Shown piece by piece: positions 1 through 64,000 of a stretch of 64,000 bases of DNA. The stretch lies in NCBI GenBank assembly GCA_002840835.1, contig PHCQ01000006.1:62001-126000 (forward strand), given 5' to 3'. The position numbers were made by a program, and so were the translations under genes. Below the pieces are notes generated by a model. That model made no database searches, was not told where the DNA came from, and saw only the letters and a list, made by a program, of their open reading frames with translations. Numbering within the stretch: the first letter of the stretch is position 1; each line of letters starts with the position of its first letter. This DNA comes from Betaproteobacteria bacterium HGW-Betaproteobacteria-16 (GTDB lineage Bacteria; Pseudomonadota; Gammaproteobacteria; Burkholderiales; Burkholderiaceae_C).

Positions 1-1
1 C

Positions 2-331
2 TGTTGCACCGCTGATTCGATCGAAGGCGGCAGACCACCACGGTGCGGCGCATGTGGCAATATGCGCCGGCCTTCGGTGGTCTGGTTTGGGGAACCGTTG
101 CCCTCAGCCGCACTGGAAGCGGCTGAGCATGCGGTGCAGCAATGCGATCTGATGCTGGTGGTGGGAACCTCGGGCGTGGTGTACCCTGCGGCGGGCCTGG
201 TCCTCGGTGCTCGCCAGCTCGGCGCGCGTGTGGTGATGGTCAATCCGGAGGTGACCGAACTCGACATCGTGGCCGATGCATGCCTGCGTGAGCCCGCTGC
301 GCGCTGCCTTCCATTGCTGCTGGCGGACTGA
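2..331 (+). CDS. NAD-dependent protein deacylase (sirtuin), C-terminal fragment
   Basis: The reading frame is open from the left edge and ends at a TGA, so only the last ~109 residues are present. It contains a CxxC half of the sirtuin zinc site (RCGACG), the conserved VVWFGE segment, then VVGTSGVVYPA and the VMVNPE nucleotide-binding segment. This order is typical of class III/CobB-like sirtuins, which remove acyl groups from lysines using NAD+. The N-terminal Rossmann half and the catalytic His lie outside the window, so substrate class cannot be judged. No in-frame start needs to be invoked; the ATG at 62 is internal to the conserved domain. Confidence 0.85.
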   Translation, partial: CCTADSIEGGRPPRCGACGNMRRPSVVWFGEPLPSAALEAAEHAVQQCDLMLVVGTSGVVYPAAGLVLGARQLGARVVMVNPEVTELDIVADACLREPAARCLPLLLAD

Positions 332-427
332 AATCGGTCATCGCCCAGCGCTGAACGCGCGGTAAAGTCTATGCCGGTCGAATTCCCGCGCCGCTTCATC
401 GGGCGCTCTGTTTTTTGAGGAGCTTTC

Positions 428-1660
428 ATGGACATTGTCGAACGCGTCAAGGCCATCTTGCTGAAACCGGCGGAAACCTGGCCAGTCATTGAACAAGAGG
501 CCACGGACATCGGGCGCATCTACAAGGAATACCTGCTCATCCTGGCGGCCATTCCTGCCGTGGCCGGCTTCATCGGCATGAGCCTGATCGGCTTCGGCGG
601 ATTCGGCATGAGCTTCCGGGTTCCCCTTCTGGCCGGTCTTGGCAACATGGTGGTCAGCTACGTGCTATCGCTGGTGATGGTCTTCGTGATGTCGCTGATC
701 GCCAATGCCCTGGCCCCCACCTTTGGCGGCGAGAAGAACGCACTGAACGCGCTCAAGTTGATGGCGTACGGGAGCACCGCGGCGATGGTGGGGGGCATCT
801 TCAGCCTGTTGCCCATGCTGTCCATGCTTGGTCTGCTCGCCGCGCTCTACTCCATCTACCTGATCTACACCGGCATTCCGGTCCTGATGAAGGCGCCGGC
901 TGGCAAGGCGGCTGGCTACACCGCCGTGCTGGTGGTGTGCGGCATTGTGGCCGGGGTGATCCTGGCCGCCGCGAGCGCGCTCTTCGGTGGCGGCCGAGGC
1001 ATGGGGCCGATGATGGGTGACGGCTCGCCGAACATGTCCATCAAGGTGCCGGGGGCAGAGATTTCGGTCGACACCGCCAAGCTCGAAGAAGCCTCCCGCA
1101 AAATGGAAGAGGCCGGCAAGCGCTTGGAAGAAGCACAAGCCAAGGGTGACACCGCCGCAGCAAGCAAGGCCATGGGCGAGATGTTTGGCGCGGCCCTGGG
1201 CGGGCAGGGTGGCAAGCCTTTCCAGCCAGAGGAGCTTCAAAAATACATTCCGCAGAGCCTGGGTGACATGGAGCGCAGCGAGTTCGAAGCGCGCTCGGAT
1301 GCGGCGATGGGCATGAACATTTCCAGTGTCACTGCCAAGTACCAGGGCAGTGATGGCGGTGTGGATGTCAAGGTGCAGGACATCGGTTCGGTGCCTGCGC
1401 TGTCCATGGCCATGGGCGCCTGGGCCCAGTCCACGGTGAACCGCGAAACCGCCGACGAAGTCGAGCGCATTTTTCAGCGCGATGGCGTGTCCTTCAAGGA
1501 GGAGTACCGCAAGGACGGGTCCCGGTCAGAAATGACCATGATGCTGCCCAACGGCATCTTGCTGGAATTCCAGGGTGACAACCTGGACATGGATGCCTTG
1601 CGAACGGCCGCCGCGCGCGTCGACATCAAGGGGCTCGCAAGCCTGAAACGGGCGAAGTGA
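428..1660 (+). CDS. Yip1-domain membrane protein with soluble C-terminal domain
   Basis: 410-residue protein preceded by a good ribosome site (GAGGAGC, 417-423). The N-terminal ~185 residues begin with a KPAETWPVI segment and carry about five hydrophobic helices, the pattern of the bacterial YIP1 family (integral membrane proteins of unknown function). Residues ~215-260 are charged and helical, with an alternating KLEEA/KRLEEA pattern suggesting a coiled coil. The remaining ~150 residues look globular and soluble. No enzymatic motif is visible. It stands alone between the sirtuin and the convergent chromate transporter genes, so its context gives no function. Confidence 0.7.
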   Translation: MDIVERVKAILLKPAETWPVIEQEATDIGRIYKEYLLILAAIPAVAGFIGMSLIGFGGFGMSFRVPLLAGLGNMVVSYVLSLVMVFVMSLIANALAPTFGGEKNALNALKLMAYGSTAAMVGGIFSLLPMLSMLGLLAALYSIYLIYTGIPVLMKAPAGKAAGYTAVLVVCGIVAGVILAAASALFGGGRGMGPMMGDGSPNMSIKVPGAEISVDTAKLEEASRKMEEAGKRLEEAQAKGDTAAASKAMGEMFGAALGGQGGKPFQPEELQKYIPQSLGDMERSEFEARSDAAMGMNISSVTAKYQGSDGGVDVKVQDIGSVPALSMAMGAWAQSTVNRETADEVERIFQRDGVSFKEEYRKDGSRSEMTMMLPNGILLEFQGDNLDMDALRTAAARVDIKGLASLKRAK

Positions 1661-1710
1661 GCAGGTTGAGGGGGCTGTCCTCATATGGCAGGCCCGATTC
1701 GGAAGACCTG

Positions 1711-2307
1711 TCAGACCCAGCCGAGCGCCCCCAGCACGGCGCCAGCGCCGATGAGCCACAGCAGGTGGACCCGGGTTCGCCACACGAGCAAGGTGGCCAC
1801 CGCTGTGAGCAGCCAGAGCGGCCAGTCCCGTGCCGGGTGGTCGTGCGAACCGGTGAGCAACCAGCCGGTGGCGATCAACAGGGCAATCACGATTGGAGCC
1901 ATGCCGGTCTTGAACGCGCGCACCGCTCGCAACTCGCGGTTCCGGTGTGCCCAGCGCGTGGCGGTGTAGGTCAGCACGGAAGAGGGCAGCATGATGGCCA
2001 CCATGGTCACCAGCACGCCCAGAAAGGCGAGCGCCCAGGCCAGCCAGCCGGCCGAAGGGCCACCGCCTGCATTGAGACCCACATTCCAGCCCAGCAGGGC
2101 CACAAAAAGCACGTTGGGTCCCGGCGCGGCCTGCGAGAGCGCGATGGACGAGGTGAACTGGGCATCGCTCAACCAGCCGTTGTTGTGCACCAGGTAGCGG
2201 TGCATGTCGGGCGCGGTGGTGATGGCGCCACCCACGCCCAGCAGCGAGAGCGAGGCGAAGTGTGCAAACAGATCCAGCCAGTTGGTGGCGGTGGGGACCA
2301 TGCTCAT
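1711..2307 (-). CDS. chrA: Chromate transporter, second half (short-chain CHR protein)
   Basis: 198-residue integral membrane protein of the CHR (chromate ion transporter) superfamily. The conserved N-terminal block with GVGGA near residue 25 and the AAPGPN motif near residue 60 are visible, followed by about five hydrophobic helices. Short-chain CHR proteins work as pairs with opposite membrane topology, and the partner lies immediately upstream with a 4-bp ATGA-type overlap (2304-2307), so the two are translationally coupled. Predicted role is efflux of chromate across the inner membrane; the real substrate may be another oxyanion or organic anion. Confidence 0.85.
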   Translation of the reverse strand: MSMVPTATNWLDLFAHFASLSLLGVGGAITTAPDMHRYLVHNNGWLSDAQFTSSIALSQAAPGPNVLFVALLGWNVGLNAGGGPSAGWLAWALAFLGVLVTMVAIMLPSSVLTYTATRWAHRNRELRAVRAFKTGMAPIVIALLIATGWLLTGSHDHPARDWPLWLLTAVATLLVWRTRVHLLWLIGAGAVLGALGWV

Positions 2308-2930
2308 GGTCGTGGCGCCTTGTCGGCCGGGCCGTTAGGCAGCTTCCGGTACGCCCACAGGCAGGCCATCCCCCCAATCCCCAGCAACACCCAGAGCAGC
2401 GGCCAGCGCAGCAGCGCAATGGCGATGAAGGTCAGGGCGGCGAGACCGATGCACACGCCCATGCCCATGGCGTTCTTGTCGAGCGCCGCGATGAGTTTGA
2501 TACCGGTGGCGGTGATGAGCCCGGCGGCCACGGCGCCCATGCCTCGCAACGCGTTTTGCGCCACAGGGTATTCGGCGACATTGCCGTACAAAACCGCCAG
2601 AGCCAGCACGACCAAAAGGGGGAAGGCCAGCATCCCTGCCAGAGCGGCCATGGCGCCGGGCAGGCCGAAATACCGCCCACCAATCATCATGGACAGGTTG
2701 ACCACATTGGGGCCGGGCATGATTTGAGCCACGGCCCAGTCTTCGACGAACTGTTCGCGCGTCATCCAGCGCTTTTTCTCCACCAACTCACGCTGCACCA
2801 CGGCCAGCACACCGCCAAAGCCCTGCAGGGCGAGCCAGGTGAACGACCAGAAAAGATCGGCGCGAGAGCGCGGGGCGTGCAGGGTCTGCGCAGAAGAAAG
2901 GTCGCCAGATGGCAAGGGGATTTCGGTCAT
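2304..2930 (-). CDS. chrA: Chromate transporter, first half (short-chain CHR protein)
   Basis: 208-residue membrane protein and first gene of the two-gene chr operon. It shows the CHR block FGGVLAVVQRELVEKKRW near residue 38 and the IMPGPNV motif near residue 70, then several hydrophobic helices. With the downstream paralogue it should form a heterodimeric CHR transporter equivalent to the fused long-chain ChrA. There is no ChrB-type regulator beside it, so chromate specificity is inferred from family only. The ATG at 2930 gives the best length; ~87 bp separate it from the neighbouring response regulator gene. Confidence 0.85.
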   Translation of the reverse strand: MTEIPLPSGDLSSAQTLHAPRSRADLFWSFTWLALQGFGGVLAVVQRELVEKKRWMTREQFVEDWAVAQIMPGPNVVNLSMMIGGRYFGLPGAMAALAGMLAFPLLVVLALAVLYGNVAEYPVAQNALRGMGAVAAGLITATGIKLIAALDKNAMGMGVCIGLAALTFIAIALLRWPLLWVLLGIGGMACLWAYRKLPNGPADKAPRP

Positions 2931-3017
2931 GGCGAAATTATCGGCGGGCGGTGGCCGCGCAGACCTCTGGCTGCGTGTGAACGAGGGTGCAGGCTACAGG
3001 CGTATATCGAGGCGAAT

Positions 3018-3404
3018 TCAACCCGTCATCAACAGATCGCGCACCTTCTGCACAGTCAGCGGTTTGGTGATGAAGTCCTGAATCAGTGGCATCTCGCTGG
3101 CGATCTTTCGGTCCTGCGGGGCATCCGAAGAGGTCAGCATCAGCAGTTGCACCGTGGATTTGCCGCTCAGCAAGGGCGTGGCCTTGCGTGCAAACTCAAA
3201 CCCGTCCATCAGCGGCATGTTGATGTCGAGAAAGATGCAGGTCGGCGAGGTGAGGGGATCGTTCTGAAGGAAGGCCAGGGCCTCTGCGGCGTCTTCATAA
3301 ATCAGCAGCTCGCCATCAAATCCGGCACGGCGGATCATGATCTCGTGAAAGACGTTGTCGGCTTCGTTGTCGTCAACAAGGATGAAGCGGGTCGGAGCGG
3401 TCAC
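3018..3404 (-). CDS. Single-domain response regulator (CheY-like receiver)
   Basis: 128-residue stand-alone receiver domain. The acidic pair D11/D12 (LVDDNEAD), phosphoacceptor D60 (IFLDINMP), a switch Ser/Thr in MLTSS and the Lys of ITKPL are all present, so it should be phosphorylatable. No output domain follows. It overlaps the upstream histidine kinase gene by 4 bp (3401-3404) and is presumably its cognate partner or a phosphate sink. The LDINMPLMDGFEF style resembles receivers that work with bacteriophytochrome-like and PAS kinases; the downstream target is not encoded nearby. Confidence 0.9.
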   Translation of the reverse strand: MTAPTRFILVDDNEADNVFHEIMIRRAGFDGELLIYEDAAEALAFLQNDPLTSPTCIFLDINMPLMDGFEFARKATPLLSGKSTVQLLMLTSSDAPQDRKIASEMPLIQDFITKPLTVQKVRDLLMTG

Positions 3405-5035
3405 ACTGGACTTTCATTGGGGATTCCGTGCGCCAAAGGGAGGCGCAACGTGAAGCGGCTGCCTTCTCCAGGTGCCGACTTGAGTGTCAGATACCCGCCG
3501 TGCAGCGATGCAATTCGACGGGCAATCGGCAGCCCGAGACCCGATCCCGGGTGCGCGCGACGCAGATGCAGACGCTTGAGCATATCGAACACGGCCTCCT
3601 GATGCTCGGGCGCAATTCCAATGCCATTGTCTTCGACATGAATGAGGTCGAAGCCAGCCTGGCGCTCTGCCATCACCCGCACGTGAGCGGGCACACCTGG
3701 TCGGGTGAACTGGAGACCATTGGCCACCAGGTTTCGCAAGAGGTTGTACAGCAGTGCTGGGTCGCCTTGAACGAAGGGCAGCTTGAGCACTTCGAGTTTG
3801 CTTGCGCCATTCGTCAGCGTAGGCGCCAAATCGGCTTGCACCTGTGCCATGACGCTGTGCAGGTCGACCTGCTCGGTGGTCAGGGCATGTTTGTCCAGCT
3901 GGATGAACCGCAGCAGATCGTCCAGCAGTGCACCCATGCGGGCACCGCTTGCGCGCACAAAACCCAGGTACTTCCTCCCGGCGGCGGGCAAGTGAGCATG
4001 GTGATCCGATGCCAGCAGTGACGAGAAATTGTTGATGGCGTTGATCGGCTCGCGCAAATCATGCGACAGCATGTGGATGAAGCGCTCCTGCTGGAGCGTC
4101 TTCTGCTCCAGTAGCGACACGGTTTCGCGCAGGTGCGCTTCGCGCTGTCGAATCTCATGCACATCCTGCGCCCTGAACACCACGCCCGTGATGGCGCCTT
4201 GGGAGTTGCGCGCAGGAATCAGCGCCACCTGGACATGGCGCAAACCTCGTCCCGGAAAACGGGTCACGCGATGGTAGTGACTGGTCTGCCCGGCCAGCGC
4301 GTGTTCGAATTTGGACTGAATCAAGTCCTTGAACGCCTGCTCGCCCACCAGTTCGGGCAAGCTGCGTCCGATGATTTGTTCACGCGTGCAGGCCCAGTAC
4401 TCAAGAAAAGTATCGTTCACATGCTGGTAGATGCAGTTGCGGTCCACATACACCAGCAGATCCAGCCCGGCCACGGCCATGGCCGAGAGTTCTTCATGCT
4501 GCCGGCTCACCGCCTCAGCGGTGCGAGCGCTCTCCTGCTTGCGTGCCTTTTCGTGCTCCAGCAGTGTGGCCACCAGGGCCGAAAGTCGATTCAGGGCGTC
4601 CAGCTGCACGGGTGAAAGTTCACGCGGCTGCTGGTCGATCACGCACACCGCACCAAGCGCAAAGCCATCGTCGGTGACGATGGGTGCCCCAGCGTAGAAG
4701 CGAACCTTTGTAGGACCGCTCACAAGCGGGTTGTCGCTGAACCGCTGGTCGTTGAGCGTATCGCCAATCACCATGGGCTCGCCGGGATGCAGGATGGCAT
4801 GCGAACAGAAGGCCACTTCGCGCGGCGTTTCGGTCAGATCCACGCCAATGCGCGATTTGAACCACTGTCGATCCCGGTCAATTAACGTGATGAGTGCAAT
4901 GGGCGTCCCACAGATGGCCTGGGCCAGCGCCGAGATGTCATCAAATGCCTGCTGTGGAAGGGTGTCAAGAACGCTCAGGCCACTCAATCGAGCAAGGCGT
5001 TGTTCTTCGTTGTCGGGCAGGGGGGCAATCAGCAT
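3401..5035 (-). CDS. GAF-PAS sensor histidine kinase
   Basis: 544 residues without membrane helices, hence a cytoplasmic sensor. Domains in order: GAF at ~20-165 (including the RDRQWFKSRIGVD segment common to GAF kinases), PAS at ~180-295 (LVYVDRNCIYQHVN), HisKA with the phosphorylatable His in LSHDLREPIN at ~325, and HATPase with an N-box (NLVANGLQF), DNGIGIAP and GSGLGLPIA. It is co-transcribed with the receiver protein that follows. The ligand of the GAF or PAS domain cannot be told from sequence. On the minus strand a TATAC-type -10 candidate near 5053-5058 lies close upstream of the start, but it is weak. Confidence 0.88.
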   Translation of the reverse strand: MLIAPLPDNEEQRLARLSGLSVLDTLPQQAFDDISALAQAICGTPIALITLIDRDRQWFKSRIGVDLTETPREVAFCSHAILHPGEPMVIGDTLNDQRFSDNPLVSGPTKVRFYAGAPIVTDDGFALGAVCVIDQQPRELSPVQLDALNRLSALVATLLEHEKARKQESARTAEAVSRQHEELSAMAVAGLDLLVYVDRNCIYQHVNDTFLEYWACTREQIIGRSLPELVGEQAFKDLIQSKFEHALAGQTSHYHRVTRFPGRGLRHVQVALIPARNSQGAITGVVFRAQDVHEIRQREAHLRETVSLLEQKTLQQERFIHMLSHDLREPINAINNFSSLLASDHHAHLPAAGRKYLGFVRASGARMGALLDDLLRFIQLDKHALTTEQVDLHSVMAQVQADLAPTLTNGASKLEVLKLPFVQGDPALLYNLLRNLVANGLQFTRPGVPAHVRVMAERQAGFDLIHVEDNGIGIAPEHQEAVFDMLKRLHLRRAHPGSGLGLPIARRIASLHGGYLTLKSAPGEGSRFTLRLPLAHGIPNESPV

Positions 5036-5196
5036 GGCAAGGCAAAAATGGTGTATACGATTTTTGCATGCTGCTCTGAAAAAAGGGTACCCGGCGGTCA
5101 GGAAGTGGGAGTACTCGGCAGTTCCTCACGCCGAATTCGCACTCCTGGATGCATATGCTGTGAACAGTGTTTCCAAGTCCGGCCATTTGGAAAACT

Positions 5197-5940
5197 TCAG
5201 ACCGACATGCCGCCAGAGACTTCAATCACCGCACCGTTGATGTAGCTGGCTTCGTCGCTGGCCAGAAAGGCGTAAACATTGGCGATTTCTTCAGGTTGAC
5301 CCAGGCGGCGCAAGGGCACGCGGTGCTCCATTTCCTGTATCACCTTTTCAGGAATGGTGTTCAGGATGGGCGTGCTGATGAAACCCGGCGCCACTGCGTT
5401 CACACGAACGCCCTTGGGGCCCAACTCACGGCTCCAGGTCTTGGTGAAGCCGATCACGCCAAACTTGCTGGCGGCATAGTTGGTCTGTCCAAAATTGCCG
5501 TAAATGCCCACCACCGAGCTCGCGTTGAGGATCACGCCGCTGCCCTGGGCCGTCATGATGTCGGCCACTGCCTGCGCACAATGGAACACGCCCCGCAGGT
5601 TCACGTCGATCACCTTGTCGAACTGTTCCAGCGTCATCTTCTGTAGCCGCGCGTCCTGGGTGATGCCGGCGTTGTTGACCAGCACATCGATGCGGCCGAA
5701 ACGCTCCTTCACCTGGGCGACCACGGCATCCACCATCTCGCGCTGCGTCACGTCCATCACGAAGCCCACGGCAGTTGCACCTTCGGCCTCGCATTGCACC
5801 ACCGCTGCATCCACCGCCGCCTGCTTCACGTCGCAGATGATGACCGTGGCGCCTTCGCGGGCGAACTTGAGCGCGGTGGCCAGGCCAATGCCCTGGGCGG
5901 CGCCGGTGATGATGCTGATCTTGTTGTCGAGTCGTTTCAT
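5197..5940 (-). CDS. SDR-family 3-oxoacyl/acetoacetyl reductase-like dehydrogenase
   Basis: 247-residue short-chain dehydrogenase. The N-terminal TGAAQGIG cofactor-binding glycine motif, the NNAG motif, the catalytic Ser (NASSV) and YAASK with the Tyr/Lys pair are intact, and the protein ends in the usual [14 protein letters not shown]. The start at 5940 places the beta1 strand directly at the N-terminus as in FabG. It resembles FabG/PhaB-type 3-ketoacyl-CoA or -ACP reductases. It follows the FadB-like gene on the same strand with ~97 bp between, so a role in fatty-acid or hydroxyacyl-CoA metabolism is likely, but substrate is inferred. Confidence 0.88.
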
Positions 5941-6037
5941 GGTGTCGATGAAGAATTGACGAGAAAAAGCCGGCGGGCTGAACAGCCGCCGGCCGCTGGT
6001 GAAGTGTAGGAGCCCTGGGTCGCCAGATGGACGCGGC

Positions 6038-8197
6038 TCAATACACGGGCTGGTGCTGGCGGATCGCAGCCTTGACCACGTCGCTGAGAACGAAGCCGCT
6101 GCCGTATTTTGCAGCCAGTGCACCGCATCGCTGTTCGAATGCATCCACACCCATACCGTAGATGAACTGCAACGCGCCGCCGGTCCAGGCCGGGAAACCG
6201 ATGCCGAAGATCGAACCAATGTTGCCGTCGTGCACGCTGGTGAGCACGCCTTCAGCCAGGCAACGCGCCGTTTCCACGGCCTGACGGTAAAGGATGCGGT
6301 CTTTGATGTCCTGCAGGTCGTAGGCTTGATCAGGCTTTTCAAACAGTGTCTTGAGCTCTGGCCAGAGCACCTTCTTCTGGCCTTCCGGGTAGTCGTAAAA
6401 GCCGCCCCCGCCTGCACGACCCGGCCGCTTGTGCTGCTTGACCATGTGCTCCACCAGCGTTTCGCCCGGCGTGGCCACGTACTCTTTGCCTTCCTTTTGA
6501 AAGTCGATGCGGGTTTGTTCCAGCACGTGCACAGAAAGCGAGAGGGCGGTCTCATCCAGCACCGCGAGTGGCCCCACCGGCATGCCGACTTGCATGGCGC
6601 AGTTTTCGATCACCGGCGCCGGAATGCCTTCGCCCAACATGGCCGCACCTTCCATCACGAAGGTGCCGAAGGTGCGGCTGGTGTAGAAGCCGCGCGAGTC
6701 GTTCACCACGATGGGAAGTTTGCCCAGCGCCTGCACATAGTCGTAAGCGCGGGCAATGGTCTCGTCGTCGGTCTGCTTGCCACGGATGATCTCCACCAGC
6801 TTCATCTTGTCCACCGGGCTGAAGAAGTGGATGCCGACGAATTTCTGCGGCTGGCTGCTCGCCTGGGCCAGACTTGAGATGGGCAGGGTGGATGTGTTGC
6901 TAGCGAAAAAACCGCCGTCAGCAAGCATGGGCTCGGCTTCTTGCGTCACCATGGCCTTGAGCTCACGCTGCTCGAACACCGCCTCAATGATCAGTTCGCA
7001 GCCTTTGAGGTCTGTTGCGCTAGCGGTCGGCGTGATGAGACTCAGAATGCCCGCCTGCTTCTCAGGCGTCATCTGACCTTTGTCTACGCGCTTCTGCGTG
7101 AGCTTGGCGGTGTAGGCCTTGCCTTTATCGGCAGCTTCTGTGCTCACATCCTTGAGCACCGTGGAAATGCCGCGGGTGGCCTGCGCATAGGCAATGCCGG
7201 CGCCCATCATGCCCGCGCCCAGAATACCCACCTTCTTCGGCTGGTAGCGCGGCACATCTTTCGGGCGTGACTGCCCGCCCTTGATGGCGTTCATGTTGAA
7301 GAAGAACGTGTTGATCATGTTCTTCGCCACGGGGCTGATCATCAGCCCGGCCAGGTAGCGGCTCTCCACGCGCATGGCGGTGTCGAAGTCGACCATGGCC
7401 CCTTCCACCATGGCCGCCAACGCAGCCTCCGGGGCAGGGTAGAGGCCACGGGTTTTCTGCTTCAGCACCGCTGGCGCCACGCTCAACATACCGGCGATCT
7501 TCGGGTTGCTCGGCGTGCCGCCGGGCATCTTGTAGTCCTTGCGGTCCCACACATGCTGGCAGGCCTCGGGCTTGCCTTGTGCGGCTTCGATGTACGCCAG
7601 GGCCTTGGGCATCAGCTCTTCGGCGGTGGGCACCAGCTCGTGCACCACACCCATCTTCAAAGCCTCTTCAGGGCCGAACAGCTTGCTCTCAAGAATGTAA
7701 GGTTGCGCCGCCATCAAGCCCAGCAGGCGCGTCATTTTGGTGATGCCGCCCCCGCCCGGAATCAGGCCCAGCGTGATTTCCGGCAGACCAAACTGGATCT
7801 TGGGATTGTTCACCGCGATGCGGTGGTGACCCACCAGTGCCACTTCCCAGCCGCCACCCAGGGCTGCGCCATTGAGGCAGCTCACCACCGGCACACCTTG
7901 CGTTTCAAGGGTGCGGAAGTTGCGCTTGATGCGCTCGATCTCGGTGAACACGCGCGGCCCGTCTGCAGCAGTGGAGCGCATCACGCCCTTGAGGTCGGCA
8001 CCGGCGAAGAAGGTGCTCTTGGCCGACGCCAGCACGATGCCCTTGATCTGCTCGCGGTCCTTGACCACTTGCGCGGCGACGGCGTCGAGATCGTCCTGCC
8101 ACTGCAGGCACATGGTGTTGACGGGCGATCCCTGCTCGTCAAAGGTGATGGTGGCAATGCCATTGGCGAGGTCGTAGCGGATGGTTTGGGTGATCAT
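6038..8197 (-). CDS. 3-hydroxyacyl-CoA dehydrogenase / enoyl-CoA hydratase (FadB/FadJ-like)
   Basis: 719-residue multifunctional beta-oxidation enzyme. Residues ~1-190 are a crotonase domain with the oxyanion-hole segments ([18 protein letters not shown]). After a linker, residues ~310-490 form the NAD-binding domain ([11 protein letters not shown]) and residues ~495-710 the C-terminal helical 3HCDH domains, including SRGFYTSR and GMPVGPL. It hydrates trans-2-enoyl-CoA and oxidises the 3-hydroxyacyl-CoA product. The thiolase gene lies directly upstream on the same strand with ~20 bp between, the usual fadBA-type pairing (thiolase first here). Confidence 0.93.
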
Positions 8198-8217
8198 GTG
8201 GGTGTCTCCGCTTTCGA

Positions 8218-9423
8218 TCAGACGCGTTCAACAATCGTTGCGATGCCCATGCCGCCGCCGACGCAAAGCGTGGCCAACCCGTACCGTTTCCCGGTTCGGT
8301 GCAGTTCATCGATCAGCGTGTTCAGGATCATGGCGCCCGTGGCCCCCAGCGGGTGCCCCATGGCGATCGCACCCCCGTTCACGTTCACCTTGTCGTGCGG
8401 CACGCCCATTTCCTGCATGAACTTCATGGGCACAGCAGCAAATGCTTCGTTCACCTCGAACAGGTCGATCTTGTCGATGCTCAGGCCTGCCTTGGCCAAA
8501 GCCTTGCGCGCGGCAGGCATGGGGCCCGTGAGCATGATGGTCGGGTCTGCACCTGATAGCGCCACAGCCACAATGCGGGCGCGCGGCGTGAAACCATGTT
8601 GTTTGCCTGCGGCTTCGCTGCCAATCAACATGGCCGCCGCACCGTCCACAATACCGGACGAGTTGCCCGCGTGATGCACATGGTGAATGCGCTCCACCTG
8701 CGGGTAGCGCTGCAAGGCCACGGCGTCGAAGCCCATGGCACCCAGTTGTTCAAACGCGGGCTTGAGGCCTCCCAGCCCTTCCATCGTGGTGCCGGGTTTG
8801 ATGAATTCGTCCTGCGCCAGGATGGTCTGGCCCAGCGCGTCTTTCACCGCCACCACCGAACGGTCAAAGTGGCCAGCAGCCCGCGCAGCGGTGGCACGCT
8901 TCTGCGATTCCAGCGCGAAAGCATCCACGTCGGCACGGCTGAACCCATTGAGCGTGGCGATCAGGTCTGCACCAATGCCCTGCGGCACGAACAGCGTGGC
9001 GCTGTTGGTTTCCGGGTCTTGCGCCCAGGCCCCACCGTCTGAGCCAATGGGCACGCGGCTCATGCTCTCCACGCCGCCAGCAACCACCAGGTCTTCCCAG
9101 CCGCTCTTCACCTTCATGGCGGCCATGTTCACCGCTTCCAGCCCTGAGGCACAGAACCGGTTGAGCTGCACGCCGGAACAGCGCCAGTCCCAGCCCGCCT
9201 TGAGCGCGGCCACCTTGGGCAATACCGAGCCCTGTTCGCCAATGGGCGACACCACGCCCATCACCACATCGTCCACTGCGGACGTGTCCAGGTCGTTGCG
9301 CCGCTGCAGTTCGCTCAGCAAACCTGCCAGCAGGTTGACCGGCTTGACCTCGTGCAGGCTGCCGTCCTTCTTGCCCTTGCCACGGGGTGTGCGGATCGCG
9401 TCGTAAACGAAGGCTTCGCTCAT
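8218..9423 (-). CDS. Acetyl-CoA C-acyltransferase (thiolase)
   Basis: 401-residue thiolase with the full set of signatures: acylation Cys in [12 protein letters not shown] (~residue 89), the NEAFAAVP loop with its Asn/Glu, [14 protein letters not shown] with the catalytic His, and CVGGGMGIA with the second catalytic Cys. It carries out the last, thiolytic step of beta-oxidation and probably works as a complex with the FadB-like protein encoded downstream. A near-standard FadA/AtoB length supports the start at 9423. Its promoter must lie in the 124-bp divergent gap shared with the acyl-CoA dehydrogenase gene. Confidence 0.93.
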
Positions 9424-9483
9424 GGTTCGTGTCTCCTGGGGTACGTTCTGGGGATGCCACCGGTGGCCGGTGCAGACGAATCA

Positions 9484-9518
9484 GTATAGACTTTTGCCAA
9501 GCATTTGCTTTGTATAAA
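9484..9518. promoter_or_regulatory. Divergent control region between thiolase and acyl-CoA dehydrogenase genes
   Basis: The 124-bp divergent gap is GC-poor only here. It contains a 5-bp inverted repeat AAGCA-TT-TGCTT (9499-9510), a TATAAA box on the plus strand (9513-9518) and a TATACT box on the minus strand (9483-9488), placed so that one operator could cover both promoters. Neither side has a good -35 element. Regulation by a fatty-acid-responsive repressor is a reasonable inference but no known operator is matched. Confidence 0.3.
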
Positions 9519-9547
9519 TCCACAGCCACAGTCTGATAGGTGACACC

Positions 9548-10711
9548 ATGATCGACCGCACCCTGTTTTCCCCCGACCACGAAGCCTTTCGCGACAGCTT
9601 TCGCCGCTTCATGGAGAAAGAAATTGCCCCGCACCACGAGGCCTGGGAAGAGCAGGGCTACGTGGACCGCGCGGTGTGGAACAAGGCCGGCGACAACGGC
9701 TTTCTCTGCATGACCATGCCGGAGGCCTACGGCGGGTCAGACGCAGACAAGCTGTATTCCGTGGTGCAGATGGAAGAACTCGCGCGTGGCGGCTTCAGTG
9801 GCATCGGCTACGGCCTGCACAGCGAAATCGTGGCGCCCTACATACTGCATTACGGCACCGAAGCGCAGAAGGAGAAATACCTGCCGCTTCTCGCCAGCGG
9901 CGCCATGGTGGGCGCCATTGCCATGAGCGAGCCTGCTGCTGGCAGCGACCTGCAAGGCGTGAAAACCACCGCCCTCAAACAGGCCGATGGCACCTACCTG
10001 CTCAACGGCAGCAAAACCTTCATCACCAACGGCTGGCATGCCGACCTGGTGATCGTGGTCGCCAAAACACAGCCCGACGCCGGCGCCAAAGGCACCAGCC
10101 TTTTCCTGGTGGAGCGCGGCATGCCCGGCTTCGAGAAAGGCAAGCGCCTGAAAACACTCGGCCTGAAGGCGCAAGACACCAGCGAACTGTTCTTCGACAA
10201 CGTGAAGCTCGACGCCAGCCAGTTGCTGGGTGGCACCGCCATGGAAAACCGGGGCTTCATCTGCCTCATGGAACAGCTGCCCTGGGAGCGTCTGCAGATT
10301 GCCATTGGCGCCGTGTCTGCTGCCCAGGCCGCCATCGACTGGACCGTGACCTACGTGAAAGACCGCAAGGTGTTCGGCCAGACCGTGGCCGCTTTCCAGA
10401 ACACCCGCTACAAGCTGGCCGAAATGCAGACCGAAGTGCAGGTGGCCCGCGTGTTTGTGGACAAATGCTGCGAACTCGTCAACGTCAACCAGCTCGACAC
10501 CGCCACAGCCAGCATGGCCAAGTACTGGTGCTCAGATCTGCAATGCAAGGTGATGGACGAATGCGTGCAGCTCTTCGGCGGCTACGGCTACATGTGGGAA
10601 TACCCCATCACCCGCGCTTACGCCGACGCACGGGTGCAGCGCATCTACGGTGGTACGAACGAGATCATGAAGGAGGTGATCTCGCGGGGAATGGGCTTGG
10701 GTGGGCGTTGA
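9548..10711 (+). CDS. Acyl-CoA dehydrogenase (FAD-dependent)
   Basis: 387-residue ACAD. The first ~120 residues are the helical N-domain, then the FAD-binding beta-domain with IAMSEPAAGSDLQG and TFITNG, and the C-terminal helical domain with RKVFGQTVAAFQNTR and the QLFGGYGYM...RIYGGTNEI stretch typical of the family. It introduces the trans-2 double bond, the first step of beta-oxidation, passing electrons to ETF. It is divergent from the thiolase-FadB-SDR genes and so completes a local beta-oxidation set. Chain-length preference cannot be read from the sequence. Confidence 0.93.
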   Translation: MIDRTLFSPDHEAFRDSFRRFMEKEIAPHHEAWEEQGYVDRAVWNKAGDNGFLCMTMPEAYGGSDADKLYSVVQMEELARGGFSGIGYGLHSEIVAPYILHYGTEAQKEKYLPLLASGAMVGAIAMSEPAAGSDLQGVKTTALKQADGTYLLNGSKTFITNGWHADLVIVVAKTQPDAGAKGTSLFLVERGMPGFEKGKRLKTLGLKAQDTSELFFDNVKLDASQLLGGTAMENRGFICLMEQLPWERLQIAIGAVSAAQAAIDWTVTYVKDRKVFGQTVAAFQNTRYKLAEMQTEVQVARVFVDKCCELVNVNQLDTATASMAKYWCSDLQCKVMDECVQLFGGYGYMWEYPITRAYADARVQRIYGGTNEIMKEVISRGMGLGGR

Positions 10712-10870
10712 GCCCGTGCTCGTTAGTGGCGATCAGGGTGAATTCATTTTGACGAGACTGCTCTGTCTTTGATTTGCTCACTCGACTTGGAGAGGCCGAT
10801 TCACCCCGGCGCAGCACCAGGTTGAGCGCTATGTGGGCAGGTGCTGCACGTCTGGTTTTGGTCATCTTTC

Positions 10871-10888
10871 GCGCACCTGTCAGTGCGC
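10871..10888. other. Hairpin GCGCAC-N6-GTGCGC upstream of the T4SS operon
   Basis: Six-base GC-rich arms (10871-10876 and 10883-10888) with imperfect extension (CTTT on the left, AAAG on the right). It lies 160 bp after the acyl-CoA dehydrogenase stop and may end that transcript, though no T-run follows. It could equally be part of the T4SS control region. Confidence 0.3.
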
Positions 10889-10925
10889 AAAGGATGAATG
10901 CAAAAGAAGCAATAGGTCATAAAAA

Positions 10926-10990
10926 GTAGGCCTACCCTGTCAACATTGACAGGGTGTTTCAAGAATAACTACTACCTAAGTAGCTATACT
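10926..10990 (+). promoter_or_regulatory. Putative promoter/operator region of the virB operon
   Basis: The 481-bp gap before virB1 has no convincing gene. Within it, 65 bp are AT-rich and dense with symmetry: a 10-bp perfect palindrome GTAGGCCTAC (10926-10935), a 9-bp inverted repeat CCCTGTCAA-CA-TTGACAGGG (10935-10954), and CTAC-CTAA-GTAG (10972-10983) ending directly before a TATACT -10 candidate (10985-10990). No good -35 is seen, so an activator at the CTAC/GTAG repeat is plausible. The following ~200-bp leader contains a perfect GCGCCC-GTCT-GGGCGC hairpin (11114-11129). All assignments are inference. Confidence 0.4.
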
Positions 10991-11192
10991 CCCGCCCAGA
11001 TTTCAATAGAGCAAGGGAGGGGGGTTCCACAGCAATCCGGTGCAGCGGGCTTCGGCGCGCGCGTATGTGATCGTCCATCGGTCACGCGCTCGTCGCGTCA
11101 GTTCGCTGCACCAGCGCCCGTCTGGGCGCACACCAAACACGTTCACCCGCTTGGGTTGATGTGACATTGCTGAGGTGGCCTGCAGGCACCAC

Positions 11193-12245
11193 ATGTTCGA
11201 TTGTCCCGATCTGGCCGTTCCCCGAGAAGTCATGCAGCACGTGGTGCAGGTGGAGTCTTCTCGCCACCCGTTTGCCATTGGCGTGGTCGGCGGGTATCTG
11301 GCTCGACAGCCGCGCAATATCGACGAAGCGCTGGCGGCCGTGCAAATGCTGCGCCAAGAGGGCTACAACTTTTCGGTCGGCATCGCGCAGGTCAACCGTT
11401 ACAACTTGGCGCCCTATGGATTAAAAACCTACGCCGAGGCTTTTGATGTCTGCGCGAACCTGCTGGCCGGATCGCGCATCCTGCGTGAGTGCTACGACCG
11501 CGCTCAGGACTGGGGCAAGGCATTCAGCTGTTACTACTCCGGCAACTTCTCCACCGGTTTCAAACACGGCTACGTCCAGAAGATCTACGCGTCCATGCGC
11601 AAAGTGCAGGCGCGCGTTTCTGATTCGGCAGGTCTTCGTGTCATTCCGTACAACAACCAGCCACGGCGCTTGGCTCGCCAGGAAGATCTGCCGCTCGGAA
11701 CGCATTCTGTTGTGCCGCCCGTCGACCTCAGCGCGCCTTATCCGGAGCCCTATGCGGTGAGGAAATACCTTCCCCACACACCGCTGGACGTGACCGCCAA
11801 GGCCATGGCGCTCGCTCATGGCGCTCCCTCCAAACCAGAGACCGCCGAGAACCGGCCTGCGATTCCCGTCCCAGGGCCAGGGGCCGTGATGCCAGGCAGC
11901 ACTGGCCAAGCATCCAACGGCCTTGCGCACATTCCGGTCCAGGTCGTTGGCGTCAATGGCAACCCCTACCAGACCCGCGTGATTCCGCCGTCGACGACGA
12001 CGCCCGGCGAGCAACTGCCGCTGCCAGATCCTCACGCAGCCATTGAGGCTCCTGCCGCCCGTGGGCGCACATCGAGCTCATCGACCGCCGGATCTGCCAT
12101 GGCGGCGCTCAAGGGCGGCAGCCTTCTCCATTCCACCGAGTCTTCAGGGAAGCCTGAAAACCCCGCTGCCAGCGTTCGGGCCGGCAGTGGTGCCCAACCT
12201 CAATCCGACCCATCGGAAGTCGCCGACAGGTCATTTGTTTTTTGA
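11193..12245 (+). CDS. virB1: VirB1-like lytic transglycosylase of T4SS
   Basis: About 350 residues. The N-terminal ~150 residues form an SLT-type lysozyme-like domain: catalytic Glu in QVESSRHPFAIGVVGG, then NFSVGIAQVNRYNL and the CYYSGNFSTG segment. This is very close in style to VirB1 of Xanthomonas-type systems. The rest (~200 residues) is Pro/Ala/Ser-rich and probably disordered. It opens peptidoglycan so the secretion channel can be assembled. The frame is open back to a GTG at 11175; the ATG at 11193 places the first conserved residues (LAVPREVMQH) at a normal distance. No classical signal peptide is evident, as is often true for this family. First gene of the operon. Confidence 0.88.
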   Translation: MFDCPDLAVPREVMQHVVQVESSRHPFAIGVVGGYLARQPRNIDEALAAVQMLRQEGYNFSVGIAQVNRYNLAPYGLKTYAEAFDVCANLLAGSRILRECYDRAQDWGKAFSCYYSGNFSTGFKHGYVQKIYASMRKVQARVSDSAGLRVIPYNNQPRRLARQEDLPLGTHSVVPPVDLSAPYPEPYAVRKYLPHTPLDVTAKAMALAHGAPSKPETAENRPAIPVPGPGAVMPGSTGQASNGLAHIPVQVVGVNGNPYQTRVIPPSTTTPGEQLPLPDPHAAIEAPAARGRTSSSSTAGSAMAALKGGSLLHSTESSGKPENPAASVRAGSGAQPQSDPSEVADRSFVF

Positions 12246-12265
12246 CAACTCAAGGAAGTACCCCC

Positions 12266-12616
12266 ATGCACCCCAGCGCAAACCGCAGCCGCATCGAATG
12301 GAACGCGGCCCTCACGATGATCGTCGGCCTTTGTCTTGTGGGCTTCATGCCCGAGGTGCTGGCACAGCAAGCACCCCCTCCTGGATTTACTGCGGCTTGC
12401 CAGAACGTTGATGGCTTCATGCAGAGCGTCGTCAGGTTGTTGGGGGCTGTCTCGATCGGCGTGGTCACCGTCGCCATCATCTTCGCGGGTTATCAGATTG
12501 CTTTCGCTCACAAGCGTCTTTCCGACGTCGCCCCCATTCTGATCGGTGGCTTGCTGATTGGCGGTGCAGCCACCATCGCCACTTGGTTCGTGGGCTCCTC
12601 GATCGCGACCTGCTGA
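12266..12616 (+). CDS. virB2: VirB2 major pilin-like subunit
   Basis: 116 residues; the ATG at 12266 follows an AAGGAAG ribosome site. A long signal peptide ends around LAQQA, then a short Cys-containing loop, and two strong hydrophobic helices (VVRLLGAVSIGVVTVAIIFAGYQ region and LIGGLLIGGAATIATW) separated by a basic loop. This is the VirB2/TrbC pilin topology. Two cysteines, one near the mature N-terminus and one at the C-terminus, might form a disulfide. It lies 20 bp after virB1 and before virB3, the canonical position. Confidence 0.88.
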   Translation: MHPSANRSRIEWNAALTMIVGLCLVGFMPEVLAQQAPPPGFTAACQNVDGFMQSVVRLLGAVSIGVVTVAIIFAGYQIAFAHKRLSDVAPILIGGLLIGGAATIATWFVGSSIATC

Positions 12617-12654
12617 CCAGTCAGCTATTCCTGCGCAGTCCGCCCAATTTCTCT

Positions 12655-12978
12655 ATGCACAAAGACACGCTTTTTCGCGGCTGCACCCGCCCCGCGACCA
12701 TCCTCGGGGTGCCCTACATCCCCTTCCTGGTGGGCGCGGGCGGGCCGCTGGTTCTTGCCATGTACATCTCGCTGTACCTGCTGCTGGTGATCCCGTTCTC
12801 GATTTTGATCATGCGACTCATGACCAAGAAAGACGAAATGATCTTTCGCCTGATTGGGCTGAACCTGGTGTTTCGCTTTCTGCCGCGAAACCACGCGGCT
12901 TACCACAACGCCTGGGTGTTTGGCCCGGCGACGTACCGCAAACGGGCCGCCCGCATGCGCGGATACGACCAGTGCTGA
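12655..12978 (+). CDS. virB3: VirB3 inner-membrane T4SS component
   Basis: 107 residues starting at ATG 12655; the frame extends upstream to 12583 but the conserved VirB3 start (KDTLFRGCTRPATILGVPY) fits the internal ATG. Two adjacent transmembrane helices are encoded (FLVGAGGPLVLAMYISLYLLLVIPF), followed by a cytoplasmic tail. VirB3 docks onto the VirB4 ATPase at the inner membrane. It sits between virB2 and virB4 with short spacers, the standard order. Confidence 0.9.
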   Translation: MHKDTLFRGCTRPATILGVPYIPFLVGAGGPLVLAMYISLYLLLVIPFSILIMRLMTKKDEMIFRLIGLNLVFRFLPRNHAAYHNAWVFGPATYRKRAARMRGYDQC

Positions 12979-13016
12979 ACGCGCCTCTTCAGTGATCAAC
13001 AGCCCGGGCTCCATCC

Positions 13017-15500
13017 ATGTCTCTGCTTTCTCCTGACGCCAACTTCAGCAACTTCATCCCGTTCAGCACGCACGTGGATACGCACGTGGTGAAAACGCGT
13101 GAAGGCGACTACCTGATCACCTGGTTGCTCAGCGGATTCCCCTTTGTGGGCAGGGAAGACTGGGAGCTCGAGCATCGGCACAAGACCTTCAACAACCTGT
13201 TGCAGAGCCTGCGTGCACCTGATTTCGAGAACGTCGCCTTCTGGGCGCACGATGTGCGCCGCCGCAGACCACTGAAGGCGGGTGCAAGGTTTCGCCAGCG
13301 TTTCAATCAGGAACTGCACGACCGCTACATCCAGCGCCTGTCCACCCAGCGACTGATGCAGAACGAGCTGTACCTGACCATGATCTACCGGCCCGTGGTC
13401 AGCGGCAAACGCTTCGCTGCGCTCTCAAGGAACATCGAAGAATTGCGCCATCAGGAGAAGGTGTCGCTGGAGAAGATCTACGAGCTTGCAGGCAACTGCG
13501 AAGCCTTGCTCAAAGACTATTCACCCTACCGGCTGGGCCTGTATGAGAGTGCCCAAAAGCAGGTGTTCTCCGAAAACCTCGAGTTTTTTGGCTACCTCAT
13601 CAACCATGTGGATGAGCCAGTGCCGGTGCTCAACGCACCCATCCACCAGTACCTGCCCACCAGCCGCCACATGTTCTCCACCGGCAGCGGCGACTTCGCG
13701 GTGCGCACCAGCAACGGCGACAACCACTACGGCGCCATTCTCAACATCAAGGAATACGCCGACAGCACCTGGCCGGGCATTCTGAACAGCCTGAAGTACC
13801 TCGAGTTCGAGTACGTGATCACGCACTCGTTCACACCCATGAGCCGTTATGACTCCATGAAGGCGCTGGAGCGCACCAAGGGGGCCATGCTGTCCTCTGA
13901 AGACAAGGCCGTGAGTCAGATCGTGGAGCTCGACTACGCCATGGACCAACTGGCCTCCGGCAACTTTGTGCTGGGCCAGTACCACTTCAACATGGTCATC
14001 TTTGCGGCGAGTCAGGAAGAGCTGTACACCAGCGTGGCGCAGGCGCGCGCCCAGCTCTCTGGCGCAAGCTTCGTCACCACCAAGGAAGACGTGGCCGTGG
14101 CCGCCGCGTATTACGCGCAGTTGCCCTGCAACTGGCGCTTCCGCCCCAGGCTGGCCAACCTCAGCTCGCTCAATTTCCTGGGCCTGAGCCCGCTCCACAA
14201 CTTTGCAACGGGCAAGCCCAATTTCAACCCATGGGGCCCCTCGGTCAGCATCCTGCAGACGCTGAACAACCAGGCCTACCACTTCAATTTCCACGCGACC
14301 AAGCCCAACGAATATTCGCTGGGCGAAAAGGCGATCGCCAACACCATGGTGATCGGCAAGTCCGGTACCGGAAAGACCGCGCTGATCAATTTTCTGCTCA
14401 GCCAGGTTCAGAAGCTCGACCCCGAGCCCACCATCTTTTTCTTTGACAAAGACAAGGGCGCGCAGATCTTCATTCAGGCCTGCGGCGGGCGCTACTTCAC
14501 GCTGGAGAAAGGGCAGCCCACCGGCTTCAACCCGCTGCAGTGCAACAACACGCCTGAGAACGAGCAGTTTCTTGTTGAGTTGCTGCAAACGCTGTGTGGC
14601 AAAGAGAAGTACAGCGCCTCCGAGTCCGAGGATCTCATCCGCGCCGTGCGCGCCATGCTCGACACACCGCGCCACCTGCGCACCATGACCAACCTGCGCA
14701 AGAGCCTGACCAATCACGGCGAGAACAGCCTGTACGACTGCCTCTCGCTCTGGTGCCAGGGCGGCCCGGCCGCATGGGTCTTTGACAACCCGCGAGACGC
14801 GATCGAGTTCGGTGGCGCCAACATTGTCGGCTTCGACTACACCGAGGTCATTGAAGACGCCCGTACCCGCGAGCCCATCATCCAGTACCTGCTGCACCGC
14901 ATGGAAAGCCTCATCGACGGGCGCCCGTTCATTTATGTGATGGACGAATTCTGGAAAGTGCTGGAAGGCAAGGGCGGTCTGAAAGAGTTCGCCAAGAACA
15001 AACAAAAGACGATCCGCAAACAGAACGGCCTGGGCATCTTTGCCACCCAGAGCCCGCAAGACGCGCTCAACAGCGACATTTCTGCCTCGCTCATCGAGCA
15101 GACCGCCACACTCATCCTGCTGCCCAACCCCAATGCCGACCCCAAGGACTACCTGGACGGACTCAAGCTCACGCGTGCCGAGTTTGAGCTGGTGGTCGGT
15201 CTGGACGAGCGCAGCCGCTGCTTTCTGGTCAAGCAGGGCCACAACGCCGTGCTCTGCCAGCTCAACCTCAATGGCATGGACGACGAACTGGCCGTGCTCT
15301 CAGGCTCCAGCGACAACGTGGAAATCCTGAACGAGCTGCTGCGCCACCACCCCGAACCGGGCAACCCCGATGCTTGGCTGCCCGAATTTCACGCCCGCCG
15401 AAAAGGCCTGCGCACGCAGCGCGAAACCTTCATGGCCAACAACCATGAGTTCCTGCGACATGCCCGGCCTCAGTCCGCCCCTGAGGCGGTCGCTGGCTGA
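13017..15500 (+). CDS. virB4: VirB4 ATPase of T4SS
   Basis: 827 residues. The N-terminal ~400 residues are the CagE/TrbE/VirB domain. The C-terminal half is the RecA-like ATPase with Walker A GKSGTGKT (K453) and Walker B FIYVMDEFWK (D643-E644), then the GIFATQSPQDAL motif. VirB4 energises pilus assembly and substrate passage at the inner-membrane base. The length is normal and nothing is truncated. After it the operon departs from the classical order: three exported proteins are inserted before virB5. Confidence 0.95.
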   Translation: MSLLSPDANFSNFIPFSTHVDTHVVKTREGDYLITWLLSGFPFVGREDWELEHRHKTFNNLLQSLRAPDFENVAFWAHDVRRRRPLKAGARFRQRFNQELHDRYIQRLSTQRLMQNELYLTMIYRPVVSGKRFAALSRNIEELRHQEKVSLEKIYELAGNCEALLKDYSPYRLGLYESAQKQVFSENLEFFGYLINHVDEPVPVLNAPIHQYLPTSRHMFSTGSGDFAVRTSNGDNHYGAILNIKEYADSTWPGILNSLKYLEFEYVITHSFTPMSRYDSMKALERTKGAMLSSEDKAVSQIVELDYAMDQLASGNFVLGQYHFNMVIFAASQEELYTSVAQARAQLSGASFVTTKEDVAVAAAYYAQLPCNWRFRPRLANLSSLNFLGLSPLHNFATGKPNFNPWGPSVSILQTLNNQAYHFNFHATKPNEYSLGEKAIANTMVIGKSGTGKTALINFLLSQVQKLDPEPTIFFFDKDKGAQIFIQACGGRYFTLEKGQPTGFNPLQCNNTPENEQFLVELLQTLCGKEKYSASESEDLIRAVRAMLDTPRHLRTMTNLRKSLTNHGENSLYDCLSLWCQGGPAAWVFDNPRDAIEFGGANIVGFDYTEVIEDARTREPIIQYLLHRMESLIDGRPFIYVMDEFWKVLEGKGGLKEFAKNKQKTIRKQNGLGIFATQSPQDALNSDISASLIEQTATLILLPNPNADPKDYLDGLKLTRAEFELVVGLDERSRCFLVKQGHNAVLCQLNLNGMDDELAVLSGSSDNVEILNELLRHHPEPGNPDAWLPEFHARRKGLRTQRETFMANNHEFLRHARPQSAPEAVAG

Positions 15501-15559
15501 GTCGCAGACACCGTTCAACGCCATACGAAAAAACACCGCTCAGGGAAGCCCGTCAAAAA

Positions 15560-15958
15560 ATGAAGTCCAGACATTGGTTGTTGTACGCAGCTTTGGCATT
15601 GAGCGCCGGTCATTGCGCGGCCCAGTCGTCCAGTTGCGACGGCGTCGACGCGCACGGTGAAATGGGCGGCGCCCACTTCAATTCCAACCTCCCGTATGAG
15701 CAAGACGTTTTTTCGTTCTGCCGCATCGGATACCCCCTGCATTGCTGGATTTCAGTGGCACCTTCGGCCGGCACCTGGGCCTGGATTCCCAACTGTTATC
15801 CGCAGAACAGCCAGTGGATTCCTTCATTCACCCAAACCTGCCCTCAGTCTTCCACGGAAGGCACCTGGCAAGGGTCCGGAGGTCCGATGGAGGCATTGGA
15901 GAAAAAGGGTGACCCCAACGGGAGCAACGGAATCAGCGATTGTGAGCACCGCCGATGA
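15560..15958 (+). CDS. Small secreted Cys-rich protein of unknown function (T4SS locus)
   Basis: 132 residues with a clear signal peptide (hydrophobic core LLYAALALSAG, cleavage probably after CAA). The mature part has six cysteines, suggesting three disulfides in the periplasm, and is rich in Trp, Gly and Ser. I recognise no family. It lies 60 bp after virB4 and its stop overlaps the start of the next lipoprotein gene (ATGA at 15955-15958). In Xanthomonas-type systems genes placed between virB4 and virB6 often encode effector/immunity cargo, so a periplasmic immunity or accessory role is possible but unproven. Confidence 0.6.
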   Translation: MKSRHWLLYAALALSAGHCAAQSSSCDGVDAHGEMGGAHFNSNLPYEQDVFSFCRIGYPLHCWISVAPSAGTWAWIPNCYPQNSQWIPSFTQTCPQSSTEGTWQGSGGPMEALEKKGDPNGSNGISDCEHRR

Positions 15959-16638
15959 GGTACTTCAGCCAATTGCCATTTCTGGCTGGCGATCGTTCCC
16001 GGTGGTTTGGACTGAACATGTTCATCTCATCGCTAGCGAGCCGCATTCGCCCCGCCGTCTCAGCGCCTGCGCTGCTGCTGGCCATTTCATTGCTTGTCGC
16101 TTGCGCAAGTCCATCCGAACCTGCACAACAGCGCACTGTCGTTGATCTCAAGGCGCCTTTTGAGCTCACTGGGCGTGCGCCCGCCCACTGGCCGGAATGG
16201 GACAACCATGGCCAAATACGATTCCATCTCGCGGACTGGTTGAAATCGCCGGGTGACTCATTGGCTGATCAGGCTGTCGTGCAAGTCACCCGCCAAAATG
16301 ACCGAGTGCTGGAAGTTCAGTACAGCTATCCGCGCGCCATGGTCGATGCGAAAGCACCGCCTATCAACACGGCCCAACAAGGCGTGTACCACTACTGCAT
16401 TGCGGCCCGTCTGGCCGCTCTTCAGGGCACCAGTCATTGGGGATCGGGAGACGCGTTTGACGATGTTCCGATGGAACAAGACCGATCCGTACGGCTATTG
16501 GCATTGGCGTTAGATGCAGACCATGCGCCATACCGCCATCTGCTGCCCGAACACTTGCGGGATTCGGTTGGTGTCCTGGAACTGAGAAAAGCACGCGCGG
16601 TTTGTGAAGCGCATATGCGACCGGAGTTTTTCTGGTGA
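15955..16638 (+). CDS. Putative lipoprotein of unknown function (T4SS locus)
   Basis: 227 residues from the overlapping ATG, or 206 from ATG 16018, which would place the signal sequence nearer the N-terminus. A hydrophobic stretch followed by LLVACAS forms a plausible lipobox. The mature part has two cysteines and no motif known to me; it is slightly acidic and looks globular. Translational coupling to the Cys-rich protein upstream suggests that the two are made together. It may be a periplasmic immunity protein or an accessory outer-membrane lipoprotein of the system. Confidence 0.55.
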   Translation: MRYFSQLPFLAGDRSRWFGLNMFISSLASRIRPAVSAPALLLAISLLVACASPSEPAQQRTVVDLKAPFELTGRAPAHWPEWDNHGQIRFHLADWLKSPGDSLADQAVVQVTRQNDRVLEVQYSYPRAMVDAKAPPINTAQQGVYHYCIAARLAALQGTSHWGSGDAFDDVPMEQDRSVRLLALALDADHAPYRHLLPEHLRDSVGVLELRKARAVCEAHMRPEFFW

Positions 16639-16873
16639 ATGCTGTTATCGAATTGAATGCTTGGCCAGACGCGCGTGTCGGCCAACCCATGAGTAAATAT
16701 GTCAGTTTGTCACGCGCCAGGGAGGAAGAGTTCACGGACGGTGTTGCGCCTTGTGCGCAACACCGGTCCAGTGGACCAACGATCAACACCTTGCAGCCTG
16801 GCTCAAGCTATGCGCTTGTGCTAGGGCGCAACTGAAACCCGTTTTTCGCACCACTCAATCAGGAGGAAAAGTT

Positions 16874-17269
16874 ATGCAAGCCGACAGGAAAAATCAGATC
16901 CAAACAGAGAAGCTGTCACTGAATCGCCGCACTTTGGCACGCTGGGCATTGGGGGGCTCGGCTGCATTGGCGCTGAGCGCATGCGGTGGGGGTGGAGGCG
17001 GTGATGATTCAGATGGCCAAGTGGATCTGTATGCGATATATGACCAAATCGTGCCTGGCATGTCTCGCGAGGATGTGGCGAATTTGATTGGGGAACCGCC
17101 CAACGATCGACGCACCATTGATTTTCAAATATGGCGTTACGGGAATCAGATGTTGTCAATCATGACGTTTGGGGATGAGCATTGGTTGGTTTCTGAGGTT
17201 ATTGTGGATAGCTTTGGAGGTTCTTTACCTCGTCTTGTAAAGACTTTTCCTCTTCCGGATAGGGATTGA
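16874..17269 (+). CDS. SmpA/BamE-like small lipoprotein (T4SS locus)
   Basis: 131 residues starting at ATG 16874, directly after a perfect AGGAGG (16861-16866). The leader contains RRTLARWALGG (Tat-like twin Arg) and a lipobox LSAC followed by a glycine run. The mature domain has the IVPGMSREDVANLIGEPP signature, as in SmpA/BamE/OmlA domains, then WRYGNQMLSIMTF. It may be an envelope lipoprotein stabilising the secretion complex or an orphan immunity protein. Base composition here is clearly more AT-rich than the flanking virB genes, suggesting separate acquisition. Confidence 0.65.
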   Translation: MQADRKNQIQTEKLSLNRRTLARWALGGSAALALSACGGGGGGDDSDGQVDLYAIYDQIVPGMSREDVANLIGEPPNDRRTIDFQIWRYGNQMLSIMTFGDEHWLVSEVIVDSFGGSLPRLVKTFPLPDRD

Positions 17270-17281
17270 TTTGGAGTCGAA

Positions 17282-18088
17282 ATGATTGCTGCTCGATTGA
17301 TTTTGCTATTTCATTTTTTCGTTGCCCCTCTGGTCGCACACGCCCAGTGGGCTGTTTATGATCATCGTGTGAACAGTGAGCTTCAGAGAATTAATGGAAT
17401 TCAGGGTTTGAATGTAGATTACACCCGCCTCGATGGTCATTTTCTAAATCAACGCGGCGGGACAGGCAATCAAGACCAACTTTGGGGAAGAGAGGGTGAG
17501 AGCCGGGCCACATTGAGATCCCTTGAAACACCTTTTGAAGCATTGGAGTTATCTGAGGATGACAGGCAGCGCTTCATCGGCACCGCGCAAGATTGTGGCG
17601 ATGAGCAATTGAACCGACAACATTTCAATGCCTGCGCAGGATTGCGCAACTTGCGCTTGCAGACCCTCAAGCAGAGCCAAGAGCTCCTGGTCACGCTGGA
17701 CCGCCGACGTGCCCAGATCGTGTCTTTGATCAGAGCAGCTCAGCAGTTGGAATCTGGGGGAAGCTCCATTGGTGGAGGAGGCTCTAGTGTTGGAGGCGGC
17801 TCTGGCATAGGGGGCGGCTCCAGTGCGGGAGGTTCTCAGCAACCAGGGGCCGGTCGTCTGCAGCGCTACCAGTTCGAACTGCAAGCGCAACAAGCCCTCA
17901 TGCAGGCCGACGCGATGCAACTGCAGGTCCTCATGGACGGCTACAAGCAGCGCGAAAAAATGTATGAGGTGCAGATGGCGGAGGCGCGTCGCAACACGGA
18001 CTCAGGGCGTACCGGGACAGCGGGCAGTCGCCCGCAGGCCGTGCCTTTTCCCACGGGTATCCGTCTATTCAATGCAGCCCGCAATTGA
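17282..18088 (+). CDS. virB5: VirB5-like minor pilin subunit
   Basis: 268 residues with a signal peptide cleaved near AHAQW. The mature protein is largely helical: QLNRQHFNACAG followed by long amphipathic helices on both sides, as in VirB5/TraC pilus-tip proteins. Position between virB4 and virB6 supports the call, although sequence signatures are weak. An unusual Gly/Ser-rich segment (residues ~160-195, repeats of GGGS-type units) splits the two helical parts. The 5' third is AT-rich compared with neighbours. It would sit at the pilus tip or periplasmic stalk. Confidence 0.65.
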   Translation: MIAARLILLFHFFVAPLVAHAQWAVYDHRVNSELQRINGIQGLNVDYTRLDGHFLNQRGGTGNQDQLWGREGESRATLRSLETPFEALELSEDDRQRFIGTAQDCGDEQLNRQHFNACAGLRNLRLQTLKQSQELLVTLDRRRAQIVSLIRAAQQLESGGSSIGGGGSSVGGGSGIGGGSSAGGSQQPGAGRLQRYQFELQAQQALMQADAMQLQVLMDGYKQREKMYEVQMAEARRNTDSGRTGTAGSRPQAVPFPTGIRLFNAARN

Positions 18089-18193
18089 CGCCATGAGTTT
18101 TCAGTTCTTGGCGGGTGATGCCACATCAGTGTCCCAGGCACCGCCATTCTGCTTGTGCGGCGGTTCAGCCCATTCAATGGAAGCGGCATAGGC

Positions 18194-19846
18194 ATGAACT
18201 GGGAAGAGTTTTTCAGATGCGAGATGTTGGGTCTTCTCGCTCTTTTTCCCCTCCCCGGCGGGTTTGGTGGCGGCCTGGATGACGCGGCCTTTTTCTGTCA
18301 CACCCGAGCGTTTCTGCTGCAGTCCATCTTTGAGCAAGCGGCTGCGGCATCTGAGCGCATTGCCAGAGCGATCGCCATGCTCTCCACCACCATCGTCACC
18401 GGGTGGGTCTTGTTTCATGGCGTGGGGCTGGTCTCCGGCACCCATCGACAGCCCGCGACGGTGCTGCTGATGAGTGCCATCAAGCTGGTGGTGATTGTTG
18501 CCTTGATCAATCTCACGTTGAACAGCACCAACGACATCACAGCATTCGTTTTGAGCTTTCAGGATCTGATCACGCAGGCTGTCGTGGGCGGAGACGGTTC
18601 TTCCGTTCGCACCATGGTGGACATCAACCTCTTCATCGCACAAGCGATCAATCAAATGGTCGAATCGATGGTGGGTGGAGGGCAGGCTGGTGTGGAAAGC
18701 AATCGGCTCACGAATGTTGCGGGTTTGCTGGGTCAAAGCGGCCCGGCCATGATCACAGCCGTCATGGTGATGCTGGCTGAAATCGCCATCGCCTTTGGGC
18801 TGATGCTTACACCGCTGTTTCTTTTCTTCCTGTTGTTCAAGGCCACGTCCAGTCTTTTCTGGTCGTGGGTCAAGTTTTTGATGGGCGCGTTCTTTTCCTT
18901 GGCCGCACTTGCCCTGGTTTCGGGTGTGGTGCTGAATATCACCGCCAGCTACGGGCTGGCAGTTGCACTTGCGATTTTTGCAAACGGTGGAGAGGCAACT
19001 GGAGGGACAGTGGATATCTCAGGCAGTGGCATGCGATTGGCTGCGCTGGGTGCACTGATGAGCGCTGTCGTGGTGTCTGTCCCCCCCATGATCATGCAGT
19101 TCTTTAACGCAGGCGTGGGCTTTGCTGCGGGTGCCATGGGCGGGATGATGGGGGGCGCCATGGCAGGCCGTATGGCCGGTGGTGGAACAGGCGTGCCGGG
19201 CATGGTGTATGGCGGAGCTGGCGGTTCGGGCGGTGGTGCAGGTGGCTCCGCTTCTGGAGCCGGGCCCTCACAGGGTGGCCAGCCAGGATTGCCCAGCCCA
19301 GGTCAAACTGCCGGTGAGTCCCATGGCGGTCCATCGGGCAACTCCACCACACATCAGTTGCTTTCCCGTGCAAATGGCGGATTGTCGGGCGACGAACCTG
19401 AGGGGCGTGCCCGTCCCTCAGGCATGCTCGGCCACAACAGCGAGCATGGAAGAACGTCGGCAATCCGTGACCAACAGTGGGGTTCTGGCCGCTCCAACTT
19501 TCGCTCAGAAGATGCCTATGTGGCAGAAATGGCTGATCGCCATGGTCTTGGCAACCGAAGCGCGCTGGACAGATCCGATGCCGACATTCGTTCACGGGCC
19601 GGTGGTTCGGCTCGGCCAGATGAAACAAACAATTCCGCCAGCGGGGCCAGGCAAACCCATGCCAATCGCGAAGAGGGGGCAGATGGTGGATCCTCCACGC
19701 CAACCCGTGGTGGTGAGAACCCGGACACCTCAGTGCATCGCACGCCCCCGCCCGGCGCCACGCCCACGCCATCTGCACAAAGTGAGACGGCCACGCGCCC
19801 ACAGGTGCCATGGGACCAACGAAACACGGAAGGCGTCCGATCGTGA
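18194..19846 (+). CDS. virB6: VirB6/TrbL-type polytopic T4SS channel component with long tail
   Basis: About 550 residues. Residues ~50-320 carry several long hydrophobic helices interrupted by a periplasmic loop, the VirB6/TrbL layout, including a conserved Trp in FLLFKATSSLFWSWVKF. Residues ~320-550 are Gly/Ser/Pro-rich then charged and polar, most likely a disordered cytoplasmic or periplasmic extension. The start at ATG 18194 is chosen because homologues begin close to the hydrophobic part; the frame also opens at 18155. VirB6 helps guide substrate through the inner membrane. It precedes virB7 by 49 bp. Confidence 0.8.
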   Translation: MNWEEFFRCEMLGLLALFPLPGGFGGGLDDAAFFCHTRAFLLQSIFEQAAAASERIARAIAMLSTTIVTGWVLFHGVGLVSGTHRQPATVLLMSAIKLVVIVALINLTLNSTNDITAFVLSFQDLITQAVVGGDGSSVRTMVDINLFIAQAINQMVESMVGGGQAGVESNRLTNVAGLLGQSGPAMITAVMVMLAEIAIAFGLMLTPLFLFFLLFKATSSLFWSWVKFLMGAFFSLAALALVSGVVLNITASYGLAVALAIFANGGEATGGTVDISGSGMRLAALGALMSAVVVSVPPMIMQFFNAGVGFAAGAMGGMMGGAMAGRMAGGGTGVPGMVYGGAGGSGGGAGGSASGAGPSQGGQPGLPSPGQTAGESHGGPSGNSTTHQLLSRANGGLSGDEPEGRARPSGMLGHNSEHGRTSAIRDQQWGSGRSNFRSEDAYVAEMADRHGLGNRSALDRSDADIRSRAGGSARPDETNNSASGARQTHANREEGADGGSSTPTRGGENPDTSVHRTPPPGATPTPSAQSETATRPQVPWDQRNTEGVRS

Positions 19847-19895
19847 CTGATCCGGTCGCAGCCCCACGTCTACTCAGAACAGAACATCCTCCCTT

Positions 19896-20327
19896 ATGAC
19901 ATCGCATCCCTATCTTCTACCCACCTTGCGACGCGCATTGCCCTTGATGGTGGGGGTTCTGCTCATGCAAGCATGCGCCACCACACCGCCCATGGCCGAA
20001 GACTTTGGTGACAACTGGAAGCCGGTGAACGTTCTGGCAGACACCCCCATGGAGATTCCCCTGAAGGAAGAGGTGGCCATGCACCGTTTCCAGCTGCTTC
20101 CCACAGACACCAGCTTGAGGGGCTTGCTGGAGCGCTGGGCCAGGGAATACGGTGGAACGCTGGACTGGCAGTACCCCAGCGACCTGACCCTGGTGTCGGC
20201 GCTGGAGCAGGCGGCTGACAACAACCTGCAGCGCGCCCTGACTGTGGTGCGGCGTACTTACAGCCCTCAGCGCTTGCGTGTGCAGGTGCTGGGCAATCGC
20301 GATCTGCGTGTCACGCGCTTGCCTTGA
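19896..20327 (+). CDS. virB7: VirB7 lipoprotein with extra C-terminal N0-like domain
   Basis: 143 residues, far longer than classical VirB7 (40-60). It has a signal peptide and lipobox (LLMQAC), then a short linker with the WKPVNVLADTP peptide that should bind VirB9, and an ~85-residue C-terminal domain (FQLLPTDTSLRGLLERWAREYGGTLDWQ ... SALEQAADNNLQRAL). That domain has the pattern of secretin N0 domains. This enlarged VirB7 is the known hallmark of the Xanthomonas bacteria-killing T4SS, where N0 domains form an outer ring of the core complex. The gene sits between virB6 and virB8. Confidence 0.85.
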   Translation: MTSHPYLLPTLRRALPLMVGVLLMQACATTPPMAEDFGDNWKPVNVLADTPMEIPLKEEVAMHRFQLLPTDTSLRGLLERWAREYGGTLDWQYPSDLTLVSALEQAADNNLQRALTVVRRTYSPQRLRVQVLGNRDLRVTRLP

Positions 20328-20395
20328 CGGCTGGCCTTTCCCCGCGATCTGCAGTCTGCCTGTCCAACGAAACCCGAACCCGGAACGCCTCACCC

Positions 20396-21295
20396 ATGGC
20401 TCTCTTCAAGCGCGAGATTTCTGAAGCCTCGCAAGACATCCTCAAGAAGTCGATCGACTTCGAGAGCAACACCATTTTTCAGGTCAGGCGCAGCGAGCGG
20501 CTGGCCTGGATCGTCACCTTCTGCTCCATGGCCGTGACTGTCTGCCTGGTGGCGGCCATTGCCTACATGCTGCCTCTGAAGGAAAAAGTGCCGTACCTGG
20601 TGACCGTGGATCTGAAGCGCAGCACCAGCACGGTCACCCACCTGCGTGACGACGTGGCGTATTCCGGCATTTATGCCAGTGAGGCGCTCAACCGCAGCTA
20701 CGTGGCGCGCTTCGTCCAGGCCCGCGAGGGCTATGACTGGGACACTATCAACGAACACGACTGGGAGTTTGTCGCGGCCATGTCGAACGACCAGGTGAAA
20801 AGCCTGTTCGTCAAACAGTTCGACGGCAGCGCCCAAAGCCCGGAGAAGCGCTGGGGGCGCAACGCCGCCATCCGGGTCAAGGTCAACAGCATCGTGTTCC
20901 ATGGCATGGACGAAGATCGGCGCAAGCCCCCGGTGGGCGCGACGGTTCGCTTTGAAAAATGGAAGTTCGACAAGGCGAGTGGCCGCAGCGAGTATCTGAG
21001 CAGCCACGTGGGCACGATGAACTACGAATACAAAACCAACCTTCGCATGAGCGACAGCCTGCGGCTGCGCAATCCACTGGGGTTTCAGGTGACGGCCTTC
21101 CGGGTCGACGACGAGTTCAATGCGCCGGTGTTCAAGTCGCAGGAAATGGAAGGGGGCATTCCATTGCTGGAAGAGGGTGAAGGCTTGAGCTTCCGTGGTG
21201 CAGATGCAGCCGCGCCCACCGTTCCTGCCACAACCAAACAAGAAGAGCCTGCGATCGGTCTGCCTGGTGCGCCTTCCACGCCCACCACTCAATGA
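20396..21295 (+). CDS. virB8: VirB8 inner-membrane/periplasmic T4SS assembly factor
   Basis: 299 residues from ATG 20396; the frame opens at 20324 inside virB7, but the family-typical start (FKREISEASQDILKKSIDFES) fits 20396. A single transmembrane helix (residues ~45-65) is followed by the NTF2-like periplasmic domain with YVARFVQAREGYDW and, later, NPLGFQVTAFRVD. The ~40-residue C-terminal tail is Pro/Thr/Ala-rich and probably disordered. VirB8 nucleates the core complex by contacting VirB9 and VirB10. Confidence 0.92.
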   Translation: MALFKREISEASQDILKKSIDFESNTIFQVRRSERLAWIVTFCSMAVTVCLVAAIAYMLPLKEKVPYLVTVDLKRSTSTVTHLRDDVAYSGIYASEALNRSYVARFVQAREGYDWDTINEHDWEFVAAMSNDQVKSLFVKQFDGSAQSPEKRWGRNAAIRVKVNSIVFHGMDEDRRKPPVGATVRFEKWKFDKASGRSEYLSSHVGTMNYEYKTNLRMSDSLRLRNPLGFQVTAFRVDDEFNAPVFKSQEMEGGIPLLEEGEGLSFRGADAAAPTVPATTKQEEPAIGLPGAPSTPTTQ

Positions 21296-21396
21296 CAAAC
21301 GCACCAATGTGAACAAGGCAGCCTTTCGGCTGTGACACCCATCGGCGTGAAGCCATGGATGTGGCCAATGAATTTTGATTTCAGGGAGTGAATGCA

Positions 21397-22149
21397 ATGA
21401 ACAGATCACGATGGTGGTCAGGCTTGGCGAGTGTGTGGTTGAGTGTGAGCCTTTGGGGGAATGCCGCCACCGCGCAGGAGGTGCGCAACGTGATGTACCA
21501 GCCCGATCAGGTGGTTCGCGTGAACACGGGACTGGGCATTGCCACGCAGATCGAGATCAGTCCGCAGGAGCAGGTGAGCAGTTTCGGTACCGGTTTCAGT
21601 GATGGCTGGGAGCTGGTGCGAAAGGACAACGTGTTCTTTGTGCGGCCCAAAAACGTGGACGTGGACACCAACATGTTCATTCGCACCAACATGCGCTCGT
21701 ACCTGATCGAACTCGTGGTCACGGCCACCAAGTGGCGATCCATTGAAGAGGCCAAGCGCGCTGGCGTGCAGTACAAGGTGCGCTTTGTTTACGGCAACGA
21801 AGCGCCACCGGACGCACAGAGTCCCCAGTCGGCCCTCAACCAGGTGCTGTCACCCACGGCCGCGCCGCTGAATTCCCAGTCCACCTACCACCTGAACTAC
21901 GACTACGCGGCGGTGCGGGAGGACTCGACCATCGTGCCCACCCGCGTGTACGACAACCAGCAGTTCACCTACGTGCATCTGCCTGCCATGGCCAATGTGC
22001 CTGCGTTCTTTGGGCGCAATGAACGCAACGGCGAAGAGTTTCTGGTGAACACCAAAACTGAAGACGGCGTGGTGGTGGTGCACGGGGTGTATCCCTATCT
22101 GGTGCTGCGGCTGGGTGCCGACATCGTCGGCTTGAGGAGGAACCCGTGA
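21397..22149 (+). CDS. virB9: VirB9 outer-membrane core-complex protein
   Basis: 250 residues; ATG 21397 lies 9 bp after AGGGAG, which favours it over the in-frame GTG at 21388. Signal peptide (ends near ATAQE), N-terminal beta domain (YQPDQVVRVNTGLGIATQIEI; FFVRPKNVDVDTNMF), then the C-terminal CagX domain (DNQQFTYVHLPAM ... PYLVLRLGADIVGLRR). It pairs with VirB7 and the VirB10 C-terminus to form the outer-membrane layer. The stop overlaps the virB10 start by one base. Confidence 0.93.
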   Translation: MNRSRWWSGLASVWLSVSLWGNAATAQEVRNVMYQPDQVVRVNTGLGIATQIEISPQEQVSSFGTGFSDGWELVRKDNVFFVRPKNVDVDTNMFIRTNMRSYLIELVVTATKWRSIEEAKRAGVQYKVRFVYGNEAPPDAQSPQSALNQVLSPTAAPLNSQSTYHLNYDYAAVREDSTIVPTRVYDNQQFTYVHLPAMANVPAFFGRNERNGEEFLVNTKTEDGVVVVHGVYPYLVLRLGADIVGLRRNP

Positions 22150-23225
22150 TGAATGAACAATTTCCAGCAGCAGACGGTCAACGGGCCGTCTTCAACGACA
22201 ACATGCCGCGACTTTCATCCGGCTTGTCCCGCGGCGTGAACAAGATGGCTGTGGCCTACGTGGTGCTGGTCTCGCTCGCCGTGATCGGCGCCACCCTGTG
22301 GATCACCAGCAGCGCGTTTTCAGCCGACGACAAGAAAAAGCGCGTCACCTTCGAAGAAGTGGAGGTGCCCAAGAAGCCTGAGTTCAGACCCGCGCCTCCG
22401 CCCCCGCCGCCTGCGAAATCTGCCGCTGCATTGCCTGTGTCAACCGCACCCTTGCCGCCTGTGCCGGAACCGCTAGACGATCTCCTGGAACGCCGCATGG
22501 CCAACCAGGACAACCTGGTGGCCGCGCAACAAGGGCAGGGCAACAAGAGCCCGTTCTTCCAGGACGAATTCTCATCGGTGAAGCGCGGTGCCGTGCAGCA
22601 ACTGGCCAATGCCGACTTCACCCTCACACGCGGCACCTTCATTCGGTGCGCCCTGGAGACCAAGGTCGTGTCCACCCATCCCGGCATGACATCCTGCATC
22701 GTGACCGAGCCCATCTATTCTGTGAACGGTCGGCGGTTGCTGGTGGACAAAGGGTCCAAGGTCACCGGCGAATACAAGTACCTGGACGAGCACTTTGACC
22801 GCATCGGCATCGTCTGGACCCGCATTCTCACCACCACCGGTCTGGACGTGCGCATCGACAGCGCAGGTACCGACTCGCTGGGGGGCGCTGGCGTACCGGG
22901 CATCTACGACGGGCATTGGGGCGAGCGCATTGGTGCTGCCTTGTTGGTGAGCCTGCTGGCCGACACCATTGACGCGGGGGCGCAGAAGTTTGCCGACCGA
23001 AACGACATAAGGGGCAGGGAGACCACCCAGTACGACAGCGATGGCCGGGTGGCGTCCACCCGGGTGGACCCCTGGGAATCGCACACGGCCACCACCACCA
23101 AACGCGCGGCCACGGAAATGCTGTCCCGCTCGGCCAACCGCAAGGCCACGGTCACGGTGCTCAACGGCACGGTCGTGAACATCTTTGCTGCGCGAGATGT
23201 GGATTTTTCCTCGGTGATGCGCTGA
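22149..23225 (+). CDS. virB10: VirB10 core-complex protein (TrbI-like)
   Basis: 358 residues with a GAGGAGG ribosome site (22134-22140) inside the end of virB9. An N-terminal cytoplasmic segment, one transmembrane helix (~38-58), a proline-rich periplasmic rod (PAPPPPPPAKS) and the C-terminal beta-barrel domain with the antenna (TLTRGTFIRCALETKVVSTHPG ... RILTTTGLDVRID) are all visible. VirB10 spans both membranes and transmits ATP-driven changes to the outer-membrane pore. Normal length; stop-start overlap with virB9 indicates coupled translation. Confidence 0.94.
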   Translation: MNEQFPAADGQRAVFNDNMPRLSSGLSRGVNKMAVAYVVLVSLAVIGATLWITSSAFSADDKKKRVTFEEVEVPKKPEFRPAPPPPPPAKSAAALPVSTAPLPPVPEPLDDLLERRMANQDNLVAAQQGQGNKSPFFQDEFSSVKRGAVQQLANADFTLTRGTFIRCALETKVVSTHPGMTSCIVTEPIYSVNGRRLLVDKGSKVTGEYKYLDEHFDRIGIVWTRILTTTGLDVRIDSAGTDSLGGAGVPGIYDGHWGERIGAALLVSLLADTIDAGAQKFADRNDIRGRETTQYDSDGRVASTRVDPWESHTATTTKRAATEMLSRSANRKATVTVLNGTVVNIFAARDVDFSSVMR

Positions 23226-23328
23226 TCAAGACGATCCAGCGACCCGTCGGCGCCTGCGAGTTGCAGGTGCCGGCCACGTTGCTGTCCACCCCGACCTCCC
23301 GCCACGCCATCGCCGAACTGTTCCTTTC

Positions 23329-24378
23329 ATGACGCCTCACGACTTTCCCGCAGAACCGGTTGCCGATATCTCGACCGAGTTTCTGGAATACCAGTACCAC
23401 GTGCTGGGCATCACGGCGTACCTGAACGATCCCGAGGTCACGGAGATCTGCATCAACCGTCCCGGTGAGCTGTATCTGGAAACACAGGCAGGTTGGCAAA
23501 CGGTGAAGGTGCCGGGCCTGACCTACGACCGCGCCAGGCAGTTCTGCACCACGGTGGTCAATGAGAGCAAGACCGGGCAGCGCATCACCCACACCGATCC
23601 AGTGGTTTCACTGACCTTCCCGACCGGGCAGCGGGCGCAGTTTGTGCTGCCACCTGCGGTGCCGGCCGACACGGTGTCCATCACCATCCGCCTGCCTTCA
23701 CGCTACGTGAAAACGCTCGACCAGTACCAGGCGGACGGTTTTTTCTCGCACATTCTGGAATGCAACGGAGAGGTCACCGAGCTGGATCGGGAACTGCTGG
23801 CGCTGCAGAAGGCGGGCGACTTTCATGGCTTCTTCAGCAAGGCCGTGCTCTACAAGAAAAACATCGTGGTGTCAGGCGCCACCGGCAGTGGCAAGACCAC
23901 GTTCATGAAGTCACTGGTCACGCACATTCCCTCGCATGAACGATTGATCACCATCGAAGACGCGCGCGAACTGTTCATTGATCAGCCCAATGCCGTGCAT
24001 CTCATCTATTCGCGCGGGGGGCAGGGGACCGCCAATGTCACCTCCAAAGGTTGCATGGAAGCCTGCCTGCGAATGAAACCGGACCGCATCATCCTGGCCG
24101 AAATTCGTGGCGATGAGTCGTTCTACTACATCCGCAATTGCGCATCGGGTCACCCGGGCTCCATCACCAGCTGTCATGCCGGCAGCACCACCCAAACCTG
24201 GGACCAGATGGCCTTGATGGTCAAGGCATCACCCGAAGGGGCAGGGCTGGGCTTCAACGAGATCAAGCGCCTGCTGATGCTGACCATCGACATCGTGGTG
24301 CACATCCAGGCGCATGCCGGCCGACGCTACATCACCGGCATTGATTTTGACCCGGCTCGCAAGCTGGCGATGGTCTGA
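23329..24378 (+). CDS. virB11: VirB11 traffic ATPase
   Basis: 349 residues. N-terminal domain, then the hexameric secretion ATPase core with Walker A GATGSGKTT (K189), the Asp box (TIEDARELF), Walker B (MKPDRIILAEIRGDE) and the His box (SGHPGSITSCHAGS). VirB11 toggles with VirB4 and VirD4 to switch between pilus assembly and substrate export. It begins ~100 bp after virB10 and is followed by a lipoprotein gene and virD4. Confidence 0.95.
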   Translation: MTPHDFPAEPVADISTEFLEYQYHVLGITAYLNDPEVTEICINRPGELYLETQAGWQTVKVPGLTYDRARQFCTTVVNESKTGQRITHTDPVVSLTFPTGQRAQFVLPPAVPADTVSITIRLPSRYVKTLDQYQADGFFSHILECNGEVTELDRELLALQKAGDFHGFFSKAVLYKKNIVVSGATGSGKTTFMKSLVTHIPSHERLITIEDARELFIDQPNAVHLIYSRGGQGTANVTSKGCMEACLRMKPDRIILAEIRGDESFYYIRNCASGHPGSITSCHAGSTTQTWDQMALMVKASPEGAGLGFNEIKRLLMLTIDIVVHIQAHAGRRYITGIDFDPARKLAMV

Positions 24379-24426
24379 CACAGCCATCGCCAGCCAAATT
24401 TTTTGACATATCAGGAGGAAAGAAAA

Positions 24427-25368
24427 ATGAACGTGTGGAACCTTGTTCGTCGAATCAGTGCAGTGAGCATTGTGTTGTGGTTGACCGGCTGTGCCCTGTC
24501 GCCTCGTCCTGCTGCGCCTGAACTGGCTGTGGTGCAAACGCAAGCCGAGTCCGAAGCCGAGGCCTACCGATTCAGATTTGAGGCAGGCGACAGCCCGGAC
24601 ACAGACGGCGGTTCGGTGGGTGCCGGGTTCATTGTGGTGACGCAAGGCGAAACCGAAGTGCAGAGCATTGCGCATGATTTCGGCATGTCCGTGTCTGAGC
24701 TCGATCCTGCCCAGTGGTTGACCGTCGCGGATGCCAATGGCGACGGCCTGCCGGATTTCCTGGTCCCGAACCGCAGAGGTGAGGGTGACGCGCCCGTGGT
24801 CGGCAGCCTCTACCAGTTTGACGAAGGGTCTGGGGAGTTCGAGCTGGTAGAAACGCTTTCCAACATCGGCCTGATCGAAGTCACCACCCCTGGATGCCTG
24901 ACGATCACGCAAGAGGCCGCAGACACCCGAGTGGCGCGACAGGAGCATTGCTACTCGCCCCAGGCGGGGCGCTGGGTCCGGCAACTGTCACTGCCAGGGC
25001 TGATGGAGGAGGGGGATCGGCTGGCATCGGCGTCGCCCGAAGCCCAGCAGGCCTGCGCCGGGCCTACGCCGGCGCTGAGCGAATGCCGTCGCTTGCGACT
25101 GACCACCGATCGCGCCTTGCAGGCCGCATTGAAGGAGCACAAGCAGGCCCAGCGCCCCGCACTGGCGCGTGAACGCGGGCGCGTGTATGCGCAGCGCTAT
25201 GCCGTCAACCTCGATGCCAGCCACCGCTCGTGGCTGCGATACCGTGACAACCGCTGCCTTGCCTACGTGCGTGAGCAAGGCTTCCAGGCGCCACTGTTCC
25301 AGTCGGCCAATGAGGCCTGCCGTTTCCGCCTCGCGCAATGGCAACTGCAGCAGTACCAAGTGCAATGA
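24427..25368 (+). CDS. Putative immunity lipoprotein: XAC2610-like (FG-GAP-type) plus LprI/DUF1311-like domains
   Basis: 313 residues, starting at ATG 24427 after AGGAGGAAAG. Lipobox LTGC shows export as a lipoprotein. The middle region has DANGDGLPDFLVP followed by SLYQFDEGSGEFELVETL, the FG-GAP/VCBS-like pattern seen in the Xanthomonas immunity protein XAC2610 family. The C-terminal ~110 residues look like LprI/DUF1311 (C-x-R-LRLTTD ... SHRSWLRYRDNRC ... NEACRFRLAQ), a family linked to lysozyme inhibition. Placement between virB11 and virD4 of a killing T4SS makes an immunity role against a peptidoglycan hydrolase likely. The cognate effector is not in the window. Confidence 0.6.
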   Translation: MNVWNLVRRISAVSIVLWLTGCALSPRPAAPELAVVQTQAESEAEAYRFRFEAGDSPDTDGGSVGAGFIVVTQGETEVQSIAHDFGMSVSELDPAQWLTVADANGDGLPDFLVPNRRGEGDAPVVGSLYQFDEGSGEFELVETLSNIGLIEVTTPGCLTITQEAADTRVARQEHCYSPQAGRWVRQLSLPGLMEEGDRLASASPEAQQACAGPTPALSECRRLRLTTDRALQAALKEHKQAQRPALARERGRVYAQRYAVNLDASHRSWLRYRDNRCLAYVREQGFQAPLFQSANEACRFRLAQWQLQQYQVQ

Positions 25369-25438
25369 CGTGCGACCGGCTGTCTGATGTGGGGTCTGCT
25401 GCATGCCTCGATGCAACCGATGACAAGGGAGGCCGTTC

Positions 25439-27415
25439 GTGAGCAAGGCGAAATGGGTGTTCCTGGCTGGTGTGCTTCTTGTCTCGGTGCTCTGCGGGGC
25501 CTACCTGAGTGGCCTGCTGTTGTTCTGGCGGCTCGACATGCCTTTGCATCAGGTGGCATTGACCAGCTATGGGTCGTACTGGCTGGCGCATGCGGACCAC
25601 CCCTTTCACGGTTCAACCATCAGTTCCAGTGGACTGCTGGGGTTCGGACTTCCGCTGTTGCTTGGCGCGGCCGTGGCATTGGCAGCGGTACTGCACCGGC
25701 GGCCGAACCTGTATGGCGACGCGCGATTCGCCACCTTGGCCGACCTGCGTGGCAAGAACATGCTCAAGGCCGAGGACACGGCGCTGGTGGTGGGCAAGAA
25801 AGACGGCAAGTTCCTGTACTTCAACGGCCAACAATTTGCCATGGTGGCCGCGCCCACCCGGTCGGGCAAGGGCGTGGGCATCGTGATCCCCAATCTTCTG
25901 AGTTACCAGGGTTCGGTTGTGGTGCTCGACATCAAACAGGAAAACTTTGACTTGACCAGCGGCTTTCGGGCCAGGTACGGCCAGTCTGTCTATCTGTTCA
26001 ATCCCTTTGCTGAAGACTTTCGCACCCATCGATGGAATCCGCTGGGCTATGTGTCGCCAGACCCCAATTTCCGGATCAGCGACCTGCAAAGCATTGCCGC
26101 CATGTTGTATCCCACGGTCAGTCTGCACAAAGACCCCTTCTGGGCCAACCAGGCGCAGAACGCCTTCATGGCTTTTGCCTTGTACGCCTTCGAGCAGGCG
26201 AGCTACCTGTCGAAGCGATTCAAGTCGGACACCCCCATGGCCGCTCCCACCATGGGGAGTCTGTACCGGCTGGCATCGGGCCGGGCAGGGCAGGACTTCA
26301 AGAGTTACCTCAAGGAACTGGCGAGCTGGTCACTGCTGAGCCAGCCAGCGCGCACCGCATTCAATACGCTGCTGAGCCAGGCCGACGAAACCTTTGCCAG
26401 CATCATGGGCACCTTCAAGGAGCCTCTGAACCCTTGGTTGAACCCCGTGGTTGACGCCGCCACCGCCGCCAACGATTTTGACCTCCGCGAGGTGCGCAAA
26501 CGGCGTATGAGCATCTACGTGGTGATTCAGCCAAACAAGCTGGCCGAAAGCCGGTTGATCCTCAACCTGTTCTTCAGCCAGTTGATCAACCAGAACACCC
26601 GGGAGCTCCCCCAGGCCAACCCGGAGCTGAAACACCAGTGCCTGCTGCTGATGGATGAGTTCACCAGCATCGGCCGGGTGGACATCATTGCCAATGCGGT
26701 CAGTTTCATGGCCGGCTACAACCTGCGACTGATGCCCATCGTGCAAAGCCTTTCGCAACTTGAGTCAACCTACGGCCGCGAAGTGGCGCGCACCCTGCTG
26801 ACCAACCACGCGCTGCGCATCATCTTTGCACCGCGCGAACAGCAGGACGCCAACGAATACAGCGAGATGCTGGGCTACACCAGTGTGCGCAAAAGCAGCG
26901 TGAGCAGGAGCCGCTCTCGCGAGTCGAGCTACACACGCAGCGAGAGCGAAGAACGCCGCGCCTTGATGCTGCCGCAGGAACTCAAGGCACTGGGTGAGGA
27001 CAAGCAGATCCTCATCGTGGAAGGCATGGCGCAACCGGTGATGTCCCAAAAGATTCGCTACTTCAAAGAGGCCGATTTCAAGCGCCGCCTGGAGCCGCGC
27101 GTGGTGCCCCCGCTGCTGCAAATGGACAACGGGCGAAGCAGCGGAATCGCGCCCTCTGGTGCCCCGACTGCCGCCGAGACGGGCTTGCCTCCGGACAGTG
27201 TGATGCACATGCAAGCCAGGTCACCGCAGGCAACACCGTCGACAGCCGCTGCGGAGCAGCCCGGCAACGGTTTGCCGACAAGCTCTGGACGCATCCCCCC
27301 CGAATACACTGGCCTGGGGGGTATCGTGGGCGAATTTGATCGTGCGCTGTCGCATGTCCGGGCCAACACCACCGGGCAGTTTTCAGGCCTTTCCTCGCTC
27401 GAGGTTCGGGCATGA
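25439..27415 (+). CDS. virD4: VirD4 coupling ATPase
   Basis: 658 residues starting at a GTG preceded by AAGGGAGG. Two N-terminal membrane helices (residues ~5-30 and ~60-85), then the nucleotide-binding domain with Walker A APTRSGKGVG (K144) and Walker B CLLLMDEFTSIG, plus the all-alpha domain that receives substrates. The ~110 C-terminal residues are Ser/Pro-rich. VirD4 recruits effectors to the channel; in X-T4SS it binds the XVIPCD signal. Being next to a protein that ends in such a domain fits that role. There is no relaxase nearby, so this is unlikely to be a DNA-conjugation system. Confidence 0.95.
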   Translation: MSKAKWVFLAGVLLVSVLCGAYLSGLLLFWRLDMPLHQVALTSYGSYWLAHADHPFHGSTISSSGLLGFGLPLLLGAAVALAAVLHRRPNLYGDARFATLADLRGKNMLKAEDTALVVGKKDGKFLYFNGQQFAMVAAPTRSGKGVGIVIPNLLSYQGSVVVLDIKQENFDLTSGFRARYGQSVYLFNPFAEDFRTHRWNPLGYVSPDPNFRISDLQSIAAMLYPTVSLHKDPFWANQAQNAFMAFALYAFEQASYLSKRFKSDTPMAAPTMGSLYRLASGRAGQDFKSYLKELASWSLLSQPARTAFNTLLSQADETFASIMGTFKEPLNPWLNPVVDAATAANDFDLREVRKRRMSIYVVIQPNKLAESRLILNLFFSQLINQNTRELPQANPELKHQCLLLMDEFTSIGRVDIIANAVSFMAGYNLRLMPIVQSLSQLESTYGREVARTLLTNHALRIIFAPREQQDANEYSEMLGYTSVRKSSVSRSRSRESSYTRSESEERRALMLPQELKALGEDKQILIVEGMAQPVMSQKIRYFKEADFKRRLEPRVVPPLLQMDNGRSSGIAPSGAPTAAETGLPPDSVMHMQARSPQATPSTAAAEQPGNGLPTSSGRIPPEYTGLGGIVGEFDRALSHVRANTTGQFSGLSSLEVRA

Positions 27416-27557
27416 ACGTAAACCGTGTGGCACGACTTCGACGTTTGGCGCCCCAACCGTTGCGCAACACGCGTCGCTGCAGCTTGTTCTCCCGTTCCCC
27501 TGCGGCAATCATTTCAACTGACGTTTTTTGTTTTCAACGCACCGGCAAGGAACGCCC

Positions 27558-27902
27558 ATGAGCGACATCACCGAACACCCTCCTGTTCCCCAACTGCTGC
27601 AAGAAAAGCTCAAGAACTACCCCGAGATCATTGCCGATCTTCAGGGCTCCCTCAATAGAGGTGGCCGTAGCCCGGGGATGAGCAAAACCCTGCTCACCGA
27701 TCAATTTGAAGCTGCCATTTGGCGGTTGGAAGATGGGTTGAGTCGCTGCATGTCTGACGCCGCCGAAGAACTCAAACTTGTTGAATCCGGGTGTGACCTA
27801 GTGCAGATCGCCAAGGCTGAGGCGAAGTGGAGGTTGATGGCCAATTGCCGAAGGAGCGTTTCTGATTGCCTGGACGAACTGGGGACCTTTTTTGGTCGAT
27901 GA
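27558..27902 (+). CDS. Candidate immunity/antitoxin protein, copy 1
   Basis: 114 residues, no signal peptide, mostly helical and acidic (many KLK, EELK, AEAK segments), so a cytoplasmic protein. No family recognised; it is not obviously epsilon antitoxin. By hand alignment it is ~70% identical to the protein encoded at 27999, with identity strongest in residues 1-50. Two such genes directly before a zeta-type toxin, in the effector position of a T4SS locus, suggest they neutralise that toxin inside the producing cell. The ATG at 27558 is shared in context with copy 2. Confidence 0.65.
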   Translation: MSDITEHPPVPQLLQEKLKNYPEIIADLQGSLNRGGRSPGMSKTLLTDQFEAAIWRLEDGLSRCMSDAAEELKLVESGCDLVQIAKAEAKWRLMANCRRSVSDCLDELGTFFGR

Positions 27903-27998
27903 ACCTATAGAAACGCGGGAGCGTTCATCATGCCAAGCGAGCAGACAAGCCTCTCAGACTAGATTTTTTCATTGTTAACCCACCGGCAAGGAGCGCCC

Positions 27999-28343
27999 AT
28001 GAGCGACATCACCGAACATCCTCCCGTTCCCCAACTGCTCCAAGAGAAGCTGAAGGACTACCCCGAGCTGATTGCCCAGCTTCAAGAAACGCTCAACAAG
28101 GTCGGGCGATCGCCCCAAATGAGCAAGACCTTGCTGACGGATCAGTTTGAATCAGCTATTTGGCGACTCGAAAACCGCTTGGATCGTTTCGCGTCTGAAG
28201 CTCGCGAAGAACTCAAGGCTGCAGAGGCCGCGTCCGATCCAGAGTTGATTGCAAAGGCCGAAGCCAAAGAGTTGCTGATGCACAGTTCCAGGAGCAGCGT
28301 TGTTCGTTGCCTGGAAGAGTTGGGTTCGTTCTTTGGTCGATAA
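27999..28343 (+). CDS. Candidate immunity/antitoxin protein, copy 2
   Basis: 114 residues, paralogue of the preceding gene (~70% identity by eye). Conserved parts are the first ~19 residues (with HPPVPQLLQEKLK), MSKTLLTDQFE, AIWRLE, IAKAEAK and the C-terminal FFGR. The variable positions cluster between residues 50 and 80 and at 93-102, which may be the toxin-contacting surface. It lies only 21 bp before the toxin start, closer than copy 1, so it is the likelier cognate partner. Cytoplasmic localisation fits a toxin acting on a cytoplasmic nucleotide sugar. Confidence 0.68.
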   Translation: MSDITEHPPVPQLLQEKLKDYPELIAQLQETLNKVGRSPQMSKTLLTDQFESAIWRLENRLDRFASEAREELKAAEAASDPELIAKAEAKELLMHSSRSSVVRCLEELGSFFGR

Positions 28344-28364
28344 AAAACTCAGGGCGAGTTCAGC

Positions 28365-30878
28365 ATGTCACCCGATCATCCAACCCTTCCAAGCGCCCAA
28401 CACCAGCAAATTCTGTTCGCAAGGGTATTGGGCGATGAGGACTACACACGCGTCAGTGGCGGACACGAGAAGCCACGCGCCATCATCCTCGCTGGCCAGC
28501 CAGGTGCAGGAAAAGGTGGTCTTACAAGGGCGGCCAATTCCGAGTTCAACAACAACATAGCCGTCATCGACCCCGACGATCTGCGCCGTCATCACCCCCA
28601 TGTCGAGGACTTCCGACGTCAGCACCCCTACACCTGGGCCGATGACACGCACAGCGACGCCAGTGAGTGGGCGAAGGAACTGCGCGCCGATGCCATTGCG
28701 CAACGCAAACATCTCGTCATCGACACCACCGCACCCAAAGCGGAACTGATTCAAGACCTGCAGGGCCTGGGCTATCAGGTCGAGGTGCGTGCCATTGCGT
28801 CGCATCGGTTGGAGAGCGAGCTGGGGGTGGACAAGCGTTTCGCAGAAGGCTTGGAGGAAGACGGCTATGGTCGCTACGTCCCCGAAGCGAAACGCAACGA
28901 GATCTACCAGAACCTGCCAGATCAGCTGGACGACGTGCTAGCCAGAACGGGCGTTCCGATCCAGATATTCGATCGCGAAGGCCAGGGGCACTACGACTCA
29001 CGTGTCACACCGGCCTTGGCGCCCGGTCAGGCGCTCGAAGCTGCTCGCGAAGCCCGGCTCACGCCCGAGCGACTCAAGGAACTGGATGAAGCCTTGGTCG
29101 CCCAGCGTGAATGGCACCGCTCATTGCCCGAGCGCCTGCCCAATGCACACGTGGACCCACCGACCAGCGCGAACCTGCTGGCACAACGCAGCGAACTCCG
29201 GGTGGAAGAGGGCGTGACGCAACTGCACCAGCAAGTCCAGCGGTACCGCATCGCTGCCTCTTCCCGCGACGGGCCGAATCGCCCTACCGAGATGGAAGCC
29301 GCGCGCCATGACCCCCCGGGGCAGCGCGAGCCCGCGTCGGCTTCGCGGGACGGTCCGCCGATCCGGGCGGGCGCGGTGCTCAAGGGCGTGGGTGTGGCCG
29401 GCACGGCCTACGGGTTGTACGAGGGTTACGGCGATTTCCGCGATGCGGTGGACGGCGCGCGTTCCACACGCGAGCAGCACGTGCGCGGCGCAGAGGCCGC
29501 CACCGACATGGGCGTGCGTGCCACGGTCTCGGGCACCTCGGCCGTTGTGGGGGGCGTGGCCGGGGGTGCTGCGGGCACTCTGGTGGCGCCCGGCGTGGGG
29601 ACCACGGCGGGCGCCGTGGTGCTGGGCGGCGCAGCCGCAGTGGGTGCCGAGCACGCCTATGAAGACTCACGGGTACAGCATTGGAGCCGCGCGCTGGGGC
29701 GGGAGTTGGGTGCCATCAGCTACGACCATTTCTCCAAAGAAGGCCGGCTGCTGCGCCAGCTCGAATCCCTGCGCGAGGACCTGGGCGAAGCCGGCCGTGC
29801 AGCCGACCGCGTGCGCCTGCAAGGCGAGCTCGACAGGGTGGGCGAGGCCTTCAAGACCGAAGCCGAACGCAACAACGCCTACTTCCAGGGGCGCGAGGCC
29901 ATCGAACAGGCCTGGCCAGCGATGAGCCAGCGCTTCGACGGACTGGACAAGGGCGACGTGGTTGATGCCTATCAGGCGCGCCTGGACGCGGGCATGGACG
30001 CTCGCCGCGCGGTGACGGCGGCCTACAGCGACACCGTGCACGAACAGGTGCAGCCTCGCGGCCTGCCTCACGTGCCGCAGGCCGACTACGGCGCCTACAA
30101 CGACCGGGCGCTCGCCAGTGCCTGGCAGCGTTTCTCGCGCGAAGCCGAACAAGGTGGGCAACAGATCGAGACGCTGGAGCGCCGTGGACCGGAAGAGGCC
30201 AACGTGCCGCTGGTGGGCGGCCTGATCGGGCGGCATTACCACGACGCCGAACTGGAGAAACTGCGCAACGCGCAATGGGAGGCCGAGGGCCATCGGTCGG
30301 CGATCGAGGGTGAACTGCGCGAGAGAGGACTGAGCATTCCGCAGGTACCGGCGACGCGCCCGGCCAATGAACAAACGATGGAGCGCCAGCGTGATCAGAG
30401 CGCAATCGAAACACCAGCCACTCGGCAGGCTGTCCCCATCGAGGTACCGGGTCGAACCCATAGCGGTCTGTCCACAGACGCCAAAGAGGACCATGGGCTC
30501 AGCCCGGCGAGCCGCCAGTTGCTGGCAGACAGTGAGCGAGAAGTGGCGCAGGTGGCCCGCCAGCATGGACTGAAGTGGGACCAGGGGCTGAGCAACACCT
30601 GCTGCGCAGTCGCGTCAGCGGCCCGGCAGGCCGGCATGACTCAAGTGAACCTGTTCAAGGCCGATGCGGGTGTGATCCGCTTTGGGCAGTACGACGGCTA
30701 CACCATCCGCGAAGGCGAGATCGACGCGGTGGCTGCGGCCAACGCGCCGCAGTCCGATTCATTGCAGCGCCTGGCTGCAGTGGACCGGCAGACTCAGCAG
30801 GACGAAATCCGCGAGCAGCAACAACTGGCGGCGATGGCGCGTGCGGAGCCAGAGGAACAGAGGGCGCGGGCGATGTGA
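28365..30878 (+). CDS. Zeta-toxin effector with C-terminal XVIPCD-like T4SS secretion signal
   Basis: 837 residues. Residues ~35-220 are a zeta/PezT kinase: Walker A GQPGAGKG (K50), the substrate-binding VIDPDDLRRHHP segment (D69-P78) and a downstream DTTAPKAEL strand; family members phosphorylate UDP-N-acetylglucosamine and block wall synthesis. Residues ~350-440 are Gly/Ala-rich and hydrophobic (glycine-zipper-like), perhaps a membrane-passage element. Residues ~470-650 are charged helices. The last ~125 residues (NTCCAVASAARQAGMTQV ... EIDAVAAANAPQSDSLQRL, then a Q-rich tail) match the layout of the XVIPCD recruited by VirD4. No signal peptide. Read as a bacterial-killing effector; a simple intracellular toxin would not need the C-terminal half. 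Confidence 0.82.
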   Translation: MSPDHPTLPSAQHQQILFARVLGDEDYTRVSGGHEKPRAIILAGQPGAGKGGLTRAANSEFNNNIAVIDPDDLRRHHPHVEDFRRQHPYTWADDTHSDASEWAKELRADAIAQRKHLVIDTTAPKAELIQDLQGLGYQVEVRAIASHRLESELGVDKRFAEGLEEDGYGRYVPEAKRNEIYQNLPDQLDDVLARTGVPIQIFDREGQGHYDSRVTPALAPGQALEAAREARLTPERLKELDEALVAQREWHRSLPERLPNAHVDPPTSANLLAQRSELRVEEGVTQLHQQVQRYRIAASSRDGPNRPTEMEAARHDPPGQREPASASRDGPPIRAGAVLKGVGVAGTAYGLYEGYGDFRDAVDGARSTREQHVRGAEAATDMGVRATVSGTSAVVGGVAGGAAGTLVAPGVGTTAGAVVLGGAAAVGAEHAYEDSRVQHWSRALGRELGAISYDHFSKEGRLLRQLESLREDLGEAGRAADRVRLQGELDRVGEAFKTEAERNNAYFQGREAIEQAWPAMSQRFDGLDKGDVVDAYQARLDAGMDARRAVTAAYSDTVHEQVQPRGLPHVPQADYGAYNDRALASAWQRFSREAEQGGQQIETLERRGPEEANVPLVGGLIGRHYHDAELEKLRNAQWEAEGHRSAIEGELRERGLSIPQVPATRPANEQTMERQRDQSAIETPATRQAVPIEVPGRTHSGLSTDAKEDHGLSPASRQLLADSEREVAQVARQHGLKWDQGLSNTCCAVASAARQAGMTQVNLFKADAGVIRFGQYDGYTIREGEIDAVAAANAPQSDSLQRLAAVDRQTQQDEIREQQQLAAMARAEPEEQRARAM

Positions 30879-31038
30879 TGGCCGGTGAAGAAGTGATCTG
30901 ATCAACAGAATGAAGGAATGGGTGAGGAAGCATTCCGGTTCTGGGCCAGACGACTGAGCGCATCCTAAAATGCCCACTCTCTTCAACGCCCTTTCCCTGT
31001 GATCCGGGCGCCCGTCGCACTCCTTCCGGACTCTTCTC

Positions 31039-32382
31039 ATGACCCGCACCTATTTCGGCACCGACGGCATTCGAGGCACCGTGGGCCAGCCACCGATCAC
31101 GCCCGATTTTGTGTTGCGCCTGGCGCATGCGGTGGGGCGTGTGCTGCGGCGCACGGAAGCGCACCCCACGGTGCTGATCGGCAAGGACACGCGGATTTCC
31201 GGCTACATGCTGGAGAGTGCGCTGGAGAGTGGTTTCAACTCGGCCGGGGTGGACGTGGTGCTGCTCGGGCCTGTGCCTACACCGGCCGTGGCCTACCTCA
31301 CGCGCGCCCAGCGCGCGAGCCTGGGCGTGGTGATCTCGGCCAGCCATAACCCGTTTGCCGACAACGGCATCAAGTTTTTCAGTGCACAAGGCACCAAGCT
31401 CAGCGATGAATGGGAGCTGGCGGTGGAGGCCACGCTGGCAGAGGACCCGGTGTGGGTGGATTCGGCCGGTCTGGGCAAGACGCGGCGTCTGGACGACGCG
31501 GCGGGGCGCTACATCGAGTTCTGCAAGAGCACCTGCTCGCATCTGTTCTCGCTCAAGGGCCTGAAAATTGTGGTCGATGGGGCCAACGGGGCGGCCTACA
31601 GCATTGCGCCTGACGTGTTCCATGAACTGGGCGCCGAGGTGGTGCGCATTGGTTGTTCGCCCGATGGCCTGAACATCAACCACAACGTGGGCGCCACGCA
31701 CCCGCAGGCACTGGTAGAAGCGGTGAAGCAGCATGGGGCAGATTACGGCGTGGCGCTGGATGGTGATGCCGACCGGCTGCAGATGGTGGACGCCAGCGGG
31801 CGCTTGTTCAATGGCGACGAGTTGCTGTACCTGATCGCCTCGGACCGCATCGCGCGCGACATCGACGTGCCCGGCGTGGTGGGCACGCTCATGACCAACA
31901 AGGCAGTGGAAGTGGCCTTCCGCAACAAGGGGGTGAAGTTCGTTCGCGCCAAGGTTGGCGACCGCTATGTGCTGGAAGAACTCGAACGCCATGGCTGGAC
32001 GCTGGGCGGCGAGGGGTCTGGTCACATTCTGGTATTGGACAGGCACACCACGGGCGACGGGCTGGTGTCTGCCCTGCAGGTGTTGCATGCCTGCGTGGAC
32101 AGCGGCAAGACCATGGCGCAATTGCTGTCGGAGGTGGCGCTGTTTCCACAGACGCTCATCAATGTGAGACTGAAGCCCGGGCAGGATTGGCGCAGCAACA
32201 CACGCCTTGAAGAAGAAACGCGCGCCGTAGAGGCCGAACTGGGTGATTCGGGGCGGGTGCTGATCCGCCCCAGCGGAACGGAGCCGCTGCTGCGTGTGAT
32301 GGTGGAAGCGAGCAATGCGCAGCAGTCGCGCAGCTTCGCCGAGCGGCTGGTGGACGCCGTCAAAAGCCAGGCGCAAGCATGA
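31039..32382 (+). CDS. glmM: Phosphoglucosamine mutase
   Basis: 447 residues with the GlmM signatures: FGTDGIRG near the N-terminus, the catalytic phospho-Ser loop [10 protein letters not shown], the Mg-binding DGDADR and the phosphate-binding [10 protein letters not shown]. It converts glucosamine-6-P to glucosamine-1-P on the way to UDP-GlcNAc. In many proteobacteria glmM follows ftsH-folP; here the upstream neighbour is the zeta-toxin gene of the T4SS locus. It overlaps the following GNAT gene by 4 bp. Confidence 0.97.
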
Positions 32383-32882
32383 ACCCGGGACCCAATGATC
32401 AGATCAAAGTGGTTCGGGCCGACTACGCCGACAACGGTCACGCCGCAGCGCTGGTGATGCTGCTAGACGCCTATGCCAGCGACCCCGCTGGCGGTGGTGA
32501 GCCGCTTTCGGCGTTTGCCAAGGCCAACCTGGTGCGCGAACTGGCCGCACGGCCTCAGGCCTACAGCGTGCTGGCTTTCGATGGCACGGCGCCTGTGGGT
32601 CTGGTCAATTGCATTGAGGGTTTTTCCACCTTCGCCTGCAAGCCGCTGGTGAATGTGCACGACGTGGCGGTGCTGGCCAGCCATCGCGGCCGTGGCATTG
32701 CCGAGTTGATGCTGGCTGAAGCGGAACGCATTGCGCGCGAGCGCGGCGCGGTGAAGATGACGCTGGAGGTGCTGTCCGGCAACGGGGGGGCGCTGCGGCT
32801 GTACGAGCGCATCGGGTTCGCGGGCTACCAGCTGGACCCGGCCATGGGCACGGCGCAGTTCATGCAGAAATGGCTGCCCTGA
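32379..32882 (+). CDS. GNAT-family N-acetyltransferase
   Basis: 167 residues with a standard GNAT fold: central strand [22 protein letters not shown] containing the acetyl-CoA pyrophosphate-binding R-G-R-G-I motif, and a late [19 protein letters not shown] segment. Small-molecule or protein amine substrate is unknown. Its start overlaps the glmM stop (ATGA), so it is translated with glmM; a link to amino-sugar metabolism is only suggestive. It converges with the NamZ gene with 16 bp between stops. Confidence 0.88.
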
Positions 32883-32898
32883 CCGCGACGCTCAACGA

Positions 32899-34101
32899 TC
32901 AGTAGAGAAGGTACTGCTGGCGCTCTGATGACCAGGCTTCTTCATCCGGGCGCGTGATCGCCTCCAGGTCTGACGGCTGCGCGGCCGGGTCGTCGACCCA
33001 TTCCCGCAGTGCTGGCCCTCCGTTGATCAGGTCGATGGCCAAGCGGTCGTGTTCGTATTCGTAAGGGAAGTCGCGCCACAGCGGGTACTCAGGCGCCTGC
33101 AAACGCAGCGCCTTGAAGGCCAGGGCCTGCAACCGCCAGGGTTTGAAGGCATGGTGGTCGTAGTGCTGGGGGTCTTCCACATGGATTTGCACGCCGGCGC
33201 AAAGCTTGCCCACGTGTTTGTGGAAGGTGGGCTCAAAGAAGCATTCCCGCAACACGCAGCCTTGCAGCCATTCCGGTGCCAACTTGCGCATGTCGTCCAT
33301 CAAACGCCTGGCGTCGATGTCTGGGGCGCCAAACAATTCCAGCGGGCGCGTGGTGCCACGGCCCTCTGACAGGGTGGTGCCTTCGAGCATCACGGTGCCG
33401 GCATAGGCGCGGGCCATCCAGAGGTTGGCGGCGTTGGGGCTGGGGTTGACCCAGGTGCGTTCTGTGGGCCATCCAAAACCGGGCGCTTCATCGGGCTTCC
33501 AGCCGTCCATGGCGATGACGCGGTACTCCACTTCAAGACCCAGCTTGGCAATGAACCAATGACCGAGTTCACCCATGGTCATGCCGTGGCGCATGGGCAT
33601 GGGGCCTGCGCCCACGAAGCTTTCCCAGCCCGGACGCAGCGTGAGGCCTTCCACCGGCCTGCCCGCCGGGTTGGGCCGGTCCAGCACCCAGACGGCCTTG
33701 CCCGTTCGGGCAGCAGCTTCCAGCACATAGCGCAGCGTGGTGATGAAGGTGTAGATGCGGCAACCCAAGTCCTGCAGGTCGACGAGCAAGACGTCGAAGC
33801 TCTCGAGCATGGCGTCTGTGGGCCGGCGTACTTCGCCGTACAGGCTGAACACCGGAATGCCCAGGCGTGGGTCGGCGTAGTCGGGCGATTCGACCATGTT
33901 GTCCTGCTTGTCGCCGCGCAGACCGTGTTGCGGGCCGAACGCTGCTGTCAGGCGCACATCGGGCAGGGCGGCCAGGGCATCCAGCGTGTGGTTGAGGTCG
34001 CGGGTGACGGAAGCCGGATGTGCCAGCAGGGCCACGCGCCGCCCGGCGAGCGGTGCGCGCAGGTCGGGCTCGGTCAGAAAGCGTTCGATGCCGAATTTCA
34101 T
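32899..34101 (-). CDS. NamZ-type (DUF1343) exo-beta-N-acetylmuramidase
   Basis: 400 residues of the DUF1343 family, whose characterised Bacillus member NamZ releases terminal MurNAc from peptidoglycan fragments. Conserved stretches visible: ALLAHPASVT, FGPQHGLRGDKQ, VFSLYGEVRRPT, LLVDLQDLGCRIYTFITT and LDRPNPAGRPVEG. No clear signal peptide, so a cytoplasmic recycling role is likely. The stop of the DOMON-like gene overlaps its start region (4 bp, 34098-34101). Confidence 0.88.
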   Translation of the reverse strand: MKFGIERFLTEPDLRAPLAGRRVALLAHPASVTRDLNHTLDALAALPDVRLTAAFGPQHGLRGDKQDNMVESPDYADPRLGIPVFSLYGEVRRPTDAMLESFDVLLVDLQDLGCRIYTFITTLRYVLEAAARTGKAVWVLDRPNPAGRPVEGLTLRPGWESFVGAGPMPMRHGMTMGELGHWFIAKLGLEVEYRVIAMDGWKPDEAPGFGWPTERTWVNPSPNAANLWMARAYAGTVMLEGTTLSEGRGTTRPLELFGAPDIDARRLMDDMRKLAPEWLQGCVLRECFFEPTFHKHVGKLCAGVQIHVEDPQHYDHHAFKPWRLQALAFKALRLQAPEYPLWRDFPYEYEHDRLAIDLINGGPALREWVDDPAAQPSDLEAITRPDEEAWSSERQQYLLY

Positions 34102-34775
34102 GAGGTGGGGCGATGAGATGGGGTAGCGGGCCCGCAGGCAGGGTCGGCAAGAGCCGCAGGAATTTGCGCGGCAAAGCCCTGGCGTTGATGAAAATCAGGC
34201 TTGGCACCGGGATGACGCAGCGCCCAGTAGCTCAATTGTTGATCTTTGGTTTCGATCACGGCGGTCAGGCTCAGATCCAGTGGCTGACCGGAACCACTCG
34301 TGTGCAACGCGGATGCGGGAAGCCAGGCCTCCAGCACCAGGGCCTTGGGTGTGCAATGCCACGCCACCGATGGTGGAGGAAGGCTCAGCGCAGCCGACGC
34401 AGACTCTGCAGCGGTGTCGCGGACGCGCTCGGCACTGAAGCGGTAGCTTGCCCACTGGCCTGAAGGCGAAAAATTGAATTCTTGGTAGCCGGCAGCGTCG
34501 CGCACGGCCACAAAAGCCTCGAAGCAGGTGTGCTGCCACAAGCCATCGGCAGGCCCGGGTGACGCTGACGCCGGGATGAGCAACGCTGACAGATCACCCC
34601 GAACCTCATACCGAAAACGCCATCTCTCACTTGCAAGCGTCACCGCGCGCTCGACCGACGCGGTGATCGCCAGCGCAATGGCAGCGGGAGCGGCTGGGTG
34701 GCAGATCAGCGCCTGTGGCGGTACCAGCCAGTGCGCCGCTTGAGGGTGATGGGGAGTGTTGGCGACAGGTTTCAC
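34098..34775 (-). CDS. DOMON-like domain protein
   Basis: 225 residues. The conserved WQHTCFEAFVA, EFNFSPSGQWASYRF and YWALRHPGAKPDFHQ blocks match a proteobacterial family annotated as DOMON-like. It is probably a beta-sandwich ligand-binding protein, function unknown. No secretion signal is obvious. It is translationally coupled to the NamZ gene that follows, and 58 bp separate it from the lipoprotein gene downstream on the plus coordinate, which is on the same strand and transcribed first. Confidence 0.7.
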   Translation of the reverse strand: MKPVANTPHHPQAAHWLVPPQALICHPAAPAAIALAITASVERAVTLASERWRFRYEVRGDLSALLIPASASPGPADGLWQHTCFEAFVAVRDAAGYQEFNFSPSGQWASYRFSAERVRDTAAESASAALSLPPPSVAWHCTPKALVLEAWLPASALHTSGSGQPLDLSLTAVIETKDQQLSYWALRHPGAKPDFHQRQGFAAQIPAALADPACGPATPSHRPTS

Positions 34776-34833
34776 AGCCCGCTATTCTGGCAGGCGCCTG
34801 CCGCGCACGACGCCCACGGAATGCTGCTGCACA

Positions 34834-35304
34834 TCACGGCTGGTAGCAGCGACCGCTGGGGTCCACTTCGATGCGGATCAGTTGATTGCCGCCACCGCCC
34901 CAGTCGTTGCCGCCTGTGAAGGTCAGGCAGCCTTCGCCTTTGTAAAACGTGATCAGGCGGCGCGCATCGGTGCCGAAATAGAACGGAATCCAGCGTTTGC
35001 CGGTTTCGTGTGCGTGCATCGCGTCGGGGATGCCGATCAGGCGTTGAACGGGCAGCGCCTCCATGCCGATCTGCAGCTGGGCGAAACGGCTGCCGGGCGC
35101 GGCCGTACCCACAATTTCGCCTTCGAAGGAGCCATCTCTTGAGGGAACGATGCGGGTTTCACCGGGCCCTACCGTGCCGGCGGTGCTGGCTGCCCTGGGG
35201 CTGGAGGCCGCGGGTTTGGCGGGTTCGTCCAACGACACGGTGGCACAACCTGCCACCAGCGAAGCAATGAAGATCAGCAAAACGCAATGGCGGATAGATG
35301 GCAT
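34834..35304 (-). CDS. Conserved outer-membrane-type lipoprotein
   Basis: 156 residues with a signal peptide and lipobox LVAGC. After a Pro/Ala/Ser linker the mature domain contains FAQLQIGMEALPVQRLIGIPD, a pattern similar to SmpA/BamE-type domains, and RWIPFYFGTDARRLITFYKGEG. Function is unknown; it is a conserved hypothetical of Burkholderiales as far as I can tell. It could be first in a three-gene operon with the DOMON-like and NamZ genes. Confidence 0.7.
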   Translation of the reverse strand: MPSIRHCVLLIFIASLVAGCATVSLDEPAKPAASSPRAASTAGTVGPGETRIVPSRDGSFEGEIVGTAAPGSRFAQLQIGMEALPVQRLIGIPDAMHAHETGKRWIPFYFGTDARRLITFYKGEGCLTFTGGNDWGGGGNQLIRIEVDPSGRCYQP

Positions 35305-35466
35305 GCAGGGAGGTCCTTGAGGGGGATGAGGAAGTCGGGGTGGCGATCACGCTGCGGATTCGGGATCGCTTAGCAGCGCCATGGCAGCTTGAACCGCCAT
35401 TTTAGGGAGTGTGGGGGTGCGCGGCACCCATGTGTCCTGGCACGGAAGTAACAGTGTGCTGCGGTG

Positions 35467-36810
35467 TCAGGCAGGCAGATTCAGTGTTGGCGTGGGTAGC
35501 TGTGCGGTATCGCTGTGGTCGCCGCCCAGCGTCGCGGGATCGGGCAGCACCACCACAGGGGAGAACCCGCCGCCTTCAGTGCGGAAGTTGGTGGTCTGCC
35601 CGGACCAGGTTCGGGCGGCCAGCAATTGCACCTCACCCCGGAAGGTGTACGCACGCAGATCCACCTTCAGCCGCCGGGTCCCATCGTCCACCCACACCAG
35701 TCGCTCGCTGGGCGGTATCAACGTCTGTGCCACATAGGAGCCTGCGAGGATGTCTCCCCAGACGCGTCGCGTCAGCTTGTCGCCCCGGTATGCGGCCCGG
35801 GCACCGAAACCTGCCGAGGGTTTGAAGAACAGCGTGCGCCGCTGCGCCCACAAGGCCTCGGCGTTCTCTGGCGTGACAAGCCGGGTTGCGGGCACAGCCT
35901 GCGCCAGTACCGCCAGCGTCGCCTGATCCACTCCCCAGGATGCCAGCAGCGCGGCATCGGAGAGCGTGATGAGGTTGCGTTTGTCTGCGTACAGCGCGTG
36001 GGTGCGCGGATGCGGGGTGAGCACCACGGCACCTGCCTGATAGGCCTGATTCAGGGCCAGATGTTCCTCTGCCTCCAGGTAAAAATCGGTCAGGCGGTTG
36101 TAGACAAGATCCACCGGCATGCCGGCGGGCAGGGCGGGGTGCCAGAGCGCGCCGTCGCGCCATTGCAGCTCACCCGGATCTGCGATCACGGCGAGCATGC
36201 CATGGGCGGCAAGCAAACCGCGAGCCATCTCGAACTCCGGCGCCAGGTACTGCTGTGCTGGCGCGTCGTCCACGATCAGGATGTTGCGCAATGGGCGGTC
36301 CGTTCGCTGGGATCGCCATTCGGCTTCGAACATCGACACAAAAGTGTCGTCATGTGCCTTGGGCGTTGCAGGCGTTTTGAAGAGACCGTCAAACGCTTCG
36401 CAACAGGCCCGGTGGGCGCGTGCCAGTGCCGCGTTGAGGATGGCGCCGCCCGCGTTGCTGTTGATCTCGATGAGCCTGGGGCCGTCGGCCGCCAGATGGA
36501 AGTCGTAACCCATGAACACGCCAGAAGGACCCCAGTCCCGTTGTGCAATCGCCGGTGCCTGCGCAATGGCCAGGGCCTGCCATTCAGGCCTCTCGATCAC
36601 GCGTTCGAGCGCCTGTACCGTTTGAGCCAATTGCCGGCCGGTGCTGGCGTCGAGAAACACGGCGGTCGAAGAAAACAGGTGAGGGTGGCTCGTGGCCAGT
36701 TGGGCGACCAGTCCTTCAAGAGCCGGGTGGGTTTCCAGTTGCTCGCGCAGACGATCAGCTTGAAGGGTCTGGCACGCACAACCCAGGTTGAGTGCTTCGG
36801 CGAGGTTCAT
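35467..36810 (-). CDS. ATP-grasp-like conserved protein
   Basis: 447 residues, no signal peptide or membrane helix. Blocks typical of ATP-grasp ligases are visible: IEINSNAGG (metal/ATP-binding end of the fold), FFKPSAGFGARAAYRG, and a C-terminal LKVDLRAYTFRG ... ARTWSGQTTNFRTEGGGFSPV. Substrates unknown. It is divergent from olsB, and an AT-rich inverted repeat lies ~40 bp upstream of its start. A role in making a peptide-like or amide-linked compound is possible, nothing more specific. Confidence 0.65.
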   Translation of the reverse strand: MNLAEALNLGCACQTLQADRLREQLETHPALEGLVAQLATSHPHLFSSTAVFLDASTGRQLAQTVQALERVIERPEWQALAIAQAPAIAQRDWGPSGVFMGYDFHLAADGPRLIEINSNAGGAILNAALARAHRACCEAFDGLFKTPATPKAHDDTFVSMFEAEWRSQRTDRPLRNILIVDDAPAQQYLAPEFEMARGLLAAHGMLAVIADPGELQWRDGALWHPALPAGMPVDLVYNRLTDFYLEAEEHLALNQAYQAGAVVLTPHPRTHALYADKRNLITLSDAALLASWGVDQATLAVLAQAVPATRLVTPENAEALWAQRRTLFFKPSAGFGARAAYRGDKLTRRVWGDILAGSYVAQTLIPPSERLVWVDDGTRRLKVDLRAYTFRGEVQLLAARTWSGQTTNFRTEGGGFSPVVVLPDPATLGGDHSDTAQLPTPTLNLPA

Positions 36811-36848
36811 GGTGTTTGGGTGCAGGTGGCTGCCATGGAGGGTAAATC

Positions 36849-36872
36849 ATATTTCAATAATATTTGAAATAT
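36849..36872. promoter_or_regulatory. AT-rich inverted repeat in the ATP-grasp/olsB divergent gap
   Basis: ATATTTCAA (36849-36857) and TTGAAATAT (36864-36872) are perfect 9-bp arms with a 6-bp spacer, in an otherwise GC-rich sequence. It lies 39 bp upstream of the ATP-grasp start and ~245 bp from olsB. Likely an operator; the regulator is unknown. Confidence 0.45.
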
Positions 36873-36892
36873 CTGCGATGAAGGGAGAAATG

Positions 36893-36932
36893 TCGTCATC
36901 AAAACTTCATGCAGATGCCATGCGTGAGTCAT
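36893..36932 (+). promoter_or_regulatory. Putative Pho-box array upstream of olsB-plcP
   Basis: Four heptamers, TCGTCAT, ACTTCAT, ATGCCAT and GAGTCAT, begin at 36893, 36904, 36915 and 36926, an exact 11-bp period like that of PhoB sites (consensus CTGTCAT). Each is degenerate, but the period is exact and the downstream genes are ones known to be Pho-controlled elsewhere. The rest of the 307-bp gap (36811-37117) shows no convincing gene. Confidence 0.5.
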
Positions 36933-37117
36933 GCGCGCTTCCCAGAATGCAGGTTCATGAACAGACATACAAACCACACGGGACTATTGAGTGTCCTGTC
37001 TGCAAGGGATCCGATCATGAGCCTGACCTGGCAGTTCAGACCCGCCTTCCAATGCGGTGGTCGCGAAGAACAGGCCCGCAAATCGGTCGAGACGCCGAAC
37101 GTTTCGGGAGGCCAGTC

Positions 37118-37984
37118 ATGAAAGAGCTGCCGACCCCCACCCTGGACCTTTCGCCGTTGAAGCTGCCTCGTCGGTGGACTTTTCCCAAGCCAGTCTTTGG
37201 CGATGCGGTTGAAATCCCTACAGCGGCCAAGCCACCAAAGACGACAGGTGGCATCGAAGTGTCATGGGCGCGGCATCAGGACGAGGTCCGCGAAGCCCAG
37301 CGCCTGCGCCACAACGTGTTCGCCGGGGAAATGGGTGCCATTCTCTCCAATGCCGTACCGGGCCATGACGTTGATCTGTTTGACGATTTCTGCGAGCACC
37401 TGCTGGTGCGCGACAGCGACACCGGCGCGGTGATCGGCACTTACCGGGTGCTCACACCGGCACAGGCCCGCCGTGTGGGCAGCACCTACAGCGACACCGA
37501 ATTCGACCTGACCCGCCTGCGGTTGATGCGCGAACGCATGGTGGAACTGGGCCGCAGCTGTGTGCACGCCGATCATCGCCACGGCGGCGTGATCATGGCC
37601 CTGTGGGGCGCGCTGGCTGAATTCATGGTGCGCAACCAGCTTGACACCATGATCGGCTGCGCGAGCATCCCGATGAACTGCCAGGGTGCGCAGGGTCACG
37701 CTGGTGGCGGACATGCAGCGGCCAGCATCTGGCGTCAGGTCAGGGAAAAACACCTGGCCTCCATTGAGTTTCATGTGCGCCCGCGCCTGCCATTGCCGAT
37801 CGAACAGCTAGACGACACGCTGGATGTGGAGCCACCCGCATTGATCAGGGGTTACCTGCGGCTGGGCGCCAAGGTGCTTGGCCCACCGGCATGGGATCCG
37901 GATTTCAACGCGGCCGATCTGCCGATGATGATGCGCATCGCCGACTTGCCGCCGCGCTACCGCAAGCACTTCCTGGGCGCGTGA
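37118..37984 (+). CDS. olsB: L-ornithine N-alpha-acyltransferase (ornithine lipid synthesis)
   Basis: 288 residues from ATG 37118 (ribosome site GGGAGG at 37106-37111); the frame is open further upstream without support. Family landmarks: AQRLRHNVFAGEMGA, CEHLLVRD, GTYRVLTP, MVELGRSCVH, IGCASIPM and a C-terminal PALIRGYLRLGAKVLGPPAWD. OlsB attaches a 3-hydroxyacyl chain from acyl-ACP to ornithine, giving lyso-ornithine lipid. Its stop overlaps the start of the PlcP-like gene (TGATG), so they form a unit for replacing phospholipid under phosphate stress. The OlsA partner is not in the window. Confidence 0.85.
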   Translation: MKELPTPTLDLSPLKLPRRWTFPKPVFGDAVEIPTAAKPPKTTGGIEVSWARHQDEVREAQRLRHNVFAGEMGAILSNAVPGHDVDLFDDFCEHLLVRDSDTGAVIGTYRVLTPAQARRVGSTYSDTEFDLTRLRLMRERMVELGRSCVHADHRHGGVIMALWGALAEFMVRNQLDTMIGCASIPMNCQGAQGHAGGGHAAASIWRQVREKHLASIEFHVRPRLPLPIEQLDDTLDVEPPALIRGYLRLGAKVLGPPAWDPDFNAADLPMMMRIADLPPRYRKHFLGA

Positions 37985-38898
37985 TGAGAACCGCGTTCGA
38001 AGCACTCGGCGGCTGGGGACTCAAAGCAGGACTGCCGACCGGGTTCGACGACGTGGCCGAGGAAGATGATGCGAGCCAGGGCAGTGGTGAACGCGCCTGC
38101 TACCGCGCGGTGTTCATTTCTGATCTGCACCTGGGCACAGCAGGCTGTCAGGCCCATGCGCTGCTCGACTTTCTCAAGCACCACCCCAGTCAGACCCTGT
38201 ATCTGGTCGGCGACATCATTGACGGCTGGCAGCTCCGACGGAAATGGTTCTGGCCCCAGGCGCACAACGACGTGGTGCAGAAGCTTCTGAGGCGCGCGCG
38301 CAAAGGGTGCAGGGTGGTGTTCGTGCCCGGCAACCACGACGAGTTTGCGCGCCAGTTCCACGGACACAGTTTTGGTGGCATTGAAGTAATCAACGAGGCC
38401 GTGCATACCATGGCCGACGGGCGCCGGCTGTGGGTGGTGCATGGCGACCACTTTGATGGCGTCATCCAGTGCGCGAAGTGGCTGGCTTATGTGGGCGACA
38501 ACCTCTACGAGTTCACGCTGCGGCTGAACCGGCACCTCAATTCCATGCGCGCCCGCCTGGGGTTGCCCTACTGGTCGCTGTCGCAGTACCTCAAACACAA
38601 GGTGAAAACGGCCGTGAACTACGTGTCGGACTTCGAAGGCGCGGTCGCAGCCGAGGCCCGCCGTCAAGGCTACCAAGGCGTGGTGTGCGGGCACATTCAC
38701 CGGCCGGAGATGCGAACCATCGAAGGCACGCTGTACTGCAACGATGGCGACTGGGTCGAGAGCCTGTCTGCGCTGGTGGAGCACCTCGATGGTCGGCTGG
38801 AACTGGTGCACTGGGCGCCATTGGCGGGCAGGCAATCAGGCGGGGGGACACCGGTTGCTCAGGAAGTCGAGGTCCAGCGCACGGGTGAGCTGGCCTGA
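37984..38898 (+). CDS. plcP: PlcP-like phospholipase C / LpxH-like metallophosphoesterase
   Basis: 304 residues with calcineurin-type motifs FISDLHLG, VGDIIDGW, PGNHDEF, VVHGDHFDG and CGHIHRPE. Segments WFWPQAHNDVVQKLLRRARKG and LPYWSLSQYLKHKVKTAVNYV are close to those of alphaproteobacterial PlcP, which cleaves membrane phospholipid headgroups under Pi limitation; the same family is often annotated as UDP-2,3-diacylglucosamine diphosphatase. Coupling to olsB and the neighbouring Pho genes favour the PlcP reading. The C-terminal ~30 residues are variable. Confidence 0.8.
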   Translation: MRTAFEALGGWGLKAGLPTGFDDVAEEDDASQGSGERACYRAVFISDLHLGTAGCQAHALLDFLKHHPSQTLYLVGDIIDGWQLRRKWFWPQAHNDVVQKLLRRARKGCRVVFVPGNHDEFARQFHGHSFGGIEVINEAVHTMADGRRLWVVHGDHFDGVIQCAKWLAYVGDNLYEFTLRLNRHLNSMRARLGLPYWSLSQYLKHKVKTAVNYVSDFEGAVAAEARRQGYQGVVCGHIHRPEMRTIEGTLYCNDGDWVESLSALVEHLDGRLELVHWAPLAGRQSGGGTPVAQEVEVQRTGELA

Positions 38899-38968
38899 AT
38901 CCGGGCGAGCACGTTGTTTCTGGCAGGTCTTGCGCATCGGTACCGACCAACCACCCGGTGCAACGAAA

Positions 38969-38986
38969 CTGTCACACAAACGTCAT
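38969..38986 (+). promoter_or_regulatory. Pho box upstream of ppk
   Basis: CTGTCAC-ACAA-ACGTCAT: two PhoB heptamers at an 11-bp period, the first a near-perfect match. An AATAAT-type -10 candidate (CAATAA, 38996-39001) follows about 10 bp later, as expected when PhoB replaces the -35 element. The leader to the ppk ATG is ~70 bp. Confidence 0.75.
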
Positions 38987-39077
38987 TTCTCCGTTCAATA
39001 ATGGCGGCTACCGTGTGTCGGTCTGGCAGGCTCTGCCGAGCCTGCCTGCCGCACCGCCCACCTTCACCCCGGTATTC

Positions 39078-41156
39078 ATGAGCGCGAGCAGCCCACAGAC
39101 AAGAATTCCTTTCCTGGACCGCGACCACAGCATCCTGGCCTTCAATGAACGGGTGATGGACTGGGCACGTCGCCCCGATGTTCCGTTGCTGGAGCGGTTG
39201 CGTTATCTGAGCATCGTCTCAAGCAACCTCGACGAGTTCTTCGAGGTACGCATGGCGCCCCACCTGAGCGCCCTCAAGGCCAACGAGCAACGGGGTCTGT
39301 ACACCGCCCAGACCCACCAGCTGATCGCTGACAAGATCCACCAACTGGTCGCGCAGCAATACGCCATCTACAACGACGAGCTGCTGCCGCTGCTGGAGAA
39401 GAAGGGCATCAAGCTCATTTCCCACGGCGAACGCAACCCGCGCCAGCGCCGCTGGATCAAGGACTATTTCAGCCGGGAAGTGCAGCCGCTGCTGCTGCCG
39501 ATCGGGCTTGACCCTTCGCACCCGTTCCCGCAGGTGGCGAACAAGTCGCTCAATTTCATCGTGCGCCTCACCGGCAAGGACGCGTTCGGCCGAGAGAATG
39601 AAATCGCGATCGTCAAGGTGCCACGCATCCTGCCGCGATTCTTTCGCATGCCGCCGGTCAAGGGCTCCAAGCAGACGCACTTCGTGTCGATTTCCAGCCT
39701 GATCCGCTCCCACCTGGGCGACCTGTTTCCGGGCCGGCAGGTCACGGAGTTCTCGCAGTTCAGGGTCACCCGCCATTCCGATCTGGCGGTGGACGAAGAA
39801 GAGGTCAAGAACCTGCGCACCGCGCTGCGCAAAGGGTTGCAACAGCGCCACTACGGCGAGGCCTTGCGCCTGGAAGTCACGGCCGGGTGCTCTGAATACC
39901 TCTCAGGGTTCCTGCTGGCCCAGTTCGGGCTGCCGGAACAGGCCTTGTACCGTGTGCCCGGCCCGGTGAACCTGGTCCGGTTGAACCAGCTGATCGACCA
40001 GGTGGACGCTCCTGCGCTGCGCTTTGAGCGCTACAACGCCGGCTGGCCCGCCCAGCTCACACCGGGGCAGTCTTTCTTTGAGCGCTTGCAACAAAGCGAT
40101 GTGCTGATCCACCAGCCCTACGAGAGTTTCGACGCGGTGCTGGCTTTCCTGCGTGAAGCGGTCGAAGATCCTCAGGTGCTGGCCATCAAGCAGACCATCT
40201 ATCGGGCCGGCGCGCGTTCCGAGCTGATGAACCTGCTGCGCGAAGCCGTGCGACGCGGCAAGGAAGTCACCGCCGTGGTGGAGCTCAAAGCGCGGTTCGA
40301 CGAAGAAGCCAACATCAACTATGCGGAGCGCCTGGAGTCAGTGGGTGCGCAGGTGGTGTACGGCGTGGTGGGTCTCAAGACCCACGCCAAGATGCTGCTG
40401 GTCACCCGGCGCGAAGACGGGCAGCTGCGCCGCTACGCGCACATGTCCACCGGCAACTACAACGCGTCCACCGCCAAGCTCTACACCGACCTCAACTACC
40501 TCACGGCAGACGAGGCACTCACGGCAGACCTCGACCAGATCTTCCTGCATCTGGCCAGCCAGAACCGTCTGCCGAAGCTCAACAAGGCCCTGATCGCACC
40601 ATTCCATCTGCACAAGGCCATGCTGGAAAAGGTCGACGCGGCCGCGGCTGCGGCGCGCGAAGGCAAAGAGGCCCGCATCATCCTCAAGATGAATGCGCTG
40701 ACCGACGAACAGCTCTCACGTGCGCTGGCGCAGGCCTCGCAGCAAGGGGTGAAAATCGACATCATCGTGCGCGGTGCCTGTATCCTGCCGGCGCAGGTGC
40801 CCGGCATCACCGACAACGTGCAGGTGCGCTCCATCATTGGCCGGCTGCTTGAGCATTCCAGGGTGTTCTATTTCCGGGTCGACGGCAAAGAAGAGCTGTG
40901 GCTCTCAAGTGCCGACTGGATGAACCGCAACATGCTGCGCCGCCTGGAACTCGCCTGGCCCGTGACAGACGCCAGTCTGCGCAGCCGCATCATGGACGAA
41001 TGCCTGTCGGCCAGTCTGCATGACAACAAGGACGCCTGGTTGCTGCAGCCTGACGGTCGCTACGTGCCAGCTGGCGCTCTGGGCACAGGAAAGGGCCGCA
41101 GCGGCCAGCATTCCGCACAGGCCGCGTTGATGGCCCGGTACGGCAGCAAGGGTTGA
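39078..41156 (+). CDS. ppk: Polyphosphate kinase 1
   Basis: 692 residues from ATG 39078, the normal PPK1 length; the frame opens earlier at 38958, but this would include the Pho box. N-terminal FLDRDHSILAFNERVMDWA, head domain, and catalytic C-terminal phospholipase-D-like domains with KTHAKMLLV (autophosphorylated His) and YAHMSTGNYN. It polymerises phosphate from ATP into polyphosphate. A Pho box precedes it and sixA follows directly, so the pair is probably PhoB-induced. Confidence 0.96.
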   Translation: MSASSPQTRIPFLDRDHSILAFNERVMDWARRPDVPLLERLRYLSIVSSNLDEFFEVRMAPHLSALKANEQRGLYTAQTHQLIADKIHQLVAQQYAIYNDELLPLLEKKGIKLISHGERNPRQRRWIKDYFSREVQPLLLPIGLDPSHPFPQVANKSLNFIVRLTGKDAFGRENEIAIVKVPRILPRFFRMPPVKGSKQTHFVSISSLIRSHLGDLFPGRQVTEFSQFRVTRHSDLAVDEEEVKNLRTALRKGLQQRHYGEALRLEVTAGCSEYLSGFLLAQFGLPEQALYRVPGPVNLVRLNQLIDQVDAPALRFERYNAGWPAQLTPGQSFFERLQQSDVLIHQPYESFDAVLAFLREAVEDPQVLAIKQTIYRAGARSELMNLLREAVRRGKEVTAVVELKARFDEEANINYAERLESVGAQVVYGVVGLKTHAKMLLVTRREDGQLRRYAHMSTGNYNASTAKLYTDLNYLTADEALTADLDQIFLHLASQNRLPKLNKALIAPFHLHKAMLEKVDAAAAAAREGKEARIILKMNALTDEQLSRALAQASQQGVKIDIIVRGACILPAQVPGITDNVQVRSIIGRLLEHSRVFYFRVDGKEELWLSSADWMNRNMLRRLELAWPVTDASLRSRIMDECLSASLHDNKDAWLLQPDGRYVPAGALGTGKGRSGQHSAQAALMARYGSKG

Positions 41157-41170
41157 GCAGGAGTAACGAC

Positions 41171-41653
41171 GTGGATCTCATTCTCTGGCGCCATGCCGAA
41201 GCCCATGAGCATCCCGACCTGTTGCTGGGGGCGCCAGGCGATGCCAAAGACCTGGCACGCCGTCTGACTTCGCGCGGGGAAAAGCAGGCCTCCCGCATGG
41301 CCGCCTGGCTGGACCGGCAACTGCCTGAAGGCGCACGGGTGTTTTCCAGCCCGGCCACACGCTGCGAACAGACCGTGATGGCCCTCGACCGCAAGTTCAA
41401 GCTTCGCGACGAACTGCTGCCCGAGGGCGACCCCCTGGATCTGCTGGAGCTCGTCCAGTGGCCAACGGGGAAGTCTCCCGTGGTGGTGGTCGGCCATCAA
41501 CCCACCCTGGGGCGCGTGATCGCGCGGTTGCTGGGCTTGGCTGAAGAAGACTGCTCAGTGAAGAAGGGGGCTTTGTGGTGGTTGCGCCACCGCGAGCGCG
41601 GCAGCACAAGCCAGACCGTCGTGGTGACGGTGCAGACGCCGGAACTGCTTTAG
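41171..41653 (+). CDS. sixA: SixA-type phosphohistidine phosphatase
   Basis: About 160 residues. The GTG at 41171 with CAGGAG just upstream is preferred over the TTG at 41153. RHG-type motif LILWRHAEA (His8), SSPATRCEQT with the phosphate-binding Arg, and VVGHQPTL with the second His are present. SixA dephosphorylates phosphohistidine in phosphorelay or PTS proteins. It begins 14 bp after ppk, so the two are co-expressed; this linkage is frequent in betaproteobacteria. A strong terminator starts at its stop codon. Confidence 0.88.
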   Translation: MDLILWRHAEAHEHPDLLLGAPGDAKDLARRLTSRGEKQASRMAAWLDRQLPEGARVFSSPATRCEQTVMALDRKFKLRDELLPEGDPLDLLELVQWPTGKSPVVVVGHQPTLGRVIARLLGLAEEDCSVKKGALWWLRHRERGSTSQTVVVTVQTPELL

Positions 41654-41681
41654 GCAACGCTGAGCTTGTTCAGCGTTGCCT
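41652..41681. terminator. Rho-independent terminator after sixA
   Basis: A perfect 12-bp stem (AGGCAACGCTGA / TCAGCGTTGCCT) with a 6-base loop, starting within the sixA stop codon and followed by TTT. It lies between convergent sixA and the histone-like gene and may serve both strands. Confidence 0.85.
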
Positions 41682-41736
41682 TTGCCAGTCGCTGGGAGAT
41701 TGCGCCCGGCGCCTCAATGAACACAAGCGAGTGTGT

Positions 41737-42267
41737 TCAGGCCTGTGTGACGGGCGGCTTGGCTGCTTCAACCAGCTTGACGGCGGGCCGATCCTTGGCG
41801 GCGGGCCTGGTGGCTGCCTTCACCGCAGGTTTGGCCGGGGCCTTTGCGGCAGGTTTTTGAGCCGTTTTTTGAGCGGACTTTGCGGCTGGTTTGACTGCGG
41901 TCTTGGCGGGCTCTGGCGCCTTCTTTACCGTCGCCTTGGCTGGTGCCGGTTTGCTTTTGGCGGCCTTGGCGACTGGCTTGCTGGCGACGGCAGGTTTTGC
42001 TGCGGGTTTTGCCGGAACGGGGGCAGCAGGGCGACCCGTTTTCAAAGTGGGTACCGCCGCCAGGGCCGCTTTCAACGCGCCGTCGTTCAAGCCTGTGAGC
42101 AGCATCAAACCTGCACGCAGCAGTTCGCTCTTCTTGACGCTGGTGCCGAGCCCAATGGCGCGGGTTTTTAAAAGGTCAATGGCGGCAAATTCGGCCTTGG
42201 GGATCGTGAAACTGTCGCGAACGAGTTTGGGCTTCTTGCCGCTGGGCTTGGTGTTCTGGCTGGCCAT
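41737..42267 (-). CDS. RHH-like N-terminus with histone H1-like Lys/Ala/Pro tail
   Basis: 176 residues from ATG 42267. Residues ~15-65 (SFTIPKAEFAAIDLLKTRAIGLGTSVKKSELLRAG region) resemble a ribbon-helix-helix-type DNA-binding fold. From residue ~80 to the end the protein is almost entirely Lys, Ala and Pro in PAAKPA-type repeats, like histone H1 tails or AlgP. It is strongly basic, so DNA or polyphosphate binding is likely. It converges with ppk-sixA. A perfect 18-bp palindrome ~37 bp upstream of its start may be its own operator. Confidence 0.7.
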   Translation of the reverse strand: MASQNTKPSGKKPKLVRDSFTIPKAEFAAIDLLKTRAIGLGTSVKKSELLRAGLMLLTGLNDGALKAALAAVPTLKTGRPAAPVPAKPAAKPAVASKPVAKAAKSKPAPAKATVKKAPEPAKTAVKPAAKSAQKTAQKPAAKAPAKPAVKAATRPAAKDRPAVKLVEAAKPPVTQA

Positions 42268-42303
42268 GAGGCACTCCGGGTGGTTTGAGATGGGCAATAG
42301 TTT

Positions 42304-42321
42304 AAACCGTATATACGGTTT
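42304..42321 (-). promoter_or_regulatory. Perfect 18-bp palindrome upstream of the histone-tail gene
   Basis: AAACCGTAT / ATACGGTTT without spacer, 37 bp before the start codon and overlapping a TATATA -10-like sequence. Typical of an autoregulatory operator. A second inverted repeat, TGTCA-N6-TGACA, lies at 42341-42356 a little upstream. Confidence 0.55.
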
Positions 42322-42446
42322 TTTATCGGCCACTGAAACATGTCAAAAGCATGACATTTTCGTGACGTGTTCAGCCACTATTCCTATGCGAAACACAGGT
42401 CCGATGATGGAACTGCACCGCCATGCGCCTGGCTCGCAACGAAGTC

Positions 42447-45401
42447 TCAGAGCGCGTTCAACGCCTCCGCTGTGGCTTGTGCCGCCTGTTCAAGCGCAGG
42501 CAGCAGACCACGGGCGCGTTCGGGCTGGCCAGCCTGTCGCTCAATGTCCTCACACAGACGCGCCAGTTCCTGGGCACCCACGTTGCCGGCAGAGCCCTTG
42601 AGCACATGCGTGGCGTGGCGCAACGCCTGGGCATCCCCGGCATGCACTGCGCGAACAATCTCGGCCGTTCGGCTCGCCAGTGAGGCCAGGAACTCGCCAA
42701 TGATCTCTCGTCGCAGACTGCCCGTGGCGTCGTCGAATTCGGCGAACGCCTCCCAGCGTTCCGGGTCGATCCAGATGGTCTGAGCTGCCTGGATTGGATC
42801 CGGTTCGGAACCGGAGGCTGCCTCGCCGTTCTGCAGGCCGGCAAGGTGCTCCTCTGGATGCGGCCGTTCCGTGAGGCGGCGCAGCGTGTGGGCCAGGTGT
42901 TCAAGGTTGAGCGGCTTGGGCAGGTATTCAGCCATGCCGGCGTCCAGGCACCGTTGCCGGTCTTCCCCCAAGGAAGACGCGGAAATGCCCACCATGGCGG
43001 GTGCCTGGGCACCCCACTGTTCAAGCATGGCCTGAGCCGTGGCGGTGCCGTCGAGCTCGGGCATGTGACTGTCGAGCAGCACCACGTCAAAGGGGCGTCC
43101 CGACTGCCAGGCCTGCGCCACGGCCACCAGCGCGAGGCGGCCGTTGATGCCGGTATCTGGCGTGTAGCCCAGGTGCTGCAGCATGGCGCACGCCACTTTG
43201 AGGTTGATGGGGTTGTCGTCCACCACCAGCACCCGCTGTTGGTCGGTCGCGCATGGGAGTTCGGCCACCCCGTCGGTCGGAATCCGGGCCGGGTCGACCG
43301 CAGCCGAACGGATGGTGAAACGAAACGTCGACCCCACGCCAGGCTGGCTGTTGACCGTGATCTGCCCGCCCATCATCTCCACCAGGTGCTTGCAGATCAT
43401 CAGACCGAGTCCGGTACCGCCGTACACCCGGGTGGTGGATGTGTCGCCCTGAGCAAACGGCTGGAAGAGGGCGCCAATGCTGGCTGGCTTGATGCCCACG
43501 CCGGTGTCGCTCACACTGAAATTCAGCACCGTGCCTTGCGCGTCGGGTTCCTGCCAAACCCGCAAAGTGACCTCGCCCTGGTTGGTGAACTTGATGGCGT
43601 TGGACAGCAGGTTGATCAACACCTGGCGCAATCGTGTGATGTCGCCGATCACGGCCTGGGGCACATCCGCCGCAATGTGCATGGCCAGATGAAGCCCCTT
43701 TTCCTGTGCGCGCAGCATGAGGATGTCGTGCGCCTGCCGGATGGCGGCGCGCAGGTCGAAGGCCTGCTGTTCCAGCGTGAGCTTGCCCGCTTCAATGCGT
43801 GAGAAGTCAAGGATGTCGTCGACCACAGACAACAACTGCTCGCTCGACACCTTGAGCACACCCAGCAGGTCTTGCTGGGCTTCGGTGAGCGGTGTTTCGC
43901 GCAAAAGGTCGCTCATGCCAACCACGCCGTTAAGCGGCGTGCGGATTTCATGGCTCATCACCGCCAGGAAGCCTGCCTTCGCCTTGACGGCGGCCAGCGC
44001 CTCTTCGCGCGAGGCGGCCAGTTCGGCGGTGCGCTGGCGCACCCGCTCCTCCAGCATCAGGGCCGCTTCGCGCAGTTGCTCGTTCTTCTCCTGAATCTCG
44101 CGGGTAGACGTCTGAATCGACTGGGCACTGTCGTGCAGCACCTTGGAAAGCAGGTGCACTTCCTTGAAGCCGGTTTGTTGCTGAACCTCGGGCACCTGGC
44201 CCGCACCCACGGCGGTGGCCGAAGCATTGAGCAACTGAAACTGACCCGACAGGCCCCTGGCCACCAGGTAGGCCAGCACACCCGCCAGGCCGATGAGGGC
44301 AGCCAAAGCGCCCAGCGCCACCTGCCGGGCCTGGATGACCTGGGAGGTGAAGTCGGACTCGGGCGCCACCACGATCAGCTGCCAATTGAGGTTGTACTTC
44401 TGCCCGAACGGACGCTGCAGGGCGATCAGGCGGTTGGAACCCAAACCGAGCAGCTGCTTCCAGTCTGAAGCAGTGTCCAGCCGCACCAGGCCGGGGTTGT
44501 GCCGCAGGCTGTCGCGGTATTGCGCGCTCAGCTGGGTGAAGGACTCGCGCACCAGCGGGTCCTGGCTTTGCAGGGGTGAGAGCCGCTGGAACTTGTTGTT
44601 TACCTCGACGCTGAGGTCCTCCTCGACCGAGGAAGCGACCAGCAAACCCTGGCTGTCGACCAGGTAGGTCACGGCATGTTCGCTGATGCGGGAACTGCGA
44701 ATCAGGTCGGTCAGGCGGGCAAGGCTCATGTCGACGGCGACCACGCCCAGCACGGAGCGGCCGTCTGTGTCGAAGATCGGATGCGCCAGCGTCAGGTCGA
44801 ACTGCGCCTTCACGGCCGACCGGTACACGTCGGTGAAGGTTCGCTGACCGGTGCTCAGCGCCAGCTGGTACCAAGGGCGCTTTCGCGGATCGTAGATCTG
44901 TGTTTCTGTTCGAACGAGCTGGCTGCGGTCGCCTGGATGGTCGATCAGAAAGTGCTTGCGGCCGCTATCGCCCGGGCGGATTTCACGCACCACGAAGCCA
45001 TGGCTTTCGCGCTCCAGGCCAAAAAACGAACCGTCGGCGGTGCCCATGTAAAGGTAGGGCACGTTGGGCGACTGCTGTGTCAATGCATAGGCCATGGTTT
45101 CAAAAGCAGCCGTGTCCTTGAGCCAGTTCCGGGTGCGCTCAGCTTCGGCGCCTGTGGCCACAAAGGGGGGCACCAGGGCATTCACCACGGTATGGGACTC
45201 ACCCAGGTGGGCCAGCGCGCCCACATCCACCCGGTGCGCGGCCTGGCTCATGGCGTTTTCAGCCAGGGTGTTGATCGACTGTGAGCTGTTGGTGGACAGC
45301 AGCCATGCCGCCAGCAGGGCGGGGATCAGCGCCGCCAGCACCAGAGCGGTGATCAGCGTGGGCCCTATGGAAAGGCGGCGTCTGCCGGAAAACGATTTCA
45401 T
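42447..45401 (-). CDS. Hybrid sensor histidine kinase (Cache-HisKA-HATPase-REC-Hpt)
   Basis: 984 residues. Membrane helix at ~15-35, a large periplasmic double-Cache-type sensor (~40-345; IYDPRKRPWYQLAL), second helix at ~350-375, linker/coiled coil, HisKA with the His of MSHEIRTPLNG, HATPase (GGTGLGLMICKHLVEMMGG), a receiver with VLLDSHMPELDG, and a C-terminal Hpt domain with HATHVLKGSAGNVGA. This is a complete phosphorelay in one chain, BarA/ArcB-like. It lies 63 bp downstream of the response regulator gene on the same strand. The Cache domain probably senses a small organic ligand. Confidence 0.92.
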   Translation of the reverse strand: MKSFSGRRRLSIGPTLITALVLAALIPALLAAWLLSTNSSQSINTLAENAMSQAAHRVDVGALAHLGESHTVVNALVPPFVATGAEAERTRNWLKDTAAFETMAYALTQQSPNVPYLYMGTADGSFFGLERESHGFVVREIRPGDSGRKHFLIDHPGDRSQLVRTETQIYDPRKRPWYQLALSTGQRTFTDVYRSAVKAQFDLTLAHPIFDTDGRSVLGVVAVDMSLARLTDLIRSSRISEHAVTYLVDSQGLLVASSVEEDLSVEVNNKFQRLSPLQSQDPLVRESFTQLSAQYRDSLRHNPGLVRLDTASDWKQLLGLGSNRLIALQRPFGQKYNLNWQLIVVAPESDFTSQVIQARQVALGALAALIGLAGVLAYLVARGLSGQFQLLNASATAVGAGQVPEVQQQTGFKEVHLLSKVLHDSAQSIQTSTREIQEKNEQLREAALMLEERVRQRTAELAASREEALAAVKAKAGFLAVMSHEIRTPLNGVVGMSDLLRETPLTEAQQDLLGVLKVSSEQLLSVVDDILDFSRIEAGKLTLEQQAFDLRAAIRQAHDILMLRAQEKGLHLAMHIAADVPQAVIGDITRLRQVLINLLSNAIKFTNQGEVTLRVWQEPDAQGTVLNFSVSDTGVGIKPASIGALFQPFAQGDTSTTRVYGGTGLGLMICKHLVEMMGGQITVNSQPGVGSTFRFTIRSAAVDPARIPTDGVAELPCATDQQRVLVVDDNPINLKVACAMLQHLGYTPDTGINGRLALVAVAQAWQSGRPFDVVLLDSHMPELDGTATAQAMLEQWGAQAPAMVGISASSLGEDRQRCLDAGMAEYLPKPLNLEHLAHTLRRLTERPHPEEHLAGLQNGEAASGSEPDPIQAAQTIWIDPERWEAFAEFDDATGSLRREIIGEFLASLASRTAEIVRAVHAGDAQALRHATHVLKGSAGNVGAQELARLCEDIERQAGQPERARGLLPALEQAAQATAEALNAL

Positions 45402-45464
45402 GCGAGAGGAATCTTCATCAAAGGCAAACGGACGAGCACGGGGCCCGTCAAGCAGGTGGCATGT

Positions 45465-46586
45465 CTAGTTGGGCAACGGCTCCACCAGGCACACATCCAT
45501 GGGATCCACCCGGTGGGGAAGGGCGAGCAGATACCGGCGCACGGGGTGCACCGCTCCTGTGATGCTGCGTAACACATGGGCCGACACCGTGATGCCGGTG
45601 CGGCCCGGGTATTGCGCATGCTTTTGCAGGGCCACCGCATCCATCACGGTCTCGCCGACGGGCACCGATTGTGCCGCACCGCCCAACAGGCCATCGAGAC
45701 GCATCATGGCCACCGGCCCGCCATGCAGCGCCACGCCCAGTTCCACACTCTCCAGACCATGGCGCGGTGCCAGTGTCTGCACGAAGCTGTTCAAACCGGA
45801 AACGGCTTTTCGAAGCGCCAAGGCCGCCTTGGCCGCGCGCAGACCATGCGGCGACGTGGTCGGTGCATCGGGGCCGTCCGCAAACACGGCGACCACGCCG
45901 TCACCCAGGAACTGCAGGCTGTGGGCGCCAAACAGAAAGACCGTGTCGCCACAGCTGTCATAGAACCGTTTGAGCAGCTGTGCCATGTCCTGCGCGCTCA
46001 AGGCGTTGTTCCACAATGCGTGATTCACCAGGCCCGCACTGAGGACGGTGGCCTGCTCGTGGAAGTTGGCTTGTCGCGCTGCACCGCCGCCGGGCCATTG
46101 TTCGTTCAGGGCACGCGCCAGGCGCTCTTCATACGTGTCGCTTAACTCGCGCGCCTGCGCCTGCAGGGCGCCGCTCAGGGCCGACTGCACATGCATGTCC
46201 TGCGACTGCGCACGCATGTTGTTCTTGTTGACCTGAGCCATGACCGCTTCGGCCAGTTCACGTGCCCGAAAGGGCTTGGCGATGTAGTCGTCTGCCCCCA
46301 GGCTCATGCCGTGTCTCATGTCACGGCGCTCCTGCAGCGAGGTCAGGAAGATGAAGGGCGTCAATGCACACGCCGGGTGCGCCCGGACGCGCTCCAGCAG
46401 TTCCAGACCGCTGAGGCCTGGCATGTCGATGTCACTCACGATGACGTCCGGGCGCAGTTGCTGAACGCTTTCCCAGGCGGTGGCGCCGTCCGACACGGCA
46501 ACCACATCATGACCCTTCTTCTCCAGGACCACCGTCAACAGCTTGAGCGTGCCCGGGTCGTCCTCTGCCACCACTATCAATGTCAT
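45465..46586 (-). CDS. Response regulator with degenerate nucleotide-cyclase-type output domain
   Basis: 373 residues. Receiver at 1-120 with E8/D9/D10, phosphoacceptor D52 (VSDIDMPG), T82/S83 (LTS) and K103 (AKPFRA). After a helical linker, residues ~170-370 look like a class III nucleotidyl cyclase (LQFLGDGVVAVFADG; VELGVALHGGPVAMM; VPVGETVMDAVAL). The first metal Asp expected in the D-I-x-G-F-T region is absent (VLSAGLVNHALW), so catalytic activity is doubtful and the domain may bind rather than make a nucleotide. It is first in an operon with the hybrid kinase. Confidence 0.8.
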   Translation of the reverse strand: MTLIVVAEDDPGTLKLLTVVLEKKGHDVVAVSDGATAWESVQQLRPDVIVSDIDMPGLSGLELLERVRAHPACALTPFIFLTSLQERRDMRHGMSLGADDYIAKPFRARELAEAVMAQVNKNNMRAQSQDMHVQSALSGALQAQARELSDTYEERLARALNEQWPGGGAARQANFHEQATVLSAGLVNHALWNNALSAQDMAQLLKRFYDSCGDTVFLFGAHSLQFLGDGVVAVFADGPDAPTTSPHGLRAAKAALALRKAVSGLNSFVQTLAPRHGLESVELGVALHGGPVAMMRLDGLLGGAAQSVPVGETVMDAVALQKHAQYPGRTGITVSAHVLRSITGAVHPVRRYLLALPHRVDPMDVCLVEPLPN

Positions 46587-46703
46587 ATCGGATCACAGGT
46601 TCTTCTATTTGGAATGAACCATGCTAGCCCGGCGGTGGGCGAAAGCTTGTGTGAGCGGTTTCAGTGCCGACACTTTGTGTGATGGATTGCCGCCCTTGAT
46701 GCT

Positions 46704-48188
46704 TTAACGCACGTCTGCGGTGAACTTCCAGGCTGTTTTTTGCCAGGCAATCACTTCTTCGCCGATCAGCCAGGCGGACTGCGGGTAGCGCTTGGCCCAC
46801 CCCGGGTTGGTGACCAGCTTGAAGGCTCCTGGCTTGTAGCTCAGGCGGATCGACTCGTATTCCGGCATCTGCCGCGCGTGGCACAGCAACACCGCCAGGC
46901 GCAGGCACATCAGTTGTTTGGCAAACAGTTCGTCGCTCAACGACAGCTCCAGCTTGCGCAGTTTGCCGCGCTGGCCCAGCACGAGCTGGCTCATGCGGTG
47001 CAGCTCCGGGAATGAAAAACCGGGGGCGTCCACGTTGTCGAGGATGTAGGCGCCGTGGTGGTAGGAACGGTCGTGAGAGATGTGGGTGCCGATTTCGTGC
47101 AGACGTGCGGCCCAGGCCAGCTTCTGCGAATACCGCTCGTTCTGCGCATCGACCGCAGCCACCTGAGAGAAGAGGGCTGTGCTCACCGTGCTGACCCGTT
47201 GCGCCTGGGCCTCATCGATGGAAAAGCGCTCTCCCAGCCAGCGCACCGTGCGTTCGCGCACGTCACCGCCATCGGTCTCCCGGTCGATCAGGTCGTAGAG
47301 CGCACCCTGGCGCAATGCGCCCTGCGCAGGCAGCAATTGCTGAATGTCAAACAGGTCAAAGATGGCGTAGAGCACGCTCAAACCACCCGCGATCACGGGG
47401 CGGCGGTCGTCCTTGAGCCCGTCGAGCTTGATCTGTTCGACATTGCCCGCTTTCACAAAGCGTTCGACCAGCCAGTTCAACCCGGAGCGGGTGATCACGC
47501 CCGATGCCCATCCATTGGCCGACAGCATGTCCATCACAGCGCCCACCGTGCCGGAGGAGCCGTAAGCCGCGCTCCACTCAGACGGGGGAAAACTGTCCAG
47601 CGCTTCGTCCAGCACCGCCTTGGCCGCCACTTCGGCGGTTTTGAAGGCGCTGGCCGTGAACACCCCGCGTGCGAAGTATTTGCCCGACCAGGCCACGCTG
47701 CCGAGCCGGTAGGACTCCATGCGATGGGCCTTGTAGCCTTCACCCAGGATCATTTCCGTGGAGCGGCCACCAATGTCGAACACCAGGCGTTTTTCATCGG
47801 ACTGCGGCAGCAGGCGTGACACCCCCTGGTAGATCAGCCGCGCCTCTTCCTGGCCAGAAACCACCTCGATGGCAAAGCCCAATATGGCCTGGGCCTGTTT
47901 GAGAAATTCATCGCGGTTTCGCGCTTCGCGCAAGGTCTGGGTGGCCACTGCCCGCACCTGCTGCTTCTTGAAGCCGTGCAGCCGCTCGGCGAATCGCGCC
48001 AGGCATTCCCAGCCGCGCTCCATGGCGGCTTGGCTCAGGTTCTTGTTTTCGTCGAGACCGTTGCCTTGGCGGACGGTTTCCTTGAGGTATTCGATCCGTT
48101 CGATGTGACCCGAGTGGTAGCGGCCGATTTCCAGTCGGAAGCTGTTGGAACCGAGGTCGATGGCGGCCAGAAGGGTACCGTTTTGCAT
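46704..48188 (-). CDS. ppx: Exopolyphosphatase / guanosine pentaphosphatase
   Basis: 494 residues from ATG 48188 (MQNGTLLAAIDLGSNSF); the frame opens at 48275 without support. ASKHA-fold motifs LAAIDLGSNSFRLEIGR, the Glu-containing SGQEEARLIYQGV and FDIGGRSTEMILG are present, followed by the C-terminal HD-like helical part (RLHEIGTHISHDRSYHHGAYI). It hydrolyses terminal phosphates of polyphosphate, opposing ppk. It is divergent from pstS, sharing a 339-bp gap that holds a Pho box oriented toward pstS. Confidence 0.94.
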   Translation of the reverse strand: MQNGTLLAAIDLGSNSFRLEIGRYHSGHIERIEYLKETVRQGNGLDENKNLSQAAMERGWECLARFAERLHGFKKQQVRAVATQTLREARNRDEFLKQAQAILGFAIEVVSGQEEARLIYQGVSRLLPQSDEKRLVFDIGGRSTEMILGEGYKAHRMESYRLGSVAWSGKYFARGVFTASAFKTAEVAAKAVLDEALDSFPPSEWSAAYGSSGTVGAVMDMLSANGWASGVITRSGLNWLVERFVKAGNVEQIKLDGLKDDRRPVIAGGLSVLYAIFDLFDIQQLLPAQGALRQGALYDLIDRETDGGDVRERTVRWLGERFSIDEAQAQRVSTVSTALFSQVAAVDAQNERYSQKLAWAARLHEIGTHISHDRSYHHGAYILDNVDAPGFSFPELHRMSQLVLGQRGKLRKLELSLSDELFAKQLMCLRLAVLLCHARQMPEYESIRLSYKPGAFKLVTNPGWAKRYPQSAWLIGEEVIAWQKTAWKFTADVR

Positions 48189-48431
48189 GCGTGCGGCGGA
48201 CGGCCGGTCACCGGCCCTCCGCGAATTCCTGAATCTGTTGGGTTGCCGGGATTGTGACGCATCGGCGCCAGGCACACCGCACGCAAGTGCGCCATCAGGT
48301 AACCAAAAAGTGACAGCGGCAGACGGTCAAAGGCCGAATTTCACGCCCCGTCACCATGCGATGACATCGAAAGACCTGCCTGATCCGCAAGCCGTCGGTC
48401 GGATCGAGGCAGTTGCATGACAAGTCCGCAT

Positions 48432-48449
48432 ATGTCACACAGCTGTCAC
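48432..48449 (+). promoter_or_regulatory. Pho box upstream of pstS
   Basis: ATGTCAC-ACAG-CTGTCAC: two strong PhoB heptamers at an 11-bp period, with a TAGAGT -10 candidate (48460-48465) ~10 bp after the second repeat. The gap between ppx and pstS (48189-48527) holds no gene; a pyrimidine-rich leader (TTTCTTCC-type tract, 48480-48508) precedes the ribosome site. Confidence 0.8.
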
Positions 48450-48527
48450 ATTGGCCCCATAGAGTCCTTCCTATCCGATCTTTCTTCCTTCTTTTTCCTT
48501 TTCCCCCAACCCCTGAGAGGACTCTCA

Positions 48528-49559
48528 ATGAACACCAAACGCACTTTGCTCAAAACCGTGGCCGCTGCCGCACTGGCTTCTCTTGCCATGGGTTCTGCCA
48601 TTGCTGCAGACATCACCGGCGCGGGCGCTACTTTTCCGTTCCCGATCTACGCCAAGTGGGCTGAGGCCTACAAGAAAGACACCGGTACCGGTCTGAACTA
48701 CCAGTCGATCGGTTCGTCCGGCGGCATTCGTCAGATCCGTGCCAAGACCGTTGCATTTGGCGCCACCGACGCACCTGTCAAGGGTGAAGATCTCGACAAG
48801 GACGGCATGGTGCAGTTTCCGGCCATCATTGGCGGTACCGTGCCCGTGTTCAACCTGGAGGGCTTCGGCAAGGGCGAACTGCGCGTGACCGGCCCCGTAC
48901 TGGCGGAAATGTTCCTGGGCACCATCAGCAAGTGGAACGACCCCAAGCTGACCGCCCTGAACCCTGGCAAAAACCTGCCCGACCAGGCCATCACCATCGT
49001 GCACCGCGCTGACGGCTCCGGCACCACGTTCAACTGGACAGATTACCTGAGCTCGGTGAGCCCGGAATGGGCCGACAAAGTGGGCAAGGGCGCTGCCGTG
49101 AAGTGGCCAGCTCCTACCTCGGTGGGTGGCAAGGGCAACGAAGGCGTGGCTGCGAATGTGACCCGCACCAAGGGTTCACTCGGTTACGTGGAATACGCCT
49201 ATGCCAAGAAGAACAACATTTCCGTTCTCGCCCTGCAAAACAAGGATGGCAAGTTCGTGATGCCCGGTGACGACACGTTCTCGGCCGCTGCGGCTGGTGC
49301 TGACTGGTCCAAGGCGCCTGGCATGGGCATCTCTCTGGTGAACCAGCCTGGCGCCGACGCCTACCCTGTGGTCACCGCCTCGTTCATCCTGATGTACAAG
49401 GATCCTGCCGATAAGGCACAGTCCGCCGAAGTGCTGAAGTTCTTCGACTGGGCCTTCAAGAACGGCAAGACCATGGCTTCCGAGCTGGACTATGTGCCGC
49501 TGCCTGACAAGCTGACCGCAGAAATCAAGTCCAAGGTGTGGACACAGATCAAGAACTGA
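48528..49559 (+). CDS. pstS: Phosphate ABC transporter, periplasmic phosphate-binding protein
   Basis: 343 residues from ATG 48528, preceded by GAGAGG. A Sec signal peptide ends at AIA-AD (residue ~26). The mature start DITGAGATFPFPIYAKWAEAYK and the phosphate-binding SIGSSGGIRQI, GATDAPV and HRADGSGTTFNWTDYLS loops are those of PstS. It captures Pi in the periplasm for PstCAB. It heads pstSCAB-phoU-phoBR, under the Pho box at 48432-48449. Confidence 0.97.
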   Translation: MNTKRTLLKTVAAAALASLAMGSAIAADITGAGATFPFPIYAKWAEAYKKDTGTGLNYQSIGSSGGIRQIRAKTVAFGATDAPVKGEDLDKDGMVQFPAIIGGTVPVFNLEGFGKGELRVTGPVLAEMFLGTISKWNDPKLTALNPGKNLPDQAITIVHRADGSGTTFNWTDYLSSVSPEWADKVGKGAAVKWPAPTSVGGKGNEGVAANVTRTKGSLGYVEYAYAKKNNISVLALQNKDGKFVMPGDDTFSAAAAGADWSKAPGMGISLVNQPGADAYPVVTASFILMYKDPADKAQSAEVLKFFDWAFKNGKTMASELDYVPLPDKLTAEIKSKVWTQIKN

Positions 49560-49577
49560 TCTCCCTGACTGACAACA

Positions 49578-49607
49578 CCACCAACGGCGCCATCAAGCCG
49601 TTGGTGG
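49578..49607 (+). terminator. Intercistronic hairpin between pstS and pstC
   Basis: An 11-bp perfect stem (CCACCAACGGC / GCCGTTGGTGG) with an 8-base loop, followed only by GTTGTTTCTTG rather than a full T-run. It likely acts as a partial terminator or 3' stabiliser, letting pstS be made in excess over the membrane and ATPase subunits. Confidence 0.65.
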
Positions 49608-49643
49608 GTTGTTTCTTGAACTTGACAAATGCAGGGAGCCCGC

Positions 49644-50642
49644 ATGTCAGTCGTCGCGACCATGAACACTTCCACACCCAATGTCGATGCGCCCACCGCC
49701 TCCATGGTGGCCGTGGCACGAAAACAGCGCATCCAGGACATCGTCTTTCACCGACTCACCCAGAGTTTCTCGCTGCTGGTGTTGTTCGCCCTTTTGGGCA
49801 TCCTGGTGTCCTTGCTCTACAACGCATGGCCCACCTTCGCCAAATTTGGCGCTCACTTCCTCTGGTATGTGGAGTGGGACATCATCAACGAAGAATTCGG
49901 TGCCGCGATCTCCATCGTCGGCACCTTGGCCAGCGCTTCGATCGCCATGTTGATTGCCGTGCCGCTGGCCTTCGGCATCGCCGTCTTCCTCACCGAGACC
50001 TGCCCCGTCTGGCTGCGCCGCCCTCTGGGCACGGCCATTGAGCTTCTGGCTGCCGTGCCGTCCATCATCTACGGCATGTTCGGCCTTTTCGTTTTCGCTC
50101 CCATCTTCGCCGACTACATGCAGGTGCCTCTGCAACAGGTGCTGGGTGGCATGCCCATTGTCGGAGGCCTTTTCGCCGGTGCCACCAACGGTCTGGGCAT
50201 CATGGCTGCCGGCATCATCCTGGCCTTCATGGTGCTGCCCTTTGTGGCGGCGGTGATGCGCGATGTGTTCGAAATCACCCCGCCCATCCTGCGCGAATCG
50301 GCCTATGGCCTGGGCTGCACCACCTGGGAGGTGGTGCGCAAGGTGGTACTGCCATACACGCAGAAGGGCGTGATCGGCGGCATCATGCTCGGCCTGGGGC
50401 GCGCACTGGGCGAAACCATGGCGGTGACCTTCGTGATCGGCAATGCCAACCGCATGCCCACATCGCTGTTCTCCCCCGGTACCTCCATTGCTTCGGTCCT
50501 GGCCAATGAATTCGGGGAGGCCGAAGGCCTGCACTTCAACACGCTGTTTGCGCTCGGTTTCCTGCTGTTCGTCATCACCTTTGTGGTGCTGTCGTTCGCC
50601 AAGCTGATGATCCTGCGCGCTGAAAAGGCCAAAGGCTCCTGA
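49644..50642 (+). CDS. pstC: Phosphate ABC transporter permease PstC
   Basis: 332 residues from ATG 49644 (ribosome site AGGGAG at 49633-49638); the ATG at 49629 lies before the ribosome site. Six membrane helices with the binding-protein-dependent permease loop [46 protein letters not shown] conserved [15 protein letters not shown] segment marks PstC. It forms the inner-membrane channel with PstA. Confidence 0.95.
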
Positions 50643-50679
50643 GCCATGAAGCGCTAGAACATTCCCGCAGGAACAAGAC

Positions 50680-51534
50680 ATGGAAATCAACCAAACCCTT
50701 TACAAGAAGCGTCGCGTCACCAACCTGGTGGGGCTGTCGCTTTCAATGACGGCCATGGCGCTCGGTCTGACCGTGCTGCTCTGGATTCTCTTTGTGCTGT
50801 TTTCCAACGGCCTGGCCGGTATGGACTTCAACCTGTTCACTCAGGACACGCCCGCACCCGGCACAGAAGGTGGCGGCCTGCGCAATGCGATTGTGGGCAG
50901 TCTGATGATCGTCGGCCTGTCGGTGCTGGTGTCGACCCCCATCGGTGTGCTGGCCGGCATCTATCTCACCGAATACGGTGACCAGAGCAAAACGGCCGAA
51001 CTGACGCGCTTTGTGACCGACATCATGCTGTCGGCGCCGTCCATCGTGCTGGGCTTGTTCGTCTACGCAATCGCGGTGGCTACCGTAGGCAATTTCTCAG
51101 GCTATGCAGGCAGCCTGGCGCTGTCGCTGATTGCCATCCCGGTGGTCATGCGCACCACTGAAAACATGTTGCGACTGGTACCCGGCAGTCTGCGTGAAGC
51201 GGCTTTCGCCCTGGGCGCGCCGCGCTGGAAAGTCACCACCATGGTGACCTTGCGCGCAGCCAAGAGCGGCGTGATCACCGGTTTGCTGCTGGCCGTGGCC
51301 CGCATCAGCGGTGAAACAGCACCACTGCTCTTCACGGCACTGAACAACCAGTTCTTCAGTTCCGACATGGGCGCACCCATGGCCAACCTGCCTGTGGTCA
51401 TTTTCCAGTTCGCACTCAGCCCCTATGACAACTGGATTCGCCTGGCCTGGGCGGGCGCGCTGCTGATCACCATGGCCGTGCTGGCACTCAACATCCTGGC
51501 TCGGGTGTTCTTCAGGGAAAAAGTGCGCGCCTGA
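50680..51534 (+). CDS. pstA: Phosphate ABC transporter permease PstA
   Basis: 284 residues, six membrane helices. PstA features include the APSIVLGLFVYAI helix and the EAA-type loop REAAFALGAPRWKVTTMVTLRAAKSGVITGLLLAVARISGETAPLL. The start at 50680 is preceded by GCAGGAAC. It pairs with PstC and contacts PstB. It lies 37 bp after pstC. Confidence 0.95.
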   Translation: MEINQTLYKKRRVTNLVGLSLSMTAMALGLTVLLWILFVLFSNGLAGMDFNLFTQDTPAPGTEGGGLRNAIVGSLMIVGLSVLVSTPIGVLAGIYLTEYGDQSKTAELTRFVTDIMLSAPSIVLGLFVYAIAVATVGNFSGYAGSLALSLIAIPVVMRTTENMLRLVPGSLREAAFALGAPRWKVTTMVTLRAAKSGVITGLLLAVARISGETAPLLFTALNNQFFSSDMGAPMANLPVVIFQFALSPYDNWIRLAWAGALLITMAVLALNILARVFFREKVRA

Positions 51535-51596
51535 CTCACGTCGCAACCCACTTGCCCTGACCGCCCCCTCCATACCTTTAGAAGACGAGATCCAAA

Positions 51597-52391
51597 ATGC
51601 CCGCAACCGCTACCGCTGTCACCCCTTCCGTCGAGCTCAAGAACGCACTTGAAGTACGCAACCTGAACTTCTATTACGGCAAGTTCCAGGGGTTGAAGAA
51701 CGTGAACATGAACATTGCCGAGCGAAGAGTCACGGCCTTCATCGGCCCGTCGGGCTGCGGAAAATCCACCTTGCTGCGCACGCTCAACCGCATGTACAGC
51801 CTCTACCCAGGTCAACGCGCCGAGGGAGAGATCAATTTTTACGGGCAAAACATCCTGGACAAGAACCAGGACCTGAACCTGCTGCGCGCCCGCATCGGCA
51901 TGGTGTTCCAGAAACCCACGCCGTTCCCGATGACGATCTACGACAACATCGCTTTCGGTGTGCGCCTGTACGAAAACCTGAACAAGAGCGACATGGACGA
52001 CCGGGTCGAATGGGCGCTTTCCAAGGCGGCCCTGTGGGGCGAGGTGAAAGACAAACTGGGCCAGAACGGGCTGTCGCTGTCAGGTGGCCAGCAGCAACGC
52101 CTCTGCATTGCCCGCAGCGTGGCGGTGAAGCCATCGGTGCTGTTGCTGGACGAACCCACGTCGGCGTTGGACCCGATTTCCACCGGCAAGGTGGAAGAGC
52201 TGGTGCATGAACTCAAGGCCGACTACACGATCGCGATCGTCACCCACAACATGCAACAGGCCGCGCGCTGCAGCGATTTCACCGCCTACATGTACCTGGG
52301 TGAACTGATCGAGTTTGGCGCCACCGAACAGATCTTCTTCAAGCCCAGCCGGACCGAAACCGAAGACTACATCACGGGTCGTTTCGGTTGA
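51597..52391 (+). CDS. pstB: Phosphate ABC transporter ATP-binding protein PstB
   Basis: 264 residues. Walker A GPSGCGKS (K56), Q-loop [18 protein letters not shown] signature [13 protein letters not shown], Walker [14 protein letters not shown] and the switch His in [14 protein letters not shown]. The [12 protein letters not shown] stretch is diagnostic for PstB. It powers Pi import and, with PhoU, relays the Pi status of the transporter to PhoR. Confidence 0.97.
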
Positions 52392-52431
52392 AATTCCGTC
52401 CGGATTCATTTTGTTCAGGGGAGACCACCAC

Positions 52432-53133
52432 ATGAGCGACAAACACATTTCCAGCCAGTTCGATGCCGAACTGAACTCCATTTCAACCAATGTGCTCGAA
52501 ATGGGCGGCATGGTCGAATCCCAGCTCCATCAGGCGGTCTATGCGCTGGTGAACATGAGCCTGGAGTCGGCCGAGCAGGTGATCGAGAACGAGGCGCGCA
52601 TCAACCAGATGGAGCTCCACATCGATCACGAGATCATCTCCACCATCGGTCGCCGTCAGCCAACCGCTCGTGATCTCCGTTTTCTCATGGCCATTTCTCG
52701 CACCACGCAGAACCTGGAGCGCGCCGGAGATGAGGTGGCGCGCATCGCTCGCATGGTCAAGTCGATCATTGAAAATGGCTCACCGCGCAACCTGCCGATT
52801 TCCGAACTGCGCCTGGCTGCCGATCTGGCTTCGGCCTTGCTGCGAAAATCACTGGATTCATTCGCCCGGCTGGACACCACGATGGCGGTGGCCATCATCA
52901 AGGGCGACAACGAAATCGACAATGAATACAACGGCTTTCTGCGCAAGCTCATCACCTACATGATGGAAGATGCCCGCACCATCTCGCCCAGTCTGGATCT
53001 GCTGTTTCTGGCCAAATCGATCGAACGCGTCGGTGACCATGCCAAGAACATCGCCGAACAGATCATCTTTATCGTCAAAGGGGAAGACGTGCGCCATTCC
53101 TCGATGGACAACGTGGAGTCGGTGGTCGGATGA
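52432..53133 (+). CDS. phoU: Phosphate signalling regulator PhoU
   Basis: 233 residues from ATG 52432 (AGGGGAG upstream). Two repeats of three-helix PhoU domains with conserved acidic metal-binding segments (NEARINQMELHID; DNEIDNEYNGF) and RTTQNLERAGDEVARIARM / KSIERVGDHAKNIAEQ. It couples PstSCAB occupancy to PhoR and prevents Pho activation when Pi is plentiful. The position between pstB and phoB keeps the whole circuit in one transcription unit. Confidence 0.96.
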   Translation: MSDKHISSQFDAELNSISTNVLEMGGMVESQLHQAVYALVNMSLESAEQVIENEARINQMELHIDHEIISTIGRRQPTARDLRFLMAISRTTQNLERAGDEVARIARMVKSIIENGSPRNLPISELRLAADLASALLRKSLDSFARLDTTMAVAIIKGDNEIDNEYNGFLRKLITYMMEDARTISPSLDLLFLAKSIERVGDHAKNIAEQIIFIVKGEDVRHSSMDNVESVVG

Positions 53134-53182
53134 TCGACGTCTCTTGCTACTTCCGTCCGACGGGCTTTGAGAGGGCCTCACG

Positions 53183-53914
53183 ATGAGAAAACTGCCCCGT
53201 GTGCTGGTGGTCGAAGACGAGCCGTCCATTGCAGAGCTGATCGCCGTGAACTTGCGCCACAACGGCTTTGCACCCACGGTGGTGTTCGATGGGGCTGCTG
53301 CACAGCGCGAGGTGGACGCCGTGCTGCCCGATGTGATCCTGCTCGACTGGATGCTGCCCGGAGAGAGCGGGGCGTCGCTGGCCCGCCAGTGGCGCAAGAA
53401 CGAACGCACAAAAACCGTGCCGATCCTCATGCTCACCGCACGCAGCGACGAGTCCGACAAGGTCCAGGGCCTTGACGCAGGCGCCGACGACTACATCACC
53501 AAACCATTCTCGACCCAGGAACTGCTGGCACGCATCCGGGCGGTGCTGCGCAGGCGCGCACCCGAAATCGTCAACGACTCTGTCCAAGTGGGTGAACTTG
53601 CACTCGACGCCGGCACGTACCGCATCACGTTCCGGGGTGCCGAATTGAAGGTCGGCCCGACGGAATTCAAGCTCCTTCACTACCTCATGAAGCACGCCGA
53701 ACGCGTGCATACCCGTGGTACGCTGCTCGACAAGATCTGGGGAGATCATGTCTTCATCGAGGAGCGAACTGTGGATGTGCATGTCAAGCGTTTGAGGGAG
53801 TCGCTCGGTGAAGCGGCCGGCATGGTCGAAACCGTGCGCGGGGCAGGGTACCGGCTGACCGCCATGAACAACACGGGCCGCACGGCACAAATGTCTTCCA
53901 GTCCCAGCGCATGA
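53183..53914 (+). CDS. phoB: Phosphate regulon response regulator PhoB
   Basis: 243 residues. Receiver with E11/D12, phosphoacceptor D55 (LLDWMLPG), MLTARSDESDKVQGLDAGADDYITKPF, then a winged-helix OmpR-type domain (KVGPTEFKLLHYLMKHAERV ... ERTVDVHVKRLRESL). The LDWMLPG form and the Tyr/Glu pattern match PhoB. It binds Pho boxes such as those before pstS and ppk. The stop overlaps the phoR start by 4 bp. Confidence 0.95.
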   Translation: MRKLPRVLVVEDEPSIAELIAVNLRHNGFAPTVVFDGAAAQREVDAVLPDVILLDWMLPGESGASLARQWRKNERTKTVPILMLTARSDESDKVQGLDAGADDYITKPFSTQELLARIRAVLRRRAPEIVNDSVQVGELALDAGTYRITFRGAELKVGPTEFKLLHYLMKHAERVHTRGTLLDKIWGDHVFIEERTVDVHVKRLRESLGEAAGMVETVRGAGYRLTAMNNTGRTAQMSSSPSA

Positions 53915-55221
53915 CCCGCCGCGCGATCGAGCTGCTGCTCCTGGTGGCCTTGGGGGCGGTGGCCGGTTGGATCCGCGGGACCGAAGGCTGGACATTTGGC
54001 GGCGCCTTGGTGGGCGCATTGGTCTGGAGCATTCTGGATGGTCTGCGGGCTCGGAGGGTGCTGCGCTGGCTGAACAAGGGTGAAGTTTCGCGGGCACCCG
54101 ATCTCTCGGGCATCTGGGGCGAGCTCGTCGATCGCAACCGCAAGCTGATCCGTCGCCTCGAAAAGAAGGTGAACAACAGCGACGCCCGCCTGGAAGACTT
54201 TCTTGCCGCCATACAGGCCTCGCCCAATGGGGTGGTTTTGCTGGACGCGGCAGGCCGGATTGAATGGTCCAACCTCACGGCCGCGAATCACCTCGGATTC
54301 GATCCACAGCGTGACCTGGGCCAGTATGTGCGCAACCTGGTGAGAAACCCGGCATTCACCTCGTACATGACCGCAGGCAATTTCCAGCACGAGATCCAGA
54401 TCGATGGCCCGGGCGTCAGGCCATCCCAGCCCACCAAGATCCTGTTGCAGGTGCACCCCTATGGCAAAAAGCGCAAGCTGATGCTGTCGCGCGATGTCAC
54501 GGCGGTGCAGCTGGCGGAAGCCATGCGACGCGACTTTGTGGCCAACGTGTCGCACGAAATCCGGACACCTTTGACCGTGCTCAGCGGTTTCGTGGAAACC
54601 ATGCAGACCATTCCCCTGGAGGAGGCTGACCGTACCCGCTACCTGAACCTCATGAGCCAGCAGGCGCAGCGCATGCAGACCCTGGTCAGCGACCTGCTCA
54701 CGCTCTCCAGGCTGGAGGGCAGTCCGGCACCTGGTCAGGGTGAATGGATCGACAGCGGCGAACTTCTGCAACATGTGGTGCAGGAGGCGCGCGGCCTGTC
54801 CGAAGTGATTGCCAAGCCGGTGCACACCATTGAGCCGGTGACGGGGGCGCCCATCTGGGTGGCGGGGATCAAGACCGAACTGCTCAGCGCGATGTCGAAT
54901 CTGCTCAGCAACGCGGTGCGCTACACGCCAGGTGGCGGAACCATCCGTGCAGGCTGGCAGGTGCGGGCGGATGGGGTCGGAGAGTTCTTTGTGGAAGACA
55001 CCGGCCCAGGCATTGCCGAAGAGCACTTGCCTCGACTCACCGAGCGCTTCTACCGCGTGGATCGCAGTCGTTCACGCGAGACCGGGGGTACAGGCCTTGG
55101 ACTGGCCATCGTGAAACATGTGGCGCAGCGCCATGGCGGCCAGATCGAGGTTGAAAGCGTTCTGGGCGAGGGCTCACGCTTCATGATGCTGCTTCCCGCG
55201 TCACGGGTGCGCGTGCACTGA
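53911..55221 (+). CDS. phoR: Phosphate regulon sensor kinase PhoR
   Basis: 436 residues. Two short N-terminal membrane helices without a periplasmic domain (~5-45), a charged linker, a PAS domain (~90-200; ASPNGVVLLDAAGRIEWSN), HisKA with NVSHEIRTPLTVLSGF, and HATPase (NLLSNAVRYT; EDTGPGIAEEHLPRLTERFYRVD; GGTGLGLAIVKHVAQRHGG). This is the PhoR layout. It phosphorylates PhoB when Pi is low, with inhibition through PhoU and Pst. Confidence 0.95.
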   Translation: MTRRAIELLLLVALGAVAGWIRGTEGWTFGGALVGALVWSILDGLRARRVLRWLNKGEVSRAPDLSGIWGELVDRNRKLIRRLEKKVNNSDARLEDFLAAIQASPNGVVLLDAAGRIEWSNLTAANHLGFDPQRDLGQYVRNLVRNPAFTSYMTAGNFQHEIQIDGPGVRPSQPTKILLQVHPYGKKRKLMLSRDVTAVQLAEAMRRDFVANVSHEIRTPLTVLSGFVETMQTIPLEEADRTRYLNLMSQQAQRMQTLVSDLLTLSRLEGSPAPGQGEWIDSGELLQHVVQEARGLSEVIAKPVHTIEPVTGAPIWVAGIKTELLSAMSNLLSNAVRYTPGGGTIRAGWQVRADGVGEFFVEDTGPGIAEEHLPRLTERFYRVDRSRSRETGGTGLGLAIVKHVAQRHGGQIEVESVLGEGSRFMMLLPASRVRVH

Positions 55222-55300
55222 TCCTCTGTTGCTGAAGCGCTCCCGACGCGAAGTGCCCCATTCCAGAGATACCGTCGGGCCGACTTTGCCGGACGACTGG

Positions 55301-55350
55301 TATCGCCCCCTTGAGGGGGTGACGCGCGAAGCGCGGCGCGGGGGTGGGCC
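55301..55350. repeat. Comamonadaceae-type intergenic hairpin repeat
   Basis: CCCCC-TTGA-GGGGG (55306-55319) followed by GCGCGAAGCGC-type symmetry and a GGGGGTGGG tail. Elements of this shape recur between genes in Comamonadaceae genomes as I remember them. Here it lies between convergent phoR and a glycosyltransferase gene and may act as a bidirectional terminator. Confidence 0.5.
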
Positions 55351-55353
55351 AAA

Positions 55354-57171
55354 TCAATCACTCACGCGTTGGTACAGCAAGAGGCTTTCCTTGCGGTCAG
55401 ACAATCGGCTCACGGTGGCTCGAAACGCCCATTGCGTCAGCGTGACGCGCTCGTCCAGTGTGGGCTGAGTCTCTGGCGAGACCACCAATGCGCGACATGC
55501 CGCACCTTCCAGACCGCCGGTACGGACCAGTTTCAGCGAGCCGTGGTGCCACAGGGCCGCAATTTGCGCCTGGCTGAGCCCGTCCACCAGCACGCAGGAT
55601 TCTGGAGGCACCAGGCTGGCGATGCGTCTGGACAAGGGGCCATAGCTTCGCCCGAAATCCAGCAACGGGAGCCAGAGTGTCATGAGCAACAGCCAGCACA
55701 GCGTGCTGCCAGCGGCGGGCAGCACCAGACTCTTCCAGATGGCCTGGCGGTGCCTGCCCACGCGCCATTTCACCAACCAGAACCATGCAACGGTGGCCAA
55801 GGCCCCCAACCCGAAGAGAAACCAGGAGAACTCCGGAATGAACCCAGGCGCCAGGCGTGCCACGTTGGCGGCGGGTTTTGCAGGAACGCCGGTTTGCATT
55901 GCCACCCAGATGACCCAGATGATGAGGGCGCAGCCAGTGAAAAAAAGCAGTGTGAACCAGTCGATCAAAGCCGAAACGCTGCGCTTCAAGGTGGGCAGCG
56001 AAAAGGCAGCGAGCACCGCCAGGGACGGCAACACCAGCAACAGAGCCCGGTCCTCCCGGTCCTGCCACGCACTGGCTGCCACACAGACCATCGCGCCCCA
56101 GAGCGGTAGCGCCACGTGAGGACTCAGGAGCTGCCGCCGCCACGACCACAGGCTCCACAACACCAGTGGCCAAGCCGGCCAGGTGAACCAGAGCAGCAAA
56201 CGTCCGAAGCTGAGCCATTCGTCCGGGAATGGGGTGGGGTACGCGTCGTCTGTACCCGGCAGCGCAGCCATGCTCGACGAGCCTGGCATGCCTGAGGCGC
56301 TGGTGATTGATGACCCCCATTCGGTCAAAGAAGCCAGATGGGGAACGGACAGCCACCCCATCCACAGGCCGAGCAAGGTGACGGTCAGCAACCCCACACC
56401 CATGAACAGTCTGCCGCTGAGGCCGCTCCCGTCGCCGTCCGCCGCGCCCCATCCAGCCGGTGCGGGCGATTTCCCCAGCAACAACAGCCATCCGGCCGCG
56501 AGCAGCAGGGCCTGCCAACCCATGGCGCTGAGAAAGAGTCCCAGCATGGCGAGCGACCCCATCATCACACTCAGGAATCGCCGATCAACCGCACTCGGCG
56601 CCAAGCGAGCCATCGCATGCAGCAGCACCGCCAGCAAAGCCAGTCGAACCAGATCGGGCGTGGTTTCGTGACCCAGCTGTGCCAGGCCTAGACAGGCGAT
56701 GAGCGCCAACAGACCGGCGTCGGCCAGCGCACGCGCATAGTCCCGCGGACTCGCCTCGCCACCAAACGCAAACGCCACCGGCTGCGCTGCGGGCAGGCGT
56801 GCCAAGTGGTAAACCGTGTACCAGGTGCTCGCCAGGGTGACGAGCAACAGTGCGGCAAAAGGAAGCCGGGAGGCAAAGACCGGGTCCAGAAACGGCAGCA
56901 GCTTGATGAACAAGGCCCCGATCCAGTAGGGGAGCAGTGCATTCTCTTGCGGAGCTGCCCCCAGCAGTTGCGGCTGCCACCAGTTGCTGAGTCCTTGTGC
57001 CAGCTCCTGCATGACGCCAAACGAGCCAACGTCGTCCACCTTCCAGGGCTCGCGGCCCAGGAAGCCTGGAAGAACATACGCTGCACAGAACAGCAGCAGC
57101 GCAAGGCGGGGAAGAGGGCGCACCGCCGTTTGGGTGACGATGGCAGGGGTCGGTCGGTTCACTGCGGGCAA
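55354..57171 (-). CDS. ArnT/PMT-family (GT-C) glycosyltransferase, membrane protein
   Basis: 605 residues with roughly a dozen hydrophobic helices. The first periplasmic loop holds FLGREPWKVDDVGSFG, the position where GT39/GT83 enzymes keep their catalytic acidic residues, followed by NWWQPQLLG and LLPYWIGALFIKLLPF. The C-terminal ~100 residues form a small soluble domain. Likely transfers a sugar from a polyprenyl-phosphate donor to lipid A, a protein or another envelope glycan; acceptor unknown. It converges with phoR. Confidence 0.78.
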   Translation of the reverse strand: MPAVNRPTPAIVTQTAVRPLPRLALLLFCAAYVLPGFLGREPWKVDDVGSFGVMQELAQGLSNWWQPQLLGAAPQENALLPYWIGALFIKLLPFLDPVFASRLPFAALLLVTLASTWYTVYHLARLPAAQPVAFAFGGEASPRDYARALADAGLLALIACLGLAQLGHETTPDLVRLALLAVLLHAMARLAPSAVDRRFLSVMMGSLAMLGLFLSAMGWQALLLAAGWLLLLGKSPAPAGWGAADGDGSGLSGRLFMGVGLLTVTLLGLWMGWLSVPHLASLTEWGSSITSASGMPGSSSMAALPGTDDAYPTPFPDEWLSFGRLLLWFTWPAWPLVLWSLWSWRRQLLSPHVALPLWGAMVCVAASAWQDREDRALLLVLPSLAVLAAFSLPTLKRSVSALIDWFTLLFFTGCALIIWVIWVAMQTGVPAKPAANVARLAPGFIPEFSWFLFGLGALATVAWFWLVKWRVGRHRQAIWKSLVLPAAGSTLCWLLLMTLWLPLLDFGRSYGPLSRRIASLVPPESCVLVDGLSQAQIAALWHHGSLKLVRTGGLEGAACRALVVSPETQPTLDERVTLTQWAFRATVSRLSDRKESLLLYQRVSD

Positions 57172-57218
57172 TATACAGGCGCTCGCGCCTTTCGGCCTTG
57201 GCCGGATGTGAATTGATG

Positions 57219-57247
57219 AAAAAAAAGCAGCCTGTGCAGGCTGCTTT
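57219..57247 (-). terminator. Rho-independent terminator of rpmE2
   Basis: Minus-strand hairpin AAAGCAGCC / GGCTGCTTT (57224-57247) with a 6-base loop, followed on the minus strand by a run of eight T (57219-57226). It lies 50 bp after the rpmE2 stop. Confidence 0.9.
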
Positions 57248-57297
57248 CTTCTTCAGGAGGTGGGGCCGGCATCAGGCAGATGCAGGCCTTGGCCAGC

Positions 57298-57561
57298 TCA
57301 CTTGGCGGCGGGAGTACCCTTGCCGTAGCGATTGCGGAAGCGCTCGACGCGACCACCCATGTTGTCCACGCTCTTCTGGGTGCCGGTGTAGAAGGGGTGC
57401 GACTCGCTGGAGGTGTCCAGCTTGTACAGCGGCAGCTCGCGGCCGTCTTCCATCTTGATCATTTCTTTCGTGTTGGCGCAGGAGCGGGTCACGAACTTGA
57501 AACCGTTGGAGAGGTCCTGGAAGCAGATTTCGCGGTAGTTGGGGTGAATGCCGTCTTTCAT
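57298..57561 (-). CDS. rpmE2: 50S ribosomal protein L31 type B
   Basis: 87 residues. [29 protein letters not shown] and [11 protein letters not shown] are characteristic of the L31 long form. The CxxC pairs of zinc-binding L31 are lacking (single SCANTK cysteine plus one other), so it is the zinc-independent type B. Its location just downstream of rho is common in this group. A strong terminator follows. Confidence 0.95.
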
Positions 57562-57657
57562 GACGTTTCCTTCAGGTCAGGTGCGGCAGCCGCAGGGAAA
57601 CCATTTCCCTGTACTTGTCGCAATTAGCAAAGCTTTGGATTCTAGCACGCAGGTGAT

Positions 57658-58920
57658 TTAGCCGCCCCGCCGCATCATGTCAAAGAACTCGGAGTTGTTC
57701 TTGGTTGACTTCATGCTCTTGAGCACCATCTCCATGGCCTCGATTTCGTCCATGTTGTACATGAACTGGCGCAAGATGCGGGTCTTTTGCAGAATTTCAG
57801 GCTGCAGCAGCAGTTCTTCCCGGCGCGTACCGCTGCGGTTGAGCTGGATCGAGGGGAAGACGCGTTTTTCGTACAGGCGTCGGTCGAGGTGGATTTCGCA
57901 GTTGCCGGTGCCCTTGAATTCTTCAAAGATCACTTCGTCCATGCGCGAGCCGGTGTCGACCAAAGCGGTGGCGATGATGGTGAGCGAACCGCCTTCTTCA
58001 ATCTTGCGCGCTGCACCAAAAAAGCGCTTGGGGCGCTGCAGGGCATTGGCGTCCACACCGCCGGTGAGCACCTTGCCGCTGGAGGGCAGCACGTTGTTGT
58101 AGGCGCGGGCCAGGCGGGTGATCGAGTCGAGCATGATCACCACGTCTTTCTTGAGCTCGACCAGGCGCTTGGCGCGCTCGATCACCATTTCGGCCACGTG
58201 CACGTGGCGGGCGGCCGGCTCATCAAAGGTGGAGGCAATGACTTCGCCACGCACGGTGCGCTGCATTTCGGTCACTTCCTCAGGGCGTTCGTCCACCAGC
58301 AGCACCATGAGCTCCACCTCAGGGTGGTTTGCCGCGATGGCGTGGCAGATGTGCTGCATCATCACCGTCTTGCCGCTCTTGGGCGGTGCCACGATCAGCG
58401 CGCGCTGGCCCCGGCCGATGGGAGAAATGATGTCGATCACGCGGCCGGTGATGTTTTCGTCGCTCTTGATATCCCGTTCCAGGCGCATCTGCTCCTTTGG
58501 GAACAGCGGCGTCAGGTTCTCGAACATGATCTTGTGCTTGTTGTCCTCGGGGGGCAGGCCGTTGATCTTGTCGAGCTTGTTCAGGGCAAAGTAGCGCTCG
58601 CCATCCTTCGGGATGCGAACCTCGCCTTCGATCATGTCGCCGGTATGCAGGTTGAAGCGGCGGATCTGGCTCGGCGAAATGTAGATGTCGTCGGTGCTGG
58701 CGGTGTAGCTGGTGTCGGGCGCCCGCAGGAAGCCGAAACCGTCGGGCAACACCTCGAGCACGCCGTCGGCGTTCACCAGTTCGCCGCCTTTGGCGCGCTT
58801 CTTGATGATGGCAAACATGAGCTCCTGCTTGCGCATGCGGCCGGTGTTTTCGATCTCAAGGGCTTCTGCCTGCTTGAGGACTTCAGACACGTGCAGTGCC
58901 TTGAGTTCGTTGAGGTGCAT
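57658..58920 (-). CDS. rho: Transcription termination factor Rho
   Basis: 420 residues from ATG 58920 ([14 protein letters not shown]), the standard Rho length; a longer frame to 58950 is unsupported. Cold-shock-like RNA-binding domain ([24 protein letters not shown]), Walker A APPKSGKT (K184), Walker [20 protein letters not shown]-loop and R-loop ([21 protein letters not shown]) are intact. Essential RNA helicase ending untranslated transcripts. It lies between trxA and rpmE2 on the same strand. Confidence 0.98.
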
Positions 58921-59123
58921 GGAATTCACTCCGAGAGGGAGTTGAGTCAAAAACCGGGGGGAGGGTGCGCCGGCGTCTGGTTGTCAGACGGTGCGCTGGG
59001 GTGAGGCTGGACTCTGTCAGTGCAGCTCTGGCGAAATTATGACAGGAAAAAAGCAGTCCGGCGCATGGGGTTCGGGCATTGCACCCGGCATGTGCCTTGT
59101 GGACTGCTTGTTGCGACCAGGAA

Positions 59124-59456
59124 TCAGGACAGCTGCTGGTCGATGAAGGCGGTGAGCTGTGCTTTGCTCAATGCGCCCACCTTGGTGGCTGCCGGTTGGC
59201 CGCCCTTGAACAGGATCAGTGTCGGAATGCCGCGAATGCCGAACTTGGCGGGCACGTCGCGGTTGTCGTCCACATTGAGCTTGGCGATCTTCAGTTTGCC
59301 GTCATAGGTGCCGGCCACTTCGTCGAGGATGGGGGCGATCATCTTGCAGGGGCCGCACCATTCGGCCCAGAAATCCACCAGCACGGGCGCCTGTGCGTCC
59401 AGCACATCGGCCTTGAAGCTCGCATCAGAAACGTGTTTGATCAGGTCGCTGGCCAT
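59124..59456 (-). CDS. trxA: Thioredoxin 1
   Basis: 110 residues with the WCGPC active site (C34, C37), [21 protein letters not shown] and the cis-Pro segment [12 protein letters not shown]. No signal peptide, so it acts in the cytoplasm as general disulfide reductase. It precedes rho on the same strand, a common proteobacterial linkage, ~200 bp apart. Divergent from addB across a 116-bp gap. Confidence 0.97.
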
Positions 59457-59572
59457 GAATCTTCCTAAGGAACGTTGAACGGGGAAGTTAAAGTCTGTAC
59501 ACCATCAGCGAGAGGTCATTTGGCCAACCGCTTCAGCGTCAACGACGTCATTGTGACAGAAACCCCTATTCC

Positions 59573-62287
59573 ATGAATCCTGCAGGACAGTCCGACGATC
59601 CCGGTCTGCCTATTGCGTGCAGCACTGAAGGCGCCAACCCTGCGAAACCGGACCCGCAGTGGTCGCATTTGGTGGATGAGATCCATCGATGGACCGCACG
59701 GCGTGGCGTCAAGCCCGGACGGGTGCTGGTGCTGGTGCCCTACGCACAGTTGATGGAGGAGGGCAGGCGGGCCTGGGGGCTGCTGCACCCGGGCGGGTTT
59801 CCGCCCCGATTCGAATCGAGCCGGAATCTGGCGACCTCTCTCCAGCCTTTCCTGCCGGGTGCAACCGATCTGAGCATGGACATGGCCCGCGACAGTCTGG
59901 TCGCCGCGTCTTTCGTCGAAAGGGTGGCCAAAGGGCGGACGGACCCGGCCATTCGGGCGCTGATGGTTTCCAGGCTGATCGAAGCGGCCACGCAACTGGC
60001 GCCGGTTGCCGCTTCCATCGCTCCCGATCAGCGGCTGGCATGGGCCACCTCGCTTCAAGAGGCGCTTCGGTTGGGTCCGACGGCGCTGCACTGGGAGTCG
60101 CTGCTGGGGTCCCTGGCGCTCACATGGGTCGGCACCTCTTCCTTTGCCACCGATGCGCTGTGGGGGGCCGCAGCCCAACCGGGCGTCCTGGCGGACGCGA
60201 TGCTGGTGGTCCCCGGCTTTCATGACGACCCATTGGCAGCGGCACTGACCAAGCACTGGGGAGCGCGAGCCACCGTGCTGCCCATGATCGACGTGGCCGT
60301 TGACCCGCACCTGGGTCAGCACGCACGCCTGCACCGTTGCGCCGACAGTGAGGACGAGGCGCAACAGGCGGCGGCCTGTGTGCTGTCACGGGTCAATTCA
60401 GGGCTGGCGCCGGTGGCGCTGGTGGCCAACGACCGGGTGTTGGTGCGGCGCATCAGCGCCATGTTGACGGGTGCCGGCTTGGCGGTTCGTGACGAAACCG
60501 GCTGGAAGCTTTCCACCACGCATGCCGCGTCGCAGGTGATGGCCCTGCTGCGTGCGGCCGGTCCGAATGCCCGCACCGACGATGTACTGGATTGGTTGAA
60601 GCTGGCGCCAACCTGGAACGATGCGCAAATCCAGCGGCTGGAGCGTGCCGCCCGCGAGGCCGGTGCGTCGCGCTGGCGTGCCGTGTTGAGAACACCTGCA
60701 CTGGCAGACGTGGTGCCGGCGGATGTGCCGCCGCTGCTGACCGCGTTGCAACCGTCACGGACGCTGAGTCAGTGGCTCACGGATACCTCAACGGCATTGA
60801 TGGGCTGCGGGATGTGGGACCCGCTTCAGTTGGACGAGGCGGGCCAGCAACTGATTCGAGCCTTGCGGCTGGGCCGTTCCGGAGCGGAAGAGCTCCTGGC
60901 CGTGAGCCAGGCTTTGGCGCAGACGGCCAACGTGGACGACAGTCAAAGGAAGCCGGGATCCGGAACAGGTGGGCGACTGTCACTGTCGGCTTTTGGTGAC
61001 TGGGTGCAAAACGTGCTGGAAGGCGCCAGCTTCACCGCCAGGGACGCCGCCACCCCCATGGTGGTGGTTCTGCCCATGGCGCAATTGCTGGGGAGGGGCT
61101 TCAACGCGGCGGTGGTGCCGGGCTGCGATGAAGTGCACCTTCCCACCAGCCCCGAGCCACCTGGGCAGTGGACCGCCGAGCAGCGCGTGGCCCTGGGCCT
61201 GCCTTCACGCGTCGCCCTGGCCGAGGCCGCAGCAGGTGCATGGCGAGCCACGCTCGCCACGCCCCACCTGGACATTCTGTGGCGCAGCCAGGAGCGCGGC
61301 GAATCCATGCTGCCCAGCGCCTGGGTTCAGTCGCTTCCTGGGTTTTCTGGTACCCCTGCCTCGGGTGTCACGAGCGATCCATGCTCCGACATCCGGCCCA
61401 TGCGTTCGCTCATTGCGCAGGAGGTGCCTCGACCGACACCCTCCGCGAGCGACCTGTTGCCTGAGAGGTTGTCTGCCAGCGCCTACCAGGATCTGCGCCA
61501 TTGCCCCTACCGATTCTTTGCCCTGCGGCAGCTCAGGCTGACCGAAACCCCGGAACTGGACGAAGCGCCAGACCAGCGTGACATGGGCAACTGGCTGCAC
61601 GCCGTGCTGCGCGCTTTTCACGATCAACGCGGAGATGCCCGCCCGGGTGCGCAGGCCGACCGCGCGCTGCTGGATCAGCTGGCCGTGGAGACCGCCAACC
61701 TCATGGGACTTCATGCAGACGAAGACGCTGCCGGCTTTCTGCCCTTTGAGGCCATGTGGCCCGCGCTGCGCGAAGGCTACCTGGCGTGGCTGGCGGGCTA
61801 TGAATCCAGGGAGGATCGCGCAGGTCCGCGATTCGAGATGGCCGAGGTGGCGCGTGAAGTGCCACTCGGGCCATGGAAGCTGTACGGCAAACTGGACCGG
61901 GTCGATGCCCAGGACTCACCGGAAGGCCCCATTCCCCTGGTGATCGACTACAAGACCGAGAGCCGTGCAAGGACGCTGGACCGCGTCAAGGAACCTCTGG
62001 AAGACACCCAGCTGGCCTTCTACGCTGCGCTGTTGCCACAGGACAACCTCAGGGCAGCGTACCTGAGCATCACCGACAAGCGAGGCGACGGACCCAAGGA
62101 GGCGGCCACGCTGTGGGTGGAGCAGGAAGACGTGCTCATGGCACGGGAGCACCTGCGCGAGGGTCTGGTGCACGACATGTCGCGCGTCGCGGGTGGGCAA
62201 CCCATGCCCGCGCTGGGCGAGGGGCAGGCATGCGACTTCTGCGCGGCCCGCGGCTTGTGCCGCAAGGATTTCTGGGGGCAACAATGA
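59573..62287 (+). CDS. addB: AddB-type nuclease subunit (PD-(D/E)XK, probable Fe-S)
   Basis: 904 residues. The N-terminal part is an inactivated helicase-like scaffold. The C-terminal ~270 residues are a RecB-family nuclease: LSASAYQDLRHCPYRFFALRQL, YGKLDRVD and VIDYKTES with the catalytic acidic/Lys residues. CDFCAARGLCRKDFW supplies three cysteines that with HCPYRFF make the expected 4Fe-4S staple. It forms the AddAB end-resection complex for double-strand break repair with the helicase encoded next, overlapping by 4 bp (62284-62287). Confidence 0.88.
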   Translation: MNPAGQSDDPGLPIACSTEGANPAKPDPQWSHLVDEIHRWTARRGVKPGRVLVLVPYAQLMEEGRRAWGLLHPGGFPPRFESSRNLATSLQPFLPGATDLSMDMARDSLVAASFVERVAKGRTDPAIRALMVSRLIEAATQLAPVAASIAPDQRLAWATSLQEALRLGPTALHWESLLGSLALTWVGTSSFATDALWGAAAQPGVLADAMLVVPGFHDDPLAAALTKHWGARATVLPMIDVAVDPHLGQHARLHRCADSEDEAQQAAACVLSRVNSGLAPVALVANDRVLVRRISAMLTGAGLAVRDETGWKLSTTHAASQVMALLRAAGPNARTDDVLDWLKLAPTWNDAQIQRLERAAREAGASRWRAVLRTPALADVVPADVPPLLTALQPSRTLSQWLTDTSTALMGCGMWDPLQLDEAGQQLIRALRLGRSGAEELLAVSQALAQTANVDDSQRKPGSGTGGRLSLSAFGDWVQNVLEGASFTARDAATPMVVVLPMAQLLGRGFNAAVVPGCDEVHLPTSPEPPGQWTAEQRVALGLPSRVALAEAAAGAWRATLATPHLDILWRSQERGESMLPSAWVQSLPGFSGTPASGVTSDPCSDIRPMRSLIAQEVPRPTPSASDLLPERLSASAYQDLRHCPYRFFALRQLRLTETPELDEAPDQRDMGNWLHAVLRAFHDQRGDARPGAQADRALLDQLAVETANLMGLHADEDAAGFLPFEAMWPALREGYLAWLAGYESREDRAGPRFEMAEVAREVPLGPWKLYGKLDRVDAQDSPEGPIPLVIDYKTESRARTLDRVKEPLEDTQLAFYAALLPQDNLRAAYLSITDKRGDGPKEAATLWVEQEDVLMAREHLREGLVHDMSRVAGGQPMPALGEGQACDFCAARGLCRKDFWGQQ

Positions 62288-64000
62288 AAATGCCCGCTTA
62301 TCGAATCAACGGGCAGCCTGCTGAGCGCGAAGCGTTCTATGCGCTGGCCTGTGATCCCGGACGCAGCATCGCGGTCGAGGCCTGTGCTGGTGCAGGGAAG
62401 ACCTGGATGCTGGTCTCGCGCATCTTGAGGGCTTTGCTCGATGGTTGTCCCGCGCAAGACATTCTGGCCATCACCTTCACCAAGAAGGCGGCGGGCGAAA
62501 TGCGCGATCGCCTCAATGGCGAGTTGCGCCGATGTGCCACCCTTCCGGACGCCGAACTGGCCATCGAGTTGCGTGCGCGAGGCCTGAGTGCGCCCGATGC
62601 CGCGCTACGGGCTCCCGAGTTGCGCACGCTGCATCAGCGACTGAACGCACTGGGCCGCCAGGTGCAGGTGCGCACTTTTCATGGCTGGTTCGCTTCCTTG
62701 CTGCGGGGTGCACCGCTGTCCGTGCTGCAGGAACTGAGGCTGCCACCTCAGTACGAACTGCTGGAAGACGACGCTCAGGCCGTGGCACTGGTGTGGCCCC
62801 GCTTCTATGCGGCCGTCGCCGGCGAAGCTCAAAGCAAGCAGGATTTCATGGACGCGGTCGCCGAGCACGGCCGCCACCAGACCATCAAGGCACTGGAGAA
62901 CGCGTTGCAGAAGCGCGTGGAGTTCACGCTGGCAGACAGCGTCGGGGTGGTGGAGGGCTCTGTGAAGGCCTTTGGCGAGTTGTACCCCCGATGGGCCAGC
63001 CTGCCATCACCCGAACAGGCCTTGTTGCAACCCGGTGTGCGAGAGCGTTGGCTGGCCAGAGCCCAGGAGCTGGGCCGTGAGACCAACAAGACGCCACAGG
63101 CTGCTGCGCGTGTCGTGATCGATGCCTTTCAGCTGCCGGACGAACCTGCGCACATGTTTGCGCGGCTTGCGATGCTGCGCAAGGCCTTCTTCGTGGCCAG
63201 CGAAGACCGACTGACCACTCACCTGACCAAATTTGTCGCCGCCCAGGATGCAGAGCTCGAGCTGCTGGACCTGTGCACCGCCAGGCGCCAGCATCAGGCC
63301 TGGTCGCATCACCAGCGCATGGCTCGGCTGTCGCGTGTGCTGCTTGCGTCCTATGCCGAACTCAAGCGAGAGCGTGGCTGGGTCGACATGAACGACGTGG
63401 AAGGCGCCGCGCTGAGATTGCTCGGTGACAGCGAAATCTCTGGCTGGATGCAGCAACGGCTGGACGCCCGCGTGCGCCATCTGCTGATCGACGAATTCCA
63501 GGACACCAATCCGCTGCAGTGGCAGGCCCTGTACGGGTGGTTGTCGGCTTACGCCGGTGCCGGGGTGGGCGAAGCGCCCTGCGTGTTTCTGGTGGGCGAC
63601 CCCAAACAATCCATCTACCGGTTCCGGCGCGCCGAACCCCAGGTGTTCAAGGCCGCGCAGCACTTTGTGGTCAACGGGCTCTCAGGTGCCTTGCTCAGTT
63701 GCGACCACACCCGACGGTGCGCGACCGGTGTGGTGGAAGCCTTCAACAGCGTCATGCTCGATGCTCTGGCCAAGGGCGAGTACGGCAGCGACTACCGCAG
63801 CCACACCACCGAGAGCCGGGAGGAGGGCGCGGTGCTGGCACTGCCGCAGGTCCCTCGGGATGCCAGAGAGGGTGCGTCGCGTGGTGGGGTCGACGACGAG
63901 CCCGTCTGGCGCGACAGCCTGGTGACGCCAAGGGTATTGCCTGAAGACAGCATGTCGGCGCTTGAAGCCCGCCAGGCCGCCGACTGGGTGGCTGCTGAAA
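62284..64000 (+). CDS. addA: AddA-type UvrD/Rep helicase-nuclease, 5' part (runs off window)
   Basis: About 572 residues are present and the frame is open to the right edge. Superfamily 1 motifs: Walker A ACAGAGKTWML (Q-motif region upstream), motif Ia ITFTKKAAGEMRDRL, RTFHGWF, Walker B LLIDEFQDTNPLQW and motif III VGDPKQSIYRFRRAE. The start codon overlaps the addB stop. Together they unwind and degrade DNA ends, generating 3' tails for RecA. The C-terminal helicase half and nuclease domain lie beyond the window. Confidence 0.92.
   Translation, partial: MKMPAYRINGQPAEREAFYALACDPGRSIAVEACAGAGKTWMLVSRILRALLDGCPAQDILAITFTKKAAGEMRDRLNGELRRCATLPDAELAIELRARGLSAPDAALRAPELRTLHQRLNALGRQVQVRTFHGWFASLLRGAPLSVLQELRLPPQYELLEDDAQAVALVWPRFYAAVAGEAQSKQDFMDAVAEHGRHQTIKALENALQKRVEFTLADSVGVVEGSVKAFGELYPRWASLPSPEQALLQPGVRERWLARAQELGRETNKTPQAAARVVIDAFQLPDEPAHMFARLAMLRKAFFVASEDRLTTHLTKFVAAQDAELELLDLCTARRQHQAWSHHQRMARLSRVLLASYAELKRERGWVDMNDVEGAALRLLGDSEISGWMQQRLDARVRHLLIDEFQDTNPLQWQALYGWLSAYAGAGVGEAPCVFLVGDPKQSIYRFRRAEPQVFKAAQHFVVNGLSGALLSCDHTRRCATGVVEAFNSVMLDALAKGEYGSDYRSHTTESREEGAVLALPQVPRDAREGASRGGVDDEPVWRDSLVTPRVLPEDSMSALEARQAADWVAAE

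Follow-up and report, generated by a model that had tools for sequence, protein, structure and literature searches.

The X-type T4SS has been delimited by a complement of all 12 subunits and a VirB7 with an N0 domain, according to the portion of Sgro et al. 2019 available here (PMC6536674). Zeta_toxin (PF06414) is included among the domains of X-T4SS effectors (X-Tfes) in the legend of Figure 5 of that paper; the fusion of a zeta domain to an XVIPCD is thus already known, having been listed in 2019. In the available portion of the text, zeta X-Tfes are named in this figure legend only, and there is no analysis of an immunity family, of the active site or of a chassis (PMC6536674). In zeta toxins, Glu100, Arg120 and Thr128 contact UDP-GlcNAc, as described in the accessible part of PMC3062530. 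The Stenotrophomonas effector TfdA is proposed by its authors to be injected into the periplasm and then to cross the inner membrane (PMC11253643, available in part). The literature covered on XVIPCDs, zeta toxins and X-Tfis, mostly without subscription papers, yielded no study in which the function of a zeta X-T4SS effector was tested and offers no precedent for the immunity linkage, the active-site change and the chassis swapping described below.

The locus analysed here lies in a stretch of 64,000 nucleotides (the window) from Betaproteobacteria bacterium HGW-Betaproteobacteria-16, a water- or soil-type bacterium whose genome comprises 5.8 Mb in 232 contigs and whose closest named relatives belong to Hydrogenophaga. 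The gene at 28365..30878 on the forward strand, like all features of the window given below, encodes a protein of 837 amino acids with a zeta-type kinase, very probably an effector with which the neighbouring X-type T4SS attacks other bacteria and which is accompanied by two putative immunity proteins encoded upstream. The predicted folds, the locus, the linkage of genes and their co-occurrence were computed; from these we infer secretion, toxicity, immunity, substrate and the role of the chassis.

The probable effector and its secretion-system setting

The window contains a virB gene cluster (11175..24378), in which virB1, virB2, virB4, virB6, virB7, virB8, virB9, virB10 and virB11 could be recognised, and a gene for the coupling protein VirD4 (25439..27415; PF02534, E=1.6e-114). 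With VirD4 included, 10 of the 12 X-T4SS subunits were recognised; no gene within the virB cluster could be assigned to VirB3 or VirB5. VirB7 is a lipoprotein of 143 amino acids, a length in keeping with the large VirB7 proteins of X-T4SSs, and its match to TcpQ (E=7.9e-5) is below the profile cut-off. Immediately 5' of virD4, and in the same place in all six fetched relatives, lies a gene (24403..25368) for a lipoprotein resembling XAC2610 (NF047539, E=5.3e-8, 33.2 bits against a cut-off of 35), with a lipobox read by eye; XAC2610 is the immunity protein of the X. citri effector XAC2609. An effector gene of its own adjoining this lipoprotein gene was not identified. The right flank of the effector slot, outside the system, is formed by a gene (31039..32382) which we take from its sequence to be glmM and which was matched in five of the six fetched slots, the empty one included. 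A functional link of this neighbourhood to UDP-GlcNAc was considered and rejected because the right flank is the same when the slot is empty or holds other genes.

The first-pass annotation had described the protein as a zeta/PezT-type kinase with a C-terminal XVIPCD and had proposed structure prediction against PezT and XVIPCD; both a zeta fold and an XVIPCD fold were obtained. The kinase domain (residues 34-214; 28464..29006) scores above the curated cut-off of PF06414 and retains K50, and structure comparison of the model places its overall fold nearer to zeta than to AvrRxo1. The C-terminal domain (residues 708-837; 30486..30875) has an XVIPCD fold in the model, though its match to PF20410 is under the Pfam cut-off. 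Between them lies a central region, called the chassis here (residues 320-660; 29322..30344), which is common to non-zeta effectors and includes, by hydropathy, a hydrophobic glycine-zipper part at about residues 338-440; the model has pLDDT values below 50 at residues 303-365 and 385-438. In the proposed mechanism, the XVIPCD would bind VirD4, and the effector would be injected into a neighbouring Gram-negative cell. Two further probable effectors are encoded in the genome, a GH19-domain protein (L002, 739-1863) whose tail is 41% identical to that of the window effector (PF20410, 18.6 bits) and a protein with a phage-lysozyme domain and an XVIPCD-like tail (L071, 274-1770; PF20410, 15.3 bits), both matches being under the cut-off.

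The clade of the window protein was defined by its kinase. Among the 36 full or partial members (L006-L041), 23 have a recognisable XVIPCD-like tail, the tails of five Hydrogenophaga members being recognised by a profile derived from tails of that type; it is absent from the other 13, which comprise seven short and six long frames. None of 24 canonical zeta proteins carries such a tail. The tail type of other Hydrogenophaga effectors (group B) and that of the window show no direct match to each other (E=0.14), though both do match that of the Xanthomonadaceae (5e-6 and 5e-5).

Small proteins encoded upstream of the kinase

Two genes for putative immunity proteins of 114 amino acids (27558..27902 and 27999..28343) lie upstream of the effector gene, the second 21 bases 5' of it, and their products are 70% identical. 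By eye, neither copy has a signal-peptide-like start, which is counted in favour of the preferred reading; some X-Tfis of cytosol-acting effectors are likewise reported to lack a lipoprotein signal (PMC6536674, in the portion available). The two proteins would bind the kinase domain in the cytoplasm of the producer, and they probably protect the producer cell from the effector.

A sequence homology search returned 56 relatives, from which we built a profile to scan every reading frame of the fetched loci. In the first round, an immunity-type gene was found upstream in all 39 loci of the window's kinase clade, namely the 36 mentioned above and three others that are truncated (L053, L058, L059), and the family was missing from all 24 canonical zeta loci with an identified kinase ORF. 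In 20 of these 39 clade loci, the kinase frame begins before its closest immunity copy has ended (gap -1). At L039, the immunity-family gene precedes only a kinase stub because an insertion element, recognised by eye within the zeta gene, splits the kinase start from the remainder. Two immunity domains occupy a single frame in L014 and L039, tandem immunity genes with short zeta stubs between them occur in Lysobacter pythonis (L015, L021, L053), and some Xanthomonas copies have longer N-termini. Two loci (L104, L105) hold immunity-family genes with no kinase, chassis or tail match within their 3.3-kb stretches.

Of the 67 genus genomes, eight contain the family, and exactly these eight have a chassis protein of the zeta type (Fisher p 1.5e-10, a value too small because the genomes are related). 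When only genomes with the chassis are considered, it is found in 8/8 with a zeta domain and in 0/8 without one, a sequence association which points to the kinase rather than the chassis as the partner of the 114-residue proteins.

Pfam and NCBIfam searches with the window copies gave nothing better than 0.0086, and a Pfam scan of 68 family members returned 21 families with at most five members each (best E=0.0011). The model of the immunity protein is a helical hairpin with a mean pLDDT of 84; Foldseek against the PDB found nothing at E<=0.001, with epsilon missing from the best 50 rows listed. A search of PDB sequences with the immunity profile yielded scattered helical chains, the best being a spike-derived helical construct (E=6.5e-4). 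An epsilon-like partner found no support in the Foldseek, PDB-profile and Pfam searches and was set aside. This Pfam-less partner family is an immunity candidate for the zeta effectors of Xanthomonadaceae and Burkholderiales.

A zeta domain and fold behind a small upstream gene are also what a conventional zeta-epsilon toxin-antitoxin (addiction) module, located beside the T4SS by chance, would present. Such a module is, in our view, highly improbable here, given the predicted XVIPCD fold, the occurrence of the chassis only in genomes with a close virD4 relative (16/16) and the absence of the immunity family from 24/24 canonical zeta loci; that no epsilon appeared among the best 50 Foldseek rows of the partner points the same way but excludes nothing. 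The opposite proposal, made at first pass, that the protein is an effector and not part of a classic toxin-antitoxin module is supported by the same predicted fold, by the place beside the X-type T4SS and by the co-occurrence of chassis and virD4.

The central chassis and its N-terminal domains

Sequence comparison marks the glycine-zipper region at the centre of the protein as a chassis shared with other effectors. The protein P0093 has residues 320-807 in common with the window protein at 57% identity and differs in its N-terminus, which weakly resembles ADP-ribosyl cyclase (E=0.27). With a profile of four cyclase-like N-termini, two equally good matches over about 51 positions were obtained, one to 9ro8, an ADP-ribosyl cyclase toxin (E=6.3e-4), the other to 9ouf, which was deposited as a ribonuclease (E=7.2e-4). 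Another N-terminal domain is TNT-like, with a TNT match in four of six members (best E=0.0096) and no PDB match of its profile below E=0.86. The chassis is present in 16 of the 67 genus genomes at 18 places, eight of them with zeta, four with cyclase-like and six with weakly TNT-like domains, and all 16 are within the 20 genomes that have a close virD4 relative (E below 1e-270; Fisher p 4.3e-12, too small because the genomes are related). At family level, a search of 299 genomes found the chassis in three, which all belong to the same genus. When the central part of a Stenotrophomonas zeta effector was used as the query, a related chassis was found behind cyclase-like and unassigned domains. 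The N-terminal domain of 13 chassis proteins around P0255 appeared PIN-like by eye, an assignment that was dropped, being unsupported by Pfam and PDB sequence searches.

The six fetched slots to the right of virD4 hold a cyclase-like chassis protein in four cases, another gene pair in one and nothing in one (G314), in which the virD4 and glmM match ends are about 160 bases apart. The L109 slot holds a further gene pair in addition to the cyclase-like chassis protein. The pair that occupies a slot by itself, between virD4 and glmM of a near relative (L106, 3098-5763), encodes 304 and 579 amino acids, and Pfam gave no match for it. In G313 (L161, 755-3821), a member of the immunity family is followed by a zeta kinase remnant (residues 47-126), another small gene and a TNT-like chassis protein; G343 (L160, 723-3577) shows the same order, except that the immunity copy is interrupted and nothing there matches the kinase. 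From their gene order, both look like cases in which the toxin end was replaced on a retained chassis.

All 30 zeta proteins of at least 700 amino acids have a hydrophobic segment at residues 281-560, mostly at about 350-400; a 19-residue hydropathy mean of 1.3 is reached in 27 of them and by no kinase part, the remaining three having 1.26-1.28. This glycine-zipper chassis probably assists the passage of the N-terminal domain through the inner membrane. The stronger proposal that a chassis is needed for cytosolic action was rejected because L141, an XVIPCD effector with a GH-E nuclease, lacks it. Four genomes gave 50 XVIPCD matches, of which the fetched stretches cover 49 in 43 distinct ORFs; the chassis profile, which is biased towards zeta effectors because it was built mostly from them, matched four of these ORFs, all zeta. 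A Pfam scan of 20 of the other 39 ORFs identified six peptidoglycan-binding or -degrading, three lipase-like, one calpain-like and one GH-E protein, two with sub-cut-off domains only and seven with nothing beyond the XVIPCD. Two XVIPCD proteins of another type (L136, L139) have a very hydrophobic segment near residue 290 (19-residue mean about 2.4).

A wider reading, in which the glycine zipper is an entry module that takes exchangeable toxins across the inner membrane of the victim, the zeta kinase, with its Gly P-loop and lost UDP-contacting Arg, has been re-tooled away from UDP-GlcNAc and the immunity family restraining it is not epsilon, is tentative and, taken as a whole, rather unlikely. 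If it were true, X-T4SS effectors would include a cytoplasm-delivery class whose N-terminal toxins are exchangeable on a glycine-zipper entry module. A chassis common to unrelated toxin domains, together with natural swaps, makes the question of how cytosol-targeting X-T4SS toxins reach the cytoplasm a testable one.

Active site, substrate and comparison with known systems

The alignment with zeta pairs K46, D67, T118, R158 and R171 with K50, D71, T122, R158 and R170 of the window protein, D71 (28575..28577) being the equivalent of the catalytic Asp67 (PMC3062530, in the accessible part). In the counts for the clade, from which L039 was left out as the ORF used has no P-loop, K50 is present in 38/38, D71 in 37/38 and both R158 and R170 in 35/35 kinases covering them, which argues for an active site under constraint. 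The P-loop (GQPGAGKG, residues 44-51; 28494..28517) has Gly in the usual place of Ser/Thr. Of the 38 clade kinases, 36 have Gly at position 51, against Thr or Ser in 23 of 24 canonical zetas, a contrast which is confounded by taxonomy, most canonical loci being from Firmicutes MAGs; neither this position nor that of Arg120 was part of the patterns used to fetch the loci. GKG is present in 107 of 120 database relatives among the matches listed, and adenylate kinases likewise carry Gly after the P-loop Lys. With Ser/Thr missing from position 51 of the P-loop and, in the window, from 52 too, kinase activity is not assured; in AvrRxo1, a change of the Walker-A Thr abolished toxicity, and some product remained (PMC5491322, in the part available).

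The lost Ser/Thr, replaced by Gly across nearly the whole clade, could be taken as the mark of a decayed, inactive kinase retained just for the remainder of the protein, which we consider improbable in view of the constraint on the catalytic residues and since Gly at 51 is the state of the clade and not the damage of one copy. Decay of the single gene was rejected for the same reason. In the preferred reading of an active zeta-type effector, the kinase would phosphorylate a small nucleotide-type metabolite in the cytoplasm of the victim, and growth would stop.

The claim that this metabolite is UDP-GlcNAc, also part of the first-pass annotation, fared less well. While the catalytic core is kept, the equivalent of Arg120 is absent (P124 in the window), Glu100 aligns with K104 and the Thr128 loop of the window protein is four residues shorter; the Hydrogenophaga loci also have a shortened loop, the Xanthomonadaceae loci do not. 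No Arg occupies the Arg120 position in any of the 35 clade kinases covering it, against Arg in 20/24 canonical zetas and in 3/3 proteobacterial plasmid zetas; position 51 of these three is Ala in two and Thr in one. The change of Glu116 to Asp was not used as evidence because two of the three share the Asp of the clade. The substrate in the victim cell may be UDP-GlcNAc or another metabolite. That it is specifically UDP-GlcNAc, phosphorylated at the 3' position as known for PezT, is conceivable but doubtful, with the Arg missing in 35/35 clade kinases, the loop shortened in the window, and zeta-fold kinases with other substrates (UNAM at its 4'-OH, NAD) in existence. A different nucleotide metabolite, such as the NAD that AvrRxo1 phosphorylates, has a real chance, if short of an even one: the UDP-contacting Arg is lost, and two other chassis N-terminal domains weakly resemble the NAD-acting enzymes ADP-ribosyl cyclase and TNT. 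Against NAD speak the overall fold, which is nearer to zeta than to AvrRxo1, and the nature of the chassis argument, which is one of association, the cyclase-like profile matching the ribonuclease 9ouf equally well and the TNT-like profile having no PDB match below E=0.86. Of the original interpretation, the injected zeta-fold effector is supported by prediction, and the UDP-GlcNAc target, in the form proposed, is not; the altered active site calls for caution before these zeta effectors are called cell-wall-precursor toxins. The points against the preferred reading of an antibacterial effector with upstream immunity proteins are the sub-cut-off XVIPCD, the 13/36 tail-less clade members, the lost P-loop Ser/Thr and the chassis-free L141.

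Zeta proteins, from 479 to more than 800 amino acids long, are also encoded by conjugative plasmids from Burkholderia, Agrobacterium and Pseudomonas (L003, L004, L005), in two cases near conjugation genes. The effector TfcB (7r6s) has a GH19 domain before its XVIPCD, unlike the window effector, and its chain of 316 residues leaves no room for a central chassis. AvrRxo1 differs from the window effector in being a type III effector that acts in plants and phosphorylates NAD (PMC5491322, in the part available). TfdA, in the accessible part of its description, is likewise an XVIPCD effector, and its large central region matched zeta family members among others in a BLASTP search by its authors; its N-terminus, however, is a GHH nuclease in place of the kinase (PMC11253643). 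The zeta X-Tfes of Sgro et al. 2019 share with the window effector the C-terminal XVIPCD, a genome with an X-T4SS, a probable one in the case of the window, and an immunity gene that is usually upstream (PMC6536674, in the portion available); the XVIPCD of the window effector is divergent. With the zeta/PezT toxins (1gvn, 3q8x, 2p5t), the window effector has in common the kinase fold and the catalytic K, D, T, R and R; it differs from them in the Walker-A Gly, the lost Arg120 and the shortened loop, in the added chassis and XVIPCD, and in its partner protein.
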